NCBI GenBank assembly: GCA_036275915.1
Contig: DASUCV010000001.1
Coordinates: 62,001-126,000, forward strand
DNA from: Candidatus Polarisedimenticolaceae bacterium
GTDB lineage: Bacteria > Acidobacteriota > Polarisedimenticolia > Polarisedimenticolales > DASRJG01
Direction of reading: 5' to 3'
DNA length: 64,000 bases
Part shown: piece after piece, positions 1 to 64,000 of the stretch
Numbering within the stretch: position 1 is the first letter of the stretch
How the letters are laid out: every line of letters begins with the position of its first letter
The notes under the pieces: generated by a model
Databases searched by the model: none
What the model saw: only the letters and a program-made list of their open reading frames with translations
What the model was told of the DNA's origin: nothing
Translations under genes and position numbers: made by a program

Positions 1-333
1 GGCGAGGTCGCGACCTACATCGGCGGCGGCACCGACCGCGGCTTCGACTTCGCGCCGCTCGCGGAGGCGCTCCTGGCGCGCGCGATCCCCAATGTCGTGC
101 TGGTTCCGGAGACCGGCTCCAGGATCAAGGAGGCCGTCCTCGCCCGCGACCCCTCCGCCGCGAGCCGGCTCCACGCCGCGCGGGACCTCGCGGACGCGGT
201 GGCCCTGGCGCGCCGCCTCACGCCGCAGGGACGCACCGTGCTTTTCTCCCCCGCCTCCCCGAGCTACGGTCCGTTCGCCAACTTTGAGGAGCGCGGGGAT
301 AGACTGCGCGCCTACGTCCAGGAGGCGTCATGA
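1..333 (+). CDS. murD: UDP-N-acetylmuramoylalanine--D-glutamate ligase, C-terminal end (partial)
   Basis: This is the 3' end of a gene that begins before the window; the frame is open from base 1. MurD adds D-glutamate to UDP-MurNAc-L-Ala in the cytoplasm during peptidoglycan synthesis. The visible 110 residues look like the Mur ligase C-terminal domain: a YIGGGTDRGFDF stretch matches the usual GGxDRGxDF segment, and the end carries LFSPASPSYGPFANFEERG, equivalent to the MurD signature of LLSPA, a run of small residues, then FxNFxxRG. The stop overlaps the next ATG in ATGA, so the two are probably cotranscribed. Only the last quarter can be judged; another Mur-like ligase is possible but less likely. 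Confidence 0.85.
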   Translation, partial: GEVATYIGGGTDRGFDFAPLAEALLARAIPNVVLVPETGSRIKEAVLARDPSAASRLHAARDLADAVALARRLTPQGRTVLFSPASPSYGPFANFEERGDRLRAYVQEAS

Positions 334-851
334 AGAGAACCGTCGTCGTCGCTCTCGTTTCGTTCGTGCTCGGTGGGCTCGCCGTCCACGCGGCCAAGAC
401 CGTCTTCGATCCGAAGGCCTACTACGCCGGCAAGGAGCCGAAGGAAGCGGTTGCCGCGCTCCTCGCGCGTGCCGAGACGATCGCCGGCGACGGCTCATGG
501 GAGCGGATCGGTGTGGGCCGCGTCTACTACCTGTCGGGTGACAAGGCGAAGGGGCAGGCGATCTTCGACGGCGTGATCGGCGGCAAGGTCGCGAAGAGCG
601 ACCTCTACCGGATCGGCGACGTGTACGCCACCGCCGGCGAGTGGGACAAGGCCAAGCCGATCTACGAGCGCGCCATCTCGATGGATCCGGAGGACGATCG
701 CGGCCTTCTCCGGGTGGGATGCTGGTACAACCTGAACGGCGACCGCGCCCACGCGGAAGCTCTGTTCGACAAGGCGTTCGCGCGCTCGCCGAACGAGATC
801 TGGCATTACGCTCTCGCGGCGGGGTCGTACGAAGGCGTAAAGCCGTTCTAG
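330..851 (+). CDS. TPR-repeat protein with N-terminal signal or anchor
   Basis: A 173-residue protein. Residues 1-22 form a hydrophobic N-terminal segment with a basic start (MKRTVV), either a signal peptide or a membrane anchor. Residues from about 80 to 165 read as tandem tetratricopeptide-like helices, for example YRIGDVYATAGEWDKAKPIY followed by an AISMDPEDD turn and a second repeat ending ALFDKAFARSPNE. TPR units normally mediate protein-protein contacts, so a periplasmic scaffold role is plausible. The ATG overlaps the murD stop (ATGA), which fixes the start. No specific function can be assigned. Confidence 0.75.
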   Translation: MKRTVVVALVSFVLGGLAVHAAKTVFDPKAYYAGKEPKEAVAALLARAETIAGDGSWERIGVGRVYYLSGDKAKGQAIFDGVIGGKVAKSDLYRIGDVYATAGEWDKAKPIYERAISMDPEDDRGLLRVGCWYNLNGDRAHAEALFDKAFARSPNEIWHYALAAGSYEGVKPF

Positions 852-852
852 A

Positions 853-1443
853 TCACTTCCCCCACGAGAACCCGAGCAGCAGGCTCGCCTGCTCGTAATT
901 CGCGTTCACGTCCTGACCGGCAAACGTGAACTTCGTGCCCTGCACGAAGCGCCCGTCCATGCCGATGTTGAACGTGTCGCCGACCTTGAAGTAAACGCCG
1001 GCGTTCTCGTAGAAGCCGAACGAGTGGTCGTGGCTGCCCGAGTCCCAGAAGTTCCAGTCCTTGCCGAAGCCCGCCCCCATGAGGACGACCCCGCCGCCGA
1101 GATAGGGGCGTGCGACGCCTTTCTTCACGGGCACCCAGAGGAATCCGGCGGACATCTCAAAGAAGGCGACGTTGACGTCGCCGACATGGCCGAGGACGGG
1201 AGCGACCGCCGTCCCGCTGTCGCTCGCGATCATCGTCGCGAGCGCGACGCGGATTGGCGAGGAGGTCGGAGCGAAGTCGACCTCGACGCCGAAGATCGCC
1301 GGCTGATTCACCGGCTTCCAGTCGTCGCCGAGCCAACGCTGGCCGACGAAGAACTGTACGTTCCCCGACATGTCCTCGGCGCGAGCGGATCGGTACCCGA
1401 GGAAAGCGAGCGCGAGAACGCCCAGGACCAGTAGTTTTCTCAT
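853..1443 (-). CDS. Outer-membrane beta-barrel protein
   Basis: A 196-residue protein with a clear signal peptide (MRKLLVLGVLALAFLGYRSARA, cleavage near ARA-ED). The mature part has alternating hydrophobic/polar strands with many Gly and aromatic residues (FFVGQRWLG, GFLWVPVKK, PYLGGGVVLMGAGFG, ASLLLGFSWGK), typical of a small 8-strand outer-membrane barrel. A longer upstream frame exists, but the signal peptide picks the ATG at 1443. It lies 16 bases downstream of the halogenase-like gene on the same strand, so it may be the last gene of the aryl-polyene operon and could serve in outer-membrane delivery; that link is inference. Confidence 0.65.
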   Translation of the reverse strand: MRKLLVLGVLALAFLGYRSARAEDMSGNVQFFVGQRWLGDDWKPVNQPAIFGVEVDFAPTSSPIRVALATMIASDSGTAVAPVLGHVGDVNVAFFEMSAGFLWVPVKKGVARPYLGGGVVLMGAGFGKDWNFWDSGSHDHSFGFYENAGVYFKVGDTFNIGMDGRFVQGTKFTFAGQDVNANYEQASLLLGFSWGK

Positions 1444-1459
1444 CTGGGTACCCGTCCCC

Positions 1460-2764
1460 TCATTGGAGCCGAACGTCTCCAGGTGACCCGTCGAGCGGCG
1501 GCACGATCGGGCGGCCGAACTTCCGGGCGATCCGCTGCGCCTTCCCCAGTCCCTGGAGAACGCGGAACCGCCCGATCGTCTTCCAGGCGCCGTCGCGGAG
1601 CACATCGCCCGCAAGGACCGAGACGACCGCCGCAGGAAGCTGAAGTCCGTGGCGGGGGTGGAAGAAGAACGCGAGGAAGTCGGGGTCGTAGTACGAGCGG
1701 ATCAGGCTGAAGAAGAGGCGCTGCAGCTTCTTGTTGAGCGCCGCCGCGCCCGCGGTGTCGGCGGCGTCGACGCGTCCCTTCGCGGTGATCGCGGTGGCGA
1801 CGTCGTGCGCCGCCCTCTCGGCGACCGTCATCCCGATGTACACGCCGGTCGAGAAGACGGGATCCAGGAAGCCGGCGGCGTCACCCACCATCGCGAAGCC
1901 GTCGCCGTGCGTGCGCGAAACCTTGAAGGAAAAGTTCTGGACGGCGGCGGCGGGGATCGTCCGGGTCGCGTGCTGGAGTCGCCGCGCGGCGTCCGGGGTG
2001 GCCGCCACGGCCGCATCGAACTGCGCCTCGAGGCCGCCCTCGATCGCCCCGAAGCGGCGCGCATCGAGGACGGCGCCGACCGAAGTCGCTCCGTCGCGGA
2101 AGGGGATGAACCAGAACCACCCCGACTCCGTGATCGTGATGACGATGTTCCCCGCCTCGCGACCTTCGGGCCGGAAGCAGCCGTCGTAGTGGCCGACGAT
2201 CGCCAGCTTCTTGTGGTCGGGGTAGACGCTCTTCCACCCCATGCGGGTCGCGAGGAACGCGCCCTGACCGGTCGCGTCGAGGACGCAGCGGGCCTTGATC
2301 GTCCGCTCGTCCCCTTGCGGCGTGCGCACGCGGACGCCGTTGAGCCGGTCGCCGTCCCACTCGGGGGCGACCGCCTTCCACCCCTCGCGCACGTCCACCC
2401 CGCGCTCGCCCGCGATCCGGAAGAGTGCACCGTCGAACTCGTCGCGGCTGAGGTTGTACGCATGCGGCAGCGCGGGCGCGAACGCCTCGTCGAACCAGAA
2501 GATCACGTTCCGCGTCCCGTCGTGATTCGCGAACGACGCGCCGGGCTTCACGATCGTCCGCGGGAGCGAACGCACCGTGTCGTGCACACCGAGCCGGTCG
2601 AAGAGCGGCAGGGCGTGCGGCAGCATCGACTCGCCGACGTGGAACCTCGGGTGCCGGTCGGACTCGAGGAGGATCGCCGGCACGCCGCGCGAGGCGAGGA
2701 CGATCCCCGCCGCGCTGCCCACCGGCCCGCCGCCGAGGATGAGAACCGCGGTCTCTTCGGTCAT
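1460..2764 (-). CDS. Flavin-dependent halogenase-like FAD oxidoreductase
   Basis: A 434-residue flavoprotein. The N-terminus has a GGGPVGSAAG dinucleotide-binding motif (residues 11-20) followed by the GESMLP stretch common to halogenases and related monooxygenases. Residues 216-221 read WFWFIP, which fits the WxWxIP signature of FADH2-dependent halogenases, and K73 in VKPGASF sits where phenolic halogenases carry their conserved lysine. A second FAD motif, GDAAGFLDPVFSTGV, follows near residue 310. The ATG at 2764 forms ATGA with the upstream methyltransferase stop and precedes the FAD motif directly. Xanthomonadins are brominated aryl polyenes, so halogenation of the aryl head is a reasonable guess; a simple oxidoreductase role is not excluded. 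Confidence 0.7.
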   Translation of the reverse strand: MTEETAVLILGGGPVGSAAGIVLASRGVPAILLESDRHPRFHVGESMLPHALPLFDRLGVHDTVRSLPRTIVKPGASFANHDGTRNVIFWFDEAFAPALPHAYNLSRDEFDGALFRIAGERGVDVREGWKAVAPEWDGDRLNGVRVRTPQGDERTIKARCVLDATGQGAFLATRMGWKSVYPDHKKLAIVGHYDGCFRPEGREAGNIVITITESGWFWFIPFRDGATSVGAVLDARRFGAIEGGLEAQFDAAVAATPDAARRLQHATRTIPAAAVQNFSFKVSRTHGDGFAMVGDAAGFLDPVFSTGVYIGMTVAERAAHDVATAITAKGRVDAADTAGAAALNKKLQRLFFSLIRSYYDPDFLAFFFHPRHGLQLPAAVVSVLAGDVLRDGAWKTIGRFRVLQGLGKAQRIARKFGRPIVPPLDGSPGDVRLQ

Positions 2765-3516
2765 GCCTTGCGCCCCGTGTATTCGGAGAAGATGCCGATC
2801 TCGACGGTGCGCTTCACGTCGGCGAAACCGGCCTGTGTCAACGTCGCCATGACCGCCTGCGGCGGCACGCACGCCTCGATCGTGTCCCAGAAGTAGCGGT
2901 AGAGCTTGGGCGTGTCGCGATGCCGGCCGACGACCCGCGCCAACGCCGGGATCACGAGCCTCATGTAGGTCTTGAGCGCGCGAAGCCCGAGCGCGCTCTC
3001 CGGGCGGGTGATCTCGAGGACGCAGACCGTTCCGCCGGGCCTGATGACCCGGTGGAACTCGGCGAACACCGCCGCGAGGTCGGACATGTGGCGGAGGGCG
3101 AAGCCCATGCTCAAGAAGTCGAACCGGTCCGACGGTAACGGCAGGCGCTCGGCGGCCGCCCGCACGGCGACGATTTCGTTCGGCCTCGAGCCCGAGCGGA
3201 GCATGCCGAAGCTCGGGTCGACACCGACGACCGATCGACCCGTGATCGCGGCGGCCTGAGCGGCCACGAGCCCGGTGCCAGTCGCGACGTCGAGCACCTC
3301 CATCCCCGGGACGAGCCCCGACCGGAGGAGCGCACGCCGCCGGTACCAGGGGCCGGTGCCGAGGGCCATCATCCGCTCGATCCGGTCGTAGTCCCCCGCG
3401 GTCTCGTCGAAGAGGTCGCTGACGAACCCCCGCCGCTGCTTCTCGTCCGCGTAGTACTCGGTCAGCGGCGCGTGCGGGGCATGGACGTCGGACTCGGATC
3501 GAGACGGGCCGTGCAC
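2761..3516 (-). CDS. UbiE-like class I SAM-dependent methyltransferase
   Basis: A 251-residue class I methyltransferase. The SAM motif I reads VLDVATGTGLVA (about residue 75), preceded by a UbiE/MenG-like FDETAGDYDRIERMMALG helix; later motifs include FDFLSMGFALRHM and RVIRPGGTVCVLEI. In APE clusters such enzymes probably methylate the aromatic head or the polyene precursor; the position methylated cannot be read from sequence. Its stop overlaps the halogenase-like ATG in ATGA. The start at 3516 lies only 24 bases from the divergent acyltransferase start. A menaquinone/ubiquinone methyltransferase is the alternative, but the context favours the pigment cluster. Confidence 0.75.
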   Translation of the reverse strand: MHGPSRSESDVHAPHAPLTEYYADEKQRRGFVSDLFDETAGDYDRIERMMALGTGPWYRRRALLRSGLVPGMEVLDVATGTGLVAAQAAAITGRSVVGVDPSFGMLRSGSRPNEIVAVRAAAERLPLPSDRFDFLSMGFALRHMSDLAAVFAEFHRVIRPGGTVCVLEITRPESALGLRALKTYMRLVIPALARVVGRHRDTPKLYRYFWDTIEACVPPQAVMATLTQAGFADVKRTVEIGIFSEYTGRKA

Positions 3517-3526
3517 CCGCCGAGTC

Positions 3527-3532
3527 TACAAT
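3527..3532 (+). promoter_or_regulatory. Candidate -10 element for a leaderless acyltransferase transcript
   Basis: TACAAT, one mismatch from TATAAT, ends 8 bases before the ATG at 3541. A transcript started at the usual 6-8 base distance would begin at or next to the start codon. No convincing -35 is visible and no Shine-Dalgarno fits in the short gap. Confidence 0.35.
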
Positions 3533-3540
3533 GCCGCCAC

Positions 3541-4485
3541 ATGAGCGTCACTGCGGAAGCGCCCCCCCACGCGCCGCGGACGGGGTGGGCCCGCCGCGTC
3601 CTCGGGGACTACCACGTCACGGGGCTCTTCTGGTACCGCTTCCACCGATGGTCGGTCTCCTCCACGCCCGAGTGGACGCTCGGCATCTGGATCACGATCT
3701 TCACGACGTTCTTCTTCTTCACGATCTGGAACATCAGGCGCGCGATCGGCGCCAACCTCGAAAATGTGCTCGGGCCCTGCGGCTTCTTCCGGCGGCAGCG
3801 GCGGATCTACGCGACCATGTGGGCGTTCGCGTGGTGCCTGAGCGAGCGCTACGAGCGCCTCGCGACCGACCGGAAGTTCGACGTCGCGGTCGACGGCATG
3901 GAGCACTGGCAGGCGGCGACCGCGAACGGCCGCGGCTGCGTGCTCGTCACGGCGCACCTCGGCCTCTACGAGGTCGGCTCGATGATGCCGTCGACGGTCG
4001 AGAAGCGGCACGTCCACCTGATCCGCGAGCCGGAGATCGATCCCCGCGCGCAGGAGTTCATCCGCGAGAGTGTCCGCGCGGTCGAGACCGAGCACTATTC
4101 GATGCATTTTCAGAGCGAGGATCCCCTGCAGGGGATGTTCCTCCTCGACGTACTGCGCAGGGGCGAGATCGTCGCCATCCAGGGCGACCGCCCGCGCACC
4201 GGTGGACGCATCGTGCCGGCGACGCTCTTCGGGCGGCCGCTGTCGCTCCCCGCGGGTCCCGCCTCGCTCGCCCGCGCCGCAGGCGTCCCGCTCCTCCCCG
4301 TCTTCGCGATCCGCGAGGGGCGGCGGCGCTACCGCTGCGTCTTCGCGCCGCCAATCGAACCGTGGGGCACGGCCGACCGTCAGCACGAGGTGGCCGAGGC
4401 CACGGCGCGCGTCGGCGAAGCGGTCGAGCGTGCCGTGCGGTCCGCGCCCCACCAGTGGTTCGTGTTCCGCGAGATCTGGAGCTAG
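3541..4485 (+). CDS. LpxL/HtrB-family lipid acyltransferase
   Basis: A 314-residue membrane-associated acyltransferase. A hydrophobic segment (TLGIWITIFTTFFFFTIW) near residue 45 anchors it, and the catalytic HX4E motif appears as AHLGLYE within GRGCVLVTAHLGLYEVGS. AIQGDRPRTGG and the PLSLPAGPASLARAAGVPLLPVF blocks match late lipid A acyltransferases. APE clusters commonly carry such enzymes to acylate the lipid anchor. It is the only plus-strand gene between minus-strand cluster genes; its stop shares bases with the stop of the convergent dehydratase. An upstream in-frame ATG at 3472 would run back into the divergent gene, so 3541 is preferred. Confidence 0.8.
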   Translation: MSVTAEAPPHAPRTGWARRVLGDYHVTGLFWYRFHRWSVSSTPEWTLGIWITIFTTFFFFTIWNIRRAIGANLENVLGPCGFFRRQRRIYATMWAFAWCLSERYERLATDRKFDVAVDGMEHWQAATANGRGCVLVTAHLGLYEVGSMMPSTVEKRHVHLIREPEIDPRAQEFIRESVRAVETEHYSMHFQSEDPLQGMFLLDVLRRGEIVAIQGDRPRTGGRIVPATLFGRPLSLPAGPASLARAAGVPLLPVFAIREGRRRYRCVFAPPIEPWGTADRQHEVAEATARVGEAVERAVRSAPHQWFVFREIWS

Positions 4486-5231
4486 CCGGCGAGCCAGGTT
4501 GCGATCGTCCCGCGTGCGACCGGCTCGCCCTCGGCGACGACCTCGACGGCGTAGTGCGTGAGCGGCGGCACCGCGGCCGTGAGGCGCACCGTCGCGTAGA
4601 GATCGACCTCGACCGGAAGGGACGCCACGTAGAGCGTCACGTCGCGGAGACCGACGAGGTAGCCGAGCTGGATCCCTTCGTCCTCGCCGCGCCGGAGCCG
4701 GCGCAGCGCCTCCCAGACCGCCGCGGTCTGCGCCGCCGCCTCGAGCGCGGCGAGCGCCGGTGCCTCCCCTCCCGCAGCCAGGCCCGAGCCCGCCGGGATG
4801 CGCGCCAGGCAGGTCGCCCCGTCGTCCGCTTCTCCGGCGACGGCGCGCACGAGGCGCGCGGGTCCGCGGTGGAGGAGGAGCCTGTCGAAGGTGGGGACGT
4901 CCTTCGCCCGGCGCGTCGCGACGGCGAACGCCGACGGCGCCGTCGAGCGCGGCGTCCCGAACGCGAGTCGGCCGTTCAAGAGGACGCGGCCTCCGTCACG
5001 CGCGTCGAAGCGGATCGAGCCATCGTCGCGATCGGCGGCGTCGACGTCCAGGGTCGTTCCCGGGGCGACGAGGTCACGGAAGCGGACCGAAGAAACTCCC
5101 GTGAGCGGCCGGCCGTTTCCCAGGGCCGATGCGACCATCGCCAAGGCGGCGACCCCCGGCAGGATCGGTCGCCCCGGAAAATGGCCGTCGAAGATCGGCC
5201 CCGCCGCGGGAACCTCGAGGGCGGCCTTCAC
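4482..5231 (-). CDS. Fused two-hotdog 3-hydroxyacyl-ACP dehydratase (ApeI-like plus ApeP-like)
   Basis: A 249-residue protein with two hotdog-fold halves. Residues 1-95 resemble the FabA/FabZ-like ApeI family, with H17 in FDGHFPGRPILPG. Residues about 112-249 resemble the ApeP dehydratase family: FDRLLLHRGPARLV with H121, an acidic ALEAAAQ helix (E163), and IQLGYLVGLRDV, equivalent to the GFLLGTR segment of ApeP. In studied APE systems these are separate subunits that dehydrate the growing chain. Start is GTG in a GTGA overlap with the upstream methyltransferase. The alternative is one dead and one live domain, but both histidines are present. Confidence 0.7.
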   Translation of the reverse strand: MKAALEVPAAGPIFDGHFPGRPILPGVAALAMVASALGNGRPLTGVSSVRFRDLVAPGTTLDVDAADRDDGSIRFDARDGGRVLLNGRLAFGTPRSTAPSAFAVATRRAKDVPTFDRLLLHRGPARLVRAVAGEADDGATCLARIPAGSGLAAGGEAPALAALEAAAQTAAVWEALRRLRRGEDEGIQLGYLVGLRDVTLYVASLPVEVDLYATVRLTAAVPPLTHYAVEVVAEGEPVARGTIATWLAG

Positions 5232-6400
5232 GCGCGGCGCGCGACGATCGCCGCGATGACGAACGACGGGTAGTCGTCGCGGATCGACGCGACATCCGGG
5301 ACGAAACGGACGTCACGGAAGCCGTGCCGTGTGAGCGCCTCCGTCCACTGCTCGGGGGTCAGGAAGCCCCCGTTCGGGCGCCAGTCCGCGTTCAAGACCG
5401 GGTCGCGGAACGACTCGAGGAGGTTGAACACGAACTCGACGTAGACCGCCTGCCTGGGGAACGGACGCAAGCACTCGCCGGCGACGAGGCTCCCCGTCGG
5501 CGCGAGCGCCTCGCGGATCTCGCCGAGCGTGAAGCTGAGGTCCTTGGCGACGTGGAGCGCGTTGACAGCGAGGACGAGATCGGCCGATCCGCGCTCGACC
5601 CCGGCGTCGCCGAACGGGGCATTCATGTCGAGCCTCGCGAACGAGAGCGCGACTCCCGGAAAGGCGTCCTCGAGCAGCGCCCGCCCGCGCCTCAAGAACG
5701 GTATCGACACTTCGGTGAACCGGTAAGCGATCCGGGAAACGTCGCGGCCGCTCGCGACGAGCCGCCCGCACAGCGCCGCCGCTCCGCTCCCGAGGCCGCC
5801 GCCGATCTCGAGGATGCTTGCGGCGGACGAAGGAAGCACCGCCTCCCCCGCCACCGCGGCGAGCTTGTTGCTGATCGAGTAGATGACGTTGGCGTTCGAG
5901 AAGTACGCCGCCCACGTCGACATGTGCTCGGCCGTGAAGAGGGCGCGCTCGCCGGTGGTCTCGCCCCTGAGAACGGCGGGGTAGCGCTCGGCGGCGAGCG
6001 CCGCGATCGCGAAGGAAGGAAGGGGGCGGGGATCGTGCGCCTCCTGGGCGGCGAGGATCGTCGCGGCATCCTCGGCGTCGTCGCGGACGACGCGGTAACG
6101 GCCCTCACCGGCTTCCGCCAGCCGCCCGCGCGAGGCGAGCATACGGAACATCCAATCGACGGGGACGGTGGCGGCCCGCGGGTCGAGCCCGGCTCGCTCG
6201 ATCGCCTCGGCGACGGTCACCGGCTCGCGGCAGGCCTGGGACAGCCCCGAGCGCGCGAACACGTCGCCGGTCAGGCGGCCGACGTACTCCTCGAAGAGAT
6301 CGCACGAGCGCACGAACGCGTCGTCGAAGAAGGGCAGCAGCTCCGGGGCGAGGTACGACGCACGCTCGTCGATCCCGCGCCGCCGGCTGGTCGTGGGCAT
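5228..6400 (-). CDS. SAM-dependent methyltransferase (PKS-associated type)
   Basis: A 390-residue protein. The first 200 residues are helical with no obvious motif; the Rossmann methyltransferase domain follows with motif I ILEIGGGLGSGAAAL (about residue 215), an acidic SFARLDMNAPF post-motif and DLVLAVNALHVAKDL. The layout resembles methyltransferases that act on carrier-bound polyketides. It overlaps the fused dehydratase by four bases and lies 9 bases downstream of the MMPL exporter, so it belongs to the same operon. It may methylate the aryl head or chain; substrate unknown. Confidence 0.7.
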   Translation of the reverse strand: MPTTSRRRGIDERASYLAPELLPFFDDAFVRSCDLFEEYVGRLTGDVFARSGLSQACREPVTVAEAIERAGLDPRAATVPVDWMFRMLASRGRLAEAGEGRYRVVRDDAEDAATILAAQEAHDPRPLPSFAIAALAAERYPAVLRGETTGERALFTAEHMSTWAAYFSNANVIYSISNKLAAVAGEAVLPSSAASILEIGGGLGSGAAALCGRLVASGRDVSRIAYRFTEVSIPFLRRGRALLEDAFPGVALSFARLDMNAPFGDAGVERGSADLVLAVNALHVAKDLSFTLGEIREALAPTGSLVAGECLRPFPRQAVYVEFVFNLLESFRDPVLNADWRPNGGFLTPEQWTEALTRHGFRDVRFVPDVASIRDDYPSFVIAAIVARRA

Positions 6401-6409
6401 GGCGGGATT

Positions 6410-8908
6410 TTACCGAGAGCCCTTCAGGCGCGCGACGGCCGGCAGCACGACGAGCGTCGCGACGAGGCACAGGAGATTTCCGGTGCAGATGAGGAGGCCC
6501 CCGTTCCGCAGGGCCGGGACGTGGGAGAGCGCGAGCGCGGCGAATCCGGCGCAGGTGGTCAGGTTCGTGAGGACGACGCCGCGGCCGGCGTCCAGCGCCG
6601 CGCGCTCGAGGTCCTCGCCGCGCTGCCGGGCGAGGTGCATGACGTGAAGCCCGTCGTCGACCCCGATCCCGACCATGACCGGCAGGACGCAGAGCGAGAA
6701 GAGATCGAGCGGCAGGCCGAGCGCGCCCCATAAACCCGCGGTCCACGCGGTCCCCAGGACGACCGGGAGGAACGTCAGCGCCGTTGCGGCGACGTTGCCG
6801 CGGTACGAGAACGCGACGAGGCCGAGGACGACGGCGATCGCCAGGCTCCCGAGCCGCTCGAGATCGCGGACGGCGACGTTACGCAGCTCGGCGCCGAGGC
6901 GCTTCGCGTTCGCGACCTTCGCCCCGGGAGCTGCCTTCTCGATCGCGTCGAGAAGGGCGGCCGGCGGTCCCAAGGGCCAGGCGTCCGCCGGCATGCGGAC
7001 CCGCACGGCGACGGCGGTCCCCTGCGGCCCCTCGCGGATCCCGTCGGCGATCCAGTCGGGCCACTTCGCGGGCGCGATCGGCGGCGGCGCCTTCCCGTCC
7101 GCGATGCCGCGGAGGACGTCGAGCGCGGGGTCGAAGGCGTGCACGTTCAAGCCCGCGCCGTCGAGCGCCACGGAGAGTCGCTGCGCCGCGGCGTCGAGCC
7201 CGAGCGGGCGAAGCGCCGCGACGCGCGCCGCGAGCCGGTCGCCCTGCACGAGCCAATCGGACGGCGTCACGATCTCCGCATCCGGGTACCGCTCGCGCAC
7301 GATCGACGCGACCGCGGCGGCCCGGTCGAGGGCTCGATCGACATCCCGCCCCTCGACCGTGATCGTCGACGTGTCGAGGCCGATACCGAAGTCCTTGACG
7401 AGCCGCTCCTCCGCACGCGCGGCGGGATGATCGGACGGCCGGAGTCGCCGCATGTCGGTATCGAGGGACAGCCGAGTTACCCCCACGATCGAGGCGAGCG
7501 TGAGGAGGGCGCACGCCGCGAGCGAAGCCCGCGGGAATCCGCCGCCGGCCCGGACACCCCACGTCACGAACCATCCGAATCCGCGCCACCTTGGAGCGCG
7601 CACGCGCTTCCACAGGCGGGAGACGAGGATCAGCATCGGCCCCGCCGACCAGAACGTCGCGGCGAGCGAGAGCAAGACGCCGACGGCGACGACGAGCCCG
7701 AGCTCCCGGAGCGGCCGGAAGTGCGCGAGCCCGAGGCAGGCGAACGCCATCGCGGTCGTGAACGCGGCGGTCGAGATCCCCGGCCACGTCTCGTCGACCG
7801 TCTGCATCATCGCCGTCCGGGGCTCCTGTCCGGACGCCCAGATCTCCCGGAACCTTGCGCCGAGGTGGATCGTGAAATCGTCGCCGAGGCCGAGCAGGAT
7901 CGCGGCGAACCCGACGCCGACCGCGGTGACGTTGCCGAGCGCGAGCGCGACGAGCGCCGCGCACCAGAGCTGCCCGATCGCAACCGCGGCGATCGAGATC
8001 GCGGGAATCGAGATCCCCTCGAACGCGACGACGATCATGAGGAGGACGACGACGCCCGCTGCGGTGAGGATGCGGACGAGATCGTCCTTCAGCGCCGCCT
8101 CGTCGTGCACCGCGTACAGCGGCCCGCCGATCGCATCGAAGACGAGATCGCCGCCCTGCTCCTTCCGCACCGCCGCGTAGGCCGCATCGAGCGCGGCGCT
8201 GAGCGCCCGGCCCCCTTCGGCGTCGGCCTCGCCGCGCTTCGGGGTCACGACGATGAGCACCGCACGCTGATCCTTCGAGAGGAGAACCCCGGTCACGGGA
8301 TCGAACGGCAGCGCGCTCCCCGGGCTGAGCCCGCGAAGGCCGTGCTCGGCGAGCCCGAGAGGGTCGGCGGAGGCGATCGACGAGAGGAAGAGCGCCGCCG
8401 GCCCCTCCGCCGCGTCGCGCAGCGCGTCGACGCGCGCCGCGAGAGCGCCGGGCGTCGTCGCGGCCGCGACGGACTCCGGGGCGTGCTCGCCGAGAAGGAG
8501 CGGGAGGCGCGGCGCGAGCTCCGCCGTGGCGAACGCCTCGTCCGAGGCGTCGAGCGCGTAACGGACGCGCGCCACCTCGGGCGAGGCCGCGAGCGCGTCG
8601 GCGAGAGTCTCCGCGGCATCGGCGAGACGATCCGGGTCGGCGGGAACGCCGTCGGGCAGGCGGATCGTCACGTAAGCGCGCTCGATGCCGCCGAACGTGC
8701 CCAGGAAGGCGCGGTACGCCTCGGCGGCCGGAGTCCCGTTGGGGAGCATCGCCTCGACGTCGCTCCGGATCCCGAGGCGCGCCGCCGGCCAGAGCGAGAC
8801 GGCGGCGAGCAAGCAGCCGATCGCGAGCGTGAGCCGGGGGCGCATCGCGATCGAGCGCGCGAGCCGGCTGGGCGAGCTTCCGCTCACGTCAGGCGGTGCT
8901 TCCGGCAT
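6410..8908 (-). CDS. MMPL/RND-superfamily exporter of the aryl-polyene cluster
   Basis: An 832-residue transporter with the two-fold RND layout: one transmembrane helix near residue 28, a large extracytoplasmic loop, five helices around residues 270-450, a second loop, and five C-terminal helices. GLGDDFTIHLGARFREIW and GIGVDDGLHVMHLARQRG are the two paired GxxxDxxxH-like helix-4 segments typical of MMPL and hopanoid-type exporters. APE clusters contain such a pump, thought to move the polyene lipid out of the inner membrane. The ATG at 8908 overlaps the ketoreductase gene end by 20 bases. Energy coupling by proton motive force is family knowledge. Confidence 0.85.
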   Translation of the reverse strand: MPEAPPDVSGSSPSRLARSIAMRPRLTLAIGCLLAAVSLWPAARLGIRSDVEAMLPNGTPAAEAYRAFLGTFGGIERAYVTIRLPDGVPADPDRLADAAETLADALAASPEVARVRYALDASDEAFATAELAPRLPLLLGEHAPESVAAATTPGALAARVDALRDAAEGPAALFLSSIASADPLGLAEHGLRGLSPGSALPFDPVTGVLLSKDQRAVLIVVTPKRGEADAEGGRALSAALDAAYAAVRKEQGGDLVFDAIGGPLYAVHDEAALKDDLVRILTAAGVVVLLMIVVAFEGISIPAISIAAVAIGQLWCAALVALALGNVTAVGVGFAAILLGLGDDFTIHLGARFREIWASGQEPRTAMMQTVDETWPGISTAAFTTAMAFACLGLAHFRPLRELGLVVAVGVLLSLAATFWSAGPMLILVSRLWKRVRAPRWRGFGWFVTWGVRAGGGFPRASLAACALLTLASIVGVTRLSLDTDMRRLRPSDHPAARAEERLVKDFGIGLDTSTITVEGRDVDRALDRAAAVASIVRERYPDAEIVTPSDWLVQGDRLAARVAALRPLGLDAAAQRLSVALDGAGLNVHAFDPALDVLRGIADGKAPPPIAPAKWPDWIADGIREGPQGTAVAVRVRMPADAWPLGPPAALLDAIEKAAPGAKVANAKRLGAELRNVAVRDLERLGSLAIAVVLGLVAFSYRGNVAATALTFLPVVLGTAWTAGLWGALGLPLDLFSLCVLPVMVGIGVDDGLHVMHLARQRGEDLERAALDAGRGVVLTNLTTCAGFAALALSHVPALRNGGLLICTGNLLCLVATLVVLPAVARLKGSR

Positions 8909-9614
8909 CGACGAGGAACGATTGCCCGGTGATCGCGCGCGCCTCGTCGGAGAGGAGGAAGACGATCGTCGCCGCCACGTCCTCGGGGAGAGTCCCCGAA
9001 GGGAGCGCCTCGATCGCGCGCAGGGCCTGGAGCTTCTCCGGCGGCGCGTCCGCGACCATCTCGGTCATGACGAGACCCGGCACCACGGCGTTGACGCGCA
9101 CGCTCCGCCGTCCCAGCTCCCGCGCGAGCGACTTCGTCATGCCGATGAGACCGGCCTTCGCCGCGCCGTACGCCGCCTGCCCCGCGACACCCCGCACCGC
9201 CGTGAGCGACGACACGTTGACGATGCTCCCACGGCGCCTCGAGATCATTCCCGGGATGACCGCGCGGCAGCAGCGGAACGCCGCGCCCAAGTCCGCGTCG
9301 AGGATCGCATCCCAGTCGGCGTCGGCGGTCGTGGCGAGGAGGCCGTCCCGACGAATCGCCGCGTTGTTGACGAGGCCGTCGATCGGACCGAGCGCGGCCT
9401 CGATCTCCGGCACGAGGTCGCCCGGACGCGTACGATCGGCGAGGTCGTAGCGCCAGGCGAGCGCGTGACCGTTCGCCGCCTCGACGATCGCGCGCGCGTC
9501 GTCCTCGCGCTGTCGATAGGTGAAGGCGACGCGGCGACCGGCGGCGAGCAGCGTTCTGACGACGGCGCGGCCGATGCCGCGTGTCCCCCCCGTGACCAGA
9601 ACGGTGCCGTTCAT
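8889..9614 (-). CDS. 3-oxoacyl-ACP reductase (FabG/ApeQ-like)
   Basis: A 241-residue short-chain dehydrogenase. The NADPH-binding motif VTGGTRGIG is at residues 8-16, LVNNAA at 81-86, and the catalytic S136-Y149-K153 set lies in SSLTAV and YGAAK. It ends with the standard ITGQSFLVDAGST segment. It would reduce the keto group after each elongation in polyene assembly. The ATG at 9614 overlaps the glycosyltransferase stop in ATGA; an apparent longer reading frame through the glycosyltransferase is out of frame with it. High similarity to housekeeping FabG is expected; context assigns it to the cluster. Confidence 0.88.
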   Translation of the reverse strand: MNGTVLVTGGTRGIGRAVVRTLLAAGRRVAFTYRQREDDARAIVEAANGHALAWRYDLADRTRPGDLVPEIEAALGPIDGLVNNAAIRRDGLLATTADADWDAILDADLGAAFRCCRAVIPGMISRRRGSIVNVSSLTAVRGVAGQAAYGAAKAGLIGMTKSLARELGRRSVRVNAVVPGLVMTEMVADAPPEKLQALRAIEALPSGTLPEDVAATIVFLLSDEARAITGQSFLVDAGSTA

Positions 9615-10315
9615 CCGCGTCCCTCGAATCGCGCGCGCGCCACGGCTCCTGCGATCCGCATCGAGTCGACGACCGGCCTGTAGTGGCTCGTCGCCCGGCC
9701 GTCCGGCTCGTCGAGCCGGATCGGGATCCCGATGATACGGAACCCGTGACGGACCGCGCGAACGATCACCGCGCTCTCCGCCTCGAAGCGCGCCTCGGGA
9801 AACCCGACCGCCGCGATCAGCTCGCGCGTGTAGAGGCGGAAGCCGGTTTGGCAATCGGGCAGCGAGGCGCCGGCGACGTGCGAGATGAGCCACGACGAGG
9901 TCCCGTTCGACGCGCGCCGGACCGCGCTCATCTTGGCGAAGAGATGGTCGCGGGTGCCGAGGACGAGGTCGGCGCCGTCGCGCCATGCGTCGATGAGCCT
10001 GGGCGTCTCCTCGGGCGGATGCTGGCCGTCGGCGTCGACCGTGACGACCGCGTCGAACCCGGCTCCGAAGAGATGATCGAACGCCGTCTTGAGCGCGCGT
10101 CCCTTGCCGAAGTTCTCCGGGTGCACGAGCACGCTCACACCCGCGGCGCGTGCCGCGTCGCCGGTGCCGTCGGTCGAGCCGTCGTCGACGACGATCACGT
10201 GGGCATGCACGGCGAGCGCGCGTCGAATGACCGCGGGGACTGTGGCCGCCGCGTCGAGCGCAGGGATCGCGATCGCGAAACGCCGGCCGCTCACGCCCGC
10301 TCCAGGACCGCCCAT
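9611..10315 (-). CDS. Family 2 glycosyltransferase
   Basis: A 234-residue GT-A enzyme: FAIAIPALDAAATVP start, nucleotide-sugar site IVVDDGSTDGTGD, then VVTVDADGQHPPEE with the metal-binding DxD and DCQTGFRLY further on, as in dolichyl-phosphate-mannose-synthase-like GT2 proteins. It probably adds a sugar to the polyene lipid or its anchor. Two starts are possible: ATG at 10315 behind GGGGGGAG, or GTG at 10294 in a GTGA overlap with the upstream gene; the ATG is reported. No C-terminal membrane domain is present. Sugar donor is unknown. Confidence 0.8.
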   Translation of the reverse strand: MGGPGAGVSGRRFAIAIPALDAAATVPAVIRRALAVHAHVIVVDDGSTDGTGDAARAAGVSVLVHPENFGKGRALKTAFDHLFGAGFDAVVTVDADGQHPPEETPRLIDAWRDGADLVLGTRDHLFAKMSAVRRASNGTSSWLISHVAGASLPDCQTGFRLYTRELIAAVGFPEARFEAESAVIVRAVRHGFRIIGIPIRLDEPDGRATSHYRPVVDSMRIAGAVARARFEGRG

Positions 10316-11487
10316 GCGGCCGCTCCCCCCGCGGCGAGCGAGGACGCGAGGATCCGCGCGGGGCGCGGAAAGCGGCTCCCGTCGTGCGGCATGACCAGGA
10401 GCTCGGGATCGGGCGAGCGGAAGCCGGCGACCGGTCCGAACGACGCTCCCGCGAGGGCGAGCAGGCCGCCGGAGAGAACGCCTCCGGCGTACTCGCCGAC
10501 GACCGCTTTCGGAACGAGAACCGGCGGCAGCGCGCCGCCGTCCCATCCGCTGCGGAGAACGAGCGCCTCGAGCCGGTCCCCTCGCCGGGTCCCCGATGCT
10601 CCCGAGACGATCGCGTCGATCGGCCCGAGCGTTTCTCGCATGACGCGGAGGCGGCGGCCGAGGCCGTCCGCACCGTCGCCCCAGTCGCTCGGGGTGGCGG
10701 TGGGGTCGAACGCCGACGCCGACCCGGCGATCCGTGCGAGCGGGGATGCGCCGCGCGCCGTCGCGTCGGCCTCGCGCTCGAGGACGAGCATCGTCGCGCC
10801 CTCCCCCGCGAGCATCCCGTCACGGTCGCGGTCGAAGGGCCTAGGCGATTCGCCTTCGGCGCGGGTCGTCGCGCGATAGCGATCGAGAATCGCGTGGAGG
10901 AGCGGCGTCATCTCGTCGGCGGATCCGACGATCGCGACGTCGGCCCGTCCCTCGCCGACTTCCTGCGCTCCCCGCGCCAGGGCGATGAGCGGCCCCGCCT
11001 CGCGCTGCGTCACCGTCACGTTGGCGCCGGATGCGCCGAGCGCGATCGCGACCTGGCCGGCCGCGGCGTTCGCGACGCACTCCGAGAAGTAGAACGGCTG
11101 CGCCGCCTCGGGGCCCTCATCCAGGAGCTGCCTCACGAGCTTCTCGGTGTAATGGACGGCGCCGAACGCGGTCGCGAGGAAGACCGCGGCACGCTTCCCC
11201 TGGAGATCGGCGAGCCCGGCCTCCGCGAGCGCCATGCGGCTCGCCGCGACGGCCCATCGCGACGGCTTGCCGAGGCGTCGCGCCTGCGAAGGCGGCAGCC
11301 AGGCGCCGAGGTCGGCGGCACCGACCGCTGCGGCGAGGCGCGATCCTGCGCCGTCGTGGAACCCTTCCGACCGGTCGACCGCGCTCGCCAGCGGCTCGCC
11401 TCGGGCGAATGCCGCCGCGAGAGCCTCCCTCCCGACGCCGTGAGGGCCGACCGCGCCGAGCCCGGTCACGACCACCCGCGGGCTCAC
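10291..11487 (-). CDS. Chain-length-factor-like ketosynthase (inactive KS, ApeC-like)
   Basis: A 398-residue thiolase-fold protein that aligns along its length with FabF-type ketosynthases but lacks all catalytic residues. The active-site cysteine region reads VTVTQREAGPL (residues 157-167), with Glu where Cys is expected. The HGTGT loop is replaced by SGASGT, and the final KxxxGH region reads PKAVVGEYAG, keeping only the lysine. Such KS-beta subunits pair with an active KS and set chain length; in APE systems the equivalent is ApeC. It starts with GTG in a GTGA overlap with the active KS gene. Confidence 0.85.
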   Translation of the reverse strand: MSPRVVVTGLGAVGPHGVGREALAAAFARGEPLASAVDRSEGFHDGAGSRLAAAVGAADLGAWLPPSQARRLGKPSRWAVAASRMALAEAGLADLQGKRAAVFLATAFGAVHYTEKLVRQLLDEGPEAAQPFYFSECVANAAAGQVAIALGASGANVTVTQREAGPLIALARGAQEVGEGRADVAIVGSADEMTPLLHAILDRYRATTRAEGESPRPFDRDRDGMLAGEGATMLVLEREADATARGASPLARIAGSASAFDPTATPSDWGDGADGLGRRLRVMRETLGPIDAIVSGASGTRRGDRLEALVLRSGWDGGALPPVLVPKAVVGEYAGGVLSGGLLALAGASFGPVAGFRSPDPELLVMPHDGSRFPRPARILASSLAAGGAAAWAVLERA

Positions 11488-12722
11488 GCGGCCTCGTCGT
11501 GCCGCAGGACCAGCGCGGCGTTGGCGCCCCCGAAGGCGAGGCTCGTCGAGAGGGCACAGCCGGCGCGCCGAAGCGGACGGTGCCGCCCGAGGACGAGATC
11601 GAGCCCGAGCGCGGCGTCCGGATCTCCGGCAGGCGGCATCGGGTGGACCTCACGGCGCACGAGGCACATCACCGTGACGAGAGCCTCGACCGCACCGGCC
11701 GAGCCGAGGAGGTGCCCGATCGACGCCTTCGTGGAAGTGACCGGAATCGCCGGAACGCGATCACCGAACACGGCCTGGAGCGCGGCCGCCTCCGCCGCGT
11801 CGTTGAGCGGTGTCCCGGTCCCGTGGGCGTTGACGAAGTCGACCTCCGCGGGCGTCGCACCGGCGTCCTCGAGCGCGAGCCGCATCGCGCGCGCGGCCCC
11901 GTGTCCTTGCGGCTGCGGCGCCGTCATGTGGAACGCATCGCACGTCGCCGCTTCGCCGGCCACCGTCGCGAGGACCCGCGCGCCGCGAGAGAGGGCCCGG
12001 GCGCGCCGCTCCAGGACGAGCACCCCGGCGCCTTCGCCGATCGAGAGGCCCGCGCGATCGGCGCGGAACGGACGCGACGGGCGCTCGTCGACCGAGCGCA
12101 GCGCGTTGAACCCGGCGTAGGTGAGCTGGCACAGCGCGTCGGACGCGCCGGCGACGGCGAGATCGACCTCGCCCCGGCGGAGAGCCCGCAGCGCGGCGCC
12201 GATCGCGATCGCGCCGGAGGCGCAGGCGGAGGAGAACGTCTCGCTCGGACCTTGAGCCCCGATCTCGCGCGCGACGGCGTCACCCGGGCCGTTGAGCTGC
12301 TGGCTGGCCAGGAGACCCGGGCGCGCGCGGTGCCTCGGGTCGTGGAGAAGGCGCTCGTAGTAACGCTCGCTCTCGAGCATCCCGCCCGTGGAGCTGCCGA
12401 AGAAGACGCCGGTCATCGGCCCCGAGGCGGCCCCTTCGAGCCCGGCCATGCGGAGCGCCTCGCGGACGCTCTCGACCGCGAACCGGTCGGCGAAACTTGA
12501 CCGGCGCTCGTAACGCGCGCCCGCGGGCGAAGGCGGGACCTGCGCCGCGAGTCGCGTGCGGTGACGTGTCGCATCGAAGCGGGAGAAAGGAGCGATCGCG
12601 CCCGCGCCTTCGCGCAGACCGTCCCACAGCGGGTCGACTCCCCAGCCGTATGCGGTGACGGCGCCGAGCCCGGTGACGACGATGTCCGCGGATGTGGGAA
12701 CGCTGCGCTCAGCTCCGGACAT
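11484..12722 (-). CDS. 3-oxoacyl-ACP synthase, active subunit (ApeO/FabF-like)
   Basis: A 412-residue ketosynthase with the full catalytic set: C167 in SSACASGAIAIG, H300 in NAHGTGTPLND, K332 and H337 in TKASIGHLLGSAG. It would condense malonyl-ACP with the growing chain, working as a heterodimer with the adjacent inactive partner. The reading frame stays open upstream through the ACP gene; the ATG at 12722 gives the standard family start (IVVTGLGAVTAYG within 20 residues). It overlaps the ACP gene by 14 bases. Confidence 0.9.
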   Translation of the reverse strand: MSGAERSVPTSADIVVTGLGAVTAYGWGVDPLWDGLREGAGAIAPFSRFDATRHRTRLAAQVPPSPAGARYERRSSFADRFAVESVREALRMAGLEGAASGPMTGVFFGSSTGGMLESERYYERLLHDPRHRARPGLLASQQLNGPGDAVAREIGAQGPSETFSSACASGAIAIGAALRALRRGEVDLAVAGASDALCQLTYAGFNALRSVDERPSRPFRADRAGLSIGEGAGVLVLERRARALSRGARVLATVAGEAATCDAFHMTAPQPQGHGAARAMRLALEDAGATPAEVDFVNAHGTGTPLNDAAEAAALQAVFGDRVPAIPVTSTKASIGHLLGSAGAVEALVTVMCLVRREVHPMPPAGDPDAALGLDLVLGRHRPLRRAGCALSTSLAFGGANAALVLRHDEAA

Positions 12723-12999
12723 GAGCGTCGTCCGCCGTCTGGAGACGGCCGTCGACGTACGCGGCGAGCGTGGCGACCGAGCCGAAGGCCTCCCTGCCGA
12801 CCTCGTGGCTCTGGATGCGGAGACTGAACTCTTTCTCCAAGGCCACGACGAGCTCGAGCGCATCGACGGAATCGAGGCCGAGCCCTTCGCCGAACAGAGG
12901 CATCTGGTCGTCGATGGTCTCCGGCGAGAGGCCGTCCAGGTGGAGCTTTTCGACCAGGAGCTGCTTGATCCTTTGAGCTGTGGTCGCGTCGTTCGGCAT
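12709..12999 (-). CDS. Acyl carrier protein
   Basis: A 96-residue ACP with the phosphopantetheine attachment motif LGLDSVDALEL (Ser44), flanked by the usual helices (QRIKQLLVEKL and LVVALEKEF). It carries intermediates for the adjacent KS pair. It is the first gene of the long minus-strand operon and lies 59 bases from the divergent ligase gene, so the operon promoter should be in that gap. An ATG at 12999 starts the conserved fold; the slightly longer frame adds residues not seen in ACPs. Confidence 0.92.
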   Translation of the reverse strand: MPNDATTAQRIKQLLVEKLHLDGLSPETIDDQMPLFGEGLGLDSVDALELVVALEKEFSLRIQSHEVGREAFGSVATLAAYVDGRLQTADDAHVRS

Positions 13000-13058
13000 A
13001 ATGGATCCGTGAGCGGGCTCGGAGGCGGCAGAGCTTAGCACACGCGGGCCTCCCCAAG
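13000..13058. promoter_or_regulatory. Divergent promoter region between ACP operon and ligase operon
   Basis: This 59-base gap is the only space for promoters of both arms of the cluster. On the minus strand a weak TTGGGG-16-TAAGCT pair can be drawn; the -10 sits in a small palindrome AGCTTAGC. Shared regulation of both arms is inferred from the arrangement. Confidence 0.35.
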
Positions 13059-14444
13059 ATGACGAACGATCCGATCCTCAGCACCTTCGACGAGCTCGCG
13101 CGGCGCCGTGGCGATGCACCGCTCGTCGCCTCTCCGACGACCAAGGCGACCCGAGCGGAGATTCACGCCCTTTCGCTCGCCGTCGCGCGCGACATCGAGC
13201 ACAGCGCCGCGCCGCCCGGAGGCTACGTCCTCCTCGCCTCTGCGAACGGCGCGGGCTTTCTCGGCGCCCTCCTCGGCATCGTCCGCGCCGGCCGCGTTCC
13301 CGTACTCGCCGACTGGAGCGCCCCTCCGGGAGAGCGCGAGCGGATCGCGGAAGCGCTCGGCATCGCGGCAGGAGTTGCCTGCGATCTCGCCTTCCCCACG
13401 CGCGAGACCGCGCCCCGGACCTTTGCGTTCGGCCGGCCGGCGGCCTCGCCCCCGCCCGCCGCCGGCTGCGTGAAGATGACCTCGGGCTCGAGCGGGACTC
13501 CCGCGGGAATCGCGACGACGACCGAAGCGCTCGCGATCGACGACGATCAGATCGCGACGACGATGGGGATCGGCGCCGACGACCGGCTCCTCGCCGAGAT
13601 TCCGTGGTCGCACTCGTATGCGCTCTCGTCGGCCGTCGTGCCGGCGCTCAGGCGCGGGCTCCTCCTCGTCCTCGCCGACACCGGCGGTCCGTGGGGACCC
13701 CTCGACGCCGGCCGCGTCCTCGAGGCCACCGTCTTTCCGACGGTCCCCATCTACCTGCACGCGATCGCCGCGCTTGCGGAGACACCGGAGTGGCCGCGGA
13801 CGATCCGGACGCTGATCTCGGCGGGCGCGCCGCTGCGACCCGAGACCGCGGCGCGGTTCGAGGAGGCCTTCGGAATCCGCGCTCATGTTTTCTACGGCGC
13901 CTCGGAGTGCGGCGGGATCTGCTACGACCGCGAGGGAGGCGCCGCGCTCCGCGGGACGGTGGGCACACCGCTTGCCGGGGTGACGGTGACGCTCCACGAG
14001 ACGGGCCTGCGCGTCACCTCGGGGGCGGTCGGGTCGGGCTACGTGCCAGTCCCGCGCGACGAGCTCCACGGCGGCGCCTTCTTCGCCGCCGATCTCGCCG
14101 CGTGGACTCCGTCGGGCGAGCTTCGCCTCCTCGGCCGGGCGGACGCGCTCATCAACGTCGGCGGCAAGAAGGTCCATCCCGCGGAGATCGAGAGCGTGCT
14201 GCGGGCGATGCCGGGCGTACGCGACGTCGCGGTGTTCGGGCTCGAGGCGCCCGGCTGCCGCGAGATCGTCCGTGCGGTCGTCGCGTGCGATCCGACGCGC
14301 ACGACCTACGACGCAGTGACCGCGTGGTGCCGCGCACGTCTCGCGCCGCACAAGGTGCCGCGCAGCGTCCAGCTCGTCGACGAGATTCCGAGGAACGCCC
14401 GCGGCAAGATCGATCGCGCGGCCCTCACCCCCGTCGTCGAATGA
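13059..14444 (+). CDS. AMP-dependent acyl/aryl ligase
   Basis: A 461-residue ANL-superfamily enzyme. The ATP-binding loop reads KMTSGSSGTPAG (about residue 144), followed by HVFYGASECGGICYD, a GGKKVHPAEIESVL hinge region, and the terminal catalytic lysine motif NARGKIDRAAL. It is shorter than most acyl-CoA synthetases in its N-terminal half. In APE clusters the equivalent enzyme (ApeH-like) activates 4-hydroxybenzoate for loading on the ACP; here the substrate is inferred from context. It is the first gene of the plus-strand arm and its stop overlaps the deacetylase ATG in ATGA. Confidence 0.82.
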   Translation: MTNDPILSTFDELARRRGDAPLVASPTTKATRAEIHALSLAVARDIEHSAAPPGGYVLLASANGAGFLGALLGIVRAGRVPVLADWSAPPGERERIAEALGIAAGVACDLAFPTRETAPRTFAFGRPAASPPPAAGCVKMTSGSSGTPAGIATTTEALAIDDDQIATTMGIGADDRLLAEIPWSHSYALSSAVVPALRRGLLLVLADTGGPWGPLDAGRVLEATVFPTVPIYLHAIAALAETPEWPRTIRTLISAGAPLRPETAARFEEAFGIRAHVFYGASECGGICYDREGGAALRGTVGTPLAGVTVTLHETGLRVTSGAVGSGYVPVPRDELHGGAFFAADLAAWTPSGELRLLGRADALINVGGKKVHPAEIESVLRAMPGVRDVAVFGLEAPGCREIVRAVVACDPTRTTYDAVTAWCRARLAPHKVPRSVQLVDEIPRNARGKIDRAALTPVVE

Positions 14445-15223
14445 CGGCGGCGGCGCGTCCTCGTCCCGCCCCGCTCGTCGCGACGTCCCTCGCCCTCCAC
14501 GCCGCCGCGGTTCCGGCCGCCGCGCTCGCGCCGCGGTTCTGGCCGTGGATCGTCGGCACGCTCGTGACCGACCACCTCGCGATCCTCGGGGGCGGTTTGG
14601 CCCCGCGGAGCGCGCTCCTCGGCCCGAACGTCGTACGCTCTTCCGCGGCGGCGGCAATGAATGGTGTCGTCCTGACATTCGACGACGGCCCGGACCCGGC
14701 GGTGACCCCCAAGATCCTCGACCGGCTCGACGCGGCCGGTGCCAAGGCGACGTTCTTCGTCATCGGCGAGCGCGCTCGCCGCTTCGGCGAGCTCGCGGCC
14801 GAGATCGCGAGACGCGGCCACCGCCTCGAGAACCACACCGAGCACCACCGCGGCGGCTTCTACTTCCACCGGCCCGCGACCCTGCGGCGTGAGATCGACG
14901 CGTGCCAGGAGGCGGTCGTGCGGGCGTGCGGACGCGCGCCCGTGTTCTTCCGCGCGCCGGCGGGGATCCGCAGTCCTCTCGTGGGAAGCGCGCTCGCCAG
15001 GAGCGGCCTCACCCTCGTCTCATGGACGCGCCGTGGATTCGACACGGTCGATCGCCGCCCGGAGCGCGTGGCGGCGCGGCTCCTCCGCGATCTCGCCGCG
15101 GGGGACATCCTCGTGCTCCACGACACCGCGGCGGCGCCCGCGGTGCTCGAGACGCTGCCCCGTCTCCTCGATCGCATCGGTGGCGCCGGCCTCCGCCCCG
15201 TGCCGCTTCCCGATCCGAGCTAG
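14441..15223 (+). CDS. Membrane-anchored polysaccharide deacetylase (NodB family)
   Basis: A 260-residue protein with one or two N-terminal membrane segments (residues 11-50) and then a NodB domain: catalytic Asp pair in LTFDDGPDP, the metal-binding HTEHH segment, FRAPAGIRSP, LVSWTRRGFDT and the final ILVLHDT motif. Family members remove N-acetyl or O-acetyl groups from sugars using a divalent metal. Together with the glycosyltransferase it suggests that the cluster makes and deacetylates an amino sugar, perhaps on the pigment anchor; this is inference. The start is fixed by the ATGA overlap with the ligase. Confidence 0.8.
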   Translation: MTAAARPRPAPLVATSLALHAAAVPAAALAPRFWPWIVGTLVTDHLAILGGGLAPRSALLGPNVVRSSAAAAMNGVVLTFDDGPDPAVTPKILDRLDAAGAKATFFVIGERARRFGELAAEIARRGHRLENHTEHHRGGFYFHRPATLRREIDACQEAVVRACGRAPVFFRAPAGIRSPLVGSALARSGLTLVSWTRRGFDTVDRRPERVAARLLRDLAAGDILVLHDTAAAPAVLETLPRLLDRIGGAGLRPVPLPDPS

Positions 15224-15229
15224 CGCGCG

Positions 15230-15901
15230 GTGGACGACGCGTCGTTCCGGCGTCTCGTCGATCGGACCGCGCGCCGTTACGTGGCGTCGGGCCGCTTCGC
15301 GATGGGCATGGCCCGCGGGAAGCTCGCCGGCGACCCGGTCTACCGCGCGCTCCTCGAGCGCGGGATCGCCGAGTCCCCTTCGCTCTCCGATCTGGGGTGC
15401 GGACGTGGGCTTCTTCTGGCGCTAGTCCTCGAAGCGGCGGACGGCCGCACGCCTCCCGCTCTCACCGGCGTCGAGGTCGGCGGGTCGCTCGCCCGGCAGG
15501 CGCAGGCCGCGTGCGGTGCCGCCGCGACGATTTCCATCCAGGATCTCGCCACGGCGCCGCCGGTCCCTGCCACCGTGTTCGCAGCGATCGACGTGCTGCA
15601 CTACCTCGCCTCGGTCGACCAGGACCGCCTCCTCGAGCGGATCGCCCGGGTGCTCCCGCCGCGCGGACGGCTCTTCGTCCGGGAGGCGGACGGCGGCGCG
15701 GGCGCGGGCTTCCGCGCGGTCCAGGCGAGCGAGCGTTTCTTCGCGCTCCTTCGAGGAGAGGGCCGGCGCCCCTTCGCCTACCGCTCGGCGGAGGACTGGC
15801 GGCGGCGGCTGGAGTTGCTCGGCTTGGCCGTCGAGGTCACGCCCATGGGTGCGGGGACGCCGTTCCGGAACGTGCTGCTCGAAGCCCGCGCCTCGGCTTG
15901 A
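15230..15901 (+). CDS. Small class I SAM-dependent methyltransferase
   Basis: A 223-residue methyltransferase: motif I SDLGCGRGLLLALVLEA (about residue 53), acidic LTGVEVGG, then VFAAIDVLHYLASVDQD and a LPPRGRLFVRE motif. It starts with GTG six bases after the deacetylase stop. Similar small methyltransferases occur in APE clusters, but its exact target is unknown. Third methyltransferase of the cluster; its stop codon lies within a perfect TTGACA box that probably drives the next operon. Confidence 0.75.
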   Translation: MDDASFRRLVDRTARRYVASGRFAMGMARGKLAGDPVYRALLERGIAESPSLSDLGCGRGLLLALVLEAADGRTPPALTGVEVGGSLARQAQAACGAAATISIQDLATAPPVPATVFAAIDVLHYLASVDQDRLLERIARVLPPRGRLFVREADGGAGAGFRAVQASERFFALLRGEGRRPFAYRSAEDWRRRLELLGLAVEVTPMGAGTPFRNVLLEARASA

Positions 15902-15926
15902 CAGGCGGGCGGGTGCTCTCTACCGT
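15898..15926 (+). promoter_or_regulatory. Sigma-70-type promoter of the dockerin/cohesin operon
   Basis: TTGACA (15898-15903), a 17-base spacer, then TACCGT (15921-15926). The -35 is a perfect consensus; the -10 matches three of six positions. The start codon of the beta-helix gene lies 37 bases downstream, with a GGGAGG Shine-Dalgarno between. Confidence 0.5.
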
Positions 15927-15962
15927 CGGTTGTCCCTCGTGCGGTCCGGGAGGCTCTCCTCG

Positions 15963-18077
15963 ATGAAGTCGGCCAGGCTCGCGGCGGGCGCGTTCGCGCT
16001 CGCGCTCGTCGCCGGTCCCGCGGCCGCGGCGACGAACTGGTACGTCGCGACGACCGGCACCGACTCGCCGACGTGCGGCACGACGACCTCTCCCTGCAAG
16101 ACGATCCAGCATGCGATCGACCTCACCGACGACGGCGATACGGTGATCGTGGCCACCGGTACGTACGCGGAATGCATCGTCGTGGTGCCCGGCACCGGCC
16201 CCGGCGCGATCACGCTGGTCGCCGCGGGCTATCAGACGGGGAGCACTCCGGGCCTGGCCGTGCTCGACGGCACGGGCGTCTGCGACGTCGCAAGCGCGGC
16301 CCCCGGACCGGTCGTCACCGTCAACGACCTCAGCACGGTGTCGGGGTTCGGGATCATTAACGGCGGGCGGTCGGGTGTCCGTGGCCTGGGCGCGGTGACG
16401 ATCTCCTTCAACATCATCTCGGGCAACACGACCGACGGGAACGGCGGCGGCGTCTCTCTCACGACCGGCTCGTTCCTCACCGACCCGACGAAGTCGGCAC
16501 TCATCGGATCCAACTCGATCCACGACAACACCGCGCAGGGAGACGGCGGCGGCGTCTTCGTCGACGCATCCGCGGCGGGCGTGGCGAGCGTCGCGACGGT
16601 CGACACGAACGGCGTCTTCGGGAACACGGCGGGATCGGCGGGCGGCTTCGCGTTCACCGCGCACGGCGGCGGGATCGCCGTCATCACCGACACCGCGAGC
16701 GATACCGACACGTCGACGGTCGCCGTCACCGGCAACTCCGTCCACGACAACACAGTCAAGAGCCCGACCGGCGGCGCGATCTCGACCGGCGGCGGCATCT
16801 TCGTGCGGACTGCCGGCATCAACGGCCTCGGCACGGAATCCGTGACGGTGGGCGGCACCGGAACGGCGGTGAACGCCGTGCGTCTCAACACGTCCGAAGG
16901 GATCGGCGGCGGCATCTCCGTCGTGATGGCGCCGCGCGACGGAGCGGCCGACACGATCACGGTCGTGGGAAACGACGTCTCCGTCAACACCGGGCGTCTC
17001 GGAGGCGGCGGCATCCACGCCCAGACGATCGCGTCGGACCTGAGCACCGGCACGAGCGCGCTCCACCTCGACGCGAACATGATCATCGGGAACTTCGCCC
17101 AGAGTCGTCCCGCGGATCCCGCGGCCGTCGGAGGCGGCGGCCTCTACCTCGACGCCTCGAGCTTTCGCAGCGCCTCCGGCTTGCTCGCGCTCGACCTGAC
17201 GAAGAACCAGATTCGCGGCAACCACACGATCGTCTTCGGCGCGGGAGCGACGCTCAGTCTCTTCGCGAACGACGATCCGCAGGACGACGGCGCGACCGCC
17301 CCGTCGGCCGTCGCGCTCACCTTCGAGAACAACCTCATCGCGACCAACGATGGCGGCACCGCCGGCACGGCGTTCGGCGGCGGGGTCGCCGTCTTCGCAC
17401 GCTCGCGAGGCGCGCAATCGACGGTCACCGCCACGCAGCGTTTCCTCACGGTCGAAGCGAACGTCGCGCCCGCGGGCGCCGGCGGCATCGATTGGAGCGC
17501 GCTCTCCGAGGCCGACTCGATCGGCGGCGTCGGCGCGATCGCGCTCGAGCTCTCGAACTCGATCGTGCAGGGGAACGACGGGTTCGGCGTCGGCGGGTCG
17601 GTCGTCCCCGGAGGCGCGATCACGACGACGGTCGCGTACAACGACGCGCTCGGCAACGTCGCCGGCGATTACGCACCGGGGCTCGGCGCTTCGAGCGGAA
17701 CGAACGGCAACATCTCGGTCGATCCCGGCCTCGACACCCTCTACGTGCCGCTCCTCTGCTCGCTCACGATCGATGCCGGCGATCCCGCGCTCTCGCCCGC
17801 GAACGAGCCGGAGCCGAACGGGAACCGGGTCAACATCGGCCATCTCGGCAATTCGATCGATGCGGCGCGGACCCTGCCCGACGTCAACGGCGACGGCGTC
17901 GTCGACGGCCTCGACGTGATGGGCATCGCCGTCTCCTTCAACGCCGCAAGCGGCGATCCTCGCTATTTCGCCGCCGCCGACCGCGACTTCTCCGGTCTCA
18001 TCGACGGCGACGATCTCGCCTACGTCGCGGCGTTCTTCGCGCAGAGCTGTACCGCTCCGACAGGGAGTACCCCGTGA
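15963..18077 (+). CDS. Secreted right-handed beta-helix protein with C-terminal dockerin domain
   Basis: A 704-residue protein with a signal peptide (residues 1-22, ending AAAA). An early AIDLTDDGDTVIVATGTY segment starts a parallel beta-helix. From about residue 150 to 500 some eight repeats of N-rich turns ending GGGV or GGGI occur (GNTTDGNGGGVSL, HDNTAQGDGGGVFV), like polymorphic outer-membrane/Pmp repeats. Residues about 640-700 form a type I dockerin: two calcium loops, DVNGDGVVDGLD and DRDFSGLIDGDD, each followed by a helix. Dockerins bind cohesins, and a cohesin-like lipoprotein is encoded next with a GTGA overlap. The ATG at 15963 is chosen because the upstream frame lies in the methyltransferase gene. 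Confidence 0.85.
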   Translation: MKSARLAAGAFALALVAGPAAAATNWYVATTGTDSPTCGTTTSPCKTIQHAIDLTDDGDTVIVATGTYAECIVVVPGTGPGAITLVAAGYQTGSTPGLAVLDGTGVCDVASAAPGPVVTVNDLSTVSGFGIINGGRSGVRGLGAVTISFNIISGNTTDGNGGGVSLTTGSFLTDPTKSALIGSNSIHDNTAQGDGGGVFVDASAAGVASVATVDTNGVFGNTAGSAGGFAFTAHGGGIAVITDTASDTDTSTVAVTGNSVHDNTVKSPTGGAISTGGGIFVRTAGINGLGTESVTVGGTGTAVNAVRLNTSEGIGGGISVVMAPRDGAADTITVVGNDVSVNTGRLGGGGIHAQTIASDLSTGTSALHLDANMIIGNFAQSRPADPAAVGGGGLYLDASSFRSASGLLALDLTKNQIRGNHTIVFGAGATLSLFANDDPQDDGATAPSAVALTFENNLIATNDGGTAGTAFGGGVAVFARSRGAQSTVTATQRFLTVEANVAPAGAGGIDWSALSEADSIGGVGAIALELSNSIVQGNDGFGVGGSVVPGGAITTTVAYNDALGNVAGDYAPGLGASSGTNGNISVDPGLDTLYVPLLCSLTIDAGDPALSPANEPEPNGNRVNIGHLGNSIDAARTLPDVNGDGVVDGLDVMGIAVSFNAASGDPRYFAAADRDFSGLIDGDDLAYVAAFFAQSCTAPTGSTP

Positions 18078-18661
18078 CGATCCGACTTCCTCTGTTGGCC
18101 GCCGTCCTGACGGTGCTCGTGACGGCCTGTGGCGGCTCGTCGACGTCGACCACCTCGGCGCCCAGCGCGCATTTCACCGCGGACACTCCGTCCCCCGGTC
18201 CCTACACCGTCGCGCTCGCCCATGCCTCGGCGAACGGCGCCGCGGTCACGATCAAGGTCACCGTCACCGGCGTGCCGAGCTTCTTCGGCGCCGCGTTTCA
18301 TATCACCTACGACCCGGACGCCCTCCTGTTCGGAAGCTGGGACTACAGCTCGTCGTTCTTGTCACAAGGACTGGTCTCGCCGGGCGACGTCTTTTTCAGC
18401 GAGGACCACACGACGATCGGCGGCACCATGGTCGTCGTCGCCACCCGGGTCGATCCCACGGTCGAGTCCCCGGTCGACGTCACGACGACGTCGACGCTGT
18501 TCACGGTCACCTTCATTGCGCGCAAGGCGATCGCCGCGGGCGCCGCCGACGGTCGCGTCGACTTCGGCGATCCGAAGCAGGTGTGCGACGGGACCGTCAA
18601 TCCTCCCGGCTGCAACCCGATCACCGTCACCTGGTCCGGCGGCGGCCTGTCCGCCAAGTAA
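18074..18661 (+). CDS. Cohesin-domain lipoprotein
   Basis: A 195-residue lipoprotein: signal peptide with lipobox VLVTAC (Cys about 19), a short Ser/Thr-rich linker, then one cohesin-like beta-sandwich (about residues 45-190) with the typical GVPSFFGAAFHITYDPDALLF block, where the family shows a glycine-rich strand followed by YDP and a hydrophobic residue. Being lipid-anchored, it would display a dockerin receptor on the membrane surface. GTG start in a GTGA overlap with the dockerin gene. Assignment as cohesin rests on these motifs; other carbohydrate-binding or Ig-like folds are possible. Confidence 0.7.
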   Translation: MTIRLPLLAAVLTVLVTACGGSSTSTTSAPSAHFTADTPSPGPYTVALAHASANGAAVTIKVTVTGVPSFFGAAFHITYDPDALLFGSWDYSSSFLSQGLVSPGDVFFSEDHTTIGGTMVVVATRVDPTVESPVDVTTTSTLFTVTFIARKAIAAGAADGRVDFGDPKQVCDGTVNPPGCNPITVTWSGGGLSAK

Positions 18662-18671
18662 AGGAGCGGAG

Positions 18672-19130
18672 ATGTCGGGCGTCGTTCTTCCCGCGCTGAT
18701 CCTGAGGTGGTGTCACATCGTTCCGGCGGTCGTCGCCGGCGGTGCGACCGTCTACACCTTTCTCGCGCTGATCCCCGCGCTCGGCGAGCTCCCCGCGGCC
18801 GAGGCTGCACGCCTCCGCGAGGCGGTCGTCCGCCGCTGGCGCGTGGTGTTCATGGTGTGCGTGACGCTGCTGCTCGCGAGCGGACTCCTGAACTTCCTGT
18901 TGTACCAATCTCCCGCGCACCGCGGACAGGCCCTGTACCACGGCATCTTCGGCATCAAGTTCCTCGCCGCGCTCGTGGTGTTCTTCCTTGGATCCGCGCT
19001 CACCGGCCGCTCCGCCGCGCTCGCGCAGATCCGCGCGAACGCGCGCTTCTGGACGGGCGTCAGCGCGGCGCTCGTGATCCTGATCGTTCTGCTGTCGGGG
19101 ATCCTTCGCGGAATTCCCGCGGCGAACTGA
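18672..19130 (+). CDS. Four-helix integral membrane protein (CopD-like)
   Basis: A 152-residue protein with about four hydrophobic helices (residues 5-30, 55-75, 85-108, 125-147) and conserved-looking residues LRWCHIVPAVVAGGATVY at the N-terminus and a central YHGIFGIKFL. This resembles CopD/DUF-type small membrane proteins with histidines that may bind heme or metal, but the family is not certain. A strong AAGGAG site lies six bases before the ATG. It follows the cohesin gene by 10 bases and may be cotranscribed; a functional link is not evident. Confidence 0.65.
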   Translation: MSGVVLPALILRWCHIVPAVVAGGATVYTFLALIPALGELPAAEAARLREAVVRRWRVVFMVCVTLLLASGLLNFLLYQSPAHRGQALYHGIFGIKFLAALVVFFLGSALTGRSAALAQIRANARFWTGVSAALVILIVLLSGILRGIPAAN

Positions 19131-19141
19131 CTGTCGACTTC

Positions 19142-19186
19142 CCCAAAAAAGAAGGGCACGCGGGAGAGGGGGGGTCCCGCGTGCCC
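19142..19186 (-). terminator. Rho-independent terminator, minus strand (distal copy)
   Basis: A 12-base perfect stem (19154-19165 with 19175-19186) with a 9-base purine loop. Read on the minus strand it is followed by TTCTTTTTT. Stem core GGCACGCG is shared with the second terminator at 19318. Confidence 0.65.
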
Positions 19187-19190
19187 GGCA

Positions 19191-19307
19191 CAGAGGAGGG
19201 TTGTCGGTTCGGTGTCTTCGACGCCGGGCCAACACCGATTGATACGTACGACAACCCCTCAGTGTTGACGTCGCATTGCACTCGCTTGCGGCAATCACGT
19301 CCGCAGA
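19191..19307. ncRNA. Structured non-coding segment between two terminators
   Basis: This AT-richer stretch has no credible gene but is rich in nested inverted repeats. A 9-base perfect stem pairs 19198-19206 with 19249-19257; inside it a 7-base stem pairs 19209-19215 with 19232-19238. A second hairpin pairs GACGT/ACGTC and ATTGC/GCAAT between 19267 and 19301. The density of pairing suggests a folded RNA, possibly a small RNA or extended 3' UTR. No promoter was found, so the strand is undecided. The rest of the 321-base gap (19341-19451) shows nothing recognisable. Confidence 0.35.
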
Positions 19308-19309
19308 GG

Positions 19310-19340
19310 AAAAAAAAGGCACGCGAGAGGCTCGCGTGCC
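19310..19340 (-). terminator. Rho-independent terminator of the LysR-type gene
   Basis: A 10-base perfect stem (19318-19327 with 19331-19340), three-base loop, followed on the minus strand by eight T residues. It lies 112 bases past the stop of the LysR-family gene, in the right orientation for it. Confidence 0.82.
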
Positions 19341-19451
19341 CAAGTCGTTGGGGAGGTCAGGTGGAATGTTACCGAGAGTCGCGAAGTCTCTTCGCTTCTT
19401 TAGCGATTCCGCGCTGCACCTACTCCGCAGCCCCGGAAAGTAGCGGATACC

Positions 19452-20333
19452 TTAAATTCCTTTCACGATCTCGATGAATCGCCGCGAGAGCTCCGAGGTG
19501 GGAATGCCCGCTCGCGACGCGATCGAATAGGAAATCGGAGGGATCCCGCGGATCTCGCGGCGCGCGATTCCGGCCGCACCCTCCGCCCCGGGGAACGCGA
19601 TCGCGGGGACGAGGGCGAGGCCGAGTCCGGCGGCGACGAAGCGCCGGACCAAGGCGAGGTTGCCGACCTCGATCGCCGGACGGAACGGTAGGCCCTTGCT
19701 GGTGAACGCGGCCTCGAGGTGACGCCGGAACCCCGACCCGGGCTGGAGCGCGACCATCGGCTCGGATGAGAGGCTCTCCAGGGTCGCCGGGCGCGGGAAC
19801 GTTCCGCCGCGGCGGATGAAGAGGTCGACGGCGCTCGACGCGAGGTCCGCGACGTCGATCCCCGGCACGCCCTCGGGCCGGCCGGTGATGAGGGCGACGT
19901 CGACCTCTCCCGCGCGGAGCGCCTCGAGCAGCCGCGAGGTGGGGCCTTCGAGGACGCGCACCTCGATCCCCGGACGCTCGCGCCTCAGCGCGGTCAGTGC
20001 CCGGGGGAGCCGCTCGCGACCGAGCGCGTCTCCGGACCCGACGCGCAGCTCCGAGGCACCGGCCGTGGCGACACCCGCCGCGCGATCGACCTCGGCCAAT
20101 CCTGCAAGGGCGGATTCCGCGATCGCCAGCAAGCGAGCCCCCTCGGGGGTCAGCGTCATGCCGCGGGCGTGCCGGCGGAAGAGCTTCGTCTTCCACGACG
20201 CCTCGAGCGCCGCAAGGCGTGCCGAGAGGCTGGGCTGGGTCCGATTCAGCCGCTCCGCCGCGCGCAGCACGCTGCCGTGCCGGGCGATCGCGACGAACGT
20301 CTCGAGAGCCGCCGGGTCCGCCATGGCGCCCAT
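19452..20333 (-). CDS. LysR-family transcriptional regulator
   Basis: A 293-residue regulator. The N-terminal winged helix-turn-helix is canonical: LETFVAIARHGSVLRAAERLNRTQPSLSARLAALE; the C-terminal type 2 periplasmic-binding-like effector domain follows (RVGSGDALGRERLP to the end). ATG at 20333 or 20324 are both possible. The frame runs on upstream through purL on the other strand, which is a high-GC shadow. It is divergent from purL across an 87-base gap, so it could regulate purL or itself; its effector is unknown. Confidence 0.88.
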   Translation of the reverse strand: MGAMADPAALETFVAIARHGSVLRAAERLNRTQPSLSARLAALEASWKTKLFRRHARGMTLTPEGARLLAIAESALAGLAEVDRAAGVATAGASELRVGSGDALGRERLPRALTALRRERPGIEVRVLEGPTSRLLEALRAGEVDVALITGRPEGVPGIDVADLASSAVDLFIRRGGTFPRPATLESLSSEPMVALQPGSGFRRHLEAAFTSKGLPFRPAIEVGNLALVRRFVAAGLGLALVPAIAFPGAEGAAGIARREIRGIPPISYSIASRAGIPTSELSRRFIEIVKGI

Positions 20334-20420
20334 GATATCGTCTAGGTCAATACCTTGTAGTCGAGCAATCTCTTGGATCTTATAGCTCGCGCGCGCTAAC
20401 GTGGCCCCGGAGGGTCGTCC
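20334..20420. promoter_or_regulatory. Divergent control region between LysR-type gene and purL
   Basis: The gap is AT-richer than its surroundings and contains a palindrome AGGT-CAAT-ACCT (20344-20355) that could be a LysR-type operator, plus TTATAG-like sequences suited to a -10 near 20375. The assignments are by pattern only. Confidence 0.4.
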
Positions 20421-23417
20421 ATGGTCCATCGTCTCGAGATCGCATCGCGGCCGGGGCTCGCCGATCCACGCGGCGCGGCGCTGGTGCGCGCCGCCCGCGC
20501 CTTTCTCGGACTCACGCTCCGCGCGGCGAGGACGCGCGACGTGTATCGCATCGACGCCGCCCTCTCCGACGAAGAGGCCGCGCGCGTTCTCCACGAGTTC
20601 GTCGACCCCGTCGCCCAGCGCGGGTCGCTCGGACGTCACGACGACGGCGCGTTCGACGTCGCGGTGACGGTCGGGTTCAAGCCCGGCGTGACCGACCCTG
20701 TCGGCAAGTCCGCCCGCGTGTGCATCGAGGACACCCTCGGCCGGCGGCTCCGCGAAGGCGAGGCCGTCTATACCTCGACGATGGTCCTCCTCGACGGCGC
20801 CGGCATCGAGGACGCCCGCCGGATCGCGACCGGCATCCTCGCGAACCCCGTGATTCAGACGATCGAGGTCGCGGCGTACGAGGCCTGGCGATCGGCGCCT
20901 CCCGATCTCACGGTGCCGAAGGTGGCGGAACACGCGCGCCCGCCGGTCCGGCGCGTTCCGCTGCACGGCTCGGACGACGAGCTCCTCGCCGTCTCGAAGG
21001 AGCGCCTCCTCGCGCTGACGCTTCCGGAGATGAGGGCGCTCCGCGACCACTTTCGGGACGCCGCGTCGGACCCGGGTCGCACGGCGGCCGGACTCGGCGC
21101 CGATCCGACCGACGTCGAGGTCGAGTGCGTCGCCCAGACGTGGAGCGAGCACTGCAAGCACAAGATCTTTAACGCGACGATCACGTATCACGAGCCGGGG
21201 AAAACCCCCGAGAAGATCCCGTCGCTGTTCGCGACGTACATCCGCGGCGCGACAAAGACGATCGCCAGCCCCTGGCTCGTCTCGGTCTTCCACGACAACG
21301 CGGGCGTCGTCGCGTTCGACGACGAGGACCACCTCGTCTACAAGGTCGAGACGCACAACTCGCCGTCCGCGCTCGACCCGTACGGCGGCGCGATGACCGG
21401 GATCGTCGGCGTGAACCGCGACCCGTTCGGCACCGGCCGCGGGGCCGAGCTGCTCGCGAACGTGTGGGGCTATTGCTTCGCGTCGCCGTTCCATGAAGGC
21501 ACGCTGCCGGCCGGGCTCCTCCACCCCCGGCGCATCCGCGACGGCGTGCACCGCGGGGTCATCGACGGCGGGAACCAGAGCGGCGTCCCTTACGGACGCG
21601 GGTTTGAGCTGTTCGATGCGCGGTTTCTCGGAAAGCCGCTCGTCTTCTGCGGGACCGTCGGGCGTCTTCCGAAGACGATCGCCGGATCGCCCGGCGAAGC
21701 GAAGACGGTGACACCCGGCGACCGCATCGTCATGGTCGGCGGCCGCATCGGCGCCGACGGCATCCACGGGGCCACCTTCTCGTCGGCGGCGCTCGACGAG
21801 TCGGCCCCGATCCAGGCGGTGCAGATCGGCGACCCCATCACGCAGAAGCGCATGTTCGACTTCCTCCTCGAGGCGCGGGATCTCGGCCTCTACGCGTCGA
21901 TCACCGACAACGGCGCCGGCGGGCTCTCGTCGTCGGTCGGGGAGATGGCGAAGGCGTCGGGGGGCGCGATCCTCGATCTCGCGAAGGCCCCGCTCAAGTA
22001 CGCGGGCCTCGCCCCGTGGGAGATCTTCCTCTCCGAGGCGCAGGAGCGAATGACGCTTGCCGTCCCCGAGGCCGACGTCGATCGCTTCTTGGCGCTCGCG
22101 GCCCGGCGCGAGGTCGAAGCGTCGGTCCTCGGCACGTTCACCGACTCGGGCTTCCTCGTCGTCACCTACGGCGACGAGACGGTCGGCCGGCTCGACATGG
22201 AGTTCCTCCACGAGGGCGATCCCGACCTCGATCTCACTGCGCGGTGGTCGCCGCCGGCGTGGGACGAGCCGGCGTCGGCGCCGCCGGGCGACCTGTCGGC
22301 GTCGCTCCTCGCGCTCATGAGCCGCCTCAACCTCGCCTCGAACGAAAACATGGCCCGGCACTACGATCACGAGGTCAAAGGGCTGACGGTCGTGAAGCCC
22401 TGGGTCGGCGTGCGGAGCGATGTGCCGGCCGAAGCGACGGTCTTCCTCGCCCGCCATGGCGGTCGCCGCGGTTACGTGCTTTCCGAGGGGATCAACCCGT
22501 TCTTCTCCGATCTCGACACGTACGCGATGGCACAGGCGGTCCTCGACGAGGCGGTGCGGAAACAGCTCGCGGCAGGCGCGTCGATCGACCGCATCGCCGT
22601 CCTCGACAACTTTTGCTGGCCCGATCCCGTCGCCTCCGCCGCGACCCCCGACGGCGAGTACAAGCTCGCCCAGCTCGTACGCGCCTGCCGCGGCCTCGCC
22701 GACCTCGCGATCGCGTACGGGACGCCGCTCATCTCGGGGAAGGATTCGATGAAGAACGACTCGACGATGGGCGGGGTCAAGATCAGCGTTCCCCCGACCC
22801 TTCTCGTCTCGGCGCTCGGCCAGATCGACGACGTCGTCACCGCGGTGACGCTCGATCCCAAGGCCGACGGCGAGCGCGTCTACCTCCTCGGGACGACACG
22901 CGACGAGACCGGCGGGAGCGAGTACCTGCGCTGGCGCGGGGAGCGCGACGGCCTCGCGGCCGAGACGGGGAAGCCCGCTCCCTACGTCGGACGCACGGTT
23001 CCGGTCGTCGATCCCGCGACGACCCGGCCGCTCTACCGCGCGCTGGCCGAGGCGACGAGGCGCGGTCTCGTCCGCGCGGCGGCGGTGCCGGCCAAGGGAG
23101 GACTGGCCGCCGCTCTCGCCCGGATGACCATGGCCGCCGAGATGGGAATGCAGCTCGACCTCGACGGCTGCGCCGATCTCCTCGCTCTCGAACCGGACGT
23201 CGCGCTGTTCGCGGAATCGTGCGGCCGCTTGGTCGTCACCGTCGCTCCCGAGCACGCCGCGGCGTTCGAGGCGCTCTTCGCGGGGAGCGCTTGCCGCCCG
23301 ATCGGAACCGTCACGACGAAGCCGTACCTCCGCGCGACCATGAGGCGGAAGCTGCGGCTCGACCTCCCCGTGGCCGCGATCAAGGCCGCGTACAAGGAGG
23401 CGCTCGCCCATGCCTAG
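20421..23417 (+). CDS. purL: Phosphoribosylformylglycinamidine synthase, synthetase subunit with fused PurS-like region
   Basis: A 998-residue protein, longer than small PurL (about 740) and shorter than the large E. coli-type enzyme (about 1300). Residues 1-200 contain a PurS-like segment (VGFKPGVTDPVGKSARV). The synthetase core follows with the conserved histidine in QTWSEHCKHKIF, VETHNSPSALDPYGGA, and a later NFCWPDP and SGKDSMKND. It makes FGAM from FGAR, ATP and ammonia in purine synthesis. The glutaminase subunit is the next gene, overlapping by 8 bases. The split between PurS-L and PurQ is a variant arrangement. Confidence 0.92.
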   Translation: MVHRLEIASRPGLADPRGAALVRAARAFLGLTLRAARTRDVYRIDAALSDEEAARVLHEFVDPVAQRGSLGRHDDGAFDVAVTVGFKPGVTDPVGKSARVCIEDTLGRRLREGEAVYTSTMVLLDGAGIEDARRIATGILANPVIQTIEVAAYEAWRSAPPDLTVPKVAEHARPPVRRVPLHGSDDELLAVSKERLLALTLPEMRALRDHFRDAASDPGRTAAGLGADPTDVEVECVAQTWSEHCKHKIFNATITYHEPGKTPEKIPSLFATYIRGATKTIASPWLVSVFHDNAGVVAFDDEDHLVYKVETHNSPSALDPYGGAMTGIVGVNRDPFGTGRGAELLANVWGYCFASPFHEGTLPAGLLHPRRIRDGVHRGVIDGGNQSGVPYGRGFELFDARFLGKPLVFCGTVGRLPKTIAGSPGEAKTVTPGDRIVMVGGRIGADGIHGATFSSAALDESAPIQAVQIGDPITQKRMFDFLLEARDLGLYASITDNGAGGLSSSVGEMAKASGGAILDLAKAPLKYAGLAPWEIFLSEAQERMTLAVPEADVDRFLALAARREVEASVLGTFTDSGFLVVTYGDETVGRLDMEFLHEGDPDLDLTARWSPPAWDEPASAPPGDLSASLLALMSRLNLASNENMARHYDHEVKGLTVVKPWVGVRSDVPAEATVFLARHGGRRGYVLSEGINPFFSDLDTYAMAQAVLDEAVRKQLAAGASIDRIAVLDNFCWPDPVASAATPDGEYKLAQLVRACRGLADLAIAYGTPLISGKDSMKNDSTMGGVKISVPPTLLVSALGQIDDVVTAVTLDPKADGERVYLLGTTRDETGGSEYLRWRGERDGLAAETGKPAPYVGRTVPVVDPATTRPLYRALAEATRRGLVRAAAVPAKGGLAAALARMTMAAEMGMQLDLDGCADLLALEPDVALFAESCGRLVVTVAPEHAAAFEALFAGSACRPIGTVTTKPYLRATMRRKLRLDLPVAAIKAAYKEALAHA

Positions 23418-24207
23418 GCCGCGCGTCCTCGTCATCACCGGCCTCGGGCTGAACTGCGAGGCCGAGACCGAGGCCGCGTTCCGTCTCGCGGGCGCCGATC
23501 CGGAGAAGGTCCCGCTCCTCGATCTCCTCGACCGCGGCACGGGCAAGCGGCTCGCCGACTACCCGATCGTCGCCTTCATCGGCGGCTTCGCCTTCGGCGA
23601 CCACCTCGGCGCCGGATCGGTCTTCGCGAACAAGATCCGCTGGCGGCTCTACGACGACCTCCTCGCCTTCATCGGAAAGGGTGGTCTCGCGATCGGGATC
23701 TGCAACGGTTTCCAGACCCTCGTGCGGCTCGGGATGCTGCCCGGTCTCGACGGCGACTACCGGACACCGCGCGCGACGCTCGCCCCGAACGCGCGCCCCG
23801 GTTACCGGGACGCGTGGGTGCGCGTCGGCTTCGATCCGGCCTCCCCGTGCGTCTGGACCCGCGGGATCGAGACGATGGATTTGCCCGCGCGCCACGGAGA
23901 AGGCCGGTTCGTCACCGAGCCGGATGTCGCGGCGCGTCTCGATCGCGAGCACCTCGTCGCCGCGCGCTACCTCGGCGCCGACGGAAAGCCGACCGAAGCG
24001 TGGCCGGACAACCCCAACGGGTCGGAAGGGGGCGTCGCGGGCGTGTGCGACCCGTCCGGCCGGCTCTTCGGCCTCATGCCCCACCCCGACGCCTATCTCT
24101 ACCCGTTCCATCATCCGCAGTGGACGCGGAAGCGCGCCCTGGGAACTCTGCCGGCGGAGGGCGCGGGGCTCGCGATCTTCAGGAACGGGGTGGCGGCGGT
24201 GAGCTAG
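23410..24207 (+). CDS. purQ: Phosphoribosylformylglycinamidine synthase, glutaminase subunit
   Basis: A 265-residue class I glutamine amidotransferase. The nucleophile Cys lies in GICNGFQTLVRLG (about residue 98) and the catalytic His in GLMPHPDAYLYP, where Asp replaces the more common Glu next to His-Pro. GGFAFGDHLGAG matches the PurQ oxyanion region. It supplies ammonia to PurL. The gene overlaps purL by 8 bases and its end overlaps the convergent MFS gene by 29 bases. Confidence 0.92.
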   Translation: MPRPRVLVITGLGLNCEAETEAAFRLAGADPEKVPLLDLLDRGTGKRLADYPIVAFIGGFAFGDHLGAGSVFANKIRWRLYDDLLAFIGKGGLAIGICNGFQTLVRLGMLPGLDGDYRTPRATLAPNARPGYRDAWVRVGFDPASPCVWTRGIETMDLPARHGEGRFVTEPDVAARLDREHLVAARYLGADGKPTEAWPDNPNGSEGGVAGVCDPSGRLFGLMPHPDAYLYPFHHPQWTRKRALGTLPAEGAGLAIFRNGVAAVS

Positions 24208-25450
24208 GCGGCGCGGTGACGTAGTCCCTGACGATCGGAGTGGCCCACGCGACGACCGCGACCGCCGCGACGGTCGCGAGCCCACCGGAGACGACGGAGA
24301 CCGTGGCGCCGAGCGTCGCGGTGGCGAAGAGCGAGGCGAGGAGCCCCGCCTCGAGCTCGCCGAGCTGCGGTCCGCCCATGAAGAAGATCATGTTCACCGA
24401 TGTCATCCGCCCACGCATCGCGTCCGGGGTGATGAGCTGCCGCAGGATCTGCCGCACGACGGTCGAGACGAGATCAGCGAGACCGGCAACCGCCAGCGCA
24501 AGGAACGTCAGGAGGTAGCTGCGGGAGAGCCCGAAGACGACGGTCGCCGTGCCGTACCCCGCGACCGCCCAGAGGAGCACCCGTCCCTGGCGCGCCGGAA
24601 TGGGATGCAGCGAGGTGTAGAGCGAGCCGGCGAGCGCGCCGAGCGCGGGCGCCGCGCGCAGCCACCCGAAGCCGACGGCGCCGACCTTCAAGATCTGATC
24701 GGCGAAGATCGGGAGGAGCGAGTTGGCGCCGGAGAAGAACGTCGCGATGAAGTCGAGCGCCATCGTCCACACCATGATCGGGGTCGAGAAGACGAAGCGC
24801 AGACCCTCCCTGAGTGAACGCCACGGCGTCTCCCCGTGCGCCGTTCCCTCGACCTTTCCCGAGGCCCGGAGCGAAAGGAGCGTCATGAGCGTGCCGAGGA
24901 AGGAGAGCGCATTGACGAAGTAGATCCAGGCGAGCCCGCGGGTCCCGTCCGCGGACGCCGCGATGAGGACGCCCGCGAGCGCCGGCCCGCCGATCATCCC
25001 CACGTGGAACATCGTGAGGTTCATCGCCAGGGCGCCCGGGAGGTGCTCGCGGGGAACGAGGCGCGGGATCAGGGCCTGCCGGGCGGGGTTGTCGAACGAC
25101 CCGGCCGCCGAGGTCATCCCGGTCAGGACGTAGAGCGTCCAGAGGGTCTCGTGCCCCGTCAGGGTGAGGAAACCGAGGAGGGCCGCGACGCATGTCATCG
25201 TCGTTTGCGTCGCGAGCATCACCTTTTTCCGGTCGTACCGGTCGGCGACGACCCCTCCCAGGAGCGAAAACGAGACGATCGGGATGACCCGGGAGAGGCC
25301 CACGAGCCCGAGGGCGAGCGGGGATTTCGTGAGCAGGTAGACGTGCCAATCGACCGCCGCGACTTGCATCTGCGAGCCGGTCAGGGACACCATCTGCGAG
25401 GTCCAAAGCCAGCGAAAATCGCGATGCCGGAGGGATTCGTACGGTCGCAC
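24179..25450 (-). CDS. MFS exporter (EntS/MFS_3-like)
   Basis: A 423-residue major facilitator with about 12 hydrophobic helices. It begins with the family-typical LRHRDFRWLWTSQMVSLTGSQMQ, and the loop 2-3 motif reads GGVVADRYDRKKVML; FDNPARQALIPRLVP is characteristic of the EntS/DUF894 branch. Members export siderophores or drugs, but no siderophore genes are nearby, so substrate is unknown. Convergent with purQ and divergent from the ECF sigma gene. Confidence 0.85.
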   Translation of the reverse strand: MRPYESLRHRDFRWLWTSQMVSLTGSQMQVAAVDWHVYLLTKSPLALGLVGLSRVIPIVSFSLLGGVVADRYDRKKVMLATQTTMTCVAALLGFLTLTGHETLWTLYVLTGMTSAAGSFDNPARQALIPRLVPREHLPGALAMNLTMFHVGMIGGPALAGVLIAASADGTRGLAWIYFVNALSFLGTLMTLLSLRASGKVEGTAHGETPWRSLREGLRFVFSTPIMVWTMALDFIATFFSGANSLLPIFADQILKVGAVGFGWLRAAPALGALAGSLYTSLHPIPARQGRVLLWAVAGYGTATVVFGLSRSYLLTFLALAVAGLADLVSTVVRQILRQLITPDAMRGRMTSVNMIFFMGGPQLGELEAGLLASLFATATLGATVSVVSGGLATVAAVAVVAWATPIVRDYVTAPPSSPPPPRS

Positions 25451-25475
25451 CGCCGCTCACTCTAGCAACCCCTCC

Positions 25476-25504
25476 GCAACTTTCGGCGGCCGCCGGCGTT
25501 CCTA
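25476..25504 (+). promoter_or_regulatory. Candidate ECF-type promoter upstream of the sigma gene
   Basis: GCAACTTT (25476-25483) and GTTCCTA (25498-25504) are spaced 16 bases from the start of GCAACT to the -10, the geometry of ECF promoters with an AAC core in the -35. The -10 ends 10 bases before the ATG at 25515. Autoregulation is inferred. Confidence 0.4.
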
Positions 25505-25514
25505 GGCTTGGACG

Positions 25515-26027
25515 ATGACCACGACCGAATTCCAGGCCGCCGTTTTGGAGCACAAGGATCGCGTGCACAGCTACGCCCGTTACCTCCTGCGGGACGCCGA
25601 AGATGCCTCGGACGTGGCGCAGGAGTGCCTCGTCCGCCTGTGGCGCCATCGCGAGCGCGTCGACCCTGGGCCCGGCTGCCGGAACTGGCTCCTCCGCGCC
25701 GCGCACAACCTGTGCGTCGACCGCATGCGCCGGAAGGGCAAGCACGTCGAGGTCAGCCAGAACGACACCTCGCCGGAGCCCGTCGACGGACGGCCGGATC
25801 CGCTGCGCGTCGCGCAATCCGGGGAAGCGGCGCGTCGCCTCGAAGCGGCGCTCCTCGAGCTCTCCGAGCGCGATCGCGCGGTCGTCCTCCTCCGGGAGGT
25901 CGAGGGACTGCCCTACGAGGAGATCGCCTCGACTCTGGGATTGAACTTGGGAACCCTGAAAGCGACCCTTCACCGGACGCGCGAGAAGCTGCGCACCGCC
26001 CTCGTGCGCGCCGAGGTAACGCCATGA
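25515..26027 (+). CDS. ECF-type RNA polymerase sigma factor
   Basis: A 170-residue sigma-70 family protein with region 2 (YARYLLRDAEDASDVAQECLVRLWRH, including the D-A-x-D-x-x-Q-E motif) and region 4 (LELSERDRAVVLLREVEGLPYEEIASTLGLNLGTLKATLHRTREKL, a helix-turn-helix). It directs RNA polymerase to a stress or envelope regulon. Its stop overlaps the anti-sigma ATG (ATGA), the usual pairing. No extra C-terminal domain is present. Confidence 0.92.
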   Translation: MTTTEFQAAVLEHKDRVHSYARYLLRDAEDASDVAQECLVRLWRHRERVDPGPGCRNWLLRAAHNLCVDRMRRKGKHVEVSQNDTSPEPVDGRPDPLRVAQSGEAARRLEAALLELSERDRAVVLLREVEGLPYEEIASTLGLNLGTLKATLHRTREKLRTALVRAEVTP

Positions 26028-26500
26028 GCTGCGATCGTGCACGCGACCTGATCCACGAAGCGCTCGATGCCGACACTCCCGCGCCGCTCCAGGGCGAGCT
26101 CGTCGACCATCTCAAGGTCTGCAACGCGTGCGCCGAGCTCCTGGAGGATCTCGAACACCTGCAGCTCGATCTGCGCGAGCTTCCTCGCGTCCCTCTGCCG
26201 CCGGCCGCTCTGGACGCGGTGTGGCATCGGACGGTGCGCGCACCGCGCTCCCGCACCTCGCTCGTCCGCGCCGCTGCCGCCGCGGTCGCGGTGACGATCC
26301 TCGGCGCAGGCACGCTCTACCTCGTCAACTCCCCCGATCGCGGGCCGTCCCGGGCCGAGGTAGCCAAGGCCCAAGCCCAGGCCCAGCTCGTCCTCGGCTA
26401 TACCGCCCGGGCGCTCGCCGCGACGCGCGACGCGACCGCCCGGCACGTCATCGAGGACAAGGTGTCACCCGCCGTCCGTAACTCCAGGAGATCGTCATGA
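26024..26500 (+). CDS. Zinc-finger anti-sigma factor, membrane anchored
   Basis: A 158-residue protein. The N-terminus has the anti-sigma zinc motif H-x3-C-x2-C in VDHLKVCNACAELL with an upstream Cys at residue 3, then a single transmembrane helix at about residues 88-105 (AAAAAVAVTILGAGTLYLV). The rest (Ala/Gln-rich) would be extracytoplasmic. It should hold the ECF sigma factor inactive until an envelope signal appears. Stop overlaps the next gene's ATG. Confidence 0.85.
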   Translation: MSCDRARDLIHEALDADTPAPLQGELVDHLKVCNACAELLEDLEHLQLDLRELPRVPLPPAALDAVWHRTVRAPRSRTSLVRAAAAAVAVTILGAGTLYLVNSPDRGPSRAEVAKAQAQAQLVLGYTARALAATRDATARHVIEDKVSPAVRNSRRSS

Positions 26501-27048
26501 CCTCGCTCCGCGCTCTTTCCGTCGCCGCCGTTCTCGCCGCAGCGTCCTTCGCGCACGCCGAGTCGCCCGCCTCGTCGTCCGCGGGGTACGTCGACGTCAA
26601 CGCCTTCCGTGCGCTCATCGACGAAAACGCAGAGGTCGTGGAGGTCAACCTCGAGGGCGCGATCCTCCAGGCCATGGCCAACAGCAAGGACGGCGACGAT
26701 CCGGGCTCGAAGGACCTCTTCTCGAAGCTCAAGGCGATCCACGCGGTGATCGGCACCGTGAAGGGACCGGCCTCCGAGGCGCTCGCGCTCGTGAAGAAGA
26801 CCGACGAGAAGCTCGCGGCCGCGGGCTGGCAGCGCATCGCGAGAATCAAGGACGAGTCGTCGACGGTCTCGGTGCTGACCCATACGACCGGCGAGAAGAT
26901 CGACGGACTCGTCGCCCTCATCTTCGACACCGACGACAAGGAGATCGTCTTCGCCAATCTGGCCGGCGAGATCGATCTGAACCGCATCGGCGAGATCGGC
27001 GAGAAGCTCCACGTGCCGGGGCTGAACGGTGTCCCCGGCCTGCACTGA
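26497..27048 (+). CDS. Secreted DUF4252-type protein
   Basis: A 183-residue exported protein: signal peptide residues 1-21 (ending AHA-ES), then a DUF4252-like domain with two related halves, one ending VEVNLEGAILQAMA and one with SVLTHTTGEKIDGLVALIF. DUF4252 proteins often sit next to ECF sigma/anti-sigma pairs, as here (ATGA overlap); their function is not known. It ends exactly where the convergent aminotransferase gene ends. Confidence 0.78.
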   Translation: MTSLRALSVAAVLAAASFAHAESPASSSAGYVDVNAFRALIDENAEVVEVNLEGAILQAMANSKDGDDPGSKDLFSKLKAIHAVIGTVKGPASEALALVKKTDEKLAAAGWQRIARIKDESSTVSVLTHTTGEKIDGLVALIFDTDDKEIVFANLAGEIDLNRIGEIGEKLHVPGLNGVPGLH

Positions 27049-27942
27049 TCAGCTCTTCGCGACCGCCCCCGCGTACGGGACTGCGATCCCGTCCTTCGTC
27101 CGCCGCTTGCGGAACTCCTCGAGGAGCTTCTTCGTGACGGCCCCCGGCTTGCCGGTGCCGACCTTGCGCCCGTCGACGGAGATGACCGGCATGATCTCGG
27201 CCCCGGTTCCGGTGAGGAAAACCTCGTCCGCGTTGTAGAGGTCGTGCAGGCCGTAGTTCCCCTCTTCCGTCGGCATTCCGAGCGCGACGCCGATCTCGAG
27301 CACCGTCGCGCGCGTGATGCCCGGCAGGGCGCCGTTCATCAGGTCGGGGGTCTTGAGTCCGCCGTCCGCCACGAAGAACAGGTTGTCCGCCGTGCACTCG
27401 GCGACGCGGCCCTGGTGGTTGAGCATGACCGCCTCGAGCGCCCCCGCGCGGCGCGCGTCGAGCTTCGCCATGATGTTGTTCAGGTAGTTGAGCGACTTGA
27501 TCCGCGGGTCGAGGCACTGGATCGGGATCCGGCGGACCGAAGAGGTGACGATGTTGGCGCCGGTCTCGTACAGCTCCTTCGGGTAGAGCTTGATGTCGGC
27601 GACGATGATGACGACGGTCGCGTGCTCGCAGTTCGCCGGCTCGATCCCGAGGTCGCCCGGGCCTCGGGAAACGACCAGGCGGATGTAGGCATCTCGCTTG
27701 TCGTTGGCCGCGACGGTGTCGAGCACCGCCTGCGTCATCTGCTCCGGCGTCAGGGGGATCTCGAGCGCAATCGTGTGCGCCGAGCGGTACAAGCGGTCGA
27801 TGTGCTCCTTCAAGCGGAAGACGTTGCCGTCGTACGCGCGGATCCCTTCGAACACGCCGTCGCCGTAAAGAAAGCCGTGATCGAACACCGAGACCTTGGC
27901 GTCTTCCTTGCCATAGAGCGTGCCGTCGACGTAGATCTTCAC
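27049..27942 (-). CDS. Branched-chain amino acid aminotransferase-like (class IV PLP enzyme)
   Basis: A 297-residue class IV transaminase. It opens with the fold-typical VSVFDHGFLYGDGVFEG; the PLP lysine lies in RIKSLNYLNN; AEVMLNHQGRVAECTADNLFFV-type sequence and FLTGTGAEIMPV follow. Substrate could be branched-chain or D-amino acids. The start is GTG at 27942, in a GTGA overlap with pdxT and behind GGGAGG. Location at the end of the pdxR-pdxS-pdxT run means a PLP enzyme is made together with PLP synthesis. The symbol ilvE is likely but not proven. Confidence 0.85.
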   Translation of the reverse strand: MKIYVDGTLYGKEDAKVSVFDHGFLYGDGVFEGIRAYDGNVFRLKEHIDRLYRSAHTIALEIPLTPEQMTQAVLDTVAANDKRDAYIRLVVSRGPGDLGIEPANCEHATVVIIVADIKLYPKELYETGANIVTSSVRRIPIQCLDPRIKSLNYLNNIMAKLDARRAGALEAVMLNHQGRVAECTADNLFFVADGGLKTPDLMNGALPGITRATVLEIGVALGMPTEEGNYGLHDLYNADEVFLTGTGAEIMPVISVDGRKVGTGKPGAVTKKLLEEFRKRRTKDGIAVPYAGAVAKS

Positions 27943-28556
27943 GAAATCCTCCCGGCCGGAACGAGACCCCCGGCTTCTGCCTTCGTCTCGCGCTTCGTCA
28001 TGGCGACGAAGTACGCGTGGACCGAGCCATGACGCGTGAGCTCCGGATGGAACGTGAGCGCGAGCACGCGTCCCTGCTGAACGAGAACCGGCTCGCCTCG
28101 GTGCGAGACGAGCGGAATGACCGTCGGGCCGAGCGCGCGGAAGCGCGGCGCCCGGATGAACACGGCGTCGAGAGAGCCGCCGAGCGCCGCCGGCGCGTCG
28201 AGCGTCGTCTCGAACGAGTCGACCTGCCGCCCGAACGCGTTCCGCTCGATGCGCGCGTCCAAGAGTCCGAGGCTCTCCTGCTCCGGCACGACCTCTCGCG
28301 AGAGGAGGATCGCGCCGGCGCACGTGCCGAGGAGCGTGCCGCCCTCTTCGTGGAACTCCCCGAGGGCGTCGAACCACGGCTCGTCGGCCATGAGGTTGAG
28401 GAGCGTCGTGCTCTCGCCCCCCGGAATGACGAGACCGGCCAGGCCCGACAGCTCCCGCACGCGGCGTACCTCGACCGGCTCGACCTCGAGCGATCGAAGG
28501 CGGCGAATGTGCGCCGCGAAGCCGCCCTGGAGCGCCAGGACTCCGACCTTCGTCAT
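27939..28556 (-). CDS. pdxT: Pyridoxal 5'-phosphate synthase glutaminase subunit
   Basis: A 205-residue amidotransferase: GVLALQGGFAAH start, IPGGEST, the nucleophile C79 in LLGTCAGAILLS, and the His-Glu pair in LTFHPELTRHGSVH. It feeds ammonia to PdxS in the DXP-independent vitamin B6 route. ATG at 28556 lies 5 bases after the pdxS stop with GGTGAG upstream; a second ATG at 28568 overlaps pdxS and is less likely because family members start with the MxxGVLALQG segment. Confidence 0.93.
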   Translation of the reverse strand: MTKVGVLALQGGFAAHIRRLRSLEVEPVEVRRVRELSGLAGLVIPGGESTTLLNLMADEPWFDALGEFHEEGGTLLGTCAGAILLSREVVPEQESLGLLDARIERNAFGRQVDSFETTLDAPAALGGSLDAVFIRAPRFRALGPTVIPLVSHRGEPVLVQQGRVLALTFHPELTRHGSVHAYFVAMTKRETKAEAGGLVPAGRIS

Positions 28557-28561
28557 GCGTC

Positions 28562-29452
28562 TCACCATCCCCGGGTCTGCATCAGCTCGCCTTCGGGGAG
28601 CTTCGCCGTCTCGATGCCGTGCATCGCGTCGCCGAGCCCGCGCGAGACTTCGGCGACCGTCTTGGGGTCGCGGTGATGCGTGGTCGCGCGGACGATCGCC
28701 TTCGCGCGGACCGCCGGATCGGCCGACTTGAAGATGCCGGAGCCGACGAACACCGCCTCGGCGCCGAGCTGCATCATGAGCGCCGCGTCGGCCGGCGTCG
28801 CGATCCCGCCCGCGGCGAAGTTCGGCACCGGCAGCTTGCCGTCCGCGGCGACCATGCGGACCAGGTCGACCGGGGCACCGAGATTCTTCGCCTCGGTCAT
28901 CATCTCCTCTGGGCCGAGCATCGTCAGGCGCTTGATCCCGGACTGAACCGAGCGCATGTGCCGCACCGCCTCGACGATGTTCCCGGTGCCCGCCTCGCCC
29001 TTCGTCCGGATCATCGCGGCGCCCTCGCCGATCCGGCGAAGCGCCTCGCCGAGGTTCCGGCAGCCGCAGACGAACGGCACCTTGAACGCGAACTTGTCGA
29101 CGTGAAACTCCTCATCGGCGGGGGTCAAGACCTCGCTCTCGTCGATGTAGTCGACCCCGAGCGCCTCGAGCACCTGCGCCTCGGCGAAGTGCCCGATCCG
29201 GCACTTGGCCATGACCGGGATCGTCACCGCCTTCATGATCTTCTCGATCATCGCGGGGTCCGACATGCGCGCGACGCCGCCGTCCCGCCGGATGTCGGCC
29301 GGCACGCGCTCGAGCGCCATGACCGCGCACGCGCCGGCATCTTGCGCGATCCGCGCCTGCTCGTCGTTCGTGACGTCCATGATGACGCCGCCCTTGAGCA
29401 TCTCCGCGAGGCCGGTCTTGAGCCTCGTCGTTCCCGTTTCCGTCTTTGCCAT
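28562..29452 (-). CDS. pdxS: Pyridoxal 5'-phosphate synthase lyase subunit
   Basis: A 296-residue TIM barrel, highly conserved: [19 protein letters not shown], the Schiff-base lysine region [12 protein letters not shown] (K83), [12 protein letters not shown], and the phosphate site GVGSGIF-type [10 protein letters not shown]. It combines ribose 5-phosphate, glyceraldehyde 3-phosphate and ammonia to PLP. ATG at 29452 fits the family; the longer frame upstream adds Arg-rich residues from the intergenic stretch. Between the regulator gene and pdxT in one operon. Confidence 0.95.
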
Positions 29453-29477
29453 CGTCCTCGCCTCCGTCCACCCACGA

Positions 29478-30986
29478 TCAGAGAATCGGTACCGCCTCGA
29501 ACGCTCGCTCGCGCGTGCCCGCACGATCCTTCGGCCAGCGGTCACGCAGGAGATCGCCGAGCACCCGGATCCCGGCGCGAATCTGGTCTTCCGTCGCCGA
29601 GGAGAAGGTCAGCCTCAGCGTGTTCTTGCCCGTTCCGGCGACATGGAAGAGCGAGCCGCGCCCGACGAGCACGTCGCGCTCGCGGGCCGCGACGAACAGC
29701 TCGTCGCCGTCGACCGCCTCCGGCAAGGTCACCCAGAGGAAGAGCCCGCCGGCGGGGCGCATCCAACGCGCACCCGGCGGGAAATGAACGCGCATCGCCT
29801 CATCCATCGCGAGGCTGCGCGACCGGTACGCGGTGCGCACGCGGGCGAGATGCTCCTCCTGCCCGCCCTCCTCGATGAACTCGTGGAGCGCCGCCTGGAC
29901 GAGCGGGCTCGTCCCGCAGTCCTCGATCTGCTTGAGCGCGATCAGCCGGTCGCTCACCGGATCCGGCGCCGCGACCCAGCCGACGCGCAGGCCCGGCAGG
30001 AGCTTCTTCGAGAAGGTGCTCACGTAGAGCACGTGGCGTCCTCCGTCGAGCGCGTGAAGGGTCGGGAGGTCCTTACCCTCGAACCGCAGGTCGCCGGCCC
30101 AATCGTCCTCGACGATGAAGCACCGGTGGCGGAGCGCGATCTCGAGGACCCGACGGCGGCGTTCTTCTCCCATGACCCGCGCGGTCGGGTTGTGGAAGGT
30201 CGGTTGCAGGTAGATCACCCGAGGGCGGTGCCGCTCGAGCGCGAGCGCCAGGAGATCGGGCCGGATCCCCTCGTCGTCGAGCGGAACGCCGACCGGGCGC
30301 GCGCCCAGCGCGGACAGCACGCTGATCGCGCCGGTGTACGTCGGGTCCTCGACGACCACCGGATCGCCTGGATCGACGAACGTGCGGAGCGCCAGCTCGA
30401 CCGCCTGCTGCGAGCCGTTCGTGATGAGAACCGACGACGGCTCGACCGGCGCGCCCCGACGGGTCATCTCCGCCGCGATCGTCTCGCGGAGCGGACCGTA
30501 GCCCGCGGTCGGCCCGTACGACAGCACCTCGGAGCCGCGCCGCTCGAGCGTGCGCTTCATCGAGCGTGTGAACGCGTCGATCGGCATGAGGTCGGCGGCG
30601 GGGTATCCGCCGGCGAGCGAGATCCCCTCGTGCGATGTCGCGACCCGGTAGATCGTGAGGAGGCTCCCGACCTTCGACCCTTCGACCGCACGCGAGAACG
30701 CGCCGAACGAAGCGTCGGCCACCATCGACCGCGGCTCGCGCGTGCCGACGAGGAACGTCCCCCGCCCGGTCTGCCCCGTCGCGACGCCGGTCTCCACGAG
30801 CAGCTCGTACGCCGCGATGACCGTGTTCCGATTCACGCCGAGCTGCTTCGCGAGATCGCGGGTCGGAGGGAGCTGCTGGCCGGCGGTGAGGCGCCCTGCC
30901 GCGAGGGCGAAACGGATCCCATCGGCGATCTGCCGGTAGACCGGGAGAGCGCCTTCGAGCTCGATCGTGAGTCCGGGGATTGTCAT
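29478..30986 (-). CDS. pdxR: MocR/PdxR-type GntR regulator with aminotransferase-like domain
   Basis: A 502-residue regulator. Residues 10-75 form a GntR winged helix ([43 protein letters not shown]); residues about 120-490 form a fold-type I aminotransferase domain with [21 protein letters not shown], and the PLP-lysine region [15 protein letters not shown]. PdxR proteins sense PLP and control pdxST. Here it lies 25 bases upstream of pdxS on the same strand, and a pair of inverted 16-base boxes flanks its own promoter. The symbol rests on domain layout plus neighbourhood. Confidence 0.85.
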
Positions 30987-31003
30987 GGTCCGCCTTAACC
31001 CTC

Positions 31004-31070
31004 TTGGCCTACCTAGGCTGAGGATTGTACGGCGGATTTGCCACCTTGCAACTAAGCCGAGCTAGGCCAA
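31004..31070 (-). promoter_or_regulatory. pdxR promoter with flanking inverted-repeat operator boxes
   Basis: On the minus strand: -35 TTGCAA (31046-31051), 16-base spacer, -10 TACAAT (31024-31029). Two 16-base boxes flank it, 31055-31070 and 31004-31019, in inverted orientation and matching at 14 of 16 positions (core TAGGCCAA). The upstream box lies in the last codons of hflX. This fits MocR-type control, with one box by the -35 and one past the -10. Confidence 0.65.
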
Positions 31071-32834
31071 TTGAGTATTCAGCCTCGAAGCGGCCCGATC
31101 CTCCGCGAGCAGGTCGTCGACCTTCCTGAGAAGCGCCTGGATCCCCTCCCGCTTGAACGCGGAGATGGCCATCGCTCCAGGGTAATTCTCGAGAATGTGG
31201 AGCACGAGCTGCGGATCGACGGCGTCGGCCTTGTTGAAGACGAGGAGGCGGCGCATGTCGCGGTGCCCGAGCTCTTCCAGGATCGAGGTGACCGCCTTGA
31301 TCTGCGCTTCGTGGCGCGGGTGGGACATGTCGACCAGGTGGACGAGGAGGTCGGAGTCGCTGATCTCCTCCAAGGTCGCGCGGAAGGCGGCGAGCAGGTC
31401 CTTGGGGAGGTCACGGATGAACCCGACGGTGTCGTTGATGACGATCTCGCGCTCGCGCGGCAGACGAAGGCGCCTCGACGACGGATCGAGGGTCGCGAAC
31501 ATCCGCTGCTCGACGAAGACCTCGCTCTTGGTGAGCACGTTCAGGAGGGTGCTCTTCCCGGCGTTGGTGTAGCCGACGAGCGACACGACGGGGACGTCGC
31601 GCTCGCGGCGACGCGCTCGACGTTGCTCGCGGCGCGTGCGCTCGGCCTGGAGCATCTTCTCGAGCGACTTGATGCGGTCGCGGACGCGGCGGCGGTCGAC
31701 CTCGAGCTTCTGCTCGCCGGGGCCGCGGCCGCCGATGCCGCCTTCGAGTCGTGAAAGGCCGGAGTCGCCGCGGCTCATCAGGCGCGGCAGCAGGTACTTG
31801 AGCTGCGCCAGCTCGACCTGGATCTTCCCTTCATGCGTGCGCGCTCTTCGGGCGAAGATGTCGAGGATGAGCTGGGAGCGGTCGATCACCTTGATCGCAG
31901 TCGACTCGGCGATCGCGCGGGCCTGCGCCGGCGTCAGGTCCTGGTCGACGATGATGTAGTCGGCCTGCAGGCGCGACGCGCGGATGATGAGATCGTCGAG
32001 GCGCCCGGAGCCCATGAGCGTGCGCGGGTCGAAATGGTGGCGCCGCTGCACGATCCGCTCGACGACGCCGAGGCCGGCGGAGGTCGCGAGCTCTTCGAGC
32101 TCGTCGATCGACTCTTCGCCGGCGATGCGGCTGCCGGTCGTGACGTGGACGAGGATCGCGCGCCCGGCCTTGCCGGAGACGCGCGTGCGCTTGCGCGTGC
32201 GCTCGAACTCTTCTTCGAGCGCGCCGATGAGATCGAGGAAGTCCTCGTCGATCAGGCTCGCGGGGCGCGGCGGCAGCAGCCGGTAACGCTCGCCGTCGGC
32301 GACGACGTCTTCGACGTGACGCTCGCGCGCGGGGCGAGCGAGCCCTCGCGGGACGATCAGGTCCGGCCGGCGCGGGGGCTCCTTGGCGGCGCGGCTACGC
32401 TCCCGCTCCTCGGCGGGAAGAAGGTGCGCGATGCGCACCGGCCCGGGCGTCCCGTCCTCCTCGACGGCGACGACCGCCATCGCGTCGAGCCGGTGCAGCG
32501 CGAGCGGCGAGAGATCGGTCGGTGTGAGCGGCTCGTCTTCGCGCTTCGTCGCGATCCACCGGAGGGTGCAGAAGCGGTCGCGCCCCGAGGGCGCCGACGG
32601 CTCGCGCGGAACGTCGACGCGGCGCGCGTCGCCGATGGCGACGCGCTCGATGCGGCCGCCGCGATCGACGAGCACCCCGACGCGCCGCCCGACGGCGTGC
32701 GTGGCCTCGGCGAGCTCGCGGGCGAGATCGTGCGTGAGGATGTCGTGCGGATCGATCCGCCTGCGATAGAGGCGCTCGAGGCGGTGCTTGTCGGCGGGGG
32801 AAAGACCGAGAACGTTACCGTGAAGGTCTGAAAT
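31062..32834 (-). CDS. hflX: Ribosome-splitting GTPase HflX, ATT start
   Basis: A 590-residue GTPase: N-terminal HflX domain (DPRTLMGSGRLDDLI), linker coiled coil, then a G domain with G1 GYTNAGKSTLLN, G3 DTVGFI and G4 NKAD. It binds 50S subunits and rescues stalled ribosomes. Conventional start codons appear only at GTG 32675, which would cut off 53 residues that match the family N-terminus (DLHGNVLGLSPADK, RLERLYRRR). The frame opens at ATT 32834, eight bases after AAAGGAGGT, so an infC-like ATT start is proposed. 35 bases downstream of the M61 peptidase gene. Confidence 0.88.
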   Translation of the reverse strand: MSDLHGNVLGLSPADKHRLERLYRRRIDPHDILTHDLARELAEATHAVGRRVGVLVDRGGRIERVAIGDARRVDVPREPSAPSGRDRFCTLRWIATKREDEPLTPTDLSPLALHRLDAMAVVAVEEDGTPGPVRIAHLLPAEERERSRAAKEPPRRPDLIVPRGLARPARERHVEDVVADGERYRLLPPRPASLIDEDFLDLIGALEEEFERTRKRTRVSGKAGRAILVHVTTGSRIAGEESIDELEELATSAGLGVVERIVQRRHHFDPRTLMGSGRLDDLIIRASRLQADYIIVDQDLTPAQARAIAESTAIKVIDRSQLILDIFARRARTHEGKIQVELAQLKYLLPRLMSRGDSGLSRLEGGIGGRGPGEQKLEVDRRRVRDRIKSLEKMLQAERTRREQRRARRRERDVPVVSLVGYTNAGKSTLLNVLTKSEVFVEQRMFATLDPSSRRLRLPREREIVINDTVGFIRDLPKDLLAAFRATLEEISDSDLLVHLVDMSHPRHEAQIKAVTSILEELGHRDMRRLLVFNKADAVDPQLVLHILENYPGAMAISAFKREGIQALLRKVDDLLAEDRAASRLNTQLA

Positions 32835-32869
32835 CGGGCGTTACCTCCTTTGATCCTGTCGTTTCATTC

Positions 32870-34699
32870 TTACGGCGTTCGCGCCCGCGGCGCCAGGATC
32901 GCCTCGAGCAGGTCGGAACCTTTTGCGCGCGAAAGGACCGGGAATCGGGCGCCGCCGCGCGTCTCGACGCGGATCGTTCGGAAATAGTCGGCGTTCTCGA
33001 CGAGGAACGCGATCGTCGCAGCAGCGTCTTTCCCGGCGCGCACCGCGTCGTCGATTCCTTCCTTCGTGAAACGCCGCTCGTCCACGGCCACGATCTTCAT
33101 GCCCGGGGCGAGTCCTGCCTTCCACGCCGGCGAATCGGGAATCACGTCGGCGATGGTCCCGCTCGTCTCGACGACGAGACCGATCGAGTAACGGAGGTCG
33201 ACGACCTCGGAGACCGTAGCGGTCGCCTCCATGAGAGGCGACGGCTTCTCGGCCCAGGCGAGCGTCCATCCGGCACCCTCGACGCCGCCGAGCGGCGCGT
33301 GCTCGCCGTGGGCGTGAACGCGCGCGTCGAGGAACGCCGCCCAATCGTTCAGCGCCACCGCGTTCAGCGCGACGATGACGTCGCCGATCTCGTACGTCTT
33401 CACCGGCGGCATCGGCACGGCGCCTGCGAAGAACCGCCGGCAGAAATCGTCGAGCGTCCTCGTCCCCTTCGTCAGCTTGCGGATCGCGACGTCGACGTCG
33501 AGCCAGAGCAGCGCTCCCTCGTCGTAGAAATCGGTGGCGCGGCGCCACGAGGTCCACGCGTCGGGACTGTAGTAGAGGAGCTGCGCCGACCTCCCGGTGT
33601 CCACGAGATCGCGCCAGCGCCGGCCGGCGCGCGTCTCCTGCTCGGCGGCGGTGACCGCGAGGGTGTCGAGCGCCTCGTCCTTCTTGAGCTCTCCGCTCCG
33701 CGCGGCGAGCACCCAGCCGTAGTACTGCGACAAACCCTCGTACACCCAGAGCAGGGACGAATCGATCGGGGTCTCGAAGTCGCCGGGCCTCAGGCCCGCC
33801 GGCCGGCGGTACTTGCCGTTCCACGCGTGGACGTACTCGTGGGAGAGCGTGTCCGCGGCGACGCGGCGCATGTCGTCGTCGATCAGCGTCCGCTCGCGAA
33901 ACCGGTTGTCGCTCGACGCTTGATGCTCGACGGAGAAGCGCGAGACCTGGGACGAGAGCGCGACCAAGAAGTGGTAATCCTTGAACGGCCGCGGCGCGAA
34001 GACGGCATCGGTCTCGCGCACGAGCTTCTTGAGGGCCGTGATCATCGTTTCGGGCATCGCGAGATCGGCGGGTGCGTCGGCGGCGAGATCGACGAACACG
34101 TGTGGGTCGAGCGCGATCGTCTTCGTGAATTTCCCCGCGAGAACCGGCGAGTCGATGAGCGTCGTCAGCGAGACCGGCTTCTTCTCGAGCACCGGCATGA
34201 CCGTCCAGCCTTCGGGCGCCTTCAGGTCGGCCTCGACCATGACGTCGTCGCCGCGCGGGGACGGCATGAGCAGCACGTGGCTCCAGTTGAAGATCGCCAG
34301 CTTCTCCGAGGCCGAGGCGCCCTCGGGATTTCCCTCGGGCTCCGGCGGCATCAGGTAGTCGAGCGCGACGTCGACCTCGCCGGCGCCTTCCGGCACGACG
34401 ACCTTGAAGACGTACATGTCCTCGGGCCCGCGCGTCCACGCGAGGTCCTTCCCGCCCGCACGGAAGAAGATGCCCGCGAGGTTGTCGATCGGCCCGGTGG
34501 GACCGTGATCGCCCGGCATCCACTTCGGGTAGTAGAGCGTCAGCGGTCCGGGCGCCGCGGGGATCTTCAGGTCGGCGTGCACGATGCGCCTCGGGATCGT
34601 CGTCAGATCGACCTCGATCCGCATCGGCTCGGTCGCATGTACGGAGCCCAGGCCAGCCGCCGCGAGACAGGCGGCGCCGATGAGTCGTCTCGCGCTCAG
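32870..34699 (-). CDS. M61 glycyl-aminopeptidase-family metallopeptidase with PDZ domain
   Basis: A 609-residue secreted protease if started at CTG 34699, which provides a signal peptide (ARRLIGAACLAAAGLGSVHA). The conventional ATG at 34624 lies inside the mature region. Domains: N-terminal beta domain with LYYPKWMPGDHGPTGPI, catalytic thermolysin-like domain with zinc motif SHEYVHAWNGKYRRP (HExxH) and third ligand in WVYEGLSQYYG, and a C-terminal PDZ domain (SIGLVVETSGTIADVIPDSPA). The CTG sits in a CTGA overlap with the arcC stop. Confidence 0.88.
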   Translation of the reverse strand: MSARRLIGAACLAAAGLGSVHATEPMRIEVDLTTIPRRIVHADLKIPAAPGPLTLYYPKWMPGDHGPTGPIDNLAGIFFRAGGKDLAWTRGPEDMYVFKVVVPEGAGEVDVALDYLMPPEPEGNPEGASASEKLAIFNWSHVLLMPSPRGDDVMVEADLKAPEGWTVMPVLEKKPVSLTTLIDSPVLAGKFTKTIALDPHVFVDLAADAPADLAMPETMITALKKLVRETDAVFAPRPFKDYHFLVALSSQVSRFSVEHQASSDNRFRERTLIDDDMRRVAADTLSHEYVHAWNGKYRRPAGLRPGDFETPIDSSLLWVYEGLSQYYGWVLAARSGELKKDEALDTLAVTAAEQETRAGRRWRDLVDTGRSAQLLYYSPDAWTSWRRATDFYDEGALLWLDVDVAIRKLTKGTRTLDDFCRRFFAGAVPMPPVKTYEIGDVIVALNAVALNDWAAFLDARVHAHGEHAPLGGVEGAGWTLAWAEKPSPLMEATATVSEVVDLRYSIGLVVETSGTIADVIPDSPAWKAGLAPGMKIVAVDERRFTKEGIDDAVRAGKDAAATIAFLVENADYFRTIRVETRGGARFPVLSRAKGSDLLEAILAPRARTP

Positions 34700-35658
34700 A
34701 TGCGCCCCACGACGTGGGTGCCGGCGCGTCCCTCGATCGCGAGCGGCAGGCTCTCAGGGTTCGTGATCAGCGCGCGGCGGCCGCCCGCCTTCAGGAAATT
34801 GATCACGGCCTCGATCTTCGGTCCCATGCTCCCGGGCGGAAAGTGCCCCTCGGCCATCAGCGACTCGATCTCGTCGAGCGTGACGGCGCCCAGCGCGCGC
34901 TGCTTCGGCGTGCCGAAGTCGAGGTACACCTGCGGCACGGCGGTCAGGATGATGAACAGCGCCGCCCCGATGTCGGAGGCGAGCACGCTCGACGTCAGGT
35001 CCTTGTCGATCACAGCTTCGACGCCGACGTACTGGTCGCTCGCGTCCTTCTTGATCGGGATCCCGCCGCCGCCGCACGCGACGACGATGTGGCCCGCCCG
35101 CACCGCGTCCCGAATCATGTGACGCTGGACGACGCGCAGCGGGTGCGGCGACGGCACGAGACGGCGCCACCCGCGACCCGCATCCTCCTTCACGCTCCAC
35201 CCGAGCTTGTCGCGGCGGCGCTCGGCCTCTTCCTTCGAGAGGAACGGTCCGATCGGCTTCGTGGGCTTGGCGAACGCCGGATCGGCGCCGTCGACGAGCA
35301 CCTGAGTGACCACGGTGACCACGTACCGCCGCACGTCCTTCTTCCGGAGCTGGTTCAGGAGGTTCTGCTGGAGGATGTAGCCGAGGCTGCCCTCGGTCAT
35401 CGCGACGAGCACGTCGAGCGGCATCTGCGGAATCTCACCGTCCGCCGACTCTTGTTGAAGGAGAAGGGCCCCCACCTGCGGGCCGTTCCCGTGCGAGATG
35501 ACGAGGTGGTACTCCTTCTCGACGAGGGTCATGAGCAGGCGCGCGATCTCCTCCGCGTTCCGCTCGTGCTCCTCGATCGTCCCCTTCTCACCCTTCTGCA
35601 TGAACGCGTGCCCGCCCATGGCGACGAGCACGATCGGCTTGGTGGCCGCTTCCCCCAT
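34696..35658 (-). CDS. arcC: Carbamate kinase
   Basis: A 320-residue amino-acid-kinase-fold enzyme: VAMGGHAFMQKGEKGT at the start, ISHGNGPQVG, ACGGGGIPIKK, VEAVIDKDLTSSVLA and a C-terminal GSMGPKIEAVINFL, all typical of carbamate kinase. It transfers phosphate between carbamoyl phosphate and ADP in the cytoplasm. ATG 35658 is preceded by GGAGG; a longer start has no site. No arcA or arcB is near, so it may serve purine, pyrimidine or amino acid breakdown rather than a full arginine deiminase path. Confidence 0.9.
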   Translation of the reverse strand: MGEAATKPIVLVAMGGHAFMQKGEKGTIEEHERNAEEIARLLMTLVEKEYHLVISHGNGPQVGALLLQQESADGEIPQMPLDVLVAMTEGSLGYILQQNLLNQLRKKDVRRYVVTVVTQVLVDGADPAFAKPTKPIGPFLSKEEAERRRDKLGWSVKEDAGRGWRRLVPSPHPLRVVQRHMIRDAVRAGHIVVACGGGGIPIKKDASDQYVGVEAVIDKDLTSSVLASDIGAALFIILTAVPQVYLDFGTPKQRALGAVTLDEIESLMAEGHFPPGSMGPKIEAVINFLKAGGRRALITNPESLPLAIEGRAGTHVVGRI

Positions 35659-35688
35659 CGAGACCTCCGTCGGGCGCAACGCTATCAA

Positions 35689-35741
35689 AGAGGGGACAGC
35701 TTCCGAAACTCTCCCGCTGAGTTTCGGAAGCTGTCCCCTCT
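35689..35741. repeat. REP-like palindrome, 23-base perfect stem
   Basis: Arms 35689-35711 and 35719-35741 are exact reverse complements with a 7-base loop. The arm core GACAGCTTCCGAAACTC recurs at 49593-49615. Size and dispersal are like repetitive extragenic palindromes spread by RAYT transposases, but no such transposase is in the window. The rest of the 171-base gap holds a tandem AGATGGGCC(A/G) pair near 35762. Confidence 0.7.
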
Positions 35742-35829
35742 GGCCCCTGGAAACTCCAGCCCAGATGGGCCAAGATGGGCCGGCCGACCGCAGCTTTCAA
35801 GCGGCGGCGTTTTTCTCGAAGGGAGATGC

Positions 35830-37872
35830 ATGTCGCGCAAAGCTGGTAGCGCCGCGACGGGCACCGCGACGAAAGCAGGTCCGGAGCTCGGCAAGGCCAT
35901 TTATCTCGACCTCCTCCACAAGATGCTCACCGTCGACGCCATCGAAGAGCGCCTCAAGACCTTCGTGCGCGCCGGCAAGGTCTCGTTCCATGCGTCGACC
36001 CGCGGCCACGAGAAACTGCAGATCGCGATGTCGCTGCTCCTCCGCCCGGGGCGCGACTGGTTCTTCCCGTACTACCGCGAGAAGGCGCTCATGGTCGGCC
36101 TCGGGATGTCGGCGAAGGACATCTTCCTCCACATGCTCTCCAAGGCCGACGACCCCTGTGGCGGCGGCCGGAACATGAGCGAGCACTTCTCGTCGCGCGA
36201 GCTGCGCGTCGTCTCGCCGACGGCGTGCACCGGCACGCAGTACCTCCAGGCGGCCGGGATGGCAAAGGCGGTCAAGGCCGAGGGCAAGGACGACATCGTC
36301 TACGTCTCCTCGGGCGAGGGCGCGACGTCGGAGGGAGAGTTCTTCGAGGCCCTGAACTACGCCGGCCGCGATCAGCTCCCGGTCCTCTTCCTCGTGCAGA
36401 ACAACGGCTATGCGATCAGCGTCCCGCAGTCGGTGCAGACCGGCTCCGAGATCCACACGATCGCCAAGGGCTTCAAGGTCCGCTCGGTGGAAGTCGACGG
36501 CACGCAGTTCACCGAGATGTACAAGACGCTGAAGCCCCTGATCGAAGAGATGCGCCACGGCGGCGGCCCGCTCCTCGTCGAGGCGCACGTCGTTCGCATC
36601 GACTCGCACTCGTCGTCCGACGATCAGGCGAAGTATCGAACTGAAGAAGAGCTCGAAGAAGTGCGCAGGAAGGACCCGATCGCCCACACCTCGGGCCGCG
36701 TCGTCTCGTGGGGCCTCATCGACGACGCCGGCCTCAAGGAGATGCGGGATCAGATCAAGACGAAGGTCAACGCCGCGGGCGACGAAGCCGACGCGGCGCC
36801 GAACCCCGACCCTTCGACCGCCGCGCTCCACATCTTCTCCGGCACGCAGCCGGTTACCGCCGAGCGCGAGCCCAAGCCGATCTCCGAAGCGCCGATCACG
36901 ATGGTCGACGCCTTGAACCACGCGCTCAAGGAAGAGATGCAGCGCAACCCGAAGATCGTCATGTGGGGCGAGGATATCGCCGACCCCAAGGGCGGCGTCT
37001 TCGGCGTGACACGCGGCCTCACCGACGCCTTCCCCAAGCAGGTCGAGAACGCCCCGCTCGCGGAAGCCACGATCGCCGGCGTCGCCTGCGGCATGGCGGC
37101 CGGCGGCTTCAAGCCGGTCATCGAGATGCAGTTCTCCGACTACTCCTTCCCCGCCTTCATGCAGATCCGGAACGAGATCCCGACTCTCCGCTGGCGCTCC
37201 GGCGGCGTGTGGTCGTGCCCGATGGTCATCCGCATGGCGACCGGCGGCTACATCCGCGGCGGCCCGTTCCACTCGCAGTGCCCGGAGTCGCTCTACCTCC
37301 AAACGCCGGGCTGGTACATCGTCTACCCGTCGAACGCGCGCGACGCGAAGGGCCTCATGAAGACCGCGTGCCGCATCGACGACCCGGTGATCTTCTTCGA
37401 GCACAAGGGGCTCTACCGCCAGGTCTTCACGAAGTCGCCCGAGCCCGACGCCGACTACCTGATCCCCTTCGGCAAGGCCGCCATCGTCACCCCCGGCACC
37501 GACATGACCGCGATCACCTGGGGCAGCGGCGTCATCCGATGCCAGCGCGCCGCCGCGGAGCTCGCGAAGGACGGCTTCTCCGTCGAGGTCATCGATCTCC
37601 GCACGCTCGTCCCGCTCGACGAGGAGATGATCTTCTCGTCGGTCAAGAAGACCGGTAAGGCGATCGTCGTCCACGAAGCCCCGCTCAACAACGGCTTCGG
37701 CGGTGAGGTCGCGGCGCGTATCGCCGAGAAGTGTTTCGACGCGCTCGACGCCCCCGTGCGCCGCTGCGCCGCGAAGGATTGCTTCCCGCCCTATGCGCCC
37801 AGCCTCGAGGCGGCTATCCTGCCGTCGCAAGACGACGTGACGGCCGCATTGCGCGAGCTGGCCAACTGGTAG
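35830..37872 (+). CDS. 2-oxo acid dehydrogenase E1, fused alpha and beta subunits
   Basis: A 680-residue fusion. Residues about 15-330 are the alpha part with the thiamine diphosphate site SGEGATSEGEFFEALNYAGR and VQNNGYAIS; residues about 355-680 are the beta part (MVDALNHALKEEMQRNPKIVMWGEDIADPKGGVF through VVHEAPLNNGFGGEVAARI). It decarboxylates pyruvate or branched-chain 2-oxo acids. No E2 or E3 gene is in the window. ATG at 35830 is reported; an overlapping ATG at 35826 is in another frame. GAAGGGAG lies before it. Confidence 0.9.
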   Translation: MSRKAGSAATGTATKAGPELGKAIYLDLLHKMLTVDAIEERLKTFVRAGKVSFHASTRGHEKLQIAMSLLLRPGRDWFFPYYREKALMVGLGMSAKDIFLHMLSKADDPCGGGRNMSEHFSSRELRVVSPTACTGTQYLQAAGMAKAVKAEGKDDIVYVSSGEGATSEGEFFEALNYAGRDQLPVLFLVQNNGYAISVPQSVQTGSEIHTIAKGFKVRSVEVDGTQFTEMYKTLKPLIEEMRHGGGPLLVEAHVVRIDSHSSSDDQAKYRTEEELEEVRRKDPIAHTSGRVVSWGLIDDAGLKEMRDQIKTKVNAAGDEADAAPNPDPSTAALHIFSGTQPVTAEREPKPISEAPITMVDALNHALKEEMQRNPKIVMWGEDIADPKGGVFGVTRGLTDAFPKQVENAPLAEATIAGVACGMAAGGFKPVIEMQFSDYSFPAFMQIRNEIPTLRWRSGGVWSCPMVIRMATGGYIRGGPFHSQCPESLYLQTPGWYIVYPSNARDAKGLMKTACRIDDPVIFFEHKGLYRQVFTKSPEPDADYLIPFGKAAIVTPGTDMTAITWGSGVIRCQRAAAELAKDGFSVEVIDLRTLVPLDEEMIFSSVKKTGKAIVVHEAPLNNGFGGEVAARIAEKCFDALDAPVRRCAAKDCFPPYAPSLEAAILPSQDDVTAALRELANW

Positions 37873-37900
37873 ATCGATCGACGGACCCGGGAGGGGCGCG

Positions 37901-38167
37901 ATGTCGAAGAAGATGATCGGGCTGGTCTTGAACCTCATTGGCAGCGTTGTGATCGGCGTCATGGCCGGTCAGAAGTTCTTCGCGATCTTCGACAAGACCG
38001 TCCCCGCCGGCTCCATGACCGACCTCGTGCGCGCCGGCACGCACACGGCCTATCTGACGGCGGGCGCCTTCTTCGGCGTCGTCATCTTCGGGTGGGCCGC
38101 GCTCGCCGCGTGGCTCGCGAGATTCTTCCCCGGCACCTCGACCCCAGCAACTTCCACCTCGAAGTGA
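37901..38167 (+). CDS. Small two-helix membrane protein
   Basis: An 88-residue protein with two hydrophobic helices (residues 5-25 and 50-74) and a Ser/Thr-rich tail. No known family is recognisable. It starts 28 bases after the E1 stop behind GGGAGGGG, and its stop overlaps the next gene in GTGA, so it is probably expressed with its neighbours. Confidence 0.65.
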   Translation: MSKKMIGLVLNLIGSVVIGVMAGQKFFAIFDKTVPAGSMTDLVRAGTHTAYLTAGAFFGVVIFGWAALAAWLARFFPGTSTPATSTSK

Positions 38168-39015
38168 GCGCGTTCCAGCCGGCCCTGCGCGCGGACCTCC
38201 TCCGCGGCAGGACCGCGTGGATCACCGGCGGCGGCACCGGCCTCGGCCGCGCCATGGCCCTCCGCTTCGCATCGCTGGGGGCCGACATCGCGCTGTGCGG
38301 CCGGCGTCGCGAGCCGCTCGAATCGACAGCAAAGGAGATCGAGGCCGTCGGACGCCGCGCCGCGTTCGCGACCTGCGATGTCCGCGACGCCGCCCAGGTC
38401 GACGCCGCGCTCGATCTCATCGAGAAGGCGCTTACGCTTCCCGACATCCTCGTCAACAACGCCGCCGGCAACTTCCTCTGCCCGTCGGAAGACCTCACGC
38501 CGAACGGCTTCGACGCCGTCGTACGCATCGTCCTGCACGGAACGTTTCACTGCACGCAAGCGATCGGCAAGAAGTGGATCGAAGCGAAGAAGCCCGGCAG
38601 CGTCCTCTCGATCGCAACGACCTATGCCGAGACCGGCTCCGGGTTCGTGCTCCCCAGTGCGTGCGCCAAAGCCGGCGTCGTCGCTCTCACGCGCTCCCTC
38701 GCCGTTGAATGGGCGCGCTACAACATCCGATTAAACGCGATCTCCCCCGGCCCGATTCCCACCCAAGGTGCTTTCTCGCGTCTCCTTCCGACGGAAGAGT
38801 TGGAGCAAGCGCGGTTGAAGCGCATCCCCGCCGGCCGCTTCGGGACGCCCGATGAGCTCGCCGAGCTTGCCGCGTTTCTCGTGAGCGACGCGTCCGCCTG
38901 GATGACGGGCGACGTCGTGACGATTGATGGCGGGGAGTGGCTGAGAGGGGCCGGCGAGTTCAATGATCTGGTGGATGTGCCCAAAGAGATGATCGCCGTT
39001 CTGAGAAAGAAGTAG
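38164..39015 (+). CDS. SDR oxidoreductase, 2,4-dienoyl-CoA reductase-like
   Basis: A 283-residue short-chain dehydrogenase: NADPH site ITGGGTGLGRAMA, NNAAGNFL, a serine-threonine region SIATTYAETGSGF and AKAGVVAL. In this subfamily a Tyr-Lys pair is replaced by a Ser-x-Cys-Ala-Lys context, seen here as LPSACAKAG, which is typical of 2,4-dienoyl-CoA reductases. It would help degrade unsaturated fatty acids. GTG start in a GTGA overlap with the small membrane protein; the longer frame lies in that gene. Confidence 0.78.
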   Translation: MSAFQPALRADLLRGRTAWITGGGTGLGRAMALRFASLGADIALCGRRREPLESTAKEIEAVGRRAAFATCDVRDAAQVDAALDLIEKALTLPDILVNNAAGNFLCPSEDLTPNGFDAVVRIVLHGTFHCTQAIGKKWIEAKKPGSVLSIATTYAETGSGFVLPSACAKAGVVALTRSLAVEWARYNIRLNAISPGPIPTQGAFSRLLPTEELEQARLKRIPAGRFGTPDELAELAAFLVSDASAWMTGDVVTIDGGEWLRGAGEFNDLVDVPKEMIAVLRKK

Positions 39016-39037
39016 GGACGGGGTCACGAGGAGCCAG

Positions 39038-39466
39038 GTGACCTCCTTTGTAATCGCCGGGCTTCGATTGTCAGCACCGAGCTCATGGCGCTTTCATGAG
39101 TTCCAAAACCTAGTGTTCGGCATACGGAACTCGCGCGGCGGCACACTCCAACTCAGCACAGCGTTTCGACGTGAATTTGGCGACGGTGTTTCAGCGACCC
39201 AGTGCGAATCGTGCATCCGGCGATGGCTTGCGGAAGACACGGTGGGCGAACTCGCGATGCGAGGCGATCGCTTGGAAGAATTCGGGAGTGCTCCTGTTGG
39301 CAAGGACGGACAAGGCCGAGCCTGGTACACACTCAGAGGAGCGGATCTCTTGCTTGGGGTCTATCGGTGGTCCGCGGAAGGACTTCACAACCCCGCTTGC
39401 GTGGATGAGATTACGGAAGCCGAAGCAATCGTCCGCTCATGCCGATGGGAATCTACCCTCCACTAG
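39038..39466 (+). CDS. Hypothetical protein, AT-richer than neighbours
   Basis: A 142-residue protein with no recognised family. The N-terminal half has FHEFQNLVFGIRNSRGGTLQLS and the C-terminal half GKDGQGRAWYTLRGADLLLGVYRWS, so it looks like a small cytoplasmic alpha/beta protein. Start is GTG after GAGGAG; a small hairpin (39022-39027 with 39038-39043) covers the start. Codon use and GC content are clearly lower than in neighbours, suggesting recent acquisition. It overlaps the convergent decarboxylase by 14 bases. Confidence 0.55.
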   Translation: MTSFVIAGLRLSAPSSWRFHEFQNLVFGIRNSRGGTLQLSTAFRREFGDGVSATQCESCIRRWLAEDTVGELAMRGDRLEEFGSAPVGKDGQGRAWYTLRGADLLLGVYRWSAEGLHNPACVDEITEAEAIVRSCRWESTLH

Positions 39467-40883
39467 CTCGCCCCGCCTCTCTCAACAACTCCCAACACTT
39501 CGCCACATGCGCCTCGGTCTGTCGCGGGTTCCCGATCGAGACGCGGATCACGAAGCGGCCGTCGAGCTTCGTGTGCGAAAGGAAGATGTCGCCCGAGGCA
39601 TTGACGGCGTCGATGATCGCCTGATTCTTCGCGTCGTCGCTCTTGTGGCGGATGCAAAGGGTCGCGAATGGGACGGGCGCCACAACCTCCCAGTCGGGAT
39701 CGGCCTCGACCCACGTCTTGAGCTGGCGAGCGAGGCGCATGTGCTCGCGCAAGCGCGCGGCGATGCCGTCGACGCCGAACCAGCGGATCTGCATCCACAG
39801 TTTCAATGCACGAAAGCGGCGGCCGAGCTGGATGCCGTACTCGTTGAAGTTGTGGACGGCGCCGGCGTCGGGGGTGCGCAAGTACTCGGGCACCAGTGAG
39901 AAGGCGTCGCGGAAGCCTTCGCGATCGCGCCAGAGGAGGAGCGACGCGTCGAACGGCGTGAACATCCACTTGTGCGGGTTGACGACGATCGAGTCGGCGT
40001 GCTCCCAGCCGGCGAAGAGGGGGCGCGACTCGGGGTCGATCGCGGCGATGCCGGCGTAGGCGGCGTCGACGTGGAGCCAGAGTTGTTCCTTCTTGCAGAT
40101 CACCGCGATCGCGTCGCAGGGGTCGATGGCCGTTGAGCTCGTCGTGCCGAGCGTGGCGACGCAGCAGAATGGCGTCCAGCCGTTGGCGCGATCTTCCGCG
40201 ATCGCCTTCGCGAGCGCGTCGGGCTGCATTGCGTATTCCTTGTCGACGGGGATGCGGCGCATGCCGGCCTTGCCGATGCCGGCGACCATCGCGGCCTTGT
40301 CGATCGATGAATGCGCTTCGCCCGAAAGATACATCCGCAGCCTGCCGATGCCGGGACGGCCGGCGAGGCCTTCGTCTCTCGCGTTCAATCCGGGTACGGC
40401 GTGGCGCGCGGCGACGATCGACAGCAGCGACGAGATCGACGCGGTGTCGGTGAGCATGCCGTCGAAGGTGTCGGGCAGGCCGAGCATCTGGCGAAGCCAC
40501 GAGATGACGACCTCTTCGACCTCCGTCGACGACGGCGCGTTGCGCCAGAGCATGACGTTCGAGTTCAACGTCGCGGCGAGCCATTCGCCAAGGATGCCCG
40601 GTCCGGAGGCGACGCTGGGAAAGTAGGCCATGAAGCCGGGATGCTGCCAGTGCGTGATGTTGGGCTCGACGATGGTGCGGTAGTCGTCGAGGATCTTCTC
40701 CATCGGCTCCGACTCGCGCGGTGGCGACAATGAGATCTGTGCGCGCGTCTCCCCTGGCGTGGTGCGCGGTAGGACCGGGTAGTCCTCGAGACGGTCGAGA
40801 TAGTCCGCCGCGAGGTCGGCGACCTTGTGGGCGGCGTCGCGGAACTCGTCGGGCGGCATGTCGCCGAGGGAAGGGCGCTTCAC
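39453..40883 (-). CDS. PLP-dependent aromatic-L-amino-acid decarboxylase family protein
   Basis: A 476-residue group II decarboxylase: HWQHPGFMAYFPSVASGPGILGEWL and WRNAPSSTEVEEVV near the N-terminus, LHVDAAYAGIAAIDPE, and the PLP lysine in VVNPHKWMFTPFDASLL. The architecture matches aromatic amino acid (tyrosine, DOPA, tryptophan) decarboxylases; the substrate is not readable. A single gene, not part of an obvious operon. ATG at 40883. Confidence 0.88.
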   Translation of the reverse strand: MKRPSLGDMPPDEFRDAAHKVADLAADYLDRLEDYPVLPRTTPGETRAQISLSPPRESEPMEKILDDYRTIVEPNITHWQHPGFMAYFPSVASGPGILGEWLAATLNSNVMLWRNAPSSTEVEEVVISWLRQMLGLPDTFDGMLTDTASISSLLSIVAARHAVPGLNARDEGLAGRPGIGRLRMYLSGEAHSSIDKAAMVAGIGKAGMRRIPVDKEYAMQPDALAKAIAEDRANGWTPFCCVATLGTTSSTAIDPCDAIAVICKKEQLWLHVDAAYAGIAAIDPESRPLFAGWEHADSIVVNPHKWMFTPFDASLLLWRDREGFRDAFSLVPEYLRTPDAGAVHNFNEYGIQLGRRFRALKLWMQIRWFGVDGIAARLREHMRLARQLKTWVEADPDWEVVAPVPFATLCIRHKSDDAKNQAIIDAVNASGDIFLSHTKLDGRFVIRVSIGNPRQTEAHVAKCWELLREAGRASGG

Positions 40884-40911
40884 GCGCTCATCCTACGGCG
40901 TTTTTTGCCCG

Positions 40912-41691
40912 CTAGCGCACGAGCGCGAGGACGAGCAGGCCGAGCGCGATCCGGTACCAGGCGAACGGCGTGAGCGAGTGGCGCGAGACGAACCGCAGGA
41001 ACCAGCGGATCGCCGCCCACGCGACGAGGAACGCGATGGCGGTGGAGACGAAGAGCCATACGAAGTCGTGCGAGTCGAGCGCCTGACGGTTCTTATAGAG
41101 GTCCCACACGGTCGCAGCGCCCATCGTGGGGATCGCGAGGAAGAACGAGAACTCGGTGGCGGCCTGCCGCTCGAGGCCGCAGAGCAAGCCGCCCAGGATC
41201 GTCGCCGCGGAACGCGAGAAGCCGGGCCAGAGCGAGAAGCACTGCGCGACCCCGATGAGGAACGAGCGCCCCACGCCGGCTTCTTCGGCGCGCGCGACGA
41301 CGGCAGTCGGCCGGAACCGCTCGACGAGCGCGATCGCGATCGCGCCGACGATGAGGGCCGCGGCGACCGTCTTGGGCCCGAAGAGGTGCTCCTTGATCCA
41401 GTGGTGCGTGAGGAGCCCGATGACCGCGGCAGGAAGGAACGCGACGCCGAGGTTGACGGCGAAGCCGGGTTTTCGGGCCACGTCGCTGATCAGGCGCTTC
41501 CGGTACTCGACGACGATCGCGAGGATGGCGCCGAGCTGGATGAAGATCGCGAACGCCTCCGCCCGGTCGCCTTCGAAGCCGAGGAGGTGGTTCGTGAGCA
41601 GCAGGTGGCCGGTCGAGGAGATCGGTAGGAACTCGGTGATCCCCTCGACGATGCCGAGGATGATCGCGATGAGCGGCAGCGGCCAGATCAT
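40912..41691 (-). CDS. uppP: Undecaprenyl-diphosphatase
   Basis: A 259-residue membrane enzyme with about eight helices. Conserved motifs: GIVEGITEFLPISSTGHL (residues 13-30), an ExxAxxxxIQLGA segment in EAFAIFIQLGAILA, and PGFSRSAATI. It recycles undecaprenyl diphosphate, the lipid carrier of cell-wall precursors. Overlaps the upstream exporter gene by four bases (ATGA), hinting at an operon of isoprenoid-lipid handling. Confidence 0.93.
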   Translation of the reverse strand: MIWPLPLIAIILGIVEGITEFLPISSTGHLLLTNHLLGFEGDRAEAFAIFIQLGAILAIVVEYRKRLISDVARKPGFAVNLGVAFLPAAVIGLLTHHWIKEHLFGPKTVAAALIVGAIAIALVERFRPTAVVARAEEAGVGRSFLIGVAQCFSLWPGFSRSAATILGGLLCGLERQAATEFSFFLAIPTMGAATVWDLYKNRQALDSHDFVWLFVSTAIAFLVAWAAIRWFLRFVSRHSLTPFAWYRIALGLLVLALVR

Positions 41692-44264
41692 GAAGGCTCC
41701 TTGCGGTCGTCAATCTTGTCCGCCATGAGCGGCGGCACGAGCATGAGCGCGGTGACGAGGCACGTCAACGAGCCGATGAGCGCCACGATTCCGACGCTCA
41801 TCATCGCGGGGTAGTGGCCGAAGCAGAGCGTGCCGAAACCGGCGACGTTCGTCGCGGCCGCCATCGCGACCCCCTTGCCGGTCTCGAGCACGCCTTCGTC
41901 GACGACGCCGCCGTTCGCCTGAAGGCGATGGACGAGGTGGATCGAATAGTCGATGCCGACCCCCATGATCATCGTGGCGACGAAGGCGTTGGCGTAGTTG
42001 ATGTCCATCTTGAAGATCTTCATGACGCCCAGCATGAGGATGACGCCCGACACGAGCTGCGCCAGCGCGATCGCCGACAGCTTGACACTGCGGAAGTCGA
42101 TCCACAGGAGCACGGCGACGAGGACGAGCCCGAGGACGACCGCGACACGCGAGTCGCGAAGGAAGATGCGGCGGAGCTGCCGTCCGACGACGTTGGTCCC
42201 GGTGACGACGATGCCGGGATCGCCTTCCTGGAGCGCCTCGACGAGCCCCGGCGGCGGGTTCCGCCGGAAGCGCGGGTCGGCGCTGTAGAGATAGGTGACG
42301 ATGCGCACGCGACCTTCGCTCTGGTGGACGAACCGGTCGACGACGCGCCCGAGTCCCTTGCCGTAGAGGTCTTCGAGGGTGATCGGCCGCTTCGGCGAGA
42401 GGAAGGTGGCCATACGGTCGAGGTAGCTCTGGAACGCTTCGGTCCGGAAGCCGTTCTCCTCGAGCGCTTGCGTGACGGTTCCGCGGATGCGCGCGACGTC
42501 GAAGGCGCCGGTCGTGTCTTTCTTGACGGCGTCGATGACCTGCGCTTGCCTCGCGGGGAGCGGCAGGTAGTCGAGGATCGACTCCTTCGAGGCGACGATC
42601 CCGTTCGCCTGGAACGGCTTCACGCGCTCTTCGATCGCCTGCGCGCGGTGGACGGCCTCGTCGAATGTCGAGCCTTCCGCGATCGCCATCATGTAGGAGA
42701 GCGAGGCGCCGAACTTGTCGGCGATCTCCTGCTGGACCTTGAACGAGGGGGCGTCGTTGCTCCGGAGCGCGTTGATGCTCTCCTCGAAGCCGAGGTTGAG
42801 CGCGAGGACTCCGGCGACGATCGTCGCGATCACGATGCCGCCGATTGCCAGCGCGCGGTGCCGCACCGAGAAGGTGATGAGATGCTCGAGGCCGAGCGAC
42901 TGCAGGTGCAAGCGCTGGATCTTCCCTTCGCGCCGCCGGCGCACGCCGTCGTTCCACGCGATCATTGCCGGGAGCATGAAGACGATCGCGACCGCGCAGA
43001 TGAGGATGCCGGTGCCGATGAGGAAGCCGAGGTCCCACAGGCCGCGGAAGCTGCCGACGCACATGGCGTAGAACGTGCCGGCGGAGGTGATCGCGCCGGT
43101 GAAGACGCCGAGCCCGGTCTCTCCCACCATTTTCTCGGTCGCGACGGCGAGCGACGCGCCCGCCTGGCGCTCCTCGACGTAGCGCGCGTACATGAGGATC
43201 GTGAAGTCGGTGCCGAGGCCCATGAGCAGCGCGGGAAGCGAGGCGGATGCGGAGTTCAAGCTCCCCAGGGCGACCGCGGCGACGGCGAACGTCGCCGCCT
43301 GACCGACCATGAGCGGGATCGACGAATACAGGAGCGCCGCGAACCTCCGGTAGCAGACCCAGTACAGAAACGTCACGGCGAAGAACGAGACGATGCCGTT
43401 CGTCACGACGGTGCGCTTCAAGAGCCCGGCTTCTTCCGTGAGGACCGCCGGGTTGCCGCCGAGGCGGATCTCCGTGGCGGCGCCGCCGGCGCTGTCGGCG
43501 CGGAGATCGGTGCGGACCCTCTCGGAGTCTTCGCGGACCGCGTCGATCAGCTTGCGTGAGTACGCCAGGTCCTGCGACGGATGGACCGGCTTGATCAGCA
43601 TGATCAGCGTGCGGTTGTCTTTCGAGAGGTAGTAGCCGTCCGAGAGATCGACCTTGAGCGCCCCCTTATGCGCGAGCAGGCGGTCGACGAAGAGCGGCAT
43701 CAGCCCCAGCGGGTCCTTGAGGATGAGCCCGCCGGCGAGCGTCGCCGTCGGCGAGGCGAGCGCGCTCTTGTTCTCGCGGATCTGCGTCTGGATCGCGCCG
43801 TCGGTGAGCTTTTCCGCGATCTTGGGGAGCTGCTCGGGCGGCAGGAAGAGGAGCGCGTTCTCGGTGAACAGATCCATGAACGCGGCATCGGGCTGGAAGC
43901 GGTACTCGACCGTCTCGACGAGATCGGTCCGCGCGCGCATCTTCTCGGCGAAGGCGTCGGCGAAGTCTTCCAGCTCGTCGGGCCCCTCGTCCGGCGCGGC
44001 CTCGAAGAGCGCGATCAGGTAGTCGATCGAGCCGAACTCGTGGAGCGCCTCGCGAAACGTGTCGACCTGGCGGTCGCCGTGCGGGATGAGATTCAGGACG
44101 TCCGACTCGAGCTTGATGCGCGTGGCGAGCCAGGACGACACGACGAAGAGCGCGATGCTCGCGGCGAAGACGAGGCCCCAGCGCTCGCGGCTGAATCGCT
44201 CGATGCGGAGGAGGATGCGCTGCTTCCGTCCGACAGGAGTCGCGCCGGACGATGGTGTGCTCAT
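41688..44264 (-). CDS. MMPL/RND exporter, hopanoid-transporter-like (HpnN type)
   Basis: An 858-residue RND-type protein with helix 1 near residue 32, periplasmic loop, helices at about 280-430, a second loop with VTGTNVVGRQLRRIFLRDSR, and a C-terminal helix set. The two helix-4 segments read GLGTDFTILMYARYVEERQ and GVGIDYSIHLVHRLQA. This is a second exporter, distinct from the one in the pigment cluster. HpnN-type pumps move hopanoids to the outer membrane; no hopanoid synthesis genes are nearby, so the lipid is unknown. Together with uppP on the minus strand. Confidence 0.82.
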   Translation of the reverse strand: MSTPSSGATPVGRKQRILLRIERFSRERWGLVFAASIALFVVSSWLATRIKLESDVLNLIPHGDRQVDTFREALHEFGSIDYLIALFEAAPDEGPDELEDFADAFAEKMRARTDLVETVEYRFQPDAAFMDLFTENALLFLPPEQLPKIAEKLTDGAIQTQIRENKSALASPTATLAGGLILKDPLGLMPLFVDRLLAHKGALKVDLSDGYYLSKDNRTLIMLIKPVHPSQDLAYSRKLIDAVREDSERVRTDLRADSAGGAATEIRLGGNPAVLTEEAGLLKRTVVTNGIVSFFAVTFLYWVCYRRFAALLYSSIPLMVGQAATFAVAAVALGSLNSASASLPALLMGLGTDFTILMYARYVEERQAGASLAVATEKMVGETGLGVFTGAITSAGTFYAMCVGSFRGLWDLGFLIGTGILICAVAIVFMLPAMIAWNDGVRRRREGKIQRLHLQSLGLEHLITFSVRHRALAIGGIVIATIVAGVLALNLGFEESINALRSNDAPSFKVQQEIADKFGASLSYMMAIAEGSTFDEAVHRAQAIEERVKPFQANGIVASKESILDYLPLPARQAQVIDAVKKDTTGAFDVARIRGTVTQALEENGFRTEAFQSYLDRMATFLSPKRPITLEDLYGKGLGRVVDRFVHQSEGRVRIVTYLYSADPRFRRNPPPGLVEALQEGDPGIVVTGTNVVGRQLRRIFLRDSRVAVVLGLVLVAVLLWIDFRSVKLSAIALAQLVSGVILMLGVMKIFKMDINYANAFVATMIMGVGIDYSIHLVHRLQANGGVVDEGVLETGKGVAMAAATNVAGFGTLCFGHYPAMMSVGIVALIGSLTCLVTALMLVPPLMADKIDDRKEPS

Positions 44265-44345
44265 GCGGACCGGATTATTCCGATTGGTGCGGGAGCGGTC
44301 AACGCCCGCGTGCTATCTTGGCCGACCATCCCCGCGGAGGACACG

Positions 44346-45566
44346 ATGCAGACCCTTAAGCTCAGCGCGGCCGACCTGATCAAGCTCGAAGACGACTACG
44401 GCGCCCACAATTACCACCCGCTCGACGTCGTGGTGCACAAGGCGTCCGGCTGCTGGGTGTGGGACGTCGAAGGGGTCAAGTACCTCGACTTCCTCGCCGC
44501 GTACTCGGCGGTGAACCAGGGCCACGCGCACCCGCGCATCCGCCGGGCGATGATCGAGCAGGCGGACCGCGTCACGCTCACGTCGCGCGCCTTCCGCAGC
44601 GACCAGCTCGGCCTCCTCTACAAGGAGATGTCGGAGCTGTCGGGCTACCGCAAGATGCTGCCGATGAACTCCGGCGCCGAGGCGGTCGAGACGGCGATCA
44701 AGCTCGCGCGGAAGTGGGGCTACACGGTCAAGGGGATTCCCAAGGACAAGGCGGAGATCCTCGTCTTCACCGGCAACTTCCACGGCCGCACGACGACGAT
44801 CATCAGCTTCTCCGAGGAGCAGCAGTACAAGGAGAACTTCGGCCCGCTCACCCCCGGCTTCACGATGCTCCCCTACGGCGACCTCGAGGCGATCGAGAAG
44901 GCCATCAACCCGAACGTCGCCGCGATCCTCGTCGAGCCGATCCAGGGCGAGAGCGGGATCCACCTCCCGCCCGAGGGCTACCTGCGCGGCATCGAGGCAC
45001 TCTGCAAGAAGAACAACGCGCTCTTCATCTGCGACGAGATCCAGGCGGGTCTCGGCCGCACCGGGAAGGCCTTCTGCTTTCAGCACGAAGGCGTGCGCCC
45101 GGACATCGTCATCGTCGGCAAGGCGCTCTCCGGTGGCTTCTACCCGGTCTCGGCGATCCTCGCGGACGATCCGATCATGCTCGTCTACAAGCCGGGGGAT
45201 CACGGCTCGACCTTCGGCGGCAACCCGCTCGCCGCGGCGGTCGCGCGCGAAGCGCTCAAGGTCCTCGTCGACGAGGGGATGATCGAGAACTCGGCGCGCG
45301 AAGGCGCCTACTTCCTCGAGAAGCTCCGCGGACTGAAGAGCAAGCACATCAAGGAAGTGCGCGGCAAGGGCCTGTGGATCGGCCTCGAGCTGAAGCCGGA
45401 CGCCGGCGGCGCGCGCCGCTTCTGCGAGGCCCTTCGCGACAAGCAGCTCCTCTGCAAGGAGACGCACGTCCACACGATCCGCTTCGCGCCGCCGCTCAAC
45501 GTCACGCGCGAGGAGCTCGACTGGGCGTTCGAGCGCGTCGAAGCGGTGTTTCGCGAGCTCGACTGA
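44346..45566 (+). CDS. rocD: Ornithine--oxo-acid aminotransferase (class III)
   Basis: A 406-residue class III aminotransferase: YGAHNYHPLDVVVHKASGCWVWDVEG at the start, NSGAEAVETAIKLARKWGY, NFHGRTTTIIS, FICDEIQAGLGRTG and the PLP lysine in IVGKALSGGFYPVSA. The ornithine 5-aminotransferase branch is suggested by the start region and length; acetylornithine aminotransferase is the main alternative. ATG at 44346 follows GGAGG at 44336. The repeat at 45571 follows its stop. Confidence 0.88.
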   Translation: MQTLKLSAADLIKLEDDYGAHNYHPLDVVVHKASGCWVWDVEGVKYLDFLAAYSAVNQGHAHPRIRRAMIEQADRVTLTSRAFRSDQLGLLYKEMSELSGYRKMLPMNSGAEAVETAIKLARKWGYTVKGIPKDKAEILVFTGNFHGRTTTIISFSEEQQYKENFGPLTPGFTMLPYGDLEAIEKAINPNVAAILVEPIQGESGIHLPPEGYLRGIEALCKKNNALFICDEIQAGLGRTGKAFCFQHEGVRPDIVIVGKALSGGFYPVSAILADDPIMLVYKPGDHGSTFGGNPLAAAVAREALKVLVDEGMIENSAREGAYFLEKLRGLKSKHIKEVRGKGLWIGLELKPDAGGARRFCEALRDKQLLCKETHVHTIRFAPPLNVTREELDWAFERVEAVFRELD

Positions 45567-45570
45567 GCCG

Positions 45571-45617
45571 GGTTCACAGTTGACAGTCCCGTCGACTGTT
45601 AACTGTTGACTGTTAAC
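45571..45617. repeat. Imperfect palindromic repeat between convergent genes
   Basis: A sequence built from ACAGT/ACTGT units: GGTTcACAGTtgACAGT on the left pairs with ACTGTtgACTGTtAACC on the right. It covers the last codons of the ABC permease gene, giving the C-terminus GLTVNS. The pattern looks like a dispersed repeat or bidirectional terminator; only this copy is seen here. Confidence 0.45.
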
Positions 45618-46750
45618 CCACTCAGCTTCCGCGCAGCGAGCAAGCTGAAGACCACTCCGAAACCCGCGAGTACTGCCACCGGCACGAGCACCGCATCGAG
45701 CCCTCGCCCGAAGCTGATGACGGCGTGGAGCCCGTCCATCGCCCACGCCGTCGGAAAGATGTGCGCGGCGGTGCGGAGCCATGACGGCATGATCTCGGCG
45801 GGCCACCAGCAGCCGCCGAGCGCCCCCATGACCGTGGCGGCGAGCCATCCGACCGTCGAGGCTTGCTCCGGGTTCGCGAGGATCGCGCCGAGGAACGTCG
45901 CGATGCCCGCGACGGCGAAGGCGTAGGCAAAGAGCACGGCCCAGAGCGAGAGCGGCGAGTGCCCGAAGTCGAGCCGGAACAGAAAGCGGCCGGCCGCGAC
46001 GAGGATCGCGATCTGCGCCATCGCGATGATCCAGCGCCCGAGGACCTTGCCGGCGAAGATCGTCGAGCGGCGGAGCGGCAGCGTCATCTGCCGCCGGAGC
46101 ACGCCCTCCCGCTTCTCGATCGTGAGATAGACCGCCCCGTAGATGAGCGTCATCATCATGACGGTGAAGGTCATGTTCCCCGGCACGCTCTGCGCGAGGC
46201 CGTGGACCGCGACGCCGGTGCCGGCCTCGGCGGTCTCGACGGCGACGATGGGAGGCCGCGCCTTGAGCGCGTCGTACGTGGCGGTGTTCTCCGGGAGCGC
46301 GCCGCCGCGGATCTCCGCCGCGCGGGCGAGCGTGCGCACGATCGCGCGCGTCACGACGACCTCCGCGGCGCGCGAGTAGTCGGCGGCGGCGTTCTCCGTC
46401 GTTTCGATCTTGAGTTTCTGCTGCTTGCCGGCGAGGGCGTTCACGGTGAACCCTTGAGGGAGCGTCAACCACCGCGCCGCGCTCTTCGCCTCCGGCGCGT
46501 CGGCCTGGTCGCCGCGGTAGACCTTCAGCGCAACCTTGGGGCCGGCGAGCTCCTCGAGAAACGCCGAGGCGAGCCATCCGCCGTCGCGGTCGATCACGGC
46601 GAGCGAGACGTCGTTCGCTCCCCCGCCGCCGCCCACCCTCGCGAAGATCCAGATCAGGAAGATCGGGAGGATGAGGAGCCAAAAGAAGGCCGCGCGGTCG
46701 CGTGCCGTCAGGCGTACGTCGTTCGCGGCGAGGCGGAGGATCGGGCTCAT
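45599..46750 (-). CDS. ABC-2 type transporter permease (second)
   Basis: A 383-residue ABC-2 permease: one N-terminal transmembrane helix (residues 22-36), large extracytoplasmic loop, then five helices from about residue 190 (MTFTVMMMTLIYGAVYLTIEKREGVLRRQM). This is the DrrB/YhhJ-like layout. Part of a three-gene exporter with the next two genes; overlaps in ATGA. The C-terminal residues fall in a repeat, which may have replaced the original end. Confidence 0.83.
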   Translation of the reverse strand: MSPILRLAANDVRLTARDRAAFFWLLILPIFLIWIFARVGGGGGANDVSLAVIDRDGGWLASAFLEELAGPKVALKVYRGDQADAPEAKSAARWLTLPQGFTVNALAGKQQKLKIETTENAAADYSRAAEVVVTRAIVRTLARAAEIRGGALPENTATYDALKARPPIVAVETAEAGTGVAVHGLAQSVPGNMTFTVMMMTLIYGAVYLTIEKREGVLRRQMTLPLRRSTIFAGKVLGRWIIAMAQIAILVAAGRFLFRLDFGHSPLSLWAVLFAYAFAVAGIATFLGAILANPEQASTVGWLAATVMGALGGCWWPAEIMPSWLRTAAHIFPTAWAMDGLHAVISFGRGLDAVLVPVAVLAGFGVVFSLLAARKLSGLTVNS

Positions 46751-48024
46751 GCCGCGGCACCGTGCCGGGCGATACGCCTGAGCGCGAACGCGCCCGCGGC
46801 GAGGAAGACGACCCCCATCGCTGTGAGGACGAGGACCGGCTGCGCGACCCCCGCGAGTGAGGCGTGGTGCTCCAAGAGCTCGCGGTACCCCTTCGTCCCC
46901 CAGTAGAGCGGCGTGAACGGCGCGATGGCGCGCACCGACGGCGGCAGCGCCTCCACTTGGAGGAATCCTCCGCCGAGGAACCCCATGACGAGGAAGATCA
47001 TGTTGCCGAAGGTGGAAGCCTGCCGCTCCGTCTTCGCGAGCCCGTAGATGATCGACGTCGTGCCGGTGACCGCGATGACGAGCGCCGCCGAGAGGGCGAC
47101 GAAACCCGCGAAGCTGACCGGAACGCTCAGGACGGTGAGACCGACGAGCGCCAAGATCGTGATCGCGACCGAGGCCAGGACGGCGGTATAGACGGCCTTC
47201 CCCAGGATGATCGTTTCGGGGCGCACGGGGCCCGCGAGCTGGCGCCTCAGCGTGCCGAGCGTTCGCTCGGTCATGACGTCGCGCATCCCTTGATCGGCGA
47301 CGAGGAACAGGCCGTAGACCGCCACGCCGGGGAGCACCGTGAGGAAGATGAGCGAAGGAGCGTCGCCGTTCTTCTTCGTCTCGGCGGGCGCCTTCACTTG
47401 CGTTCCGCCATTGAAGAGCTCGCTGTCGAGAGTGATCGCGGGCGGGAAGAGGAGCGCGCCGGACGAATCGAGCGCACGCTTCACCGCGAGCGTCACCTGG
47501 ACGACGTCGGTGTCGGCGGGGCTCGCGTCGCCTCGAATCAAGGGGCGGAGCTGCCCGAGCGGCTTGTCGAGCACGCGGCGCGCACCGTCGAGGAGGTCCG
47601 CGAGCGTGCCGGTGACCTGAGTCGCGATCTCCGGGAGGATCCCCTCGGCCGGATTCCTGAGGAGGCTCAGGGTGACGGGCCGTCCGTCCAGGACGTCCTT
47701 CGTGAAGTTGGCCGGAATCGTGAGAAAGGCCGACGCCTTCCCCGCCTCCATGAGCTTCTTCCCCTCGGCGGCGCCGACCGTCTTGCCGTCGAAGTATTTC
47801 GCCGCCTGCTGCGACGTGAACGCCGAGGCGAGCGCGTTGCCGAGGAAGGCGCCGTCTTCGTTGTCGACGAGCATGCGAACCTTGGGGACCTCGTCGCCGC
47901 GGCCGAAGGCGAGCGCGATCAATCCGGAGAAGACGAGCGGGAAGGCGAGCGCCGCCATGAAGCCGAGCGGGGCCCTCGTCTTGCGCTTGAGATCTTTCGC
48001 GATGAGGCGGGCGAGGAGCGCCAT
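46747..48024 (-). CDS. ABC-2 type transporter permease (first)
   Basis: A 425-residue ABC-2 permease with N-terminal helix (FMAALAFPLVFSGLIALAF), large loop of about 200 residues, and C-terminal helix bundle (LIFLTVLPGVAVYGLFLVADQ onward, including MTERTLGTLRRQLAGPVR, the usual cytoplasmic coupling loop). It is paired with the second permease as a heterodimer. One base overlaps the ATPase gene stop (TGATG). Substrate unknown; such exporters handle drugs or lipids. Confidence 0.83.
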   Translation of the reverse strand: MALLARLIAKDLKRKTRAPLGFMAALAFPLVFSGLIALAFGRGDEVPKVRMLVDNEDGAFLGNALASAFTSQQAAKYFDGKTVGAAEGKKLMEAGKASAFLTIPANFTKDVLDGRPVTLSLLRNPAEGILPEIATQVTGTLADLLDGARRVLDKPLGQLRPLIRGDASPADTDVVQVTLAVKRALDSSGALLFPPAITLDSELFNGGTQVKAPAETKKNGDAPSLIFLTVLPGVAVYGLFLVADQGMRDVMTERTLGTLRRQLAGPVRPETIILGKAVYTAVLASVAITILALVGLTVLSVPVSFAGFVALSAALVIAVTGTTSIIYGLAKTERQASTFGNMIFLVMGFLGGGFLQVEALPPSVRAIAPFTPLYWGTKGYRELLEHHASLAGVAQPVLVLTAMGVVFLAAGAFALRRIARHGAAA

Positions 48025-48953
48025 CAGTCGCGCAGCTCGCGACCGGTCAGGTTCAGGAAGAGGGTGTTGAGGCTCGGGGGCTGGATCGAGATTCCCTCGA
48101 TCGGGAGCCCCTCGGCGAGGACGCGCCCCAGGAGGTCGACCGCGCCCCGGCCCGAGCCGTCGACGGTGAGGACGAGCTTCCCCGCCTCCGAGGAGGTCAC
48201 CGAGACTCCCTCGATCGCGTCGAGCCTCGGCATGACGGCGGCGACGTCGAACGTCCCGCGGACCGTGACGACGTCGCGCCCGCCCACGCGGCTCTTGAGC
48301 TGGTCCAGGGTGCCCTCGGCGAGGATCTTCCCGTGGTCCATGATCGCGATGCGGTCGCAGAGCGTCTCGACCTCGTCGAGGTAGTGCGTCGTGTAGATGA
48401 CCGTGGTGCCGGCGGCGGCAACCTGCTTCACGGCCTCGAGAATGTTGAGGCGTGCCTGCGGATCGATGCCGACCGTCGGCTCGTCCATGAGCACCGCGCG
48501 CGGACCGTGGACCAGCCCGAGGGCCAGGTTGACGCGCCGCTTCATTCCCCCCGAGTACTGTTTCACCGGGTCCTTGGCGCGCTCCCTCAGGCCGACGAGA
48601 TCGAGGGCGCGGTCGACCGCGCGCTGAAGGTCCGCGCCGGAGAGCCCGTAGAGCCCGCCCCAGAACGTGAGGTTCTCGCGTGCGCTGAGGTTCTCGTAGA
48701 GAGCCGGCTCCTGCGGAACGACGCCGAGCTGCGCCTTGACCTTGAGCGGGTGGGTCGCGAGGTCGACCCCATCGCAGAGGATGCGACCCTCGTCGGGCTC
48801 GAGCAGCCCCGAGAGCATCGACATCGTCGTCGTCTTCCCGGCGCCGTTCGGCCCCAGGAGACCGTACAGCTCCCCCTTGGCGACGTCGAACGAGACCCCG
48901 TCGACCGCCCGGAGGGCTCCGTAGCTCTTGACCAACCCGACCACGTGGATCAT
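48024..48953 (-). CDS. ABC transporter ATP-binding protein
   Basis: A 309-residue ATPase: Walker A GPNGAGKTT, Q-loop VPQEP, signature QYSGGMKRRVNLALGL, Walker B VLMDEPTVGID and switch His in TTHYLDEVE. The C-terminal 80 residues form the extension seen in drug-export ABC ATPases (DrrA/CcmA branch). First gene of the exporter operon. The ATG at 48953 is preceded by GAGGGG; the upstream frame is not coding. Confidence 0.93.
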   Translation of the reverse strand: MIHVVGLVKSYGALRAVDGVSFDVAKGELYGLLGPNGAGKTTTMSMLSGLLEPDEGRILCDGVDLATHPLKVKAQLGVVPQEPALYENLSARENLTFWGGLYGLSGADLQRAVDRALDLVGLRERAKDPVKQYSGGMKRRVNLALGLVHGPRAVLMDEPTVGIDPQARLNILEAVKQVAAAGTTVIYTTHYLDEVETLCDRIAIMDHGKILAEGTLDQLKSRVGGRDVVTVRGTFDVAAVMPRLDAIEGVSVTSSEAGKLVLTVDGSGRGAVDLLGRVLAEGLPIEGISIQPPSLNTLFLNLTGRELRD

Positions 48954-49089
48954 CGGCCCCTCGTCAGAAGGCGCGCATTGTACTTTTCCCGAGGGGAGTT
49001 GCCGCGAGAGCCCGACCGCCGTAGGATGACGTTGCCGCCGGAGCCGGACTCCCCGTCCCGGGCTCGCCGGCCCCGTAAGAGGCAATCCC

Positions 49090-49539
49090 ATGGAACGGAA
49101 GTACGGCCACAAGGGCTACCAGGAGTCTTCGCGTGAGGACCGCGACCGTCCTCGAACGCCGGCGCCGCGCCCCCTGACCCCCGAAGAGCGCGCGCAGCAA
49201 CGCTCGCTCCGCCACGCGGTCGCCCGCGAGGCGAACGAGGTGCTCCGCTGTCCGAACTGCGGGCGCGACGTTCCGGCCTCGGGCGCCGTCGGGACCGAAT
49301 CACGATGCCCGCACTGCGCCGCGAGCCTTCACGCCTGCCGGGCGTGCCGGCATTTCGACACCGGCGCCCGCTGGGAGTGCCGGGCGGCGATCACCGCGCC
49401 GGTCACCGAGAAGTCGAAGGCGAACACGTGCACGTTCTTCGAAGCCCGCCTGGTCCTGGACGCCACGGGAAAGCGAACCGGAACCTCCGGGACGTCGAAT
49501 GATCCCAAGTCGCAGTTCGAGAACCTGTTCAAGCGCTGA
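49090..49539 (+). CDS. Zinc-ribbon protein of unknown function
   Basis: A 149-residue hydrophilic protein. The centre has zinc ligands in pairs: LRCPNCGRDV, SRCPHCAASL, HACRACRHF and later WECRAAI, then NTCTFFEARL. The ends are charged and probably disordered. It is divergent from the ABC operon with a 136-base gap. No specific family is recognised. Confidence 0.68.
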   Translation: MERKYGHKGYQESSREDRDRPRTPAPRPLTPEERAQQRSLRHAVAREANEVLRCPNCGRDVPASGAVGTESRCPHCAASLHACRACRHFDTGARWECRAAITAPVTEKSKANTCTFFEARLVLDATGKRTGTSGTSNDPKSQFENLFKR

Positions 49540-50590
49540 GCTCGCGCTCGTCCTGATCGTCGCGGCCTCGCTCGGCTGCGCGCCCGCGACTCGAGTTTCG
49601 GAAGCTGTCCCCTCTGTCCCCTCTGTTTCGTCCCCTTTTCTCACGCACCCCTTCGCGATGCAGGCGGCGGCGTCGTACCCGGGCGCGCTCTACCACTGGA
49701 TCGACTCGCTCGCCGGCACGAGCAACGGCAAGACGATCCCCGTGCACCGGCAGCAGTACGTCGATCTCTACGGGGCGTTCACGCTCGAGGACCAGGCGGC
49801 GCTCGAGGCGTTCGTCTCGGCGCGAGCGGAGAATCTCCGCCGGCAGGAGACCGCGGCGGAGCAGGGCGGCCCTCCGGTGAAGTTCTCGAAGCTCCTCGGC
49901 GTCTTCTGCATGGCGCCGACGGTCGACGACGCTCTCGCCCAGGTGCGGGGACAGCTCACCCAGGCGTCCTATGACGGCCTCGCTGGCGCCCTGTCGCATT
50001 TCGCCCCGAAGTACGCGCGGATCTGGAACGACGGCGCGATCCCGAAGGCGTTCCTCGAGCGCGCACGCGGCGACCGCTCGATCCCCCGCCTCGAGGAGCT
50101 GCTCCAGCGCATCGCCGCCTTCTACGACGTCGATCCGAAGTCGGCGCTGCCGCCCCGCCTGGCCCTCGTCCCGGTCCCGCCCGGCGGCGGGACGCACGCC
50201 GAGGCGATCGGGACGGTCCTTCTCCTCGAGATCCGGGAGGGCGACACGCTCTCCGACGAGGCCAGCGTCATCGTCCACGAGACGTCGCACTTCTTCTGGG
50301 GGCTCATCCCCGACGACCGCCAGAAGCACCTGCTCGAGGTCGCGCGGAAGCTCGACGAGACCCCGCCGAAGGTCGTTCCCTTGCTCGGCGAGGCCGTGCC
50401 CACCGCCCTTGGCCAGGGGATCGCCGACAAGATGTTCCGCCCGAGGGGCTGGTCGCTCGGGCACCCCTGGTACCACATCGCCGAGGTCGACCTGCTCGCC
50501 AAGCGGATCTTCCCCCTCGTCCAGGTGTCCCTGACGAGCGCTACGACGTTCGACGACCGGTTCGTGGAGCAGGTCTACCAGCGGAAATGA
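49499..50590 (+). CDS. Putative HExxH metallopeptidase lipoprotein
   Basis: A 363-residue protein with a lipoprotein-type signal (LALVLIVAASLGC, Cys about 27). A zinc-protease-like motif HETSHFF appears near residue 262 in SVIVHETSHFFWGLIP, with a later ADKMF and GHPWYHIAEVD that could supply a third ligand. No known family is recognised. Its start overlaps the zinc-ribbon gene by 41 bases. Residues 31-46 (RVSEAVPSVPSVSS) are encoded by a copy of the REP-like repeat, so the repeat has entered this coding region. Confidence 0.6.
   Translation: MIPSRSSRTCSSAELALVLIVAASLGCAPATRVSEAVPSVPSVSSPFLTHPFAMQAAASYPGALYHWIDSLAGTSNGKTIPVHRQQYVDLYGAFTLEDQAALEAFVSARAENLRRQETAAEQGGPPVKFSKLLGVFCMAPTVDDALAQVRGQLTQASYDGLAGALSHFAPKYARIWNDGAIPKAFLERARGDRSIPRLEELLQRIAAFYDVDPKSALPPRLALVPVPPGGGTHAEAIGTVLLLEIREGDTLSDEASVIVHETSHFFWGLIPDDRQKHLLEVARKLDETPPKVVPLLGEAVPTALGQGIADKMFRPRGWSLGHPWYHIAEVDLLAKRIFPLVQVSLTSATTFDDRFVEQVYQRK
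49593..49615 (+). repeat. Half copy of the REP-like repeat inside a coding region
   Basis: This 23-base segment is identical to the right arm of the palindrome at 35719-35741. It is followed by further GTCCCCTCT and GTTTCGTCCCC units. It lies just past the signal-peptide codons of the HExxH lipoprotein and keeps the frame open. Confidence 0.7.
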
Positions 50591-50656
50591 CCGCGATTTC
50601 CGCGCGGTTGTTCCCTTCCCGGCCGGAACCTATATTCCGGGCCGAGGGACGGGACC

Positions 50657-51022
50657 ATGAACGGACGAAAGAACGAGCGCGGCGAAGGCCGCATCGGCCT
50701 CCTGATCGCGGTGGCGCTACTCGGGTCGGGCATCTTCCTCGCCGTGAAGATCATCCCGGTCCGCATCAACGCGTACGAGTTCCGCGACTTCATCCAGGAA
50801 GAATGCCGCTTCGCGGCGACGCGGAACCACGACCAGGAGATCTACAACCGGATCTTCGACAAGGCGAAGGAGCTGAGGCTCCCGCTCGACAAGAAGGACC
50901 TCACCCTCGAGCGCACGAACCGCGAGATGATCATCACCGCGAAGTACCAGCAGACGATCGATCTCAAGGTCACCCAGTACATCTACAAGTTCGACCACGA
51001 GGAGCGCGCGCCGCTCTTCTGA
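50657..51022 (+). CDS. Small single-pass membrane protein (DUF4845-like)
   Basis: A 121-residue protein with one N-terminal transmembrane helix (residues 13-31) and a soluble alpha/beta tail (AKELRLPLDKKDLTLERTNREMIITAKYQQTIDL). The look is that of DUF4845/pilin-assembly-like small proteins, but the family call is tentative. It follows the HExxH lipoprotein by 66 bases with a GAGGGACGGG stretch before the ATG. Convergent with hutI with no gap. Confidence 0.6.
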   Translation: MNGRKNERGEGRIGLLIAVALLGSGIFLAVKIIPVRINAYEFRDFIQEECRFAATRNHDQEIYNRIFDKAKELRLPLDKKDLTLERTNREMIITAKYQQTIDLKVTQYIYKFDHEERAPLF

Positions 51023-52303
51023 TCACGCCCGGGGCAGGATCCGGCCCTCGTCGACCACGACGCGCCCGCTCGCGATGACGGTGCGCACGCGACGGACCCC
51101 GAACCGATAGATCAGGTGATAGCGGCCCGGCACCGCGTGGACGACGAGGTCCGCGCGCTTGCCCGGCTCGATCGACCCGGTCTCCCCCGCCTTCCCGAGG
51201 GCGGCGGCCGCGTTCAGGGTCGCCGCGGCGATCGCCTCGTCGATCGAGAGCCGGAGCGTGAGACACGCCAGCTCGAGGACCGTTCCCATCGCCTCGCTCG
51301 GGCAGGTTCCCGGATTGAAGTCGGTCGCCACGGCGACCGGAACGCCTGCCTCGATGAGCCGCCGTACCGGCGGCTTGGCTTCCTGCATGAGGAAAAAGCG
51401 CGCGCCGGGGAGGAGAACCGCGACCGTCCCCGCACGTGCCAATGCAGCGACCCCGGCCTCCGAAACGTACTCGAGATGGTCGGCCGACGCGGCCCCCAGC
51501 TCCGCCGCGAGCTGCGCCGCGCCGTCGTCGGCGAGCTGATCGGCGTGAACGCGCACGCCGAGCCCGGCCTCCCGCGCGGCGCCCAAGATCCGGCGGGCCT
51601 CGCCGATCGAGAAGGCACGCGCGTCGACGAACGCGTCGGCGTAGGCGGCGAGCCCTCGCTTCGCCACCTCGGGCAGCATCTCGCGCACGACCGCGTCGAT
51701 GTAGCGGGCCCGGTCGCCCCGGTGCTCGAGCGGCACCGTGTGCGCGCCGAGGAAGGTCGGCACGACGTCGACCGGGTGTCCCTGCGCGCCGCCCTGGATC
51801 GCCTCGAGCTGCTTGATCTCCGCCTCGAACGAGAGGCCGTAGCCGCTCTTCGCCTCGACCAGGGTCGTCCCCAGCTCGAGCATCGCGTCGAGGCGCGCGC
51901 GGACGAGCGACGTCAGATCGCCGAGGGAGGCGGCCCGCGTCGCGGCAACGGTCTTGAGGATGCCGCCGCCCCGCGCCGCGATCTCCTCGTAGGTCGCCCC
52001 AGAGAGGCGCTCGTTGAACTCGGACTCGCGCCAACCGGCGAACGGCAGATGCGTATGGGCGTCGACGAAGCCGGGCAGGACCGTTCCGCCGCGGGCATCG
52101 ACGGTGCGCGCGGCCGGCGAAAGCTTCACCGCCTGTCGGAATTCCCGCTCGGGGCCGGCGAAGACGATCCGGCCGTCGCGGCAAGCGACCGCTGCGTCGC
52201 GAACCGTCCGGATGCGGCCGAGGTCCGGACCGATCCGTGCGGAATTTCCTTCGGGGGTGGCGAGCTCGGAGATGCCGACGACGGCGAGGTCGGCCTCGAT
52301 CAT
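51023..52303 (-). CDS. hutI: Imidazolonepropionase
   Basis: A 426-residue amidohydrolase: metal site LPGFVDAHTHLPFAGWR, LVEAKSGYGL, HADQLADDGAAQLAAELGAASADHLEYV, and VATDFNPGTCPSEAMG, all typical of HutI. It opens the imidazolone ring in histidine breakdown, giving formiminoglutamate. No other hut gene is in the window. The ATG overlaps the DivIVA-like gene stop (ATGA), an odd partner for a catabolic gene. Confidence 0.92.
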   Translation of the reverse strand: MIEADLAVVGISELATPEGNSARIGPDLGRIRTVRDAAVACRDGRIVFAGPEREFRQAVKLSPAARTVDARGGTVLPGFVDAHTHLPFAGWRESEFNERLSGATYEEIAARGGGILKTVAATRAASLGDLTSLVRARLDAMLELGTTLVEAKSGYGLSFEAEIKQLEAIQGGAQGHPVDVVPTFLGAHTVPLEHRGDRARYIDAVVREMLPEVAKRGLAAYADAFVDARAFSIGEARRILGAAREAGLGVRVHADQLADDGAAQLAAELGAASADHLEYVSEAGVAALARAGTVAVLLPGARFFLMQEAKPPVRRLIEAGVPVAVATDFNPGTCPSEAMGTVLELACLTLRLSIDEAIAAATLNAAAALGKAGETGSIEPGKRADLVVHAVPGRYHLIYRFGVRRVRTVIASGRVVVDEGRILPRA

Positions 52304-52812
52304 CCGACGTCGGTCGTCGAGCGGCGCCTCAGGAAACGAAGATTGTCGCCGTCGGCCTTCTCCTGCCGGCGCAAGTCGAGGAGGGAAAGATGCTCCTCGA
52401 TCGAGGCGCGGAGACGATTCTCGAAGGCGTCCTTCTCGAGCCGCACGCGGCCGATCTCGTTCTCGAGAGCCTGGAGCTGATCCTGGGCCTGCTCGAGCAG
52501 CCGCTCGGCCTTGACGCGCGCCTCGCGGACGAGGAGCTCGGCCTCCTGCTTGGAGCGATCGCGCAGGTCGGTCGACATGCGCTGGGCGGTGACGAGCGTC
52601 TCCTGGAGCGTGCGCTCCCGATCCTGGAACTCGTCGAGCCGCTGCCGTACGCTTCCGTTCTCCTCGCGCAGCGTCGCGTTCTCGAAGTTCAGACGCTCGA
52701 TCTCTTCGGCCACAGCTTTGAGGAATAGCTGGACTTCGTCCGGATCGAACCCGCGCATCTTGCGCGTGAAGTCCTGCTTCTCGATGTCCATCGCCGTCAG
52801 GCGCGTGCTCAT
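52300..52812 (-). CDS. DivIVA-domain protein
   Basis: A 170-residue coiled-coil protein. The first 40 residues match the DivIVA lipid-binding domain: RLTAMDIEKQDFTRKMRGFDPDEVQLFLKAV. The rest is a long coiled coil with many Glu/Arg heptads. DivIVA proteins gather at curved membrane and scaffold division or polar growth. In several phyla the gene is next to yggS, as here. A promoter with TTGCAA-17-TATGTT lies just upstream. Confidence 0.88.
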   Translation of the reverse strand: MSTRLTAMDIEKQDFTRKMRGFDPDEVQLFLKAVAEEIERLNFENATLREENGSVRQRLDEFQDRERTLQETLVTAQRMSTDLRDRSKQEAELLVREARVKAERLLEQAQDQLQALENEIGRVRLEKDAFENRLRASIEEHLSLLDLRRQEKADGDNLRFLRRRSTTDVG

Positions 52813-52833
52813 CCCACTCCTCCGTCGCGGCGA

Positions 52834-52862
52834 AACATAGTCGCGCGCTCGAAGGGTTGCAA
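52834..52862 (-). promoter_or_regulatory. Promoter upstream of the divIVA-like gene
   Basis: On the minus strand -35 TTGCAA (52857-52862), 17-base spacer, -10 TATGTT (52834-52839). The same -35 hexamer is used by pdxR. GGAGGAG lies before the ATG at 52812. Confidence 0.5.
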
Positions 52863-52885
52863 GAACAACGGGATAGGAAGCCTTC

Positions 52886-53572
52886 TTACGCGGGCCGACC
52901 GCCGAAGATGGCGCGGCCGACGCGTACCAGCGTCGCGCCTTCTTCGACCGCCACCTCGAAGTCGTCGGTCATCCCCATCGAGAGGTCGGGGAGCGGCCGC
53001 CCGATCCTCTCGCGCGCGCGGTCGCGGAGCGAAGCGAGGCGCCGGAACCACGGCCGCGACGCCTCGGGATCCTCGACGGGCGGAGGGATCGTCATGAGGC
53101 CGCGGACGTCGAGATGCGCGAGCGACGCGGCAGCGTCCAGGACCGGCCACACCGCGTCCTCGCCGGCGCCGTGCTTGGTCGCCTCGCCGGCAAGGTTGAC
53201 CTGGACGAGCACCGGCTGGACGAGCCCGCGCTCGGCGGCGCGCCGGTCGAGCTCGCCGGCGAGCGCGGCGTCGTCGACGCCGTGGATCAGCTCGAACGTG
53301 CCGGCCGCGTGCCGCGCCTTGTTCTTCTGAAGGTGGCCGACGAGGTGCCAGCGCGCGCCGCTCCCCACGCGGGCGATCTTGTCGACCGCCTCCTGCACGC
53401 GGTTCTCGCCAAAGAGCGTCTGGCCGGCCGCGAGCGCCTCGGCGACCGTTTCCGCGGGGACGGTCTTCGAGACGGCGACGAGCGTCACCCCGGACGGGTC
53501 GCGGCCCGACCGCGCGCACGCGGCGGCGATCCGGTAGCGGACCTCCTGGAGGCGGCGGGCGAGCGGACTCAG
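52886..53572 (-). CDS. yggS: YggS/PROSC-family PLP homeostasis protein, CTG start
   Basis: A 228-residue TIM-barrel PLP-binding protein: lysine in VTLVAVSKTVP, LFGENRVQEAVDKI, RWHLVGHLQKNKAR, HGVDDAALA and SMGMTDDFEVAVEEGATLVRVGRAIFG. It buffers PLP. The first conventional start (GTG 53488) removes the helix found in all members; in-frame upstream codons encode SPLARRLQEVRYRIAAACAR, matching the family N-terminus, and begin with CTG at 53572 in a CTGA overlap with the RNase H stop. No ATG, GTG or TTG exists in the extension. Confidence 0.88.
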   Translation of the reverse strand: MSPLARRLQEVRYRIAAACARSGRDPSGVTLVAVSKTVPAETVAEALAAGQTLFGENRVQEAVDKIARVGSGARWHLVGHLQKNKARHAAGTFELIHGVDDAALAGELDRRAAERGLVQPVLVQVNLAGEATKHGAGEDAVWPVLDAAASLAHLDVRGLMTIPPPVEDPEASRPWFRRLASLRDRARERIGRPLPDLSMGMTDDFEVAVEEGATLVRVGRAIFGGRPA

Positions 53573-54024
53573 TCCTCGAACCTCTCGTGGAGCCTGACGG
53601 GGGCCGTGCCGTCGCCCGAGGCGACCATGTTCAGCGCGCGGTTGACGAGCTTGTCCGCGGCCTTGTTCTTTTCCCGCGGGACGTGACGGATCCGGAAGTT
53701 GGGAAACCGGCCGATGCGGCGCATCGCCTCGGCATGGAGAGGAACGAGGTCCGGGTGGCGGACCTTGTACTCGCCGCGCACCTGCTTGACGACGAGCTCC
53801 GAGTCGGCGAGCAGCTCGACCTCGGTGGCGCCGCGCTCCGCGGCGAGGCCCAAGGCCTCGACCAGCGCGGTGTACTCGGCGACGTTGTTCGTCGCGCGGC
53901 CGATCGCGCCGGCGAACCCTTCGACGGGCTTGTCGTCGGCGTCGAGCACGACGACCCCCCAGGCCGCTGGGCCGGGATTCCCGCGCGAGCCGCCGTCGAT
54001 CCCCGCCCTAAGCCGCTCCGCCAT
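53569..54024 (-). CDS. rnhA: Ribonuclease HI-like protein
   Basis: A 151-residue RNase H fold: D10 in RAGIDGGSRGNPGPAAWG, Glu in NNVAEYTAL (about residue 50), Asp in LLADSELVVKQVRGEYK, and the HVPREKNKAADKLVNRAL C-terminal helix with the last acidic position. It cuts RNA of RNA-DNA hybrids. It overlaps the C4 zinc-ribbon gene by 17 bases; this pairing is conserved in several phyla, including Actinobacteria. Confidence 0.88.
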   Translation of the reverse strand: MAERLRAGIDGGSRGNPGPAAWGVVVLDADDKPVEGFAGAIGRATNNVAEYTALVEALGLAAERGATEVELLADSELVVKQVRGEYKVRHPDLVPLHAEAMRRIGRFPNFRIRHVPREKNKAADKLVNRALNMVASGDGTAPVRLHERFED

Positions 54025-54787
54025 TCAACGCCTCCATCGCGGGCGACGGGGTGGACGGAGACGTGCCGTTCATCGCGGCCTCGGAGTAGAGGTAGCGGCG
54101 GCAGTTGCCGCAGATGTGGAGCTTCGTGGCCTGCTTGATCTCCTGGTAGACCTGCGGCCTGAGGCGCACGTGGCAGGCGGAGCACGATTCGTGCTCGGCT
54201 TTGACGAGGAAGAGCCCCTTGCGTCCTTCCTCGACCCGGCGGACGTTCGCGACGAGAGCCGGCGGCAGCGCGGCCTCGAGCTCGAGGCGCTCGGCGGTGG
54301 CGCGCTCGATCTGCGCGTGCGCTTCCTTGACCGCCGCCTCGACCGTCGCATGCTCACCCTGGACGATCGCGCGCTCGGACTCGATGTGCTCGGAGCGGGC
54401 GGCGAGGTCCGTCTTGAGGGCGTCGACCTCGTCCATGCTCTTGAGGATGGCGTCCTCGTGCTCGCCGATCTTCGCCTTGACCGCGTCGATCTCCTTGAGA
54501 GCCGCGGCGTACTCGCGCTGGTTCTTCACCTGCATGAGCGAGTCCTGATAGTGCTGGCGCGACTCCTCGAGGGTGGCGAGCTCGGCCTGGCGGGCCTGCC
54601 GGTCGGCCTCGATGGCGTCGTAGCGCTCCTTGGTCGCCACGTATTCGGCGTTACGCTCGCGGAACCGGGCCTCGGCTTCTTCGATGCGGGCCGGGGCCCC
54701 GTCGACGACCGCGCGGGCCGCCTGGATCTCGAGGGCGAGCCGCTGGATCTTGAGCAAGCTCGAGAGCTGATTCCTCGCTTCCGACAT
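54008..54787 (-). CDS. Coiled-coil protein with C4 zinc ribbon (CT398/CdsZ family)
   Basis: A 259-residue protein: residues 1-190 are a long antiparallel coiled coil, followed by a zinc ribbon with ligands ESCSACHVRLRPQVYQEI and LHICGNCRRYLY. The fold is that of the chlamydial CT398/CdsZ family; function in most bacteria is not settled. GGAGGGG precedes the ATG. Its 5' leader contains a promoter and an attenuator-like pair of hairpins. It heads the run rnhA, yggS, divIVA, hutI. Confidence 0.85.
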   Translation of the reverse strand: MSEARNQLSSLLKIQRLALEIQAARAVVDGAPARIEEAEARFRERNAEYVATKERYDAIEADRQARQAELATLEESRQHYQDSLMQVKNQREYAAALKEIDAVKAKIGEHEDAILKSMDEVDALKTDLAARSEHIESERAIVQGEHATVEAAVKEAHAQIERATAERLELEAALPPALVANVRRVEEGRKGLFLVKAEHESCSACHVRLRPQVYQEIKQATKLHICGNCRRYLYSEAAMNGTSPSTPSPAMEALNGGAA

Positions 54788-54803
54788 GGCGTCCCCTCCG
54801 TCG

Positions 54804-54829
54804 AAAAACGCCCTAATACACGAAGGGCG
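54804..54829 (-). terminator. Possible terminator hairpin in leader of C4 zinc-ribbon gene
   Basis: Minus strand: CGCCCT (54824-54829 region) pairs with AGGGCG (54809-54814) and is followed by TTTTT (54804-54808). Part of the left arm also belongs to a longer competing stem, so the two cannot form together. Confidence 0.5.
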
Positions 54830-54936
54830 CTCGTGAACCGAGCGCCCTCATGCGGTCTTGGCCCTGTGACCCGCCCCACGCTTTGGAGGCAGGCCCGGTG
54901 CAAGGCGATCCATGGGTTGAAATCTCTTCATCGCAA
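54809..54936 (-). ncRNA. Structured leader or independent small RNA
   Basis: On the minus strand a promoter TTGACG-18-TAACGT (54943-54972) predicts a transcript starting near 54936. The RNA of about 130 bases contains GCGAT/ATCGC pairing near its 5' end, a GGCC-rich middle, and a 10-base stem pairing 54824-54833 with 54839-54848. That stem competes with the terminator hairpin, the arrangement of an attenuator or riboswitch. No known RNA family was recognised. It may also be a separate small RNA with its own terminator. Confidence 0.4.
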
Positions 54937-54942
54937 CGGCCG

Positions 54943-54972
54943 ACGTTAGCACCGTCGCCCTCGGATCGTCAA
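54943..54972 (-). promoter_or_regulatory. Promoter of the leader RNA/C4 zinc-ribbon operon
   Basis: Minus strand -35 TTGACG (54967-54972), 18-base spacer, -10 TAACGT (54943-54948) preceded by an extended TG. The -35 overlaps the end of the SpmAB-like gene. Confidence 0.5.
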
Positions 54973-56252
54973 CCATGCCACACCAGGCGGCAGATGAAGA
55001 CCGCGGCCGCGATGCCGGCGGCGTCGGTCAGAAGCCCGGCCAAGACCGCATGCCGGGTCTTCTTGATCCCCACCGCCCCGAAGTAGACGGACAGGATGTA
55101 GAACGTCGTGTCGGTGCTCCCCTGCATCGTGCTCGCGAGGATGCCGAGATAGGAGTCGGGACCGTGCGTCGTCACGATCTCGCTCATGACCCCGTAGGCA
55201 CCGGACCCCGAGAGCGGGCGAAGGACGGCGAGCGGCACCGCCTCGGCCGGGAGGCCCAGCGGTGACGTCAACGGCGACAGCACCTGCACGACGACGTCGA
55301 GGCACCCCGACGCGCGGAACATCCCCACCGCAACGACGATCGCCAGGAGATACGGGATGATCCTGAGCGCGACCTGGAACCCCTCCTTCGCCCCCTCGAG
55401 GAACACCTCGTAGACCTTGACCCCGCGCGCCCACCCGAAGAGCACGATGAGCGCGACGAGGAGCGGCAGCGTCCAGTACGACATGATCGTGCGCGCGAGT
55501 TCTCCCGCGGGCATCGTCGATGCGGCTCGGATGAGAACCCCGATGAGGATGACGATGTAACCGCCCGCGATCCAAGGGATGAAACGCGAGACCGCCGGTC
55601 TCGTCTGAGGCGGCGCGTCGACGGCCTCAGAGGAAACCATGGACGGAGGCATCACTCCGGGATCGGTCGCCTTGAACCACGGGAGCCGGGACAGCAGGAT
55701 CGCCGAAGCGATTCCGACGATCGTGGCGCACCCCGATGCAAACCACGTCGCGGCGAGGATCGAACCGGGGGCCTTCGAGCCCGCCGACGCCCGGAGCGCC
55801 AGCACCGTCGTCGGCAAGATCGCGAACCCCGCCGTATTGATCGAGAGGAAGGTCACCATCGCGTTCGTGGCGACCCCTTTCCGGGGGTTGAGGGTGTCGA
55901 GCTCCTGCATCGCGCGGATCCCGAACGGCGTCGCCGCGCTGCCGAGGCCGAGGATGTTGCTCGCGATGCTGAGAAGCATCGCGCTCATCGCGGGATGATC
56001 GGCGGGAACTCCGCGGAAGAGCCGACGCATCACAGGCGCGGCGGCGCGCGCGAGGAGGCGCAAGGCGCCGCCGTCCTGCACGACCCGCATCAGCCCGAGG
56101 AAGAACGAGAGAGCACCGATGAGACCGAGCGCGAGCTGAACCGAGCGGCCGGCGTCATCGAGGATGCCGGTGGAGAGCGCTTCCATGCGGCCGCTTGCTG
56201 CCGCGGCGAGGACGGAGACGAGGACCAGCAGCACGAACGCGGCGTTGAGCAC
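54969..56252 (-). CDS. Fused SpmA/SpmB-like nucleoside-recognition membrane protein
   Basis: A 427-residue membrane protein with two similar gate (nucleoside recognition) domains: residues about 30-200 (LGLIGALSFFLGLMRVVQDGGALRLLARAAAPVMRRLF, SNILGLGSAATPFGIRAMQEL) and 235-427 (GAKEGFQVALRIIPYLLAIVVAVGMFR, MQGSTDTTFYILSVYFGAVGIKK). They correspond to SpmA and SpmB, which are separate in Bacillus spore formers. In non-spore formers the role is unknown, perhaps solute movement. Starts with ATG at 56252. Confidence 0.85.
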   Translation of the reverse strand: MLNAAFVLLVLVSVLAAAASGRMEALSTGILDDAGRSVQLALGLIGALSFFLGLMRVVQDGGALRLLARAAAPVMRRLFRGVPADHPAMSAMLLSIASNILGLGSAATPFGIRAMQELDTLNPRKGVATNAMVTFLSINTAGFAILPTTVLALRASAGSKAPGSILAATWFASGCATIVGIASAILLSRLPWFKATDPGVMPPSMVSSEAVDAPPQTRPAVSRFIPWIAGGYIVILIGVLIRAASTMPAGELARTIMSYWTLPLLVALIVLFGWARGVKVYEVFLEGAKEGFQVALRIIPYLLAIVVAVGMFRASGCLDVVVQVLSPLTSPLGLPAEAVPLAVLRPLSGSGAYGVMSEIVTTHGPDSYLGILASTMQGSTDTTFYILSVYFGAVGIKKTRHAVLAGLLTDAAGIAAAVFICRLVWHG

Positions 56253-56274
56253 GCCGCGATGATAAGGCTAAGGG

Positions 56275-56721
56275 CTATTGACTTTGTTTCAGCGCCCGCC
56301 GCACGAGCGCGTCTTCCTCTTGCTCGTGCTCGCGGATCATGCCGATGAGGCGCGACAGCTCGGTGCGGAGCGTCGCGGTCTCGGCGGCGTCGGCGCGGCG
56401 CGCGAGGCCGCGGACCCGCTCGATCGCCTCGAGCATCCGGGCGTGCTGGGCGCGGATGCGCTTGACGTCGCTCTCGGCCTGGGGCAGCGCCTCTTGAACG
56501 CCCTGGAGCAGACCGCCGTCTTCTTCGGTGGCGAAGTGCTCCTCGAGCCGCTCCTTGAAGCTGTCGATGCGGACCGCGATCGTCCGCACGACCTCGGGAT
56601 CGGCCGGTGCTGCGCCCAAGGTTTCGACGGCGCGCTCGAGCTGATCCAGGTGGAAATGGATGTGACCGTGCTCGTCGAGCGATTCCGACGAGAGCTTGGA
56701 AAATGTCTGCGGACCGGTCAT
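56275..56721 (-). CDS. Hemerythrin-like HHE domain protein
   Basis: A 148-residue four-helix bundle with metal-ligand candidates spaced as in HHE domains: His in EHGHIHFHLDQLE, HFATEEDGGLL, RAQHARMLEAI and IREHEQEEDALV. Hemerythrin-like proteins bind a di-iron centre and handle oxygen or nitric oxide, or protect iron proteins. It lies 22 bases upstream of the SpmAB-like gene on the same strand. Confidence 0.8.
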   Translation of the reverse strand: MTGPQTFSKLSSESLDEHGHIHFHLDQLERAVETLGAAPADPEVVRTIAVRIDSFKERLEEHFATEEDGGLLQGVQEALPQAESDVKRIRAQHARMLEAIERVRGLARRADAAETATLRTELSRLIGMIREHEQEEDALVRRALKQSQ

Positions 56722-56788
56722 CGCAGCGCTCCTTCACGCCCCGCGCGGCGCACTCGCACTGTCAAGTTTGACGCAGCGGGGCGTTTCG

Positions 56789-58240
56789 TCAAGTCGTCGA
56801 CGAGGAGACCGCCTTCACCGCGAGGCGGCGGGCGATCGTCTCGACCTGCTCTGCGGCGCTCGCGGCATCGAGATCGGCGGCCTGGATCTCGACGATCTCG
56901 ACCCGCCGCTTGCGGAGGACCGACGCGACCTGGCGGTAGGCCTCTTGCAGGCGCCCCAGAAAGGCTTCGTTCTGCCAGGGCTCGAGCGCGCGCCCCCTCA
57001 TGCGCAGGCGCTCCATCGCCGAGGCCGGGTCCCGCTCGACGAGGACGAGAACGTCGGGGATCGGCGGGTGCGCGAGGTCGAAGACGTTGAGGAGCCACAC
57101 CTCCGGCGCCTTGCGGATGAAGCGGAGCCATTGAGTCACCGGGATGCGCCTCTGGCCCGAGAGCTGGAGGAGGATCTCCTGGAGGCCGCGCTCGTCGAAC
57201 TGACCGCTGTAGAAGTCGGCCTCCGCCCAGGCGAGGAGATCGACGAGCGGGCTCCCGAGGCTGACGACGAAGCGCGCGGTGCGGCCGTCGGCGAGCGCCT
57301 CGTCGACACGGGCGCGCTCGATCATCTCGGCGAACTTGTTGCCGCGGTAGAGACCACCGGTGCGGAACGCCCAAGCGAGCGCCTTCGGCCACGTGCGGCT
57401 TCGCGCGGTCGCGATACCTTCGGAGGCGCGGACGGCGCCGCCTTCCGCCTCGACGAGCGACTCGGCGATGCCAATCGCGCGGCCGCTCTCGCCGAGCCGA
57501 GCGGTGAGCGTCTCGAAGAGCGGGCGACCGTCCTCGCCGTCGATCCCGCAGCAGGCGACGCGGATCGGCGGTAACGGGCGCGGTCCGGGGACCGGCGGCG
57601 GCGGAGGCGCGAGCGAGAGCACATCGGCGCGGAGCGCCTCGGCGATATCGCGGGCGTCGAGCAGGTGCGAGTAGGTGCGCGGTTTCCCGATCACGACGTC
57701 GATGCCGAGCGGGAGCGGCACCGCCTCGCCGCGCGGCAGGCTGCGCTCCGCGCCCGAGAGGAACACCGGGACGACGAGGACACCCGGCACGCTCTTGACG
57801 ATCTTTCCGATCCCCGGCCGGAACGCCGCAACGACTCCCGGCTCGCCGCGGCTCCCCTCGGGGAAGAAGATGAGCGACTCGCCTTCCTGCAGCGCATCGA
57901 TCATCGGCGAGAGCACGTCGCGCCCGGGGGCCGCCGTCCGCTCGATCGCCATCGCGTTCATCCCGACCATCGCCGCGCCGCGCCGGATCGCGTTCTGGCC
58001 GAAGTAGTCGGCCGCCGCGACCGGGTGCACATGAGGGAGGCGGCGGAGCGGGAAGATCGACATGAGGACGGCGGCGTCGATGTGGGAGTTGTGGTTCGCG
58101 ACGACGATGCACGGCCCCTCGGGGACATGGTGCAGGCGGCGGTACCGCGCCCCCCAGAACCACTTGAGCATCGGGCGGATGAAGCCGAGCTGGAATGCGT
58201 ACATTCCCGCGAGGCGGAGCACACGGGCGAGCCGGTTCAC
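56789..58240 (-). CDS. PlsC-type acyltransferase fused to thymidylate-kinase-like domain
   Basis: A 483-residue fusion. Residues 25-205 are a PlsC acyltransferase with ANHNSHIDAAVL (H50 and D55 of HX4D) and FFPEGSRGEPG (126-135). A proline-rich linker (211-225) leads to a thymidylate-kinase-like domain starting VACCGIDGEDGRPLFETL, where the P-loop lysine and Ser/Thr (GKST) are replaced by GRPL, so ATP binding is doubtful; LVERDPASAMERLRMRGR and DLDAASAAEQVETI resemble the rest of the fold. GTG start in a GTGA overlap with the CdsA-like gene. Confidence 0.75.
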   Translation of the reverse strand: MNRLARVLRLAGMYAFQLGFIRPMLKWFWGARYRRLHHVPEGPCIVVANHNSHIDAAVLMSIFPLRRLPHVHPVAAADYFGQNAIRRGAAMVGMNAMAIERTAAPGRDVLSPMIDALQEGESLIFFPEGSRGEPGVVAAFRPGIGKIVKSVPGVLVVPVFLSGAERSLPRGEAVPLPLGIDVVIGKPRTYSHLLDARDIAEALRADVLSLAPPPPPVPGPRPLPPIRVACCGIDGEDGRPLFETLTARLGESGRAIGIAESLVEAEGGAVRASEGIATARSRTWPKALAWAFRTGGLYRGNKFAEMIERARVDEALADGRTARFVVSLGSPLVDLLAWAEADFYSGQFDERGLQEILLQLSGQRRIPVTQWLRFIRKAPEVWLLNVFDLAHPPIPDVLVLVERDPASAMERLRMRGRALEPWQNEAFLGRLQEAYRQVASVLRKRRVEIVEIQAADLDAASAAEQVETIARRLAVKAVSSSTT

Positions 58241-59103
58241 GACGTGATCGTTCTGACGTAATGATAGAACGCCGGGGCGGCGTAGATGAGCGGGAGCGTC
58301 CTGTCGAGGAATGCCGCGCGGCCCAGGAGCGCGTCGCCGGGCGACCGGTCGAGGTCCTGCGCGACCGCGTCGCAGACGAGCGATCCGGCGGCGGTGCCGA
58401 GCGCCGCGAGGCAGCCGGCCCCGGCGCCGTGGATCCCGATGATCCCGGCGTCCGCCGCGAGGAGGTAACCCGCCGCTGCGGCGATCGCGGCGCTCACGAT
58501 CAGGCCGAGGAGCGGCCTCACACGCTCGGCTCCGGGCCTCATGCGGCCGACGAGGCGCTGCGTGAGATCGGCGGGGAGCGCAACGATCGCGAACAGCTCG
58601 AGGCAGCCGCGCGGAAGCTGCGTCATGAGGCCAAGATGCGCCGCGCAGAAGACGAAGACGAACTCGCCGAGGAGCACGCGCCCGAGCGAGTCGAGGAGGC
58701 CCGGCTGCCGCGGCGAGATCGAGAGGAGGACGGGAATCAAGAGGAAGAGGCCGACGACGGTGGCACCGGAGAGGAGCGTGAATGATCCGGCCCACGCGGG
58801 CCACAGCGCGAGCGGCACCGAGGCGTACGTCAGGAAGATCGCCCACCGATCCTGCGGCCGGAGCGGCGTCAGGAAGTAGTACTGCTTGAGTGCGACGAAC
58901 ATCACGATGCCGAGGAGCGGGAACGAGATCGCCGGCATGGCGCGGGAGAGAGCGACGACGAGGACGGAAAACTGCGTCCACGCCCAGAGCCACCCGGTCA
59001 GACCGCGGAACCGTCCGCCCCGGCGGCCCAGGACGATCGCGACCGGGGCGAGCAGCACGAGCATCGCGGCCAGGACGAGATCGAGCCTCGGAATCGCGGA
59101 CAT
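58237..59103 (-). CDS. CdsA-like phosphatidate cytidylyltransferase homologue
   Basis: A 288-residue protein with about eight hydrophobic helices. The C-terminal signature region reads CDAVAQDLDRSPGDALLGRAAFLDRTLPLIYAAPAFY, which aligns with the CdsA signature but lacks its KRD and GHGG residues, so activity as a CDP-DAG synthase is uncertain. The equivalent motif in family members has PGHGGxLDRxD. ATG at 59103 follows GGAGGGG; ATG 59121 is an alternative. Between the acyltransferase fusion and the MATE gene. Confidence 0.7.
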   Translation of the reverse strand: MSAIPRLDLVLAAMLVLLAPVAIVLGRRGGRFRGLTGWLWAWTQFSVLVVALSRAMPAISFPLLGIVMFVALKQYYFLTPLRPQDRWAIFLTYASVPLALWPAWAGSFTLLSGATVVGLFLLIPVLLSISPRQPGLLDSLGRVLLGEFVFVFCAAHLGLMTQLPRGCLELFAIVALPADLTQRLVGRMRPGAERVRPLLGLIVSAAIAAAAGYLLAADAGIIGIHGAGAGCLAALGTAAGSLVCDAVAQDLDRSPGDALLGRAAFLDRTLPLIYAAPAFYHYVRTITS

Positions 59104-59120
59104 CCCCCCTCCGCCGTCCA

Positions 59121-60476
59121 TTATGCGTTCTGCAGGGTTTCCCGGGCGTGGACGAGCGCGCGCCGCGTCCACGAGAGGAAGATGATCGAGCTGACCGCCG
59201 TGGCAGCGCCGAGGCCGACGACGAGCCCCATGACCGGCGAAAGCCCGAGCCCGGGAGCCAGCGTCCGGCCCGCCCAGGCCGCCGGCGCCGCCAGGAGCAG
59301 ATACCGCAGCAACGACATCGCCAGGCCGGGACGTCCCCGGCCCATCCCCTCGAAGACGGGGCGGCACAGGAAGAACGGCATCGCGACGAGCGCAATGAGC
59401 GGGATGAGCCTGAGCGCCGGGACGAGGTAGGACACGGTGACCGGCGAGGTGGTGAGGTGGTGAGCGAGCGGAGGAGCCGTGAGCCACACGATCGGTGCCG
59501 TGATCACGACGTAGATCGCGCCGGCGAGGTGAGCTTGCTTGAGGCCGCTTGTGACGCCGGCCACGTCCCTCTCGCCGAAGCGCCGTCCGGCGAACGGCAG
59601 CATCGCCACCGACGCCGCGATCGCGGGCGTGACGATGAACTGGAAGACCCGGTAGTAGATCGCGTACGCGGCGAGCGCTTCCTTCCCGTGCTCGGTCGTC
59701 TTGAGCAGCCAGTTGACGACGCCGGTTTCCGAGGCCATGAGCAGGTAGGCCATCGCCGAGGGAAGGGCGAGCGCGAAGAGCGAGCGGTAAGGGCTGGGGT
59801 CTTCCCCGGGGACCTCCGGCTCGTGGCGCGCTTTCCGCTCCGCCTCGTGGCGCGCCGCCTTGCGAAGCGCGTAGACGAGGCCGCCGAAGCGGCCCACGAC
59901 AGTGGAGAACGCGATCCCGAAGATGCCCCAATGGAACCAGAACGTGAAGATCGTGTTGAGCGCGACGTTGATGACGTTCGACCAGATGCCCGCCCACATC
60001 GTGGCCTTCGTGTCGCCGTGCGCCTTGACGATCGAGTCGGGGATTACCGACCAGAAGAGCGTGAATCCGCTGCCGGCGACAAGGACGGAGCCGTAAATCG
60101 CAAACTCGTGGGCGACCTCGGGGCCCGGCGACAGCCGCCCGGCGAAGACCCAGCACCCCGCGCCGATCAGGCAGAAGACCGGTATGCACACGAGGACGAG
60201 CGTCCACGTCTTGCTCAGGTACTGCCGGAGCTTCGTCTCCTGGTGAGCGCCCATCGCGCGGGAGAAGTTCGACGTGAGCCCGGTGGAGAGGCCGACCCAC
60301 ACCGCGATCATGATCAGCTCGAACGGGAACGACAGACCGATCGCCGCGACGGCGGCGTCGGAATTCGGCAGGCGCGACGCGTAATACGTGTCGACGAACG
60401 TGAAGAGCACCCTCATCCAGAACGACACGATGAGCGGCGCCGTCATCTCGAGAAGGCCGGGGGCCCGCTTCGTCAT
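59121..60476 (-). CDS. MATE-family efflux transporter
   Basis: A 451-residue transporter with 12 hydrophobic helices in two six-helix halves: LEMTAPLIVSFWMRVLFTFVDTYYASRLPNSDAAVAAIGLSFP and later KEALAAYAIYYRVFQFIVTP. The family exports cations, drugs or lipid-linked precursors using Na+ or H+. ATG 60476 overlaps the RlmN-like stop (ATGA). Neighbouring lipid genes make a lipid substrate possible. Confidence 0.85.
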   Translation of the reverse strand: MTKRAPGLLEMTAPLIVSFWMRVLFTFVDTYYASRLPNSDAAVAAIGLSFPFELIMIAVWVGLSTGLTSNFSRAMGAHQETKLRQYLSKTWTLVLVCIPVFCLIGAGCWVFAGRLSPGPEVAHEFAIYGSVLVAGSGFTLFWSVIPDSIVKAHGDTKATMWAGIWSNVINVALNTIFTFWFHWGIFGIAFSTVVGRFGGLVYALRKAARHEAERKARHEPEVPGEDPSPYRSLFALALPSAMAYLLMASETGVVNWLLKTTEHGKEALAAYAIYYRVFQFIVTPAIAASVAMLPFAGRRFGERDVAGVTSGLKQAHLAGAIYVVITAPIVWLTAPPLAHHLTTSPVTVSYLVPALRLIPLIALVAMPFFLCRPVFEGMGRGRPGLAMSLLRYLLLAAPAAWAGRTLAPGLGLSPVMGLVVGLGAATAVSSIIFLSWTRRALVHARETLQNA

Positions 60477-61519
60477 GCGGGACGGCCGCCCTGCGCCGTC
60501 GAGGCGAGCATGCCGCACGCGGCGTGGATGTCGGGGCCGCCGGAGTATCGCCGCACGAAGGCGATGCCGCGCGCGCGGAGAGCCTCGAAGAACCGCCCGC
60601 GCTCGACGTCGTCCGGGGGCGTGAACCGCCCCGACGGATCGTTCACGTCGATCGCGTGGAGACGGACGGGCCGGCCTTCGAACGCGCGGACGATCGCGTC
60701 GGCCTCATCGTCGCCGGTGTTGACGCCGGCCATCAGCACCCAGCCGAGGTGGACCGGGCCGCCGCGGAGGTCCGCGAGACGTCCCATCGCCCGCGCGAGC
60801 TCGGCGACCGGCCACGTCGCCGCGATCGGCACGAGGGAACGCCGCTTCGCGTCGATCGCGGAGGTGAGGGACAGGATGAGCCGGTAGACGTGTCCATCGT
60901 CGGCGAACCGCTCGATCGCGGGAACGAGCCCGACCGTCGAGATCGTGATCGACTCGCCGCGGATGCGCAGGCCGTTCGGATCCCGCATCACGGCCGCCGC
61001 CTGCATGACCGCGTCGTAGTTCTGGAGCGGCTCCCCCTGCCCCTGGAAGACGACGCCGGTGACCGGACGATCGGCCGGCGCCTCTCGCTTCACGGCGACG
61101 ACCTGCTCGACGATCTCCCACGCTTCGAGCGAGCGGGTCAGGCCGAGGCGGCCGGTCTCGCAGAACGCGCAGCCGAGCCCGCATCCGGCCTGCGACGACA
61201 CGCAGACGGAGAAGCGCGGCTTCTCGAGCGGGATCCGCACGGTCTCGACGAGCGCACCGTCGCCGGCGCGGAACAGATACTTGACGAACGGATCGACCGC
61301 GCTCGCGCGCCGGTCGACGACGGTGAGACCGTCGAGGCGCGCCTCCGCGGCGAGCGCACGCGCCGACGCCTTCGGAAGGCCGCGGATCCCGTCGAGGTCC
61401 GAGCGCCCTTGGCCGGTGACGCGCTCGATGATCCGCCGCGCGAGGGTCTCGTCGATGACGAGATCGGGCCGGGCCGAGAGCAGCGACGCGGGGGTGTGCC
61501 CGCGCAGATGCAAGCTCAA
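60473..61519 (-). CDS. RlmN/Cfr-family radical SAM methyltransferase, TTG start
   Basis: A 348-residue radical SAM enzyme: iron-sulfur motif [11 protein letters not shown] (CxxxCxxC), [17 protein letters not shown] in place of the usual FMGMGEP, and the catalytic Cys in HAACGML at the C-terminus. RlmN methylates A2503 of 23S rRNA and some tRNAs; Cfr methylates C8 of the same base. Start is TTG 61519 in a TTGA overlap with the transketolase stop; upstream frames belong to that gene. RlmN is the default assignment. Confidence 0.82.
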
Positions 61520-63522
61520 CGCGTCCCCAGCCACGTCGCGATCTTGTCGGTCACCGCCGGAACGGTGAATCCGAACTTCTCCCCGTTGACCGCCGCCGGC
61601 GCCGAGGCGCCGTAACGATCGATCCCGATCCGAAGTCCCTTCGGACCGGTGAGGCCGAGCCAGGGATCGGTGCGTCCGGCCTCGATCGTTGCGACGGGAA
61701 GCCCTTCGGGGAACAGCTCGCTCCGGTAGCGCGCGTCCTGCTCGTGGAAGATCTCGACGCACGGCAGCGAGACGACGTTGAGTCGCATCCCCCGCTTCGC
61801 GAGCGCCTCGCGCGCCCCCATCGCGAGATGGAGCTCGGATCCGGTCGCGGCGACCACGGCGTGCGGGTTGCCGTCGCCGGCGACGAGGTAGCCGCCGCGG
61901 CGGAAGTCGGCTTCGCCGAGCCCGGCGCGCCGCGCGATCTTGGGAAGCTTCTGACGCGATAGAAGGATGACGCTCGGACCGTCCTGGCGCTCGAGCGCCA
62001 TCCCCCAGGCGAGGGCCGTCTCGAGGCCGTCCGCCGGGCGCCACACGTGGAGGAACGGGATGAGCCGGAGCGACGAGACGTGCTCGATCGGCTCGTGCGT
62101 CGGCCCGTCCTCGCCGACGAAGATCGAGTCGTGCGTGAAGACATGGATCGCGGGGATGCGCGAGAGGGCGGCGAGCCGGAAGACCGGCCTCATGTAATCG
62201 GAGAAGACGAGGAACGTCGCACCGAACGGCCGGAACGCGCCGTGGTAGAGGATCCCGTTGACGATCGCTCCCATCGCGTGCTCGCGGATGCCGAAGTGGA
62301 AGTTGCGGCCCTCGAAATGTCCCGGCCCCACCGATTCCGCATCTTTGATGAGCGTCAGCGTCGACGGCGCCAGGTCCGCCGATCCTCCGATGAGCGCGGG
62401 AACGATCGCCGCCGCCTGCTGGATGACCGCCCGCCCGTGCTCACGGGTCGCGGCGTCGCCGTCGGGCGCCGAGGCGAGGAGCTGCGCGACGACGTCGGCC
62501 GGCACCGTCCGCTCCCACACCGCCTTCCAGTCGGCCGCTTGAACCGGACGGCTCTCGGCCCACTCGTCGAACCTGGCTTCCCACCCGGTGCGGAGGGCGG
62601 CGCCTTCCTGCGCGCGCGCACGGAAGAACTCGCGCACCTCGTCGGGCACGAGGAACGCGGGCTCGAGGGGCCAGCCGAGATTCTCCTTCGCCGCCTTCAC
62701 CTCTTCGGCGCCGAGCGGCGACCCGTGCGCTTCGGCGGAGTCTTGCTTCCGCGGCGCGCCGTAGGCGATGTGGGTGCGGCACGCGATGAACGACGGCCGC
62801 GCTCGCTCCGCGATCGCCGCGTCGATCGCCTTCGCGATCGCGCCGTGATCGTGCCCGTCGATCTTCTGGACGTGCCAGCCGTACGCCGCGTAGCGCGCGG
62901 GCACGTCCTCCGAGAACGAGAGCGCGGTCTTCCCCTCGATCGAGATCCCGTTGTCGTCGTAGAGCACGATCAGGTTCCCGAGGCCGAGGTGCCCGGCGAG
63001 CGAGGACGCCTCGCCCGAGATCCCCTCCATCATGTCGCCGTCGCTCGCGAGCACGAAGATCCGGTGCGCCACCGGCTGGAAGGTCGCGTCGTTGAAGCGC
63101 GTCGCGGCCATCTTTCCGGCGAGCGCCATGCCGACGGCGTTCGAGATCCCCTGGCCGAGCGGCCCCGTCGTCGCCTCGACGCCGACGGTGTGGCCGAACT
63201 CGGGGTGGCCCGGAGTCTTGCTCCCCCACTGCCGGAACTGCTGCAGCTCGCTCATCGGCAGGTCGTAACCTGCGAGATGGAGGAGCCCGTAGAGCAGCAT
63301 GCAGCCGTGGCCCGCCGAGAGCACGAAGCGGTCGCGGTCGGGCCAGTCGGGGGCGGTGGGGTCGTAGCGGAGGAACCGGCTCCAGAGGACGAAGGCGACG
63401 TCCGCCGCCCCCATCGGCAACCCGGGGTGGCCGGACTTCGCCTTCTCGACCGCATCGACCGCGAGGAAGCGGATCGTGTTGGCGGCGGTGCGCGAAAGCT
63501 GGGCGTCGGGTGCGCGCGACAT
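61516..63522 (-). CDS. tkt: Transketolase
   Basis: A 668-residue thiamine diphosphate enzyme: [56 protein letters not shown], the thiamine site [22 protein letters not shown] and NGISIEG, then [12 protein letters not shown] in the second domain. It moves two-carbon units in the pentose phosphate pathway. ATG at 63522 has AGGAGG upstream; the gene is divergent from the PEBP gene. Confidence 0.95.
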
Positions 63523-63592
63523 GTCGGCCTCCTCGCCGAGTTGGGTTCAGAATGGGATGCGAGCGCGCATTATAGTGACGCCGGAGGATTCG
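63523..63592. promoter_or_regulatory. Divergent promoter region between tkt and the PEBP gene
   Basis: A perfect -10 TATAAT occurs on the minus strand (63569-63574), 47 bases from the tkt ATG; the overlapping plus-strand TATAGT (63571-63576) could serve the PEBP gene. No good -35 for either was found. Confidence 0.4.
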
Positions 63593-64000
63593 ATGCTCCG
63601 CCTCCTCGCCCTCTTGGCCCTGTTCCTGGCCGGCCCCAAGGAGGTCGCTTCCATGACGCTGACCTCGCCCGCATTTCAAGAGAATGGGTCCATTCCGTCG
63701 CGCCACACCTGCGACGGCGACGACGTCTCGCCGGCGCTCCAGTGGGGCGGAGTCCCTGCGGGGACGAAGAGCCTGGCGCTCGTCGTCGCCGACCCCGACG
63801 CCCCCGATCCGAAGGCGCCGAAGATGACCTGGGTGCACTGGGTGCTCTACGACCTGCCGGCCGACGCCCAGGGTCTTCCCGAGGGCGGGAAGCTCCCCGA
63901 CGGCACGCGCGAAGGAAACAACGACTGGAACAAGCCCGGCTGGCGCGGCCCGTGCCCTCCGGTCGGCCGGCATCGCTACGTCCACACCCTCTACGCGCTC
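63593..64000 (+). CDS. YbhB/YbcL-family PEBP-like protein (partial)
   Basis: The first 136 residues of a phosphatidylethanolamine-binding-like protein that runs past the window end. A short signal peptide (MLRLLALLALFLAGP) is followed by MTLTSPAFQENGSIPSRHTCDGDDVSPALQWGGVP, then VVADPDAPDPKAP and the HWVLYDLP motif, all family hallmarks. The function of bacterial members is unclear. GGAGGA lies before the ATG. Confidence 0.88.
   Translation, partial: MLRLLALLALFLAGPKEVASMTLTSPAFQENGSIPSRHTCDGDDVSPALQWGGVPAGTKSLALVVADPDAPDPKAPKMTWVHWVLYDLPADAQGLPEGGKLPDGTREGNNDWNKPGWRGPCPPVGRHRYVHTLYAL

Follow-up and report, generated by a model that had tools for sequence, protein, structure and literature searches.

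A dockerin-bearing beta-helix protein and a single-cohesin lipoprotein as a candidate scaffold-free membrane anchor

Introduction

What cohesins and dockerins do where there is no cellulosome is a question that has been standing for decades. Among the closest described systems are cohesin and dockerin modules of the noncellulosomal type (Peer et al., 2009, cited in PMC9012536), which are reported as single cohesins and dockerins in a non-cellulolytic setting with no multi-cohesin scaffoldin. A noncellulosomal cohesin-dockerin system has also been reported for Saccharophagus (PMC2386152). ANME archaea and their sulfate-reducing partners have cohesin/dockerin adhesins according to excerpts of two papers (PMC9012536, PMC10553843), one of which mentions adjacent cohesin and dockerin domains in Hot-Seep1 (PMC10553843). 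In the clostridial cellulosome (CipA cohesin with type I dockerin), both modules are present together with single-cohesin surface anchors. Candidatus Stygibacter, a diderm, has secreted enzymes that are tagged with dockerins and anchored through cohesins (PMC8542988).

Here we describe a pair of adjacent genes in a 64,000-nucleotide stretch of DNA (hereafter the window) from a Candidatus Polarisedimenticolaceae bacterium. The first gene encodes a secreted beta-helix protein with a C-terminal dockerin and the second a lipoprotein with one cohesin, the putative receptor. The locus shares with the noncellulosomal modules the use of a single cohesin and a single dockerin; compared with what is reported of those modules, it differs in that the predicted receptor stands alone as a lipoprotein whose gene shares an operon with that of the dockerin partner, an arrangement conserved class-wide and beyond. 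Like the ANME and partner adhesins, at least as excerpted, it combines cohesin and dockerin proteins in a context unrelated to cellulose degradation, but the ANME proteins include chains resembling scaffoldins that carry as many as five cohesins, and the excerpts describe no lipoprotein as a dedicated receptor (PMC9012536, PMC10553843). The Stygibacter complex is built instead on one scaffoldin of 3,755 aa that has cohesins in tandem and a sorting domain at its C-terminus (PMC8542988). In contrast to the clostridial cellulosome, the window system has no scaffoldin, SLH domain or carbohydrate-binding module, and where the clostridial anchor is a cell-wall anchor, that of the window is a diderm lipoprotein. 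The difference from the known systems lies in a minimal lipoprotein receptor that is paired one-to-one with its partner, retained in an operon throughout the class and seen again across the phylum. We found no description of such an operon in a literature search that had subscription papers mostly outside its scope.

Results and discussion

A secreted beta-helix protein with a C-terminal dockerin

The first gene (15963..18077, plus strand) runs from an ATG at 15963 to a TGA that ends at 18077 and encodes a protein of 704 aa, an assignment that rests on the open reading frame and on orthologues. The precursor starts with a signal peptide recognised by eye, MKSARLAAGAFALALVAGPAAAA (residues 1-23, 15963..16031), which is followed in the AlphaFold2 model by a right-handed parallel beta-helix spanning approximately residues 24-568 (16032..17666). 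The pLDDT is mostly 75-95 up to precursor residue 568, and the model thus supports the predicted beta-helix fold. In a Foldseek search with the beta-helix, the best rows were beta-helix lyases, hydrolases and autotransporters; all were weak, with no row below E 1e-3, and we therefore claim no enzyme activity. A Pfam scan detected no named enzyme domain in this protein. As a guess, the beta-helix might bind or process extracellular or envelope polysaccharide.

The dockerin domain occupies residues 640-689 (17880..18029), where Dockerin_1 (PF00404) scored 24.0 bits, just above its gathering score of 22.9; in a genome-wide Pfam search the same domain scored 28.4 bits. It reached 86.7 bits against profile A3, which includes the window dockerin; profiles A1 and A3 and the local HMMs were built with window sequences, so that the window's own scores against them follow by construction. 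With phmmer, the 704-aa protein matched the solved dockerin 2y3n_B (E 8e-7). Both 12-residue calcium-type loops are complete, DVNGDGVVDGLD (17880..17915) and DRDFSGLIDGDD (17979..18014), and the oxygen ligands at positions 1, 3, 5, 9 and 12 are present, giving the two duplicated loops characteristic of PF00404. The ligand columns are largely conserved across alignment A3. The full-length model cannot be relied on for the dockerin, whose pLDDT is ~35. With a signal peptide, a PF00404 score over the cut-off and both loops intact, the protein is what an earlier note on this DNA had taken it to be, a secreted beta-helix protein that ends in a two-loop dockerin.

An overlapping gene for a cohesin lipoprotein

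The second gene (18074..18661, plus strand) encodes a protein of 195 aa and, as the same note had read, is joined to the first by a GTGA overlap: its GTG start at 18074 shares four bases with the TGA ending at 18077 (18074..18077), and this is the only lipoprotein start that fits. Among relatives, the junction between the dockerin and lipoprotein genes varies from an overlap to a gap (-4 to ~+105 bases). The lipoprotein signal peptide ends in the lipobox LVTAC with Cys19 (18074..18130), followed by GGSST. This reading was made by eye and the lipobox is kept in relatives; the Pfam lipobox model LPAM_1 stayed below its cut-off (11.5 vs 20). The Cohesin family (PF00963) matched residues 51-156 (18224..18541) with 30.6 bits against a cut-off of 24.1, and the fold match extends over residues 42-195, so a single cohesin takes up nearly all of the mature protein. 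The lipoprotein with one cohesin-like domain that the note proposed is thereby borne out, as is the HMM check that it named, since dockerin and cohesin each exceed their Pfam gathering cut-off.

A model of the mature lipoprotein, calculated from 19 relatives, has a pLDDT of 81 and the nine-strand jelly-roll fold of cohesins. Its top structural matches are all cohesins (Z 13.4 to 9; best Foldseek E 4e-5), led by 6kgc_A with a Z of 13.4 over 135 residues and an rmsd of 2.6 (VIA-align). They include the anchoring scaffoldins 3ul4 (OlpA, Z 12.4) and 4dh2 (OlpC, Z 11.7) and the archaeal noncellulosomal cohesin 2xdh from Archaeoglobus fulgidus (Z 11.5). When genome contigs were searched with the lipoprotein as a single sequence, the only match, to Streptomyces, was weak (34%, residues 4-79) and was set aside.

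The organism is a diderm, with LptD and a secretin present in its genome. The lipobox Cys of the window protein is followed by Gly at position +2, which by the E. coli rule speaks against retention in the inner membrane, although that rule may not apply in this organism. The protein is probably located on the outer membrane, with the periplasmic and the outer face equally compatible.

The pair is a conserved genetic unit

Linkage was examined in 41 genomes of the class, which contain 99 cohesin and 94 dockerin places as judged by Pfam. Cohesin and dockerin places lie at most 3 kb apart in 22 cases compared with 0.5 expected, and in 21 of the 22 the dockerin precedes the cohesin or both reside within one chain. 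The pairing of dockerin and cohesin is not chance. At the loci inspected, the recurrent unit consists of two genes, one for a dockerin protein and then one for a cohesin lipoprotein of ~200 aa, and the head of the dockerin protein varies. FN3-TIG heads account for ~17 pairs (Pfam), kelch, TSP3 or similar heads for four, and a GDSL hydrolase head for two (G104 and G123). The beta-helix head is found in eight pairs, the window included (G000, G029, G030, G031, G032:C30, G033, G035:C43 and G036:C80). Several of the genomes are incomplete, and a place scored as unpaired may reflect a contig break.

Full-length dockerin-bearing beta-helix orthologues occur in seven of the nine other genomes of the order. 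In a separate search of the order with an alignment of the beta-helix, all eight full-length beta-helix-dockerin orthologues had a cohesin lipoprotein directly downstream. The other window genes between 13059 and 23417 were unmatched in the five neighbouring loci tested (~1-3 kb of flank each), and the pair therefore travels as its own unit.

A different arrangement was observed at loci L089, L100 and L101 (G024:C29, G012:C195 and G017:C51), which encode long chains with a cohesin and a degenerate dockerin of a different type that has the motif SYDAxLIAQ. Such chains are often encoded in tandem genes and could polymerise or cross-link.

Dockerins and cohesins diverge in matched lineages

In a tree of 64 cohesin domains, the cohesins sort largely by the head of the partner protein (12 label changes compared with a shuffled mean of 37), and the secretin cohesins form one separate clade with a support of 100/99. 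The dockerin tree, which is short of columns, places the beta-helix dockerins on one branch (99/98) along with the dockerin of G032:C241 and one long-branched FN3 row. The G032:C241 dockerin protein is only 102 aa long, with no beta-helix and little beyond a signal peptide and the dockerin; its dockerin and its cohesin both group with the beta-helix type.

Dockerin and cohesin distances are correlated across 27 pairs (r = 0.72), and none of 5000 global partner shuffles rose above 0.27. For the six genomes that have two pairs each, the true partners were the best of all 64 swaps. Matched distances are what cognate pairs would predict; co-inherited duplicated operons could give the same result without specificity.

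Downstream of the short dockerin protein (L077, G032:C241) lies the gene for a long protein with an N-terminal cohesin, a lipase/acyltransferase-like region (PGILGS) and no clear lipobox.

Other dockerins and cohesins in the genome

The search for further dockerins that the earlier note had suggested gave four more matches, one of them weak, in the assembly of 4.53 Mb and 24 contigs. Pfam recognises four dockerins in all, that of the window and those on contigs C11, C8 and C10. The C11 protein has reprolysin-like metalloprotease matches just below the cut-off, an HEXXH motif and TSP3; the C8 protein has TSP3 and is propeller-like, with a propeller match below the cut-off; and the C10 protein has a glucose/sorbosone dehydrogenase (GSDH) domain. 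The fifth, weak match, to a protein of 617 aa on contig C4, came from a class-specific profile. The three strong dockerins that are unlinked to a cohesin (C8, C10 and C11) have a different motif in common, GRVDGxDLAxLGRAFG.

Only two cohesins were found with Pfam, one in the window lipoprotein and one at the C-terminal end of a GspD-like secretin. A profile based on relatives added two cohesin-like lipoproteins that Pfam missed, on contigs C15 (L135 4599-5237, plus strand) and C9 (L136 3791-4642, minus strand). No dockerin was found near either of these, and in the cohesin tree both sit in the clade of cohesins paired with kelch/TSP3 proteins. The lipoproteins on C15 and C9, or another partner, are more likely receptors for the strong unlinked dockerins than the window cohesin is.

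Neither Pfam nor profile A1 detected a multi-cohesin scaffoldin in the organism's own genome, where all cohesin proteins have a single cohesin; cohesin and dockerin thus occur in one genome without a scaffoldin, as in noncellulosomal systems. No plant-cell-wall hydrolase was recognised by Pfam on the dockerin proteins of the window, C8, C10 and C11. Because there is no scaffoldin and no recognised plant-wall hydrolase on the proteins scanned, the window system is not a cellulosome.

The secretin on contig C4 (L040 5457-7931, minus strand) has its C-terminal cohesin after a Pro/Gly-rich linker and adjoins GspC/PilP-like and pseudopilin-like genes. Secretins of this architecture are found repeatedly across the phylum, and our literature search, which covered few subscription papers, turned up no report of a cohesin on a secretin.

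Cohesin lipoproteins co-occur with dockerins across the phylum

Co-occurrence was evaluated in 220 genomes of the phylum outside the class, using matches above the search thresholds. Cohesins were counted as lipoprotein-type when the profile match reached the lipobox in a short ORF, and were sorted by hand. A Pfam dockerin is present in all 16 genomes with a lipoprotein-type cohesin and in 49 of the 204 others (Fisher p 8e-10, uncorrected for relatedness; the 16 genomes represent six families, so that independence is overstated). For families f26, f54 and f74, the single dockerin protein that was inspected proved to be a GDSL hydrolase without linkage to the cohesin lipoprotein; the cohesins of these families group with those of G104 and G123, where the GDSL pairs are linked.

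A dedicated anchor and its alternatives

We consider it probable that the pair constitutes a dedicated plug-and-socket membrane anchor with one cargo, one receptor and no scaffoldin. The first gene would give rise to an exported beta-helix protein with a C-terminal dockerin, presumably folded by calcium. The dockerin would bind the single cohesin of the lipoprotein from the overlapping gene, presumably in a calcium-dependent way, and the lipidated Cys19 together with a short flexible linker would hold the beta-helix protein on the outer membrane. Of the scaffold-free docking that the earlier note envisaged, the part that linkage, matched lineages and co-occurrence strongly back is the putative tether between the dockerin and the neighbouring cohesin. 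The marginal dockerin score, the low pLDDT of the dockerin and the weak enzyme match of the beta-helix were counted against an anchor. We conclude that the anchor is a minimal version, spread across the phylum, of the noncellulosomal cohesin-dockerin systems already known.

The lipoprotein might instead serve every dockerin protein of the cell as a common receptor, whether its partner is the metalloprotease, the propeller, the GSDH or the beta-helix protein, in the manner of an anchoring scaffoldin with one socket. The four further dockerin matches elsewhere in the genome would fit such a role, as would the observation that no protein other than the window lipoprotein and the secretin exceeds the cohesin cut-off of Pfam. 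We find a shared receptor unlikely, given that the three strong unlinked dockerins have the other motif and fall outside the well-supported branch of the window dockerin, and that the cohesin-like lipoproteins on C15 and C9 are better candidate receptors for them. It is also conceivable, but in our estimate very unlikely, that the genes are co-inherited after binding was lost, with the cohesin-like domain serving as a beta-sandwich that is structural or binds carbohydrate, and the dockerin as a calcium-stabilised C-terminal cap. Cohesin folds do look like carbohydrate-binding sandwiches, and the dockerin score is marginal; however, calcium loops are retained in the orthologues of both proteins, unlinked partners co-occur, and divergence is matched by partner type.

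The least probable of the alternatives is that the secretin is the true receptor, so that dockerins would be tags directing exported proteins to the type II secretion gate, with the lipoprotein in an accessory role. The GspD-like ORF on C4 (824 aa) matches both Secretin (127.8 bits) and Cohesin (29.2 bits) and is followed by a pseudopilin-like gene, secretin-type cohesins are found across the phylum, and G001, G011 and G021 are among the dockerin-bearing genomes in which the secretin cohesin was the sole cohesin from the profile search. Nevertheless, secretin-type cohesins do not track dockerins, which occur in 11 of the 53 genomes that have such a cohesin and in 54 of the 167 that lack one; the co-occurrence test thus gave no support to the secretin as a dockerin receptor. 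Moreover, the secretin cohesins separate as a clade of their own, and the window dockerin has a linked cohesin. That the secretin cohesin does not follow dockerins raises a second testable question.

A dedicated anchor would explain why diderms without cellulosomes retain cohesins and dockerins. We give roughly even chances to the broader reading of a phylum-wide anchor family with private sockets, several orthogonal pairs per cell and a dockerin-cohesin unit that is swapped between unrelated heads (beta-helix, FN3-TIG, kelch/TSP3, GDSL hydrolase, or none). If true, such a family would be a diderm counterpart to sortase/SLH anchoring, made from cellulosome parts. The minimal one-to-one operon, with its several matched lineages, lends itself to a small direct experimental test with two purified domains and would supply protein assembly with orthogonal cohesin-dockerin pairs of natural origin.

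Genes flanking the pair

Directly downstream of the lipoprotein gene, 18672-19130 (plus strand) encodes a small membrane protein that is weakly DUF2269/CopD-like, below the cut-off, and for which no match was found in the neighbouring loci of five relatives. Upstream of the pair, positions 1460-15901 of the window encode two ketosynthases, a ketoreductase, an MMPL exporter, a halogenase-like FAD enzyme, methyltransferases and an AMP-ligase, a set reminiscent of the clusters for aryl polyenes or similar polyketide pigments.

Follow-up and report, generated by a model that had tools for sequence, protein, structure and literature searches.

A conserved acyltransferase-kinase-fold fusion and its altered CdsA neighbour in the Polarisedimenticolales: a candidate acyltransferase with two pseudoenzyme partners

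A fusion of an acyltransferase (AcT) to a TMK/dNK-fold domain is present in 10/10 genomes examined from the order Polarisedimenticolales, and a gene for a CdsA-like protein lies directly upstream of it in the window and in 9/9 order relatives. The CdsA-like protein has lost the catalytic signature of its family, as the kinase-fold domain has lost its P-loop. We put at about even the chance that the two genes specify an acyltransferase that works and has two pseudoenzymes as partners, and that they descend as a pair from a YnbB-type operon of CdsA and acyltransferase. The CdsA-acyltransferase module is known; what is new is the two pseudoenzyme parts in the window's version. Literature searches found no description of a unit made of a pseudo-CdsA and such a fusion.

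Gene arrangement and distribution

The 64,000-nucleotide stretch of DNA that was analysed, here called the window, is G000:C1:62001-126000, from a genome of 4.5 Mb. By open reading frame coordinates, three genes on its minus strand have overlapping ends. The CdsA-like gene, for a putative pseudo-CdsA with a YnbB-type CDP-DAG synthase fold, occupies positions 58237..59103 (possible alternative start at 59121), and the GTG start of the fusion gene (56789..58240, minus strand, 483 codons) overlaps its stop. The third gene (59121..60476, minus strand) encodes a MATE family transporter (PF01554, 5.4e-37), which we judge to be adjacent to the unit and outside it; its stop and the CdsA-like start overlap or nearly do so.

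The fusion is not unique to this assembly; in one relative (G009) it is split over two contig ends. A profile search of 396 genomes of the phylum, Acidobacteriota, found the kinase-fold domain across its full length in ten genomes, all of the order, at 360 bits or more, while 23 further genomes gave partial matches over a short stretch at no more than 26.2 bits. The CdsA-like family is similarly delimited, with at least 403 bits in the ten order genomes and at most 98.4 bits for all other matches. A peptide-pattern scan of named genomes returned five loci for the fusion, all from order genomes already in our sample; as the scan relies on conserved patterns, distant relatives in other phyla may escape it. 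The divergently placed zwf gene adjoins the other side of the CdsA-like gene in 8/9 relatives, and a hemerythrin-like gene lies downstream, also in 8/9. We take these neighbours to reflect inherited gene order.

The acyltransferase domain

The N-terminal domain of the fusion (57596..58240, minus strand, approximately residues 1-215) belongs to the PlsC-type acyltransferases. It matches PF01553 at 5.6e-18 and 65.5 bits, against a cut-off of 23, and falls below the cut-off of NCBIfam AGP_acyltrn (39.1 vs 102.95 bits). Both catalytic motifs, NHNSHID (the HX4D motif) and FPEGSRG (the FPEG motif), are intact in the window. Motif I is likewise intact in nine of the ten aligned rows, the tenth (L042) ending before the motif at a contig end, and FPEGSRG is intact in 10/10 orthologues. 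Residues 1-215 of the fusion model superimpose on PlsC (5kym) with Z 14.5 and an rmsd of 3.9 over 188 residues (Foldseek 7.3e-5). The window's domain thus shares the fold and motifs of PlsC and differs from it in being divergent and in carrying a C-terminal pseudokinase domain.

The CdsA-like protein

The model of the CdsA-like protein (six sequences, pLDDT 83.7, pTM 0.84) matched Thermotoga maritima CdsA (4q2g) with Z 16.4 and an rmsd of 4.2 over 236 residues, the next fold matches being unrelated membrane proteins at Z 5.9 or less; the Foldseek E-value against the same structure was only 0.033. PF01148 gives no match to the window's protein on its own and matches four of the ten orthologues, at best with 1.5e-6. 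A profile of the family found nothing meaningful among PDB sequences, and the link to a solved CdsA comes via fold comparison only.

The original prediction had held that this protein lacks the KRD and GHGG residues of its signature, and the alignment bears this out and extends it. The signature (SPxKT loop, KR, KD, GHGG and DRxDS) is lost in 10/10 orthologues when they are set against 11 YnbB-type and 12 other CdsA sequences, which keep nearly all signature residues. The HKxxPxxSPxKTWEG stretch is missing throughout, as are K255, D262 and D277 (the second Asp of DRxDS); positions 262 and 277 we take, from the motifs, to be the CdsA dyad. The His of GHGG, H269, is replaced by Arg in all ten, and at position 186 nine orthologues have Glu in place of the Asp, which the window's protein retains. 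Judged by motifs and model, the protein keeps the CdsA fold, but the known mode of CTP and metal binding is closed to it.

The losses are accompanied by new constancy. All ten CdsA-like proteins share W45, R149, R190 and R269, none of which occurs at its position in any of the 23 references, a pattern that decay would not yield. The former active site now holds the invariant arginines R190, R269 and R275 (P0002 numbering). Such residues could mean that the altered CdsA, or the kinase-fold domain, has gained some other chemistry or a transport role, for instance a different phosphatidyl transfer, the hydrolysis of PA or the scrambling of lipids. Invariance of R190 and R269 in 10/10 proteins at this site is unlike random drift, and the purifying selection described below would also fit. 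We nevertheless think a new activity unlikely, given that every orthologue has lost the key Asp residues and the SPxKT loop, that we found no nucleophile or metal site, and that our analysis turned up no relative that has such an activity.

The kinase-fold domain

The C-terminal domain of the fusion (56792..57574, minus strand) matches PF01712 and PF02223 weakly, at 16.1 and 13.6 bits against a curated cut-off of 27; the best orthologue of the ten reaches E-values of 0.0011 and 0.00077, respectively. Residues 221-483 of the fusion model, an AlphaFold2 prediction from six sequences whose confidence is modest (pLDDT 71.4, pTM 0.56), match TMK/dNK structures with Z 13.6-15.0 and a Foldseek E-value of 8.4e-6.

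The fold is shared with the TMK/dNK family and the catalytic motifs are not. Motif checks and the alignment agree that Walker A is absent in 10/10 orthologues, as had been predicted from the missing P-loop Lys and Ser/Thr of the window's domain. The P-loop position reads GIDGEDGRPLF in the window, and the loop is unconserved among the other orthologues. TMK/dNK kinases carry a DR(Y/H/F) or ERS motif after the corresponding strand; by our own reading of the alignment, Gly occupies the place of its Arg in 10/10 orthologues. DRF and DRY strings in L034 and L038 were considered as the DR motif and rejected, since the alignment puts them in another part of the domain. The most conserved stretch of the domain is R[KRN][AT]P[EA][VI]WL[LIV]N. 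To judge from these motifs, the domain cannot perform normal phosphoryl transfer. The alignments thus show loss of catalytic residues from both degenerate enzymes in 10/10 orthologues.

A domain of this kind might still bind a nucleotide without hydrolysing it and tie acylation to the level of nucleotide or CDP-DAG. NDUFA10 is among both the profile matches (E 0.02) and the fold matches (Z 13.9) of the domain. This dNK-family subunit of a membrane complex, mitochondrial complex I, is reported to bind dGTP tightly (PMC9226000). It offers a precedent for a dNK-fold protein in an accessory role within a membrane complex; the partner is a different one, the window's domain has no P-loop, and nothing found points to a common purpose. 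Since the P-loop is missing in all ten orthologues, phosphate binding should be weakened, and we regard a nucleotide-sensing acyltransferase as rather improbable.

The MATE transporter

The original prediction joined the acyltransferase, the two degenerate enzymes and the MATE transporter in one unit for lipid modification or transport. Conservation of the two degenerate enzymes with the acyltransferase in 10/10 genomes, and the unit's descent from lipid enzymes, uphold the idea of a unit for these three; nothing was found that points to transport. The fusion co-occurs with the CdsA-like gene in 10/10 genomes and with the MATE gene only in the window, none of the nine order relatives having a MATE gene near the pair. 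Three other order genomes sampled carry the MATE orthologue at other places; one of them, G001, of the same family, has it on another contig with an RlmN-like gene as its neighbour, an arrangement also seen in the window. The MATE gene thus belongs to an rlmN-like-MATE pair that sits here by chance. The close or overlapping ends of the MATE and CdsA-like genes in the window are what speaks for an export unit that includes the pump, and against this distribution we find such a unit very improbable.

Selection

A single genome pair, G006 and G008 from the same genus, was compared by NG86. Here dN/dS came to 0.14 in the fusion (0.11 in the acyltransferase part and 0.16 in the C-terminal part) and to 0.08 in the CdsA-like gene, so that in this pair purifying selection acts on both genes and on their dead parts as well. 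That the genes are decaying pseudogenes or an assembly artefact, as loss of the catalytic motifs alone might suggest, is scarcely credible, given open frames in 10/10 genomes, 38-61% identity of the orthologues to the window's proteins and dN/dS far below 1.

Ancestry of the gene pair

We compared 12 loci of other CdsA-like or acyltransferase matches. Eleven hold a CdsA that we class as YnbB-type, a label given by motifs and gene order, with Escherichia coli YnbB itself outside the alignment. In 6/11 of these loci, an acyltransferase homologous to the first domain of the fusion is adjacent or one gene away, and 4/11 (L115, L116, L118 and L121) adjoin a CDP-alcohol phosphatidyltransferase. One YnbB-type CdsA, at L117, has small motif changes; the remainder carry the motifs. 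In Pseudomonas there is the PA2536-PA2537 arrangement. E. coli YnbB has been described (PMC6362211, PMC7018664).

A phylogenetic tree of CdsA sequences grouped the ten pseudo-CdsA proteins with seven YnbB-type sequences (99/96) and away from the housekeeping CdsA; the YnbB-type sequences fell into two groups, one of which the pseudo-CdsA proteins join. In a tree of acyltransferases, from which L024 (one of 20 same-class loci) and the truncated G009 fusion were left out, the fusion domains clustered with four CdsA-adjacent acyltransferases and a lone acyltransferase from G005 (97/95). The branch between all CdsA-linked acyltransferases and the others of the class was weak (50/26). BLAST against the window's acyltransferase domain gave 94-130 bits for seven CdsA-linked or lone acyltransferases and at most 69.7 bits for 19 others of the class. 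The two trees agree independently, which argues for one ancestral CdsA-acyltransferase pair. On this phylogenetic evidence, both genes descend from a YnbB-type pair that is still intact elsewhere in the phylum. Besides the altered pair, G005 itself has an intact-looking YnbB-type CdsA (L113) and an unfused acyltransferase (L122) at other places.

The window's unit is therefore, by ancestry, the same gene pair as the YnbB-type CDP-DAG accessory module. It differs from that module in that the CdsA signature is lost and the acyltransferase has an added kinase-fold domain, and in that no CDP-alcohol phosphatidyltransferase (PF01066) was found among the seven window genes scanned. Complete-looking CdsA, TMK and acyltransferase genes stand apart from the unit in the window's genome: a full CdsA (184.6 bits), a TMK bearing GIEGSGKS and DRF, and four other PF01553 genes. 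Another TMK/dNK-family kinase there carries GPIGVGKT. With separate CdsA, TMK and acyltransferase genes in the same genome, the altered genes are accessory and not sole copies.

Proposed function

If the unit is an active acyltransferase partnered by two pseudoenzymes, the two proteins would form a physical complex. The acyltransferase, whose motifs are intact, would be its working part and would most likely acylate lysophosphatidic acid (LPA) or another lysophospholipid. PA, which PlsC-type enzymes make, is the normal substrate of CdsA. Because invariant arginines now occupy the old active site, the pseudo-CdsA is probably a membrane subunit that holds or passes on a phospholipid such as PA or LPA. 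TMKs dimerise, and the kinase-fold domain probably dimerises or regulates the acyltransferase. In a more elaborate form of the proposal, which we consider doubtful, the pseudo-CdsA would read or present PA and the pseudokinase would read a nucleotide, so that phospholipid acylation is gated by both signals.

Much is known about pseudoenzymes in eukaryotic signalling, and less about those in bacterial lipid synthesis. In every order genome examined here, one acyltransferase has been kept together with two of them, one a dead CDP-DAG synthase and the other a dead nucleotide kinase. The intact relatives in the phylum make this a before-and-after case for the role of a CdsA scaffold that no longer makes CDP-DAG, and the arrangement raises the question of whether bacterial acyltransferases have regulatory subunits.

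Gene neighborhood of the fusion and CdsA-like genes

On the minus strand directly downstream of the fusion gene lies a hemerythrin-like (HHE) gene (56275-56721), which is retained in that place in eight of the nine other genomes of the order that carry the pair. Further downstream of the unit, on the same strand, is a gene (54969-56252) whose product has two "Gate" (nucleoside recognition, PF07670) matches, and its position near the unit is conserved in several genomes of the order.

The zwf gene (glucose-6-phosphate dehydrogenase) adjoins the CdsA-like gene in divergent orientation in eight of these nine relatives (L034, L036-L041 and L043), accompanied at some of the loci by further pentose-phosphate genes. 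The closest pentose-phosphate gene in the window encodes a transketolase (61516-63522).

A CdsA gene with partly altered motifs (NPRKT replacing SPxKT, and DRVNG replacing DRxDS) adjoins an acyltransferase gene at L117:6402-7940 in genome G094. Judged by these motifs, the locus may represent another altered lineage.

The MATE gene (59121-60476) overlaps the end of an RlmN/Cfr-family radical SAM gene (60473-61540), both on the minus strand. The latter, scoring 195 bits against an RlmN cut-off of 290, is the second of its family in the genome, which has a clear RlmN at C4:455505-456515. The same pairing with a MATE gene occurs in G001, a genome of the same family, and the two genes possibly constitute an rRNA-methylation plus efflux pair.
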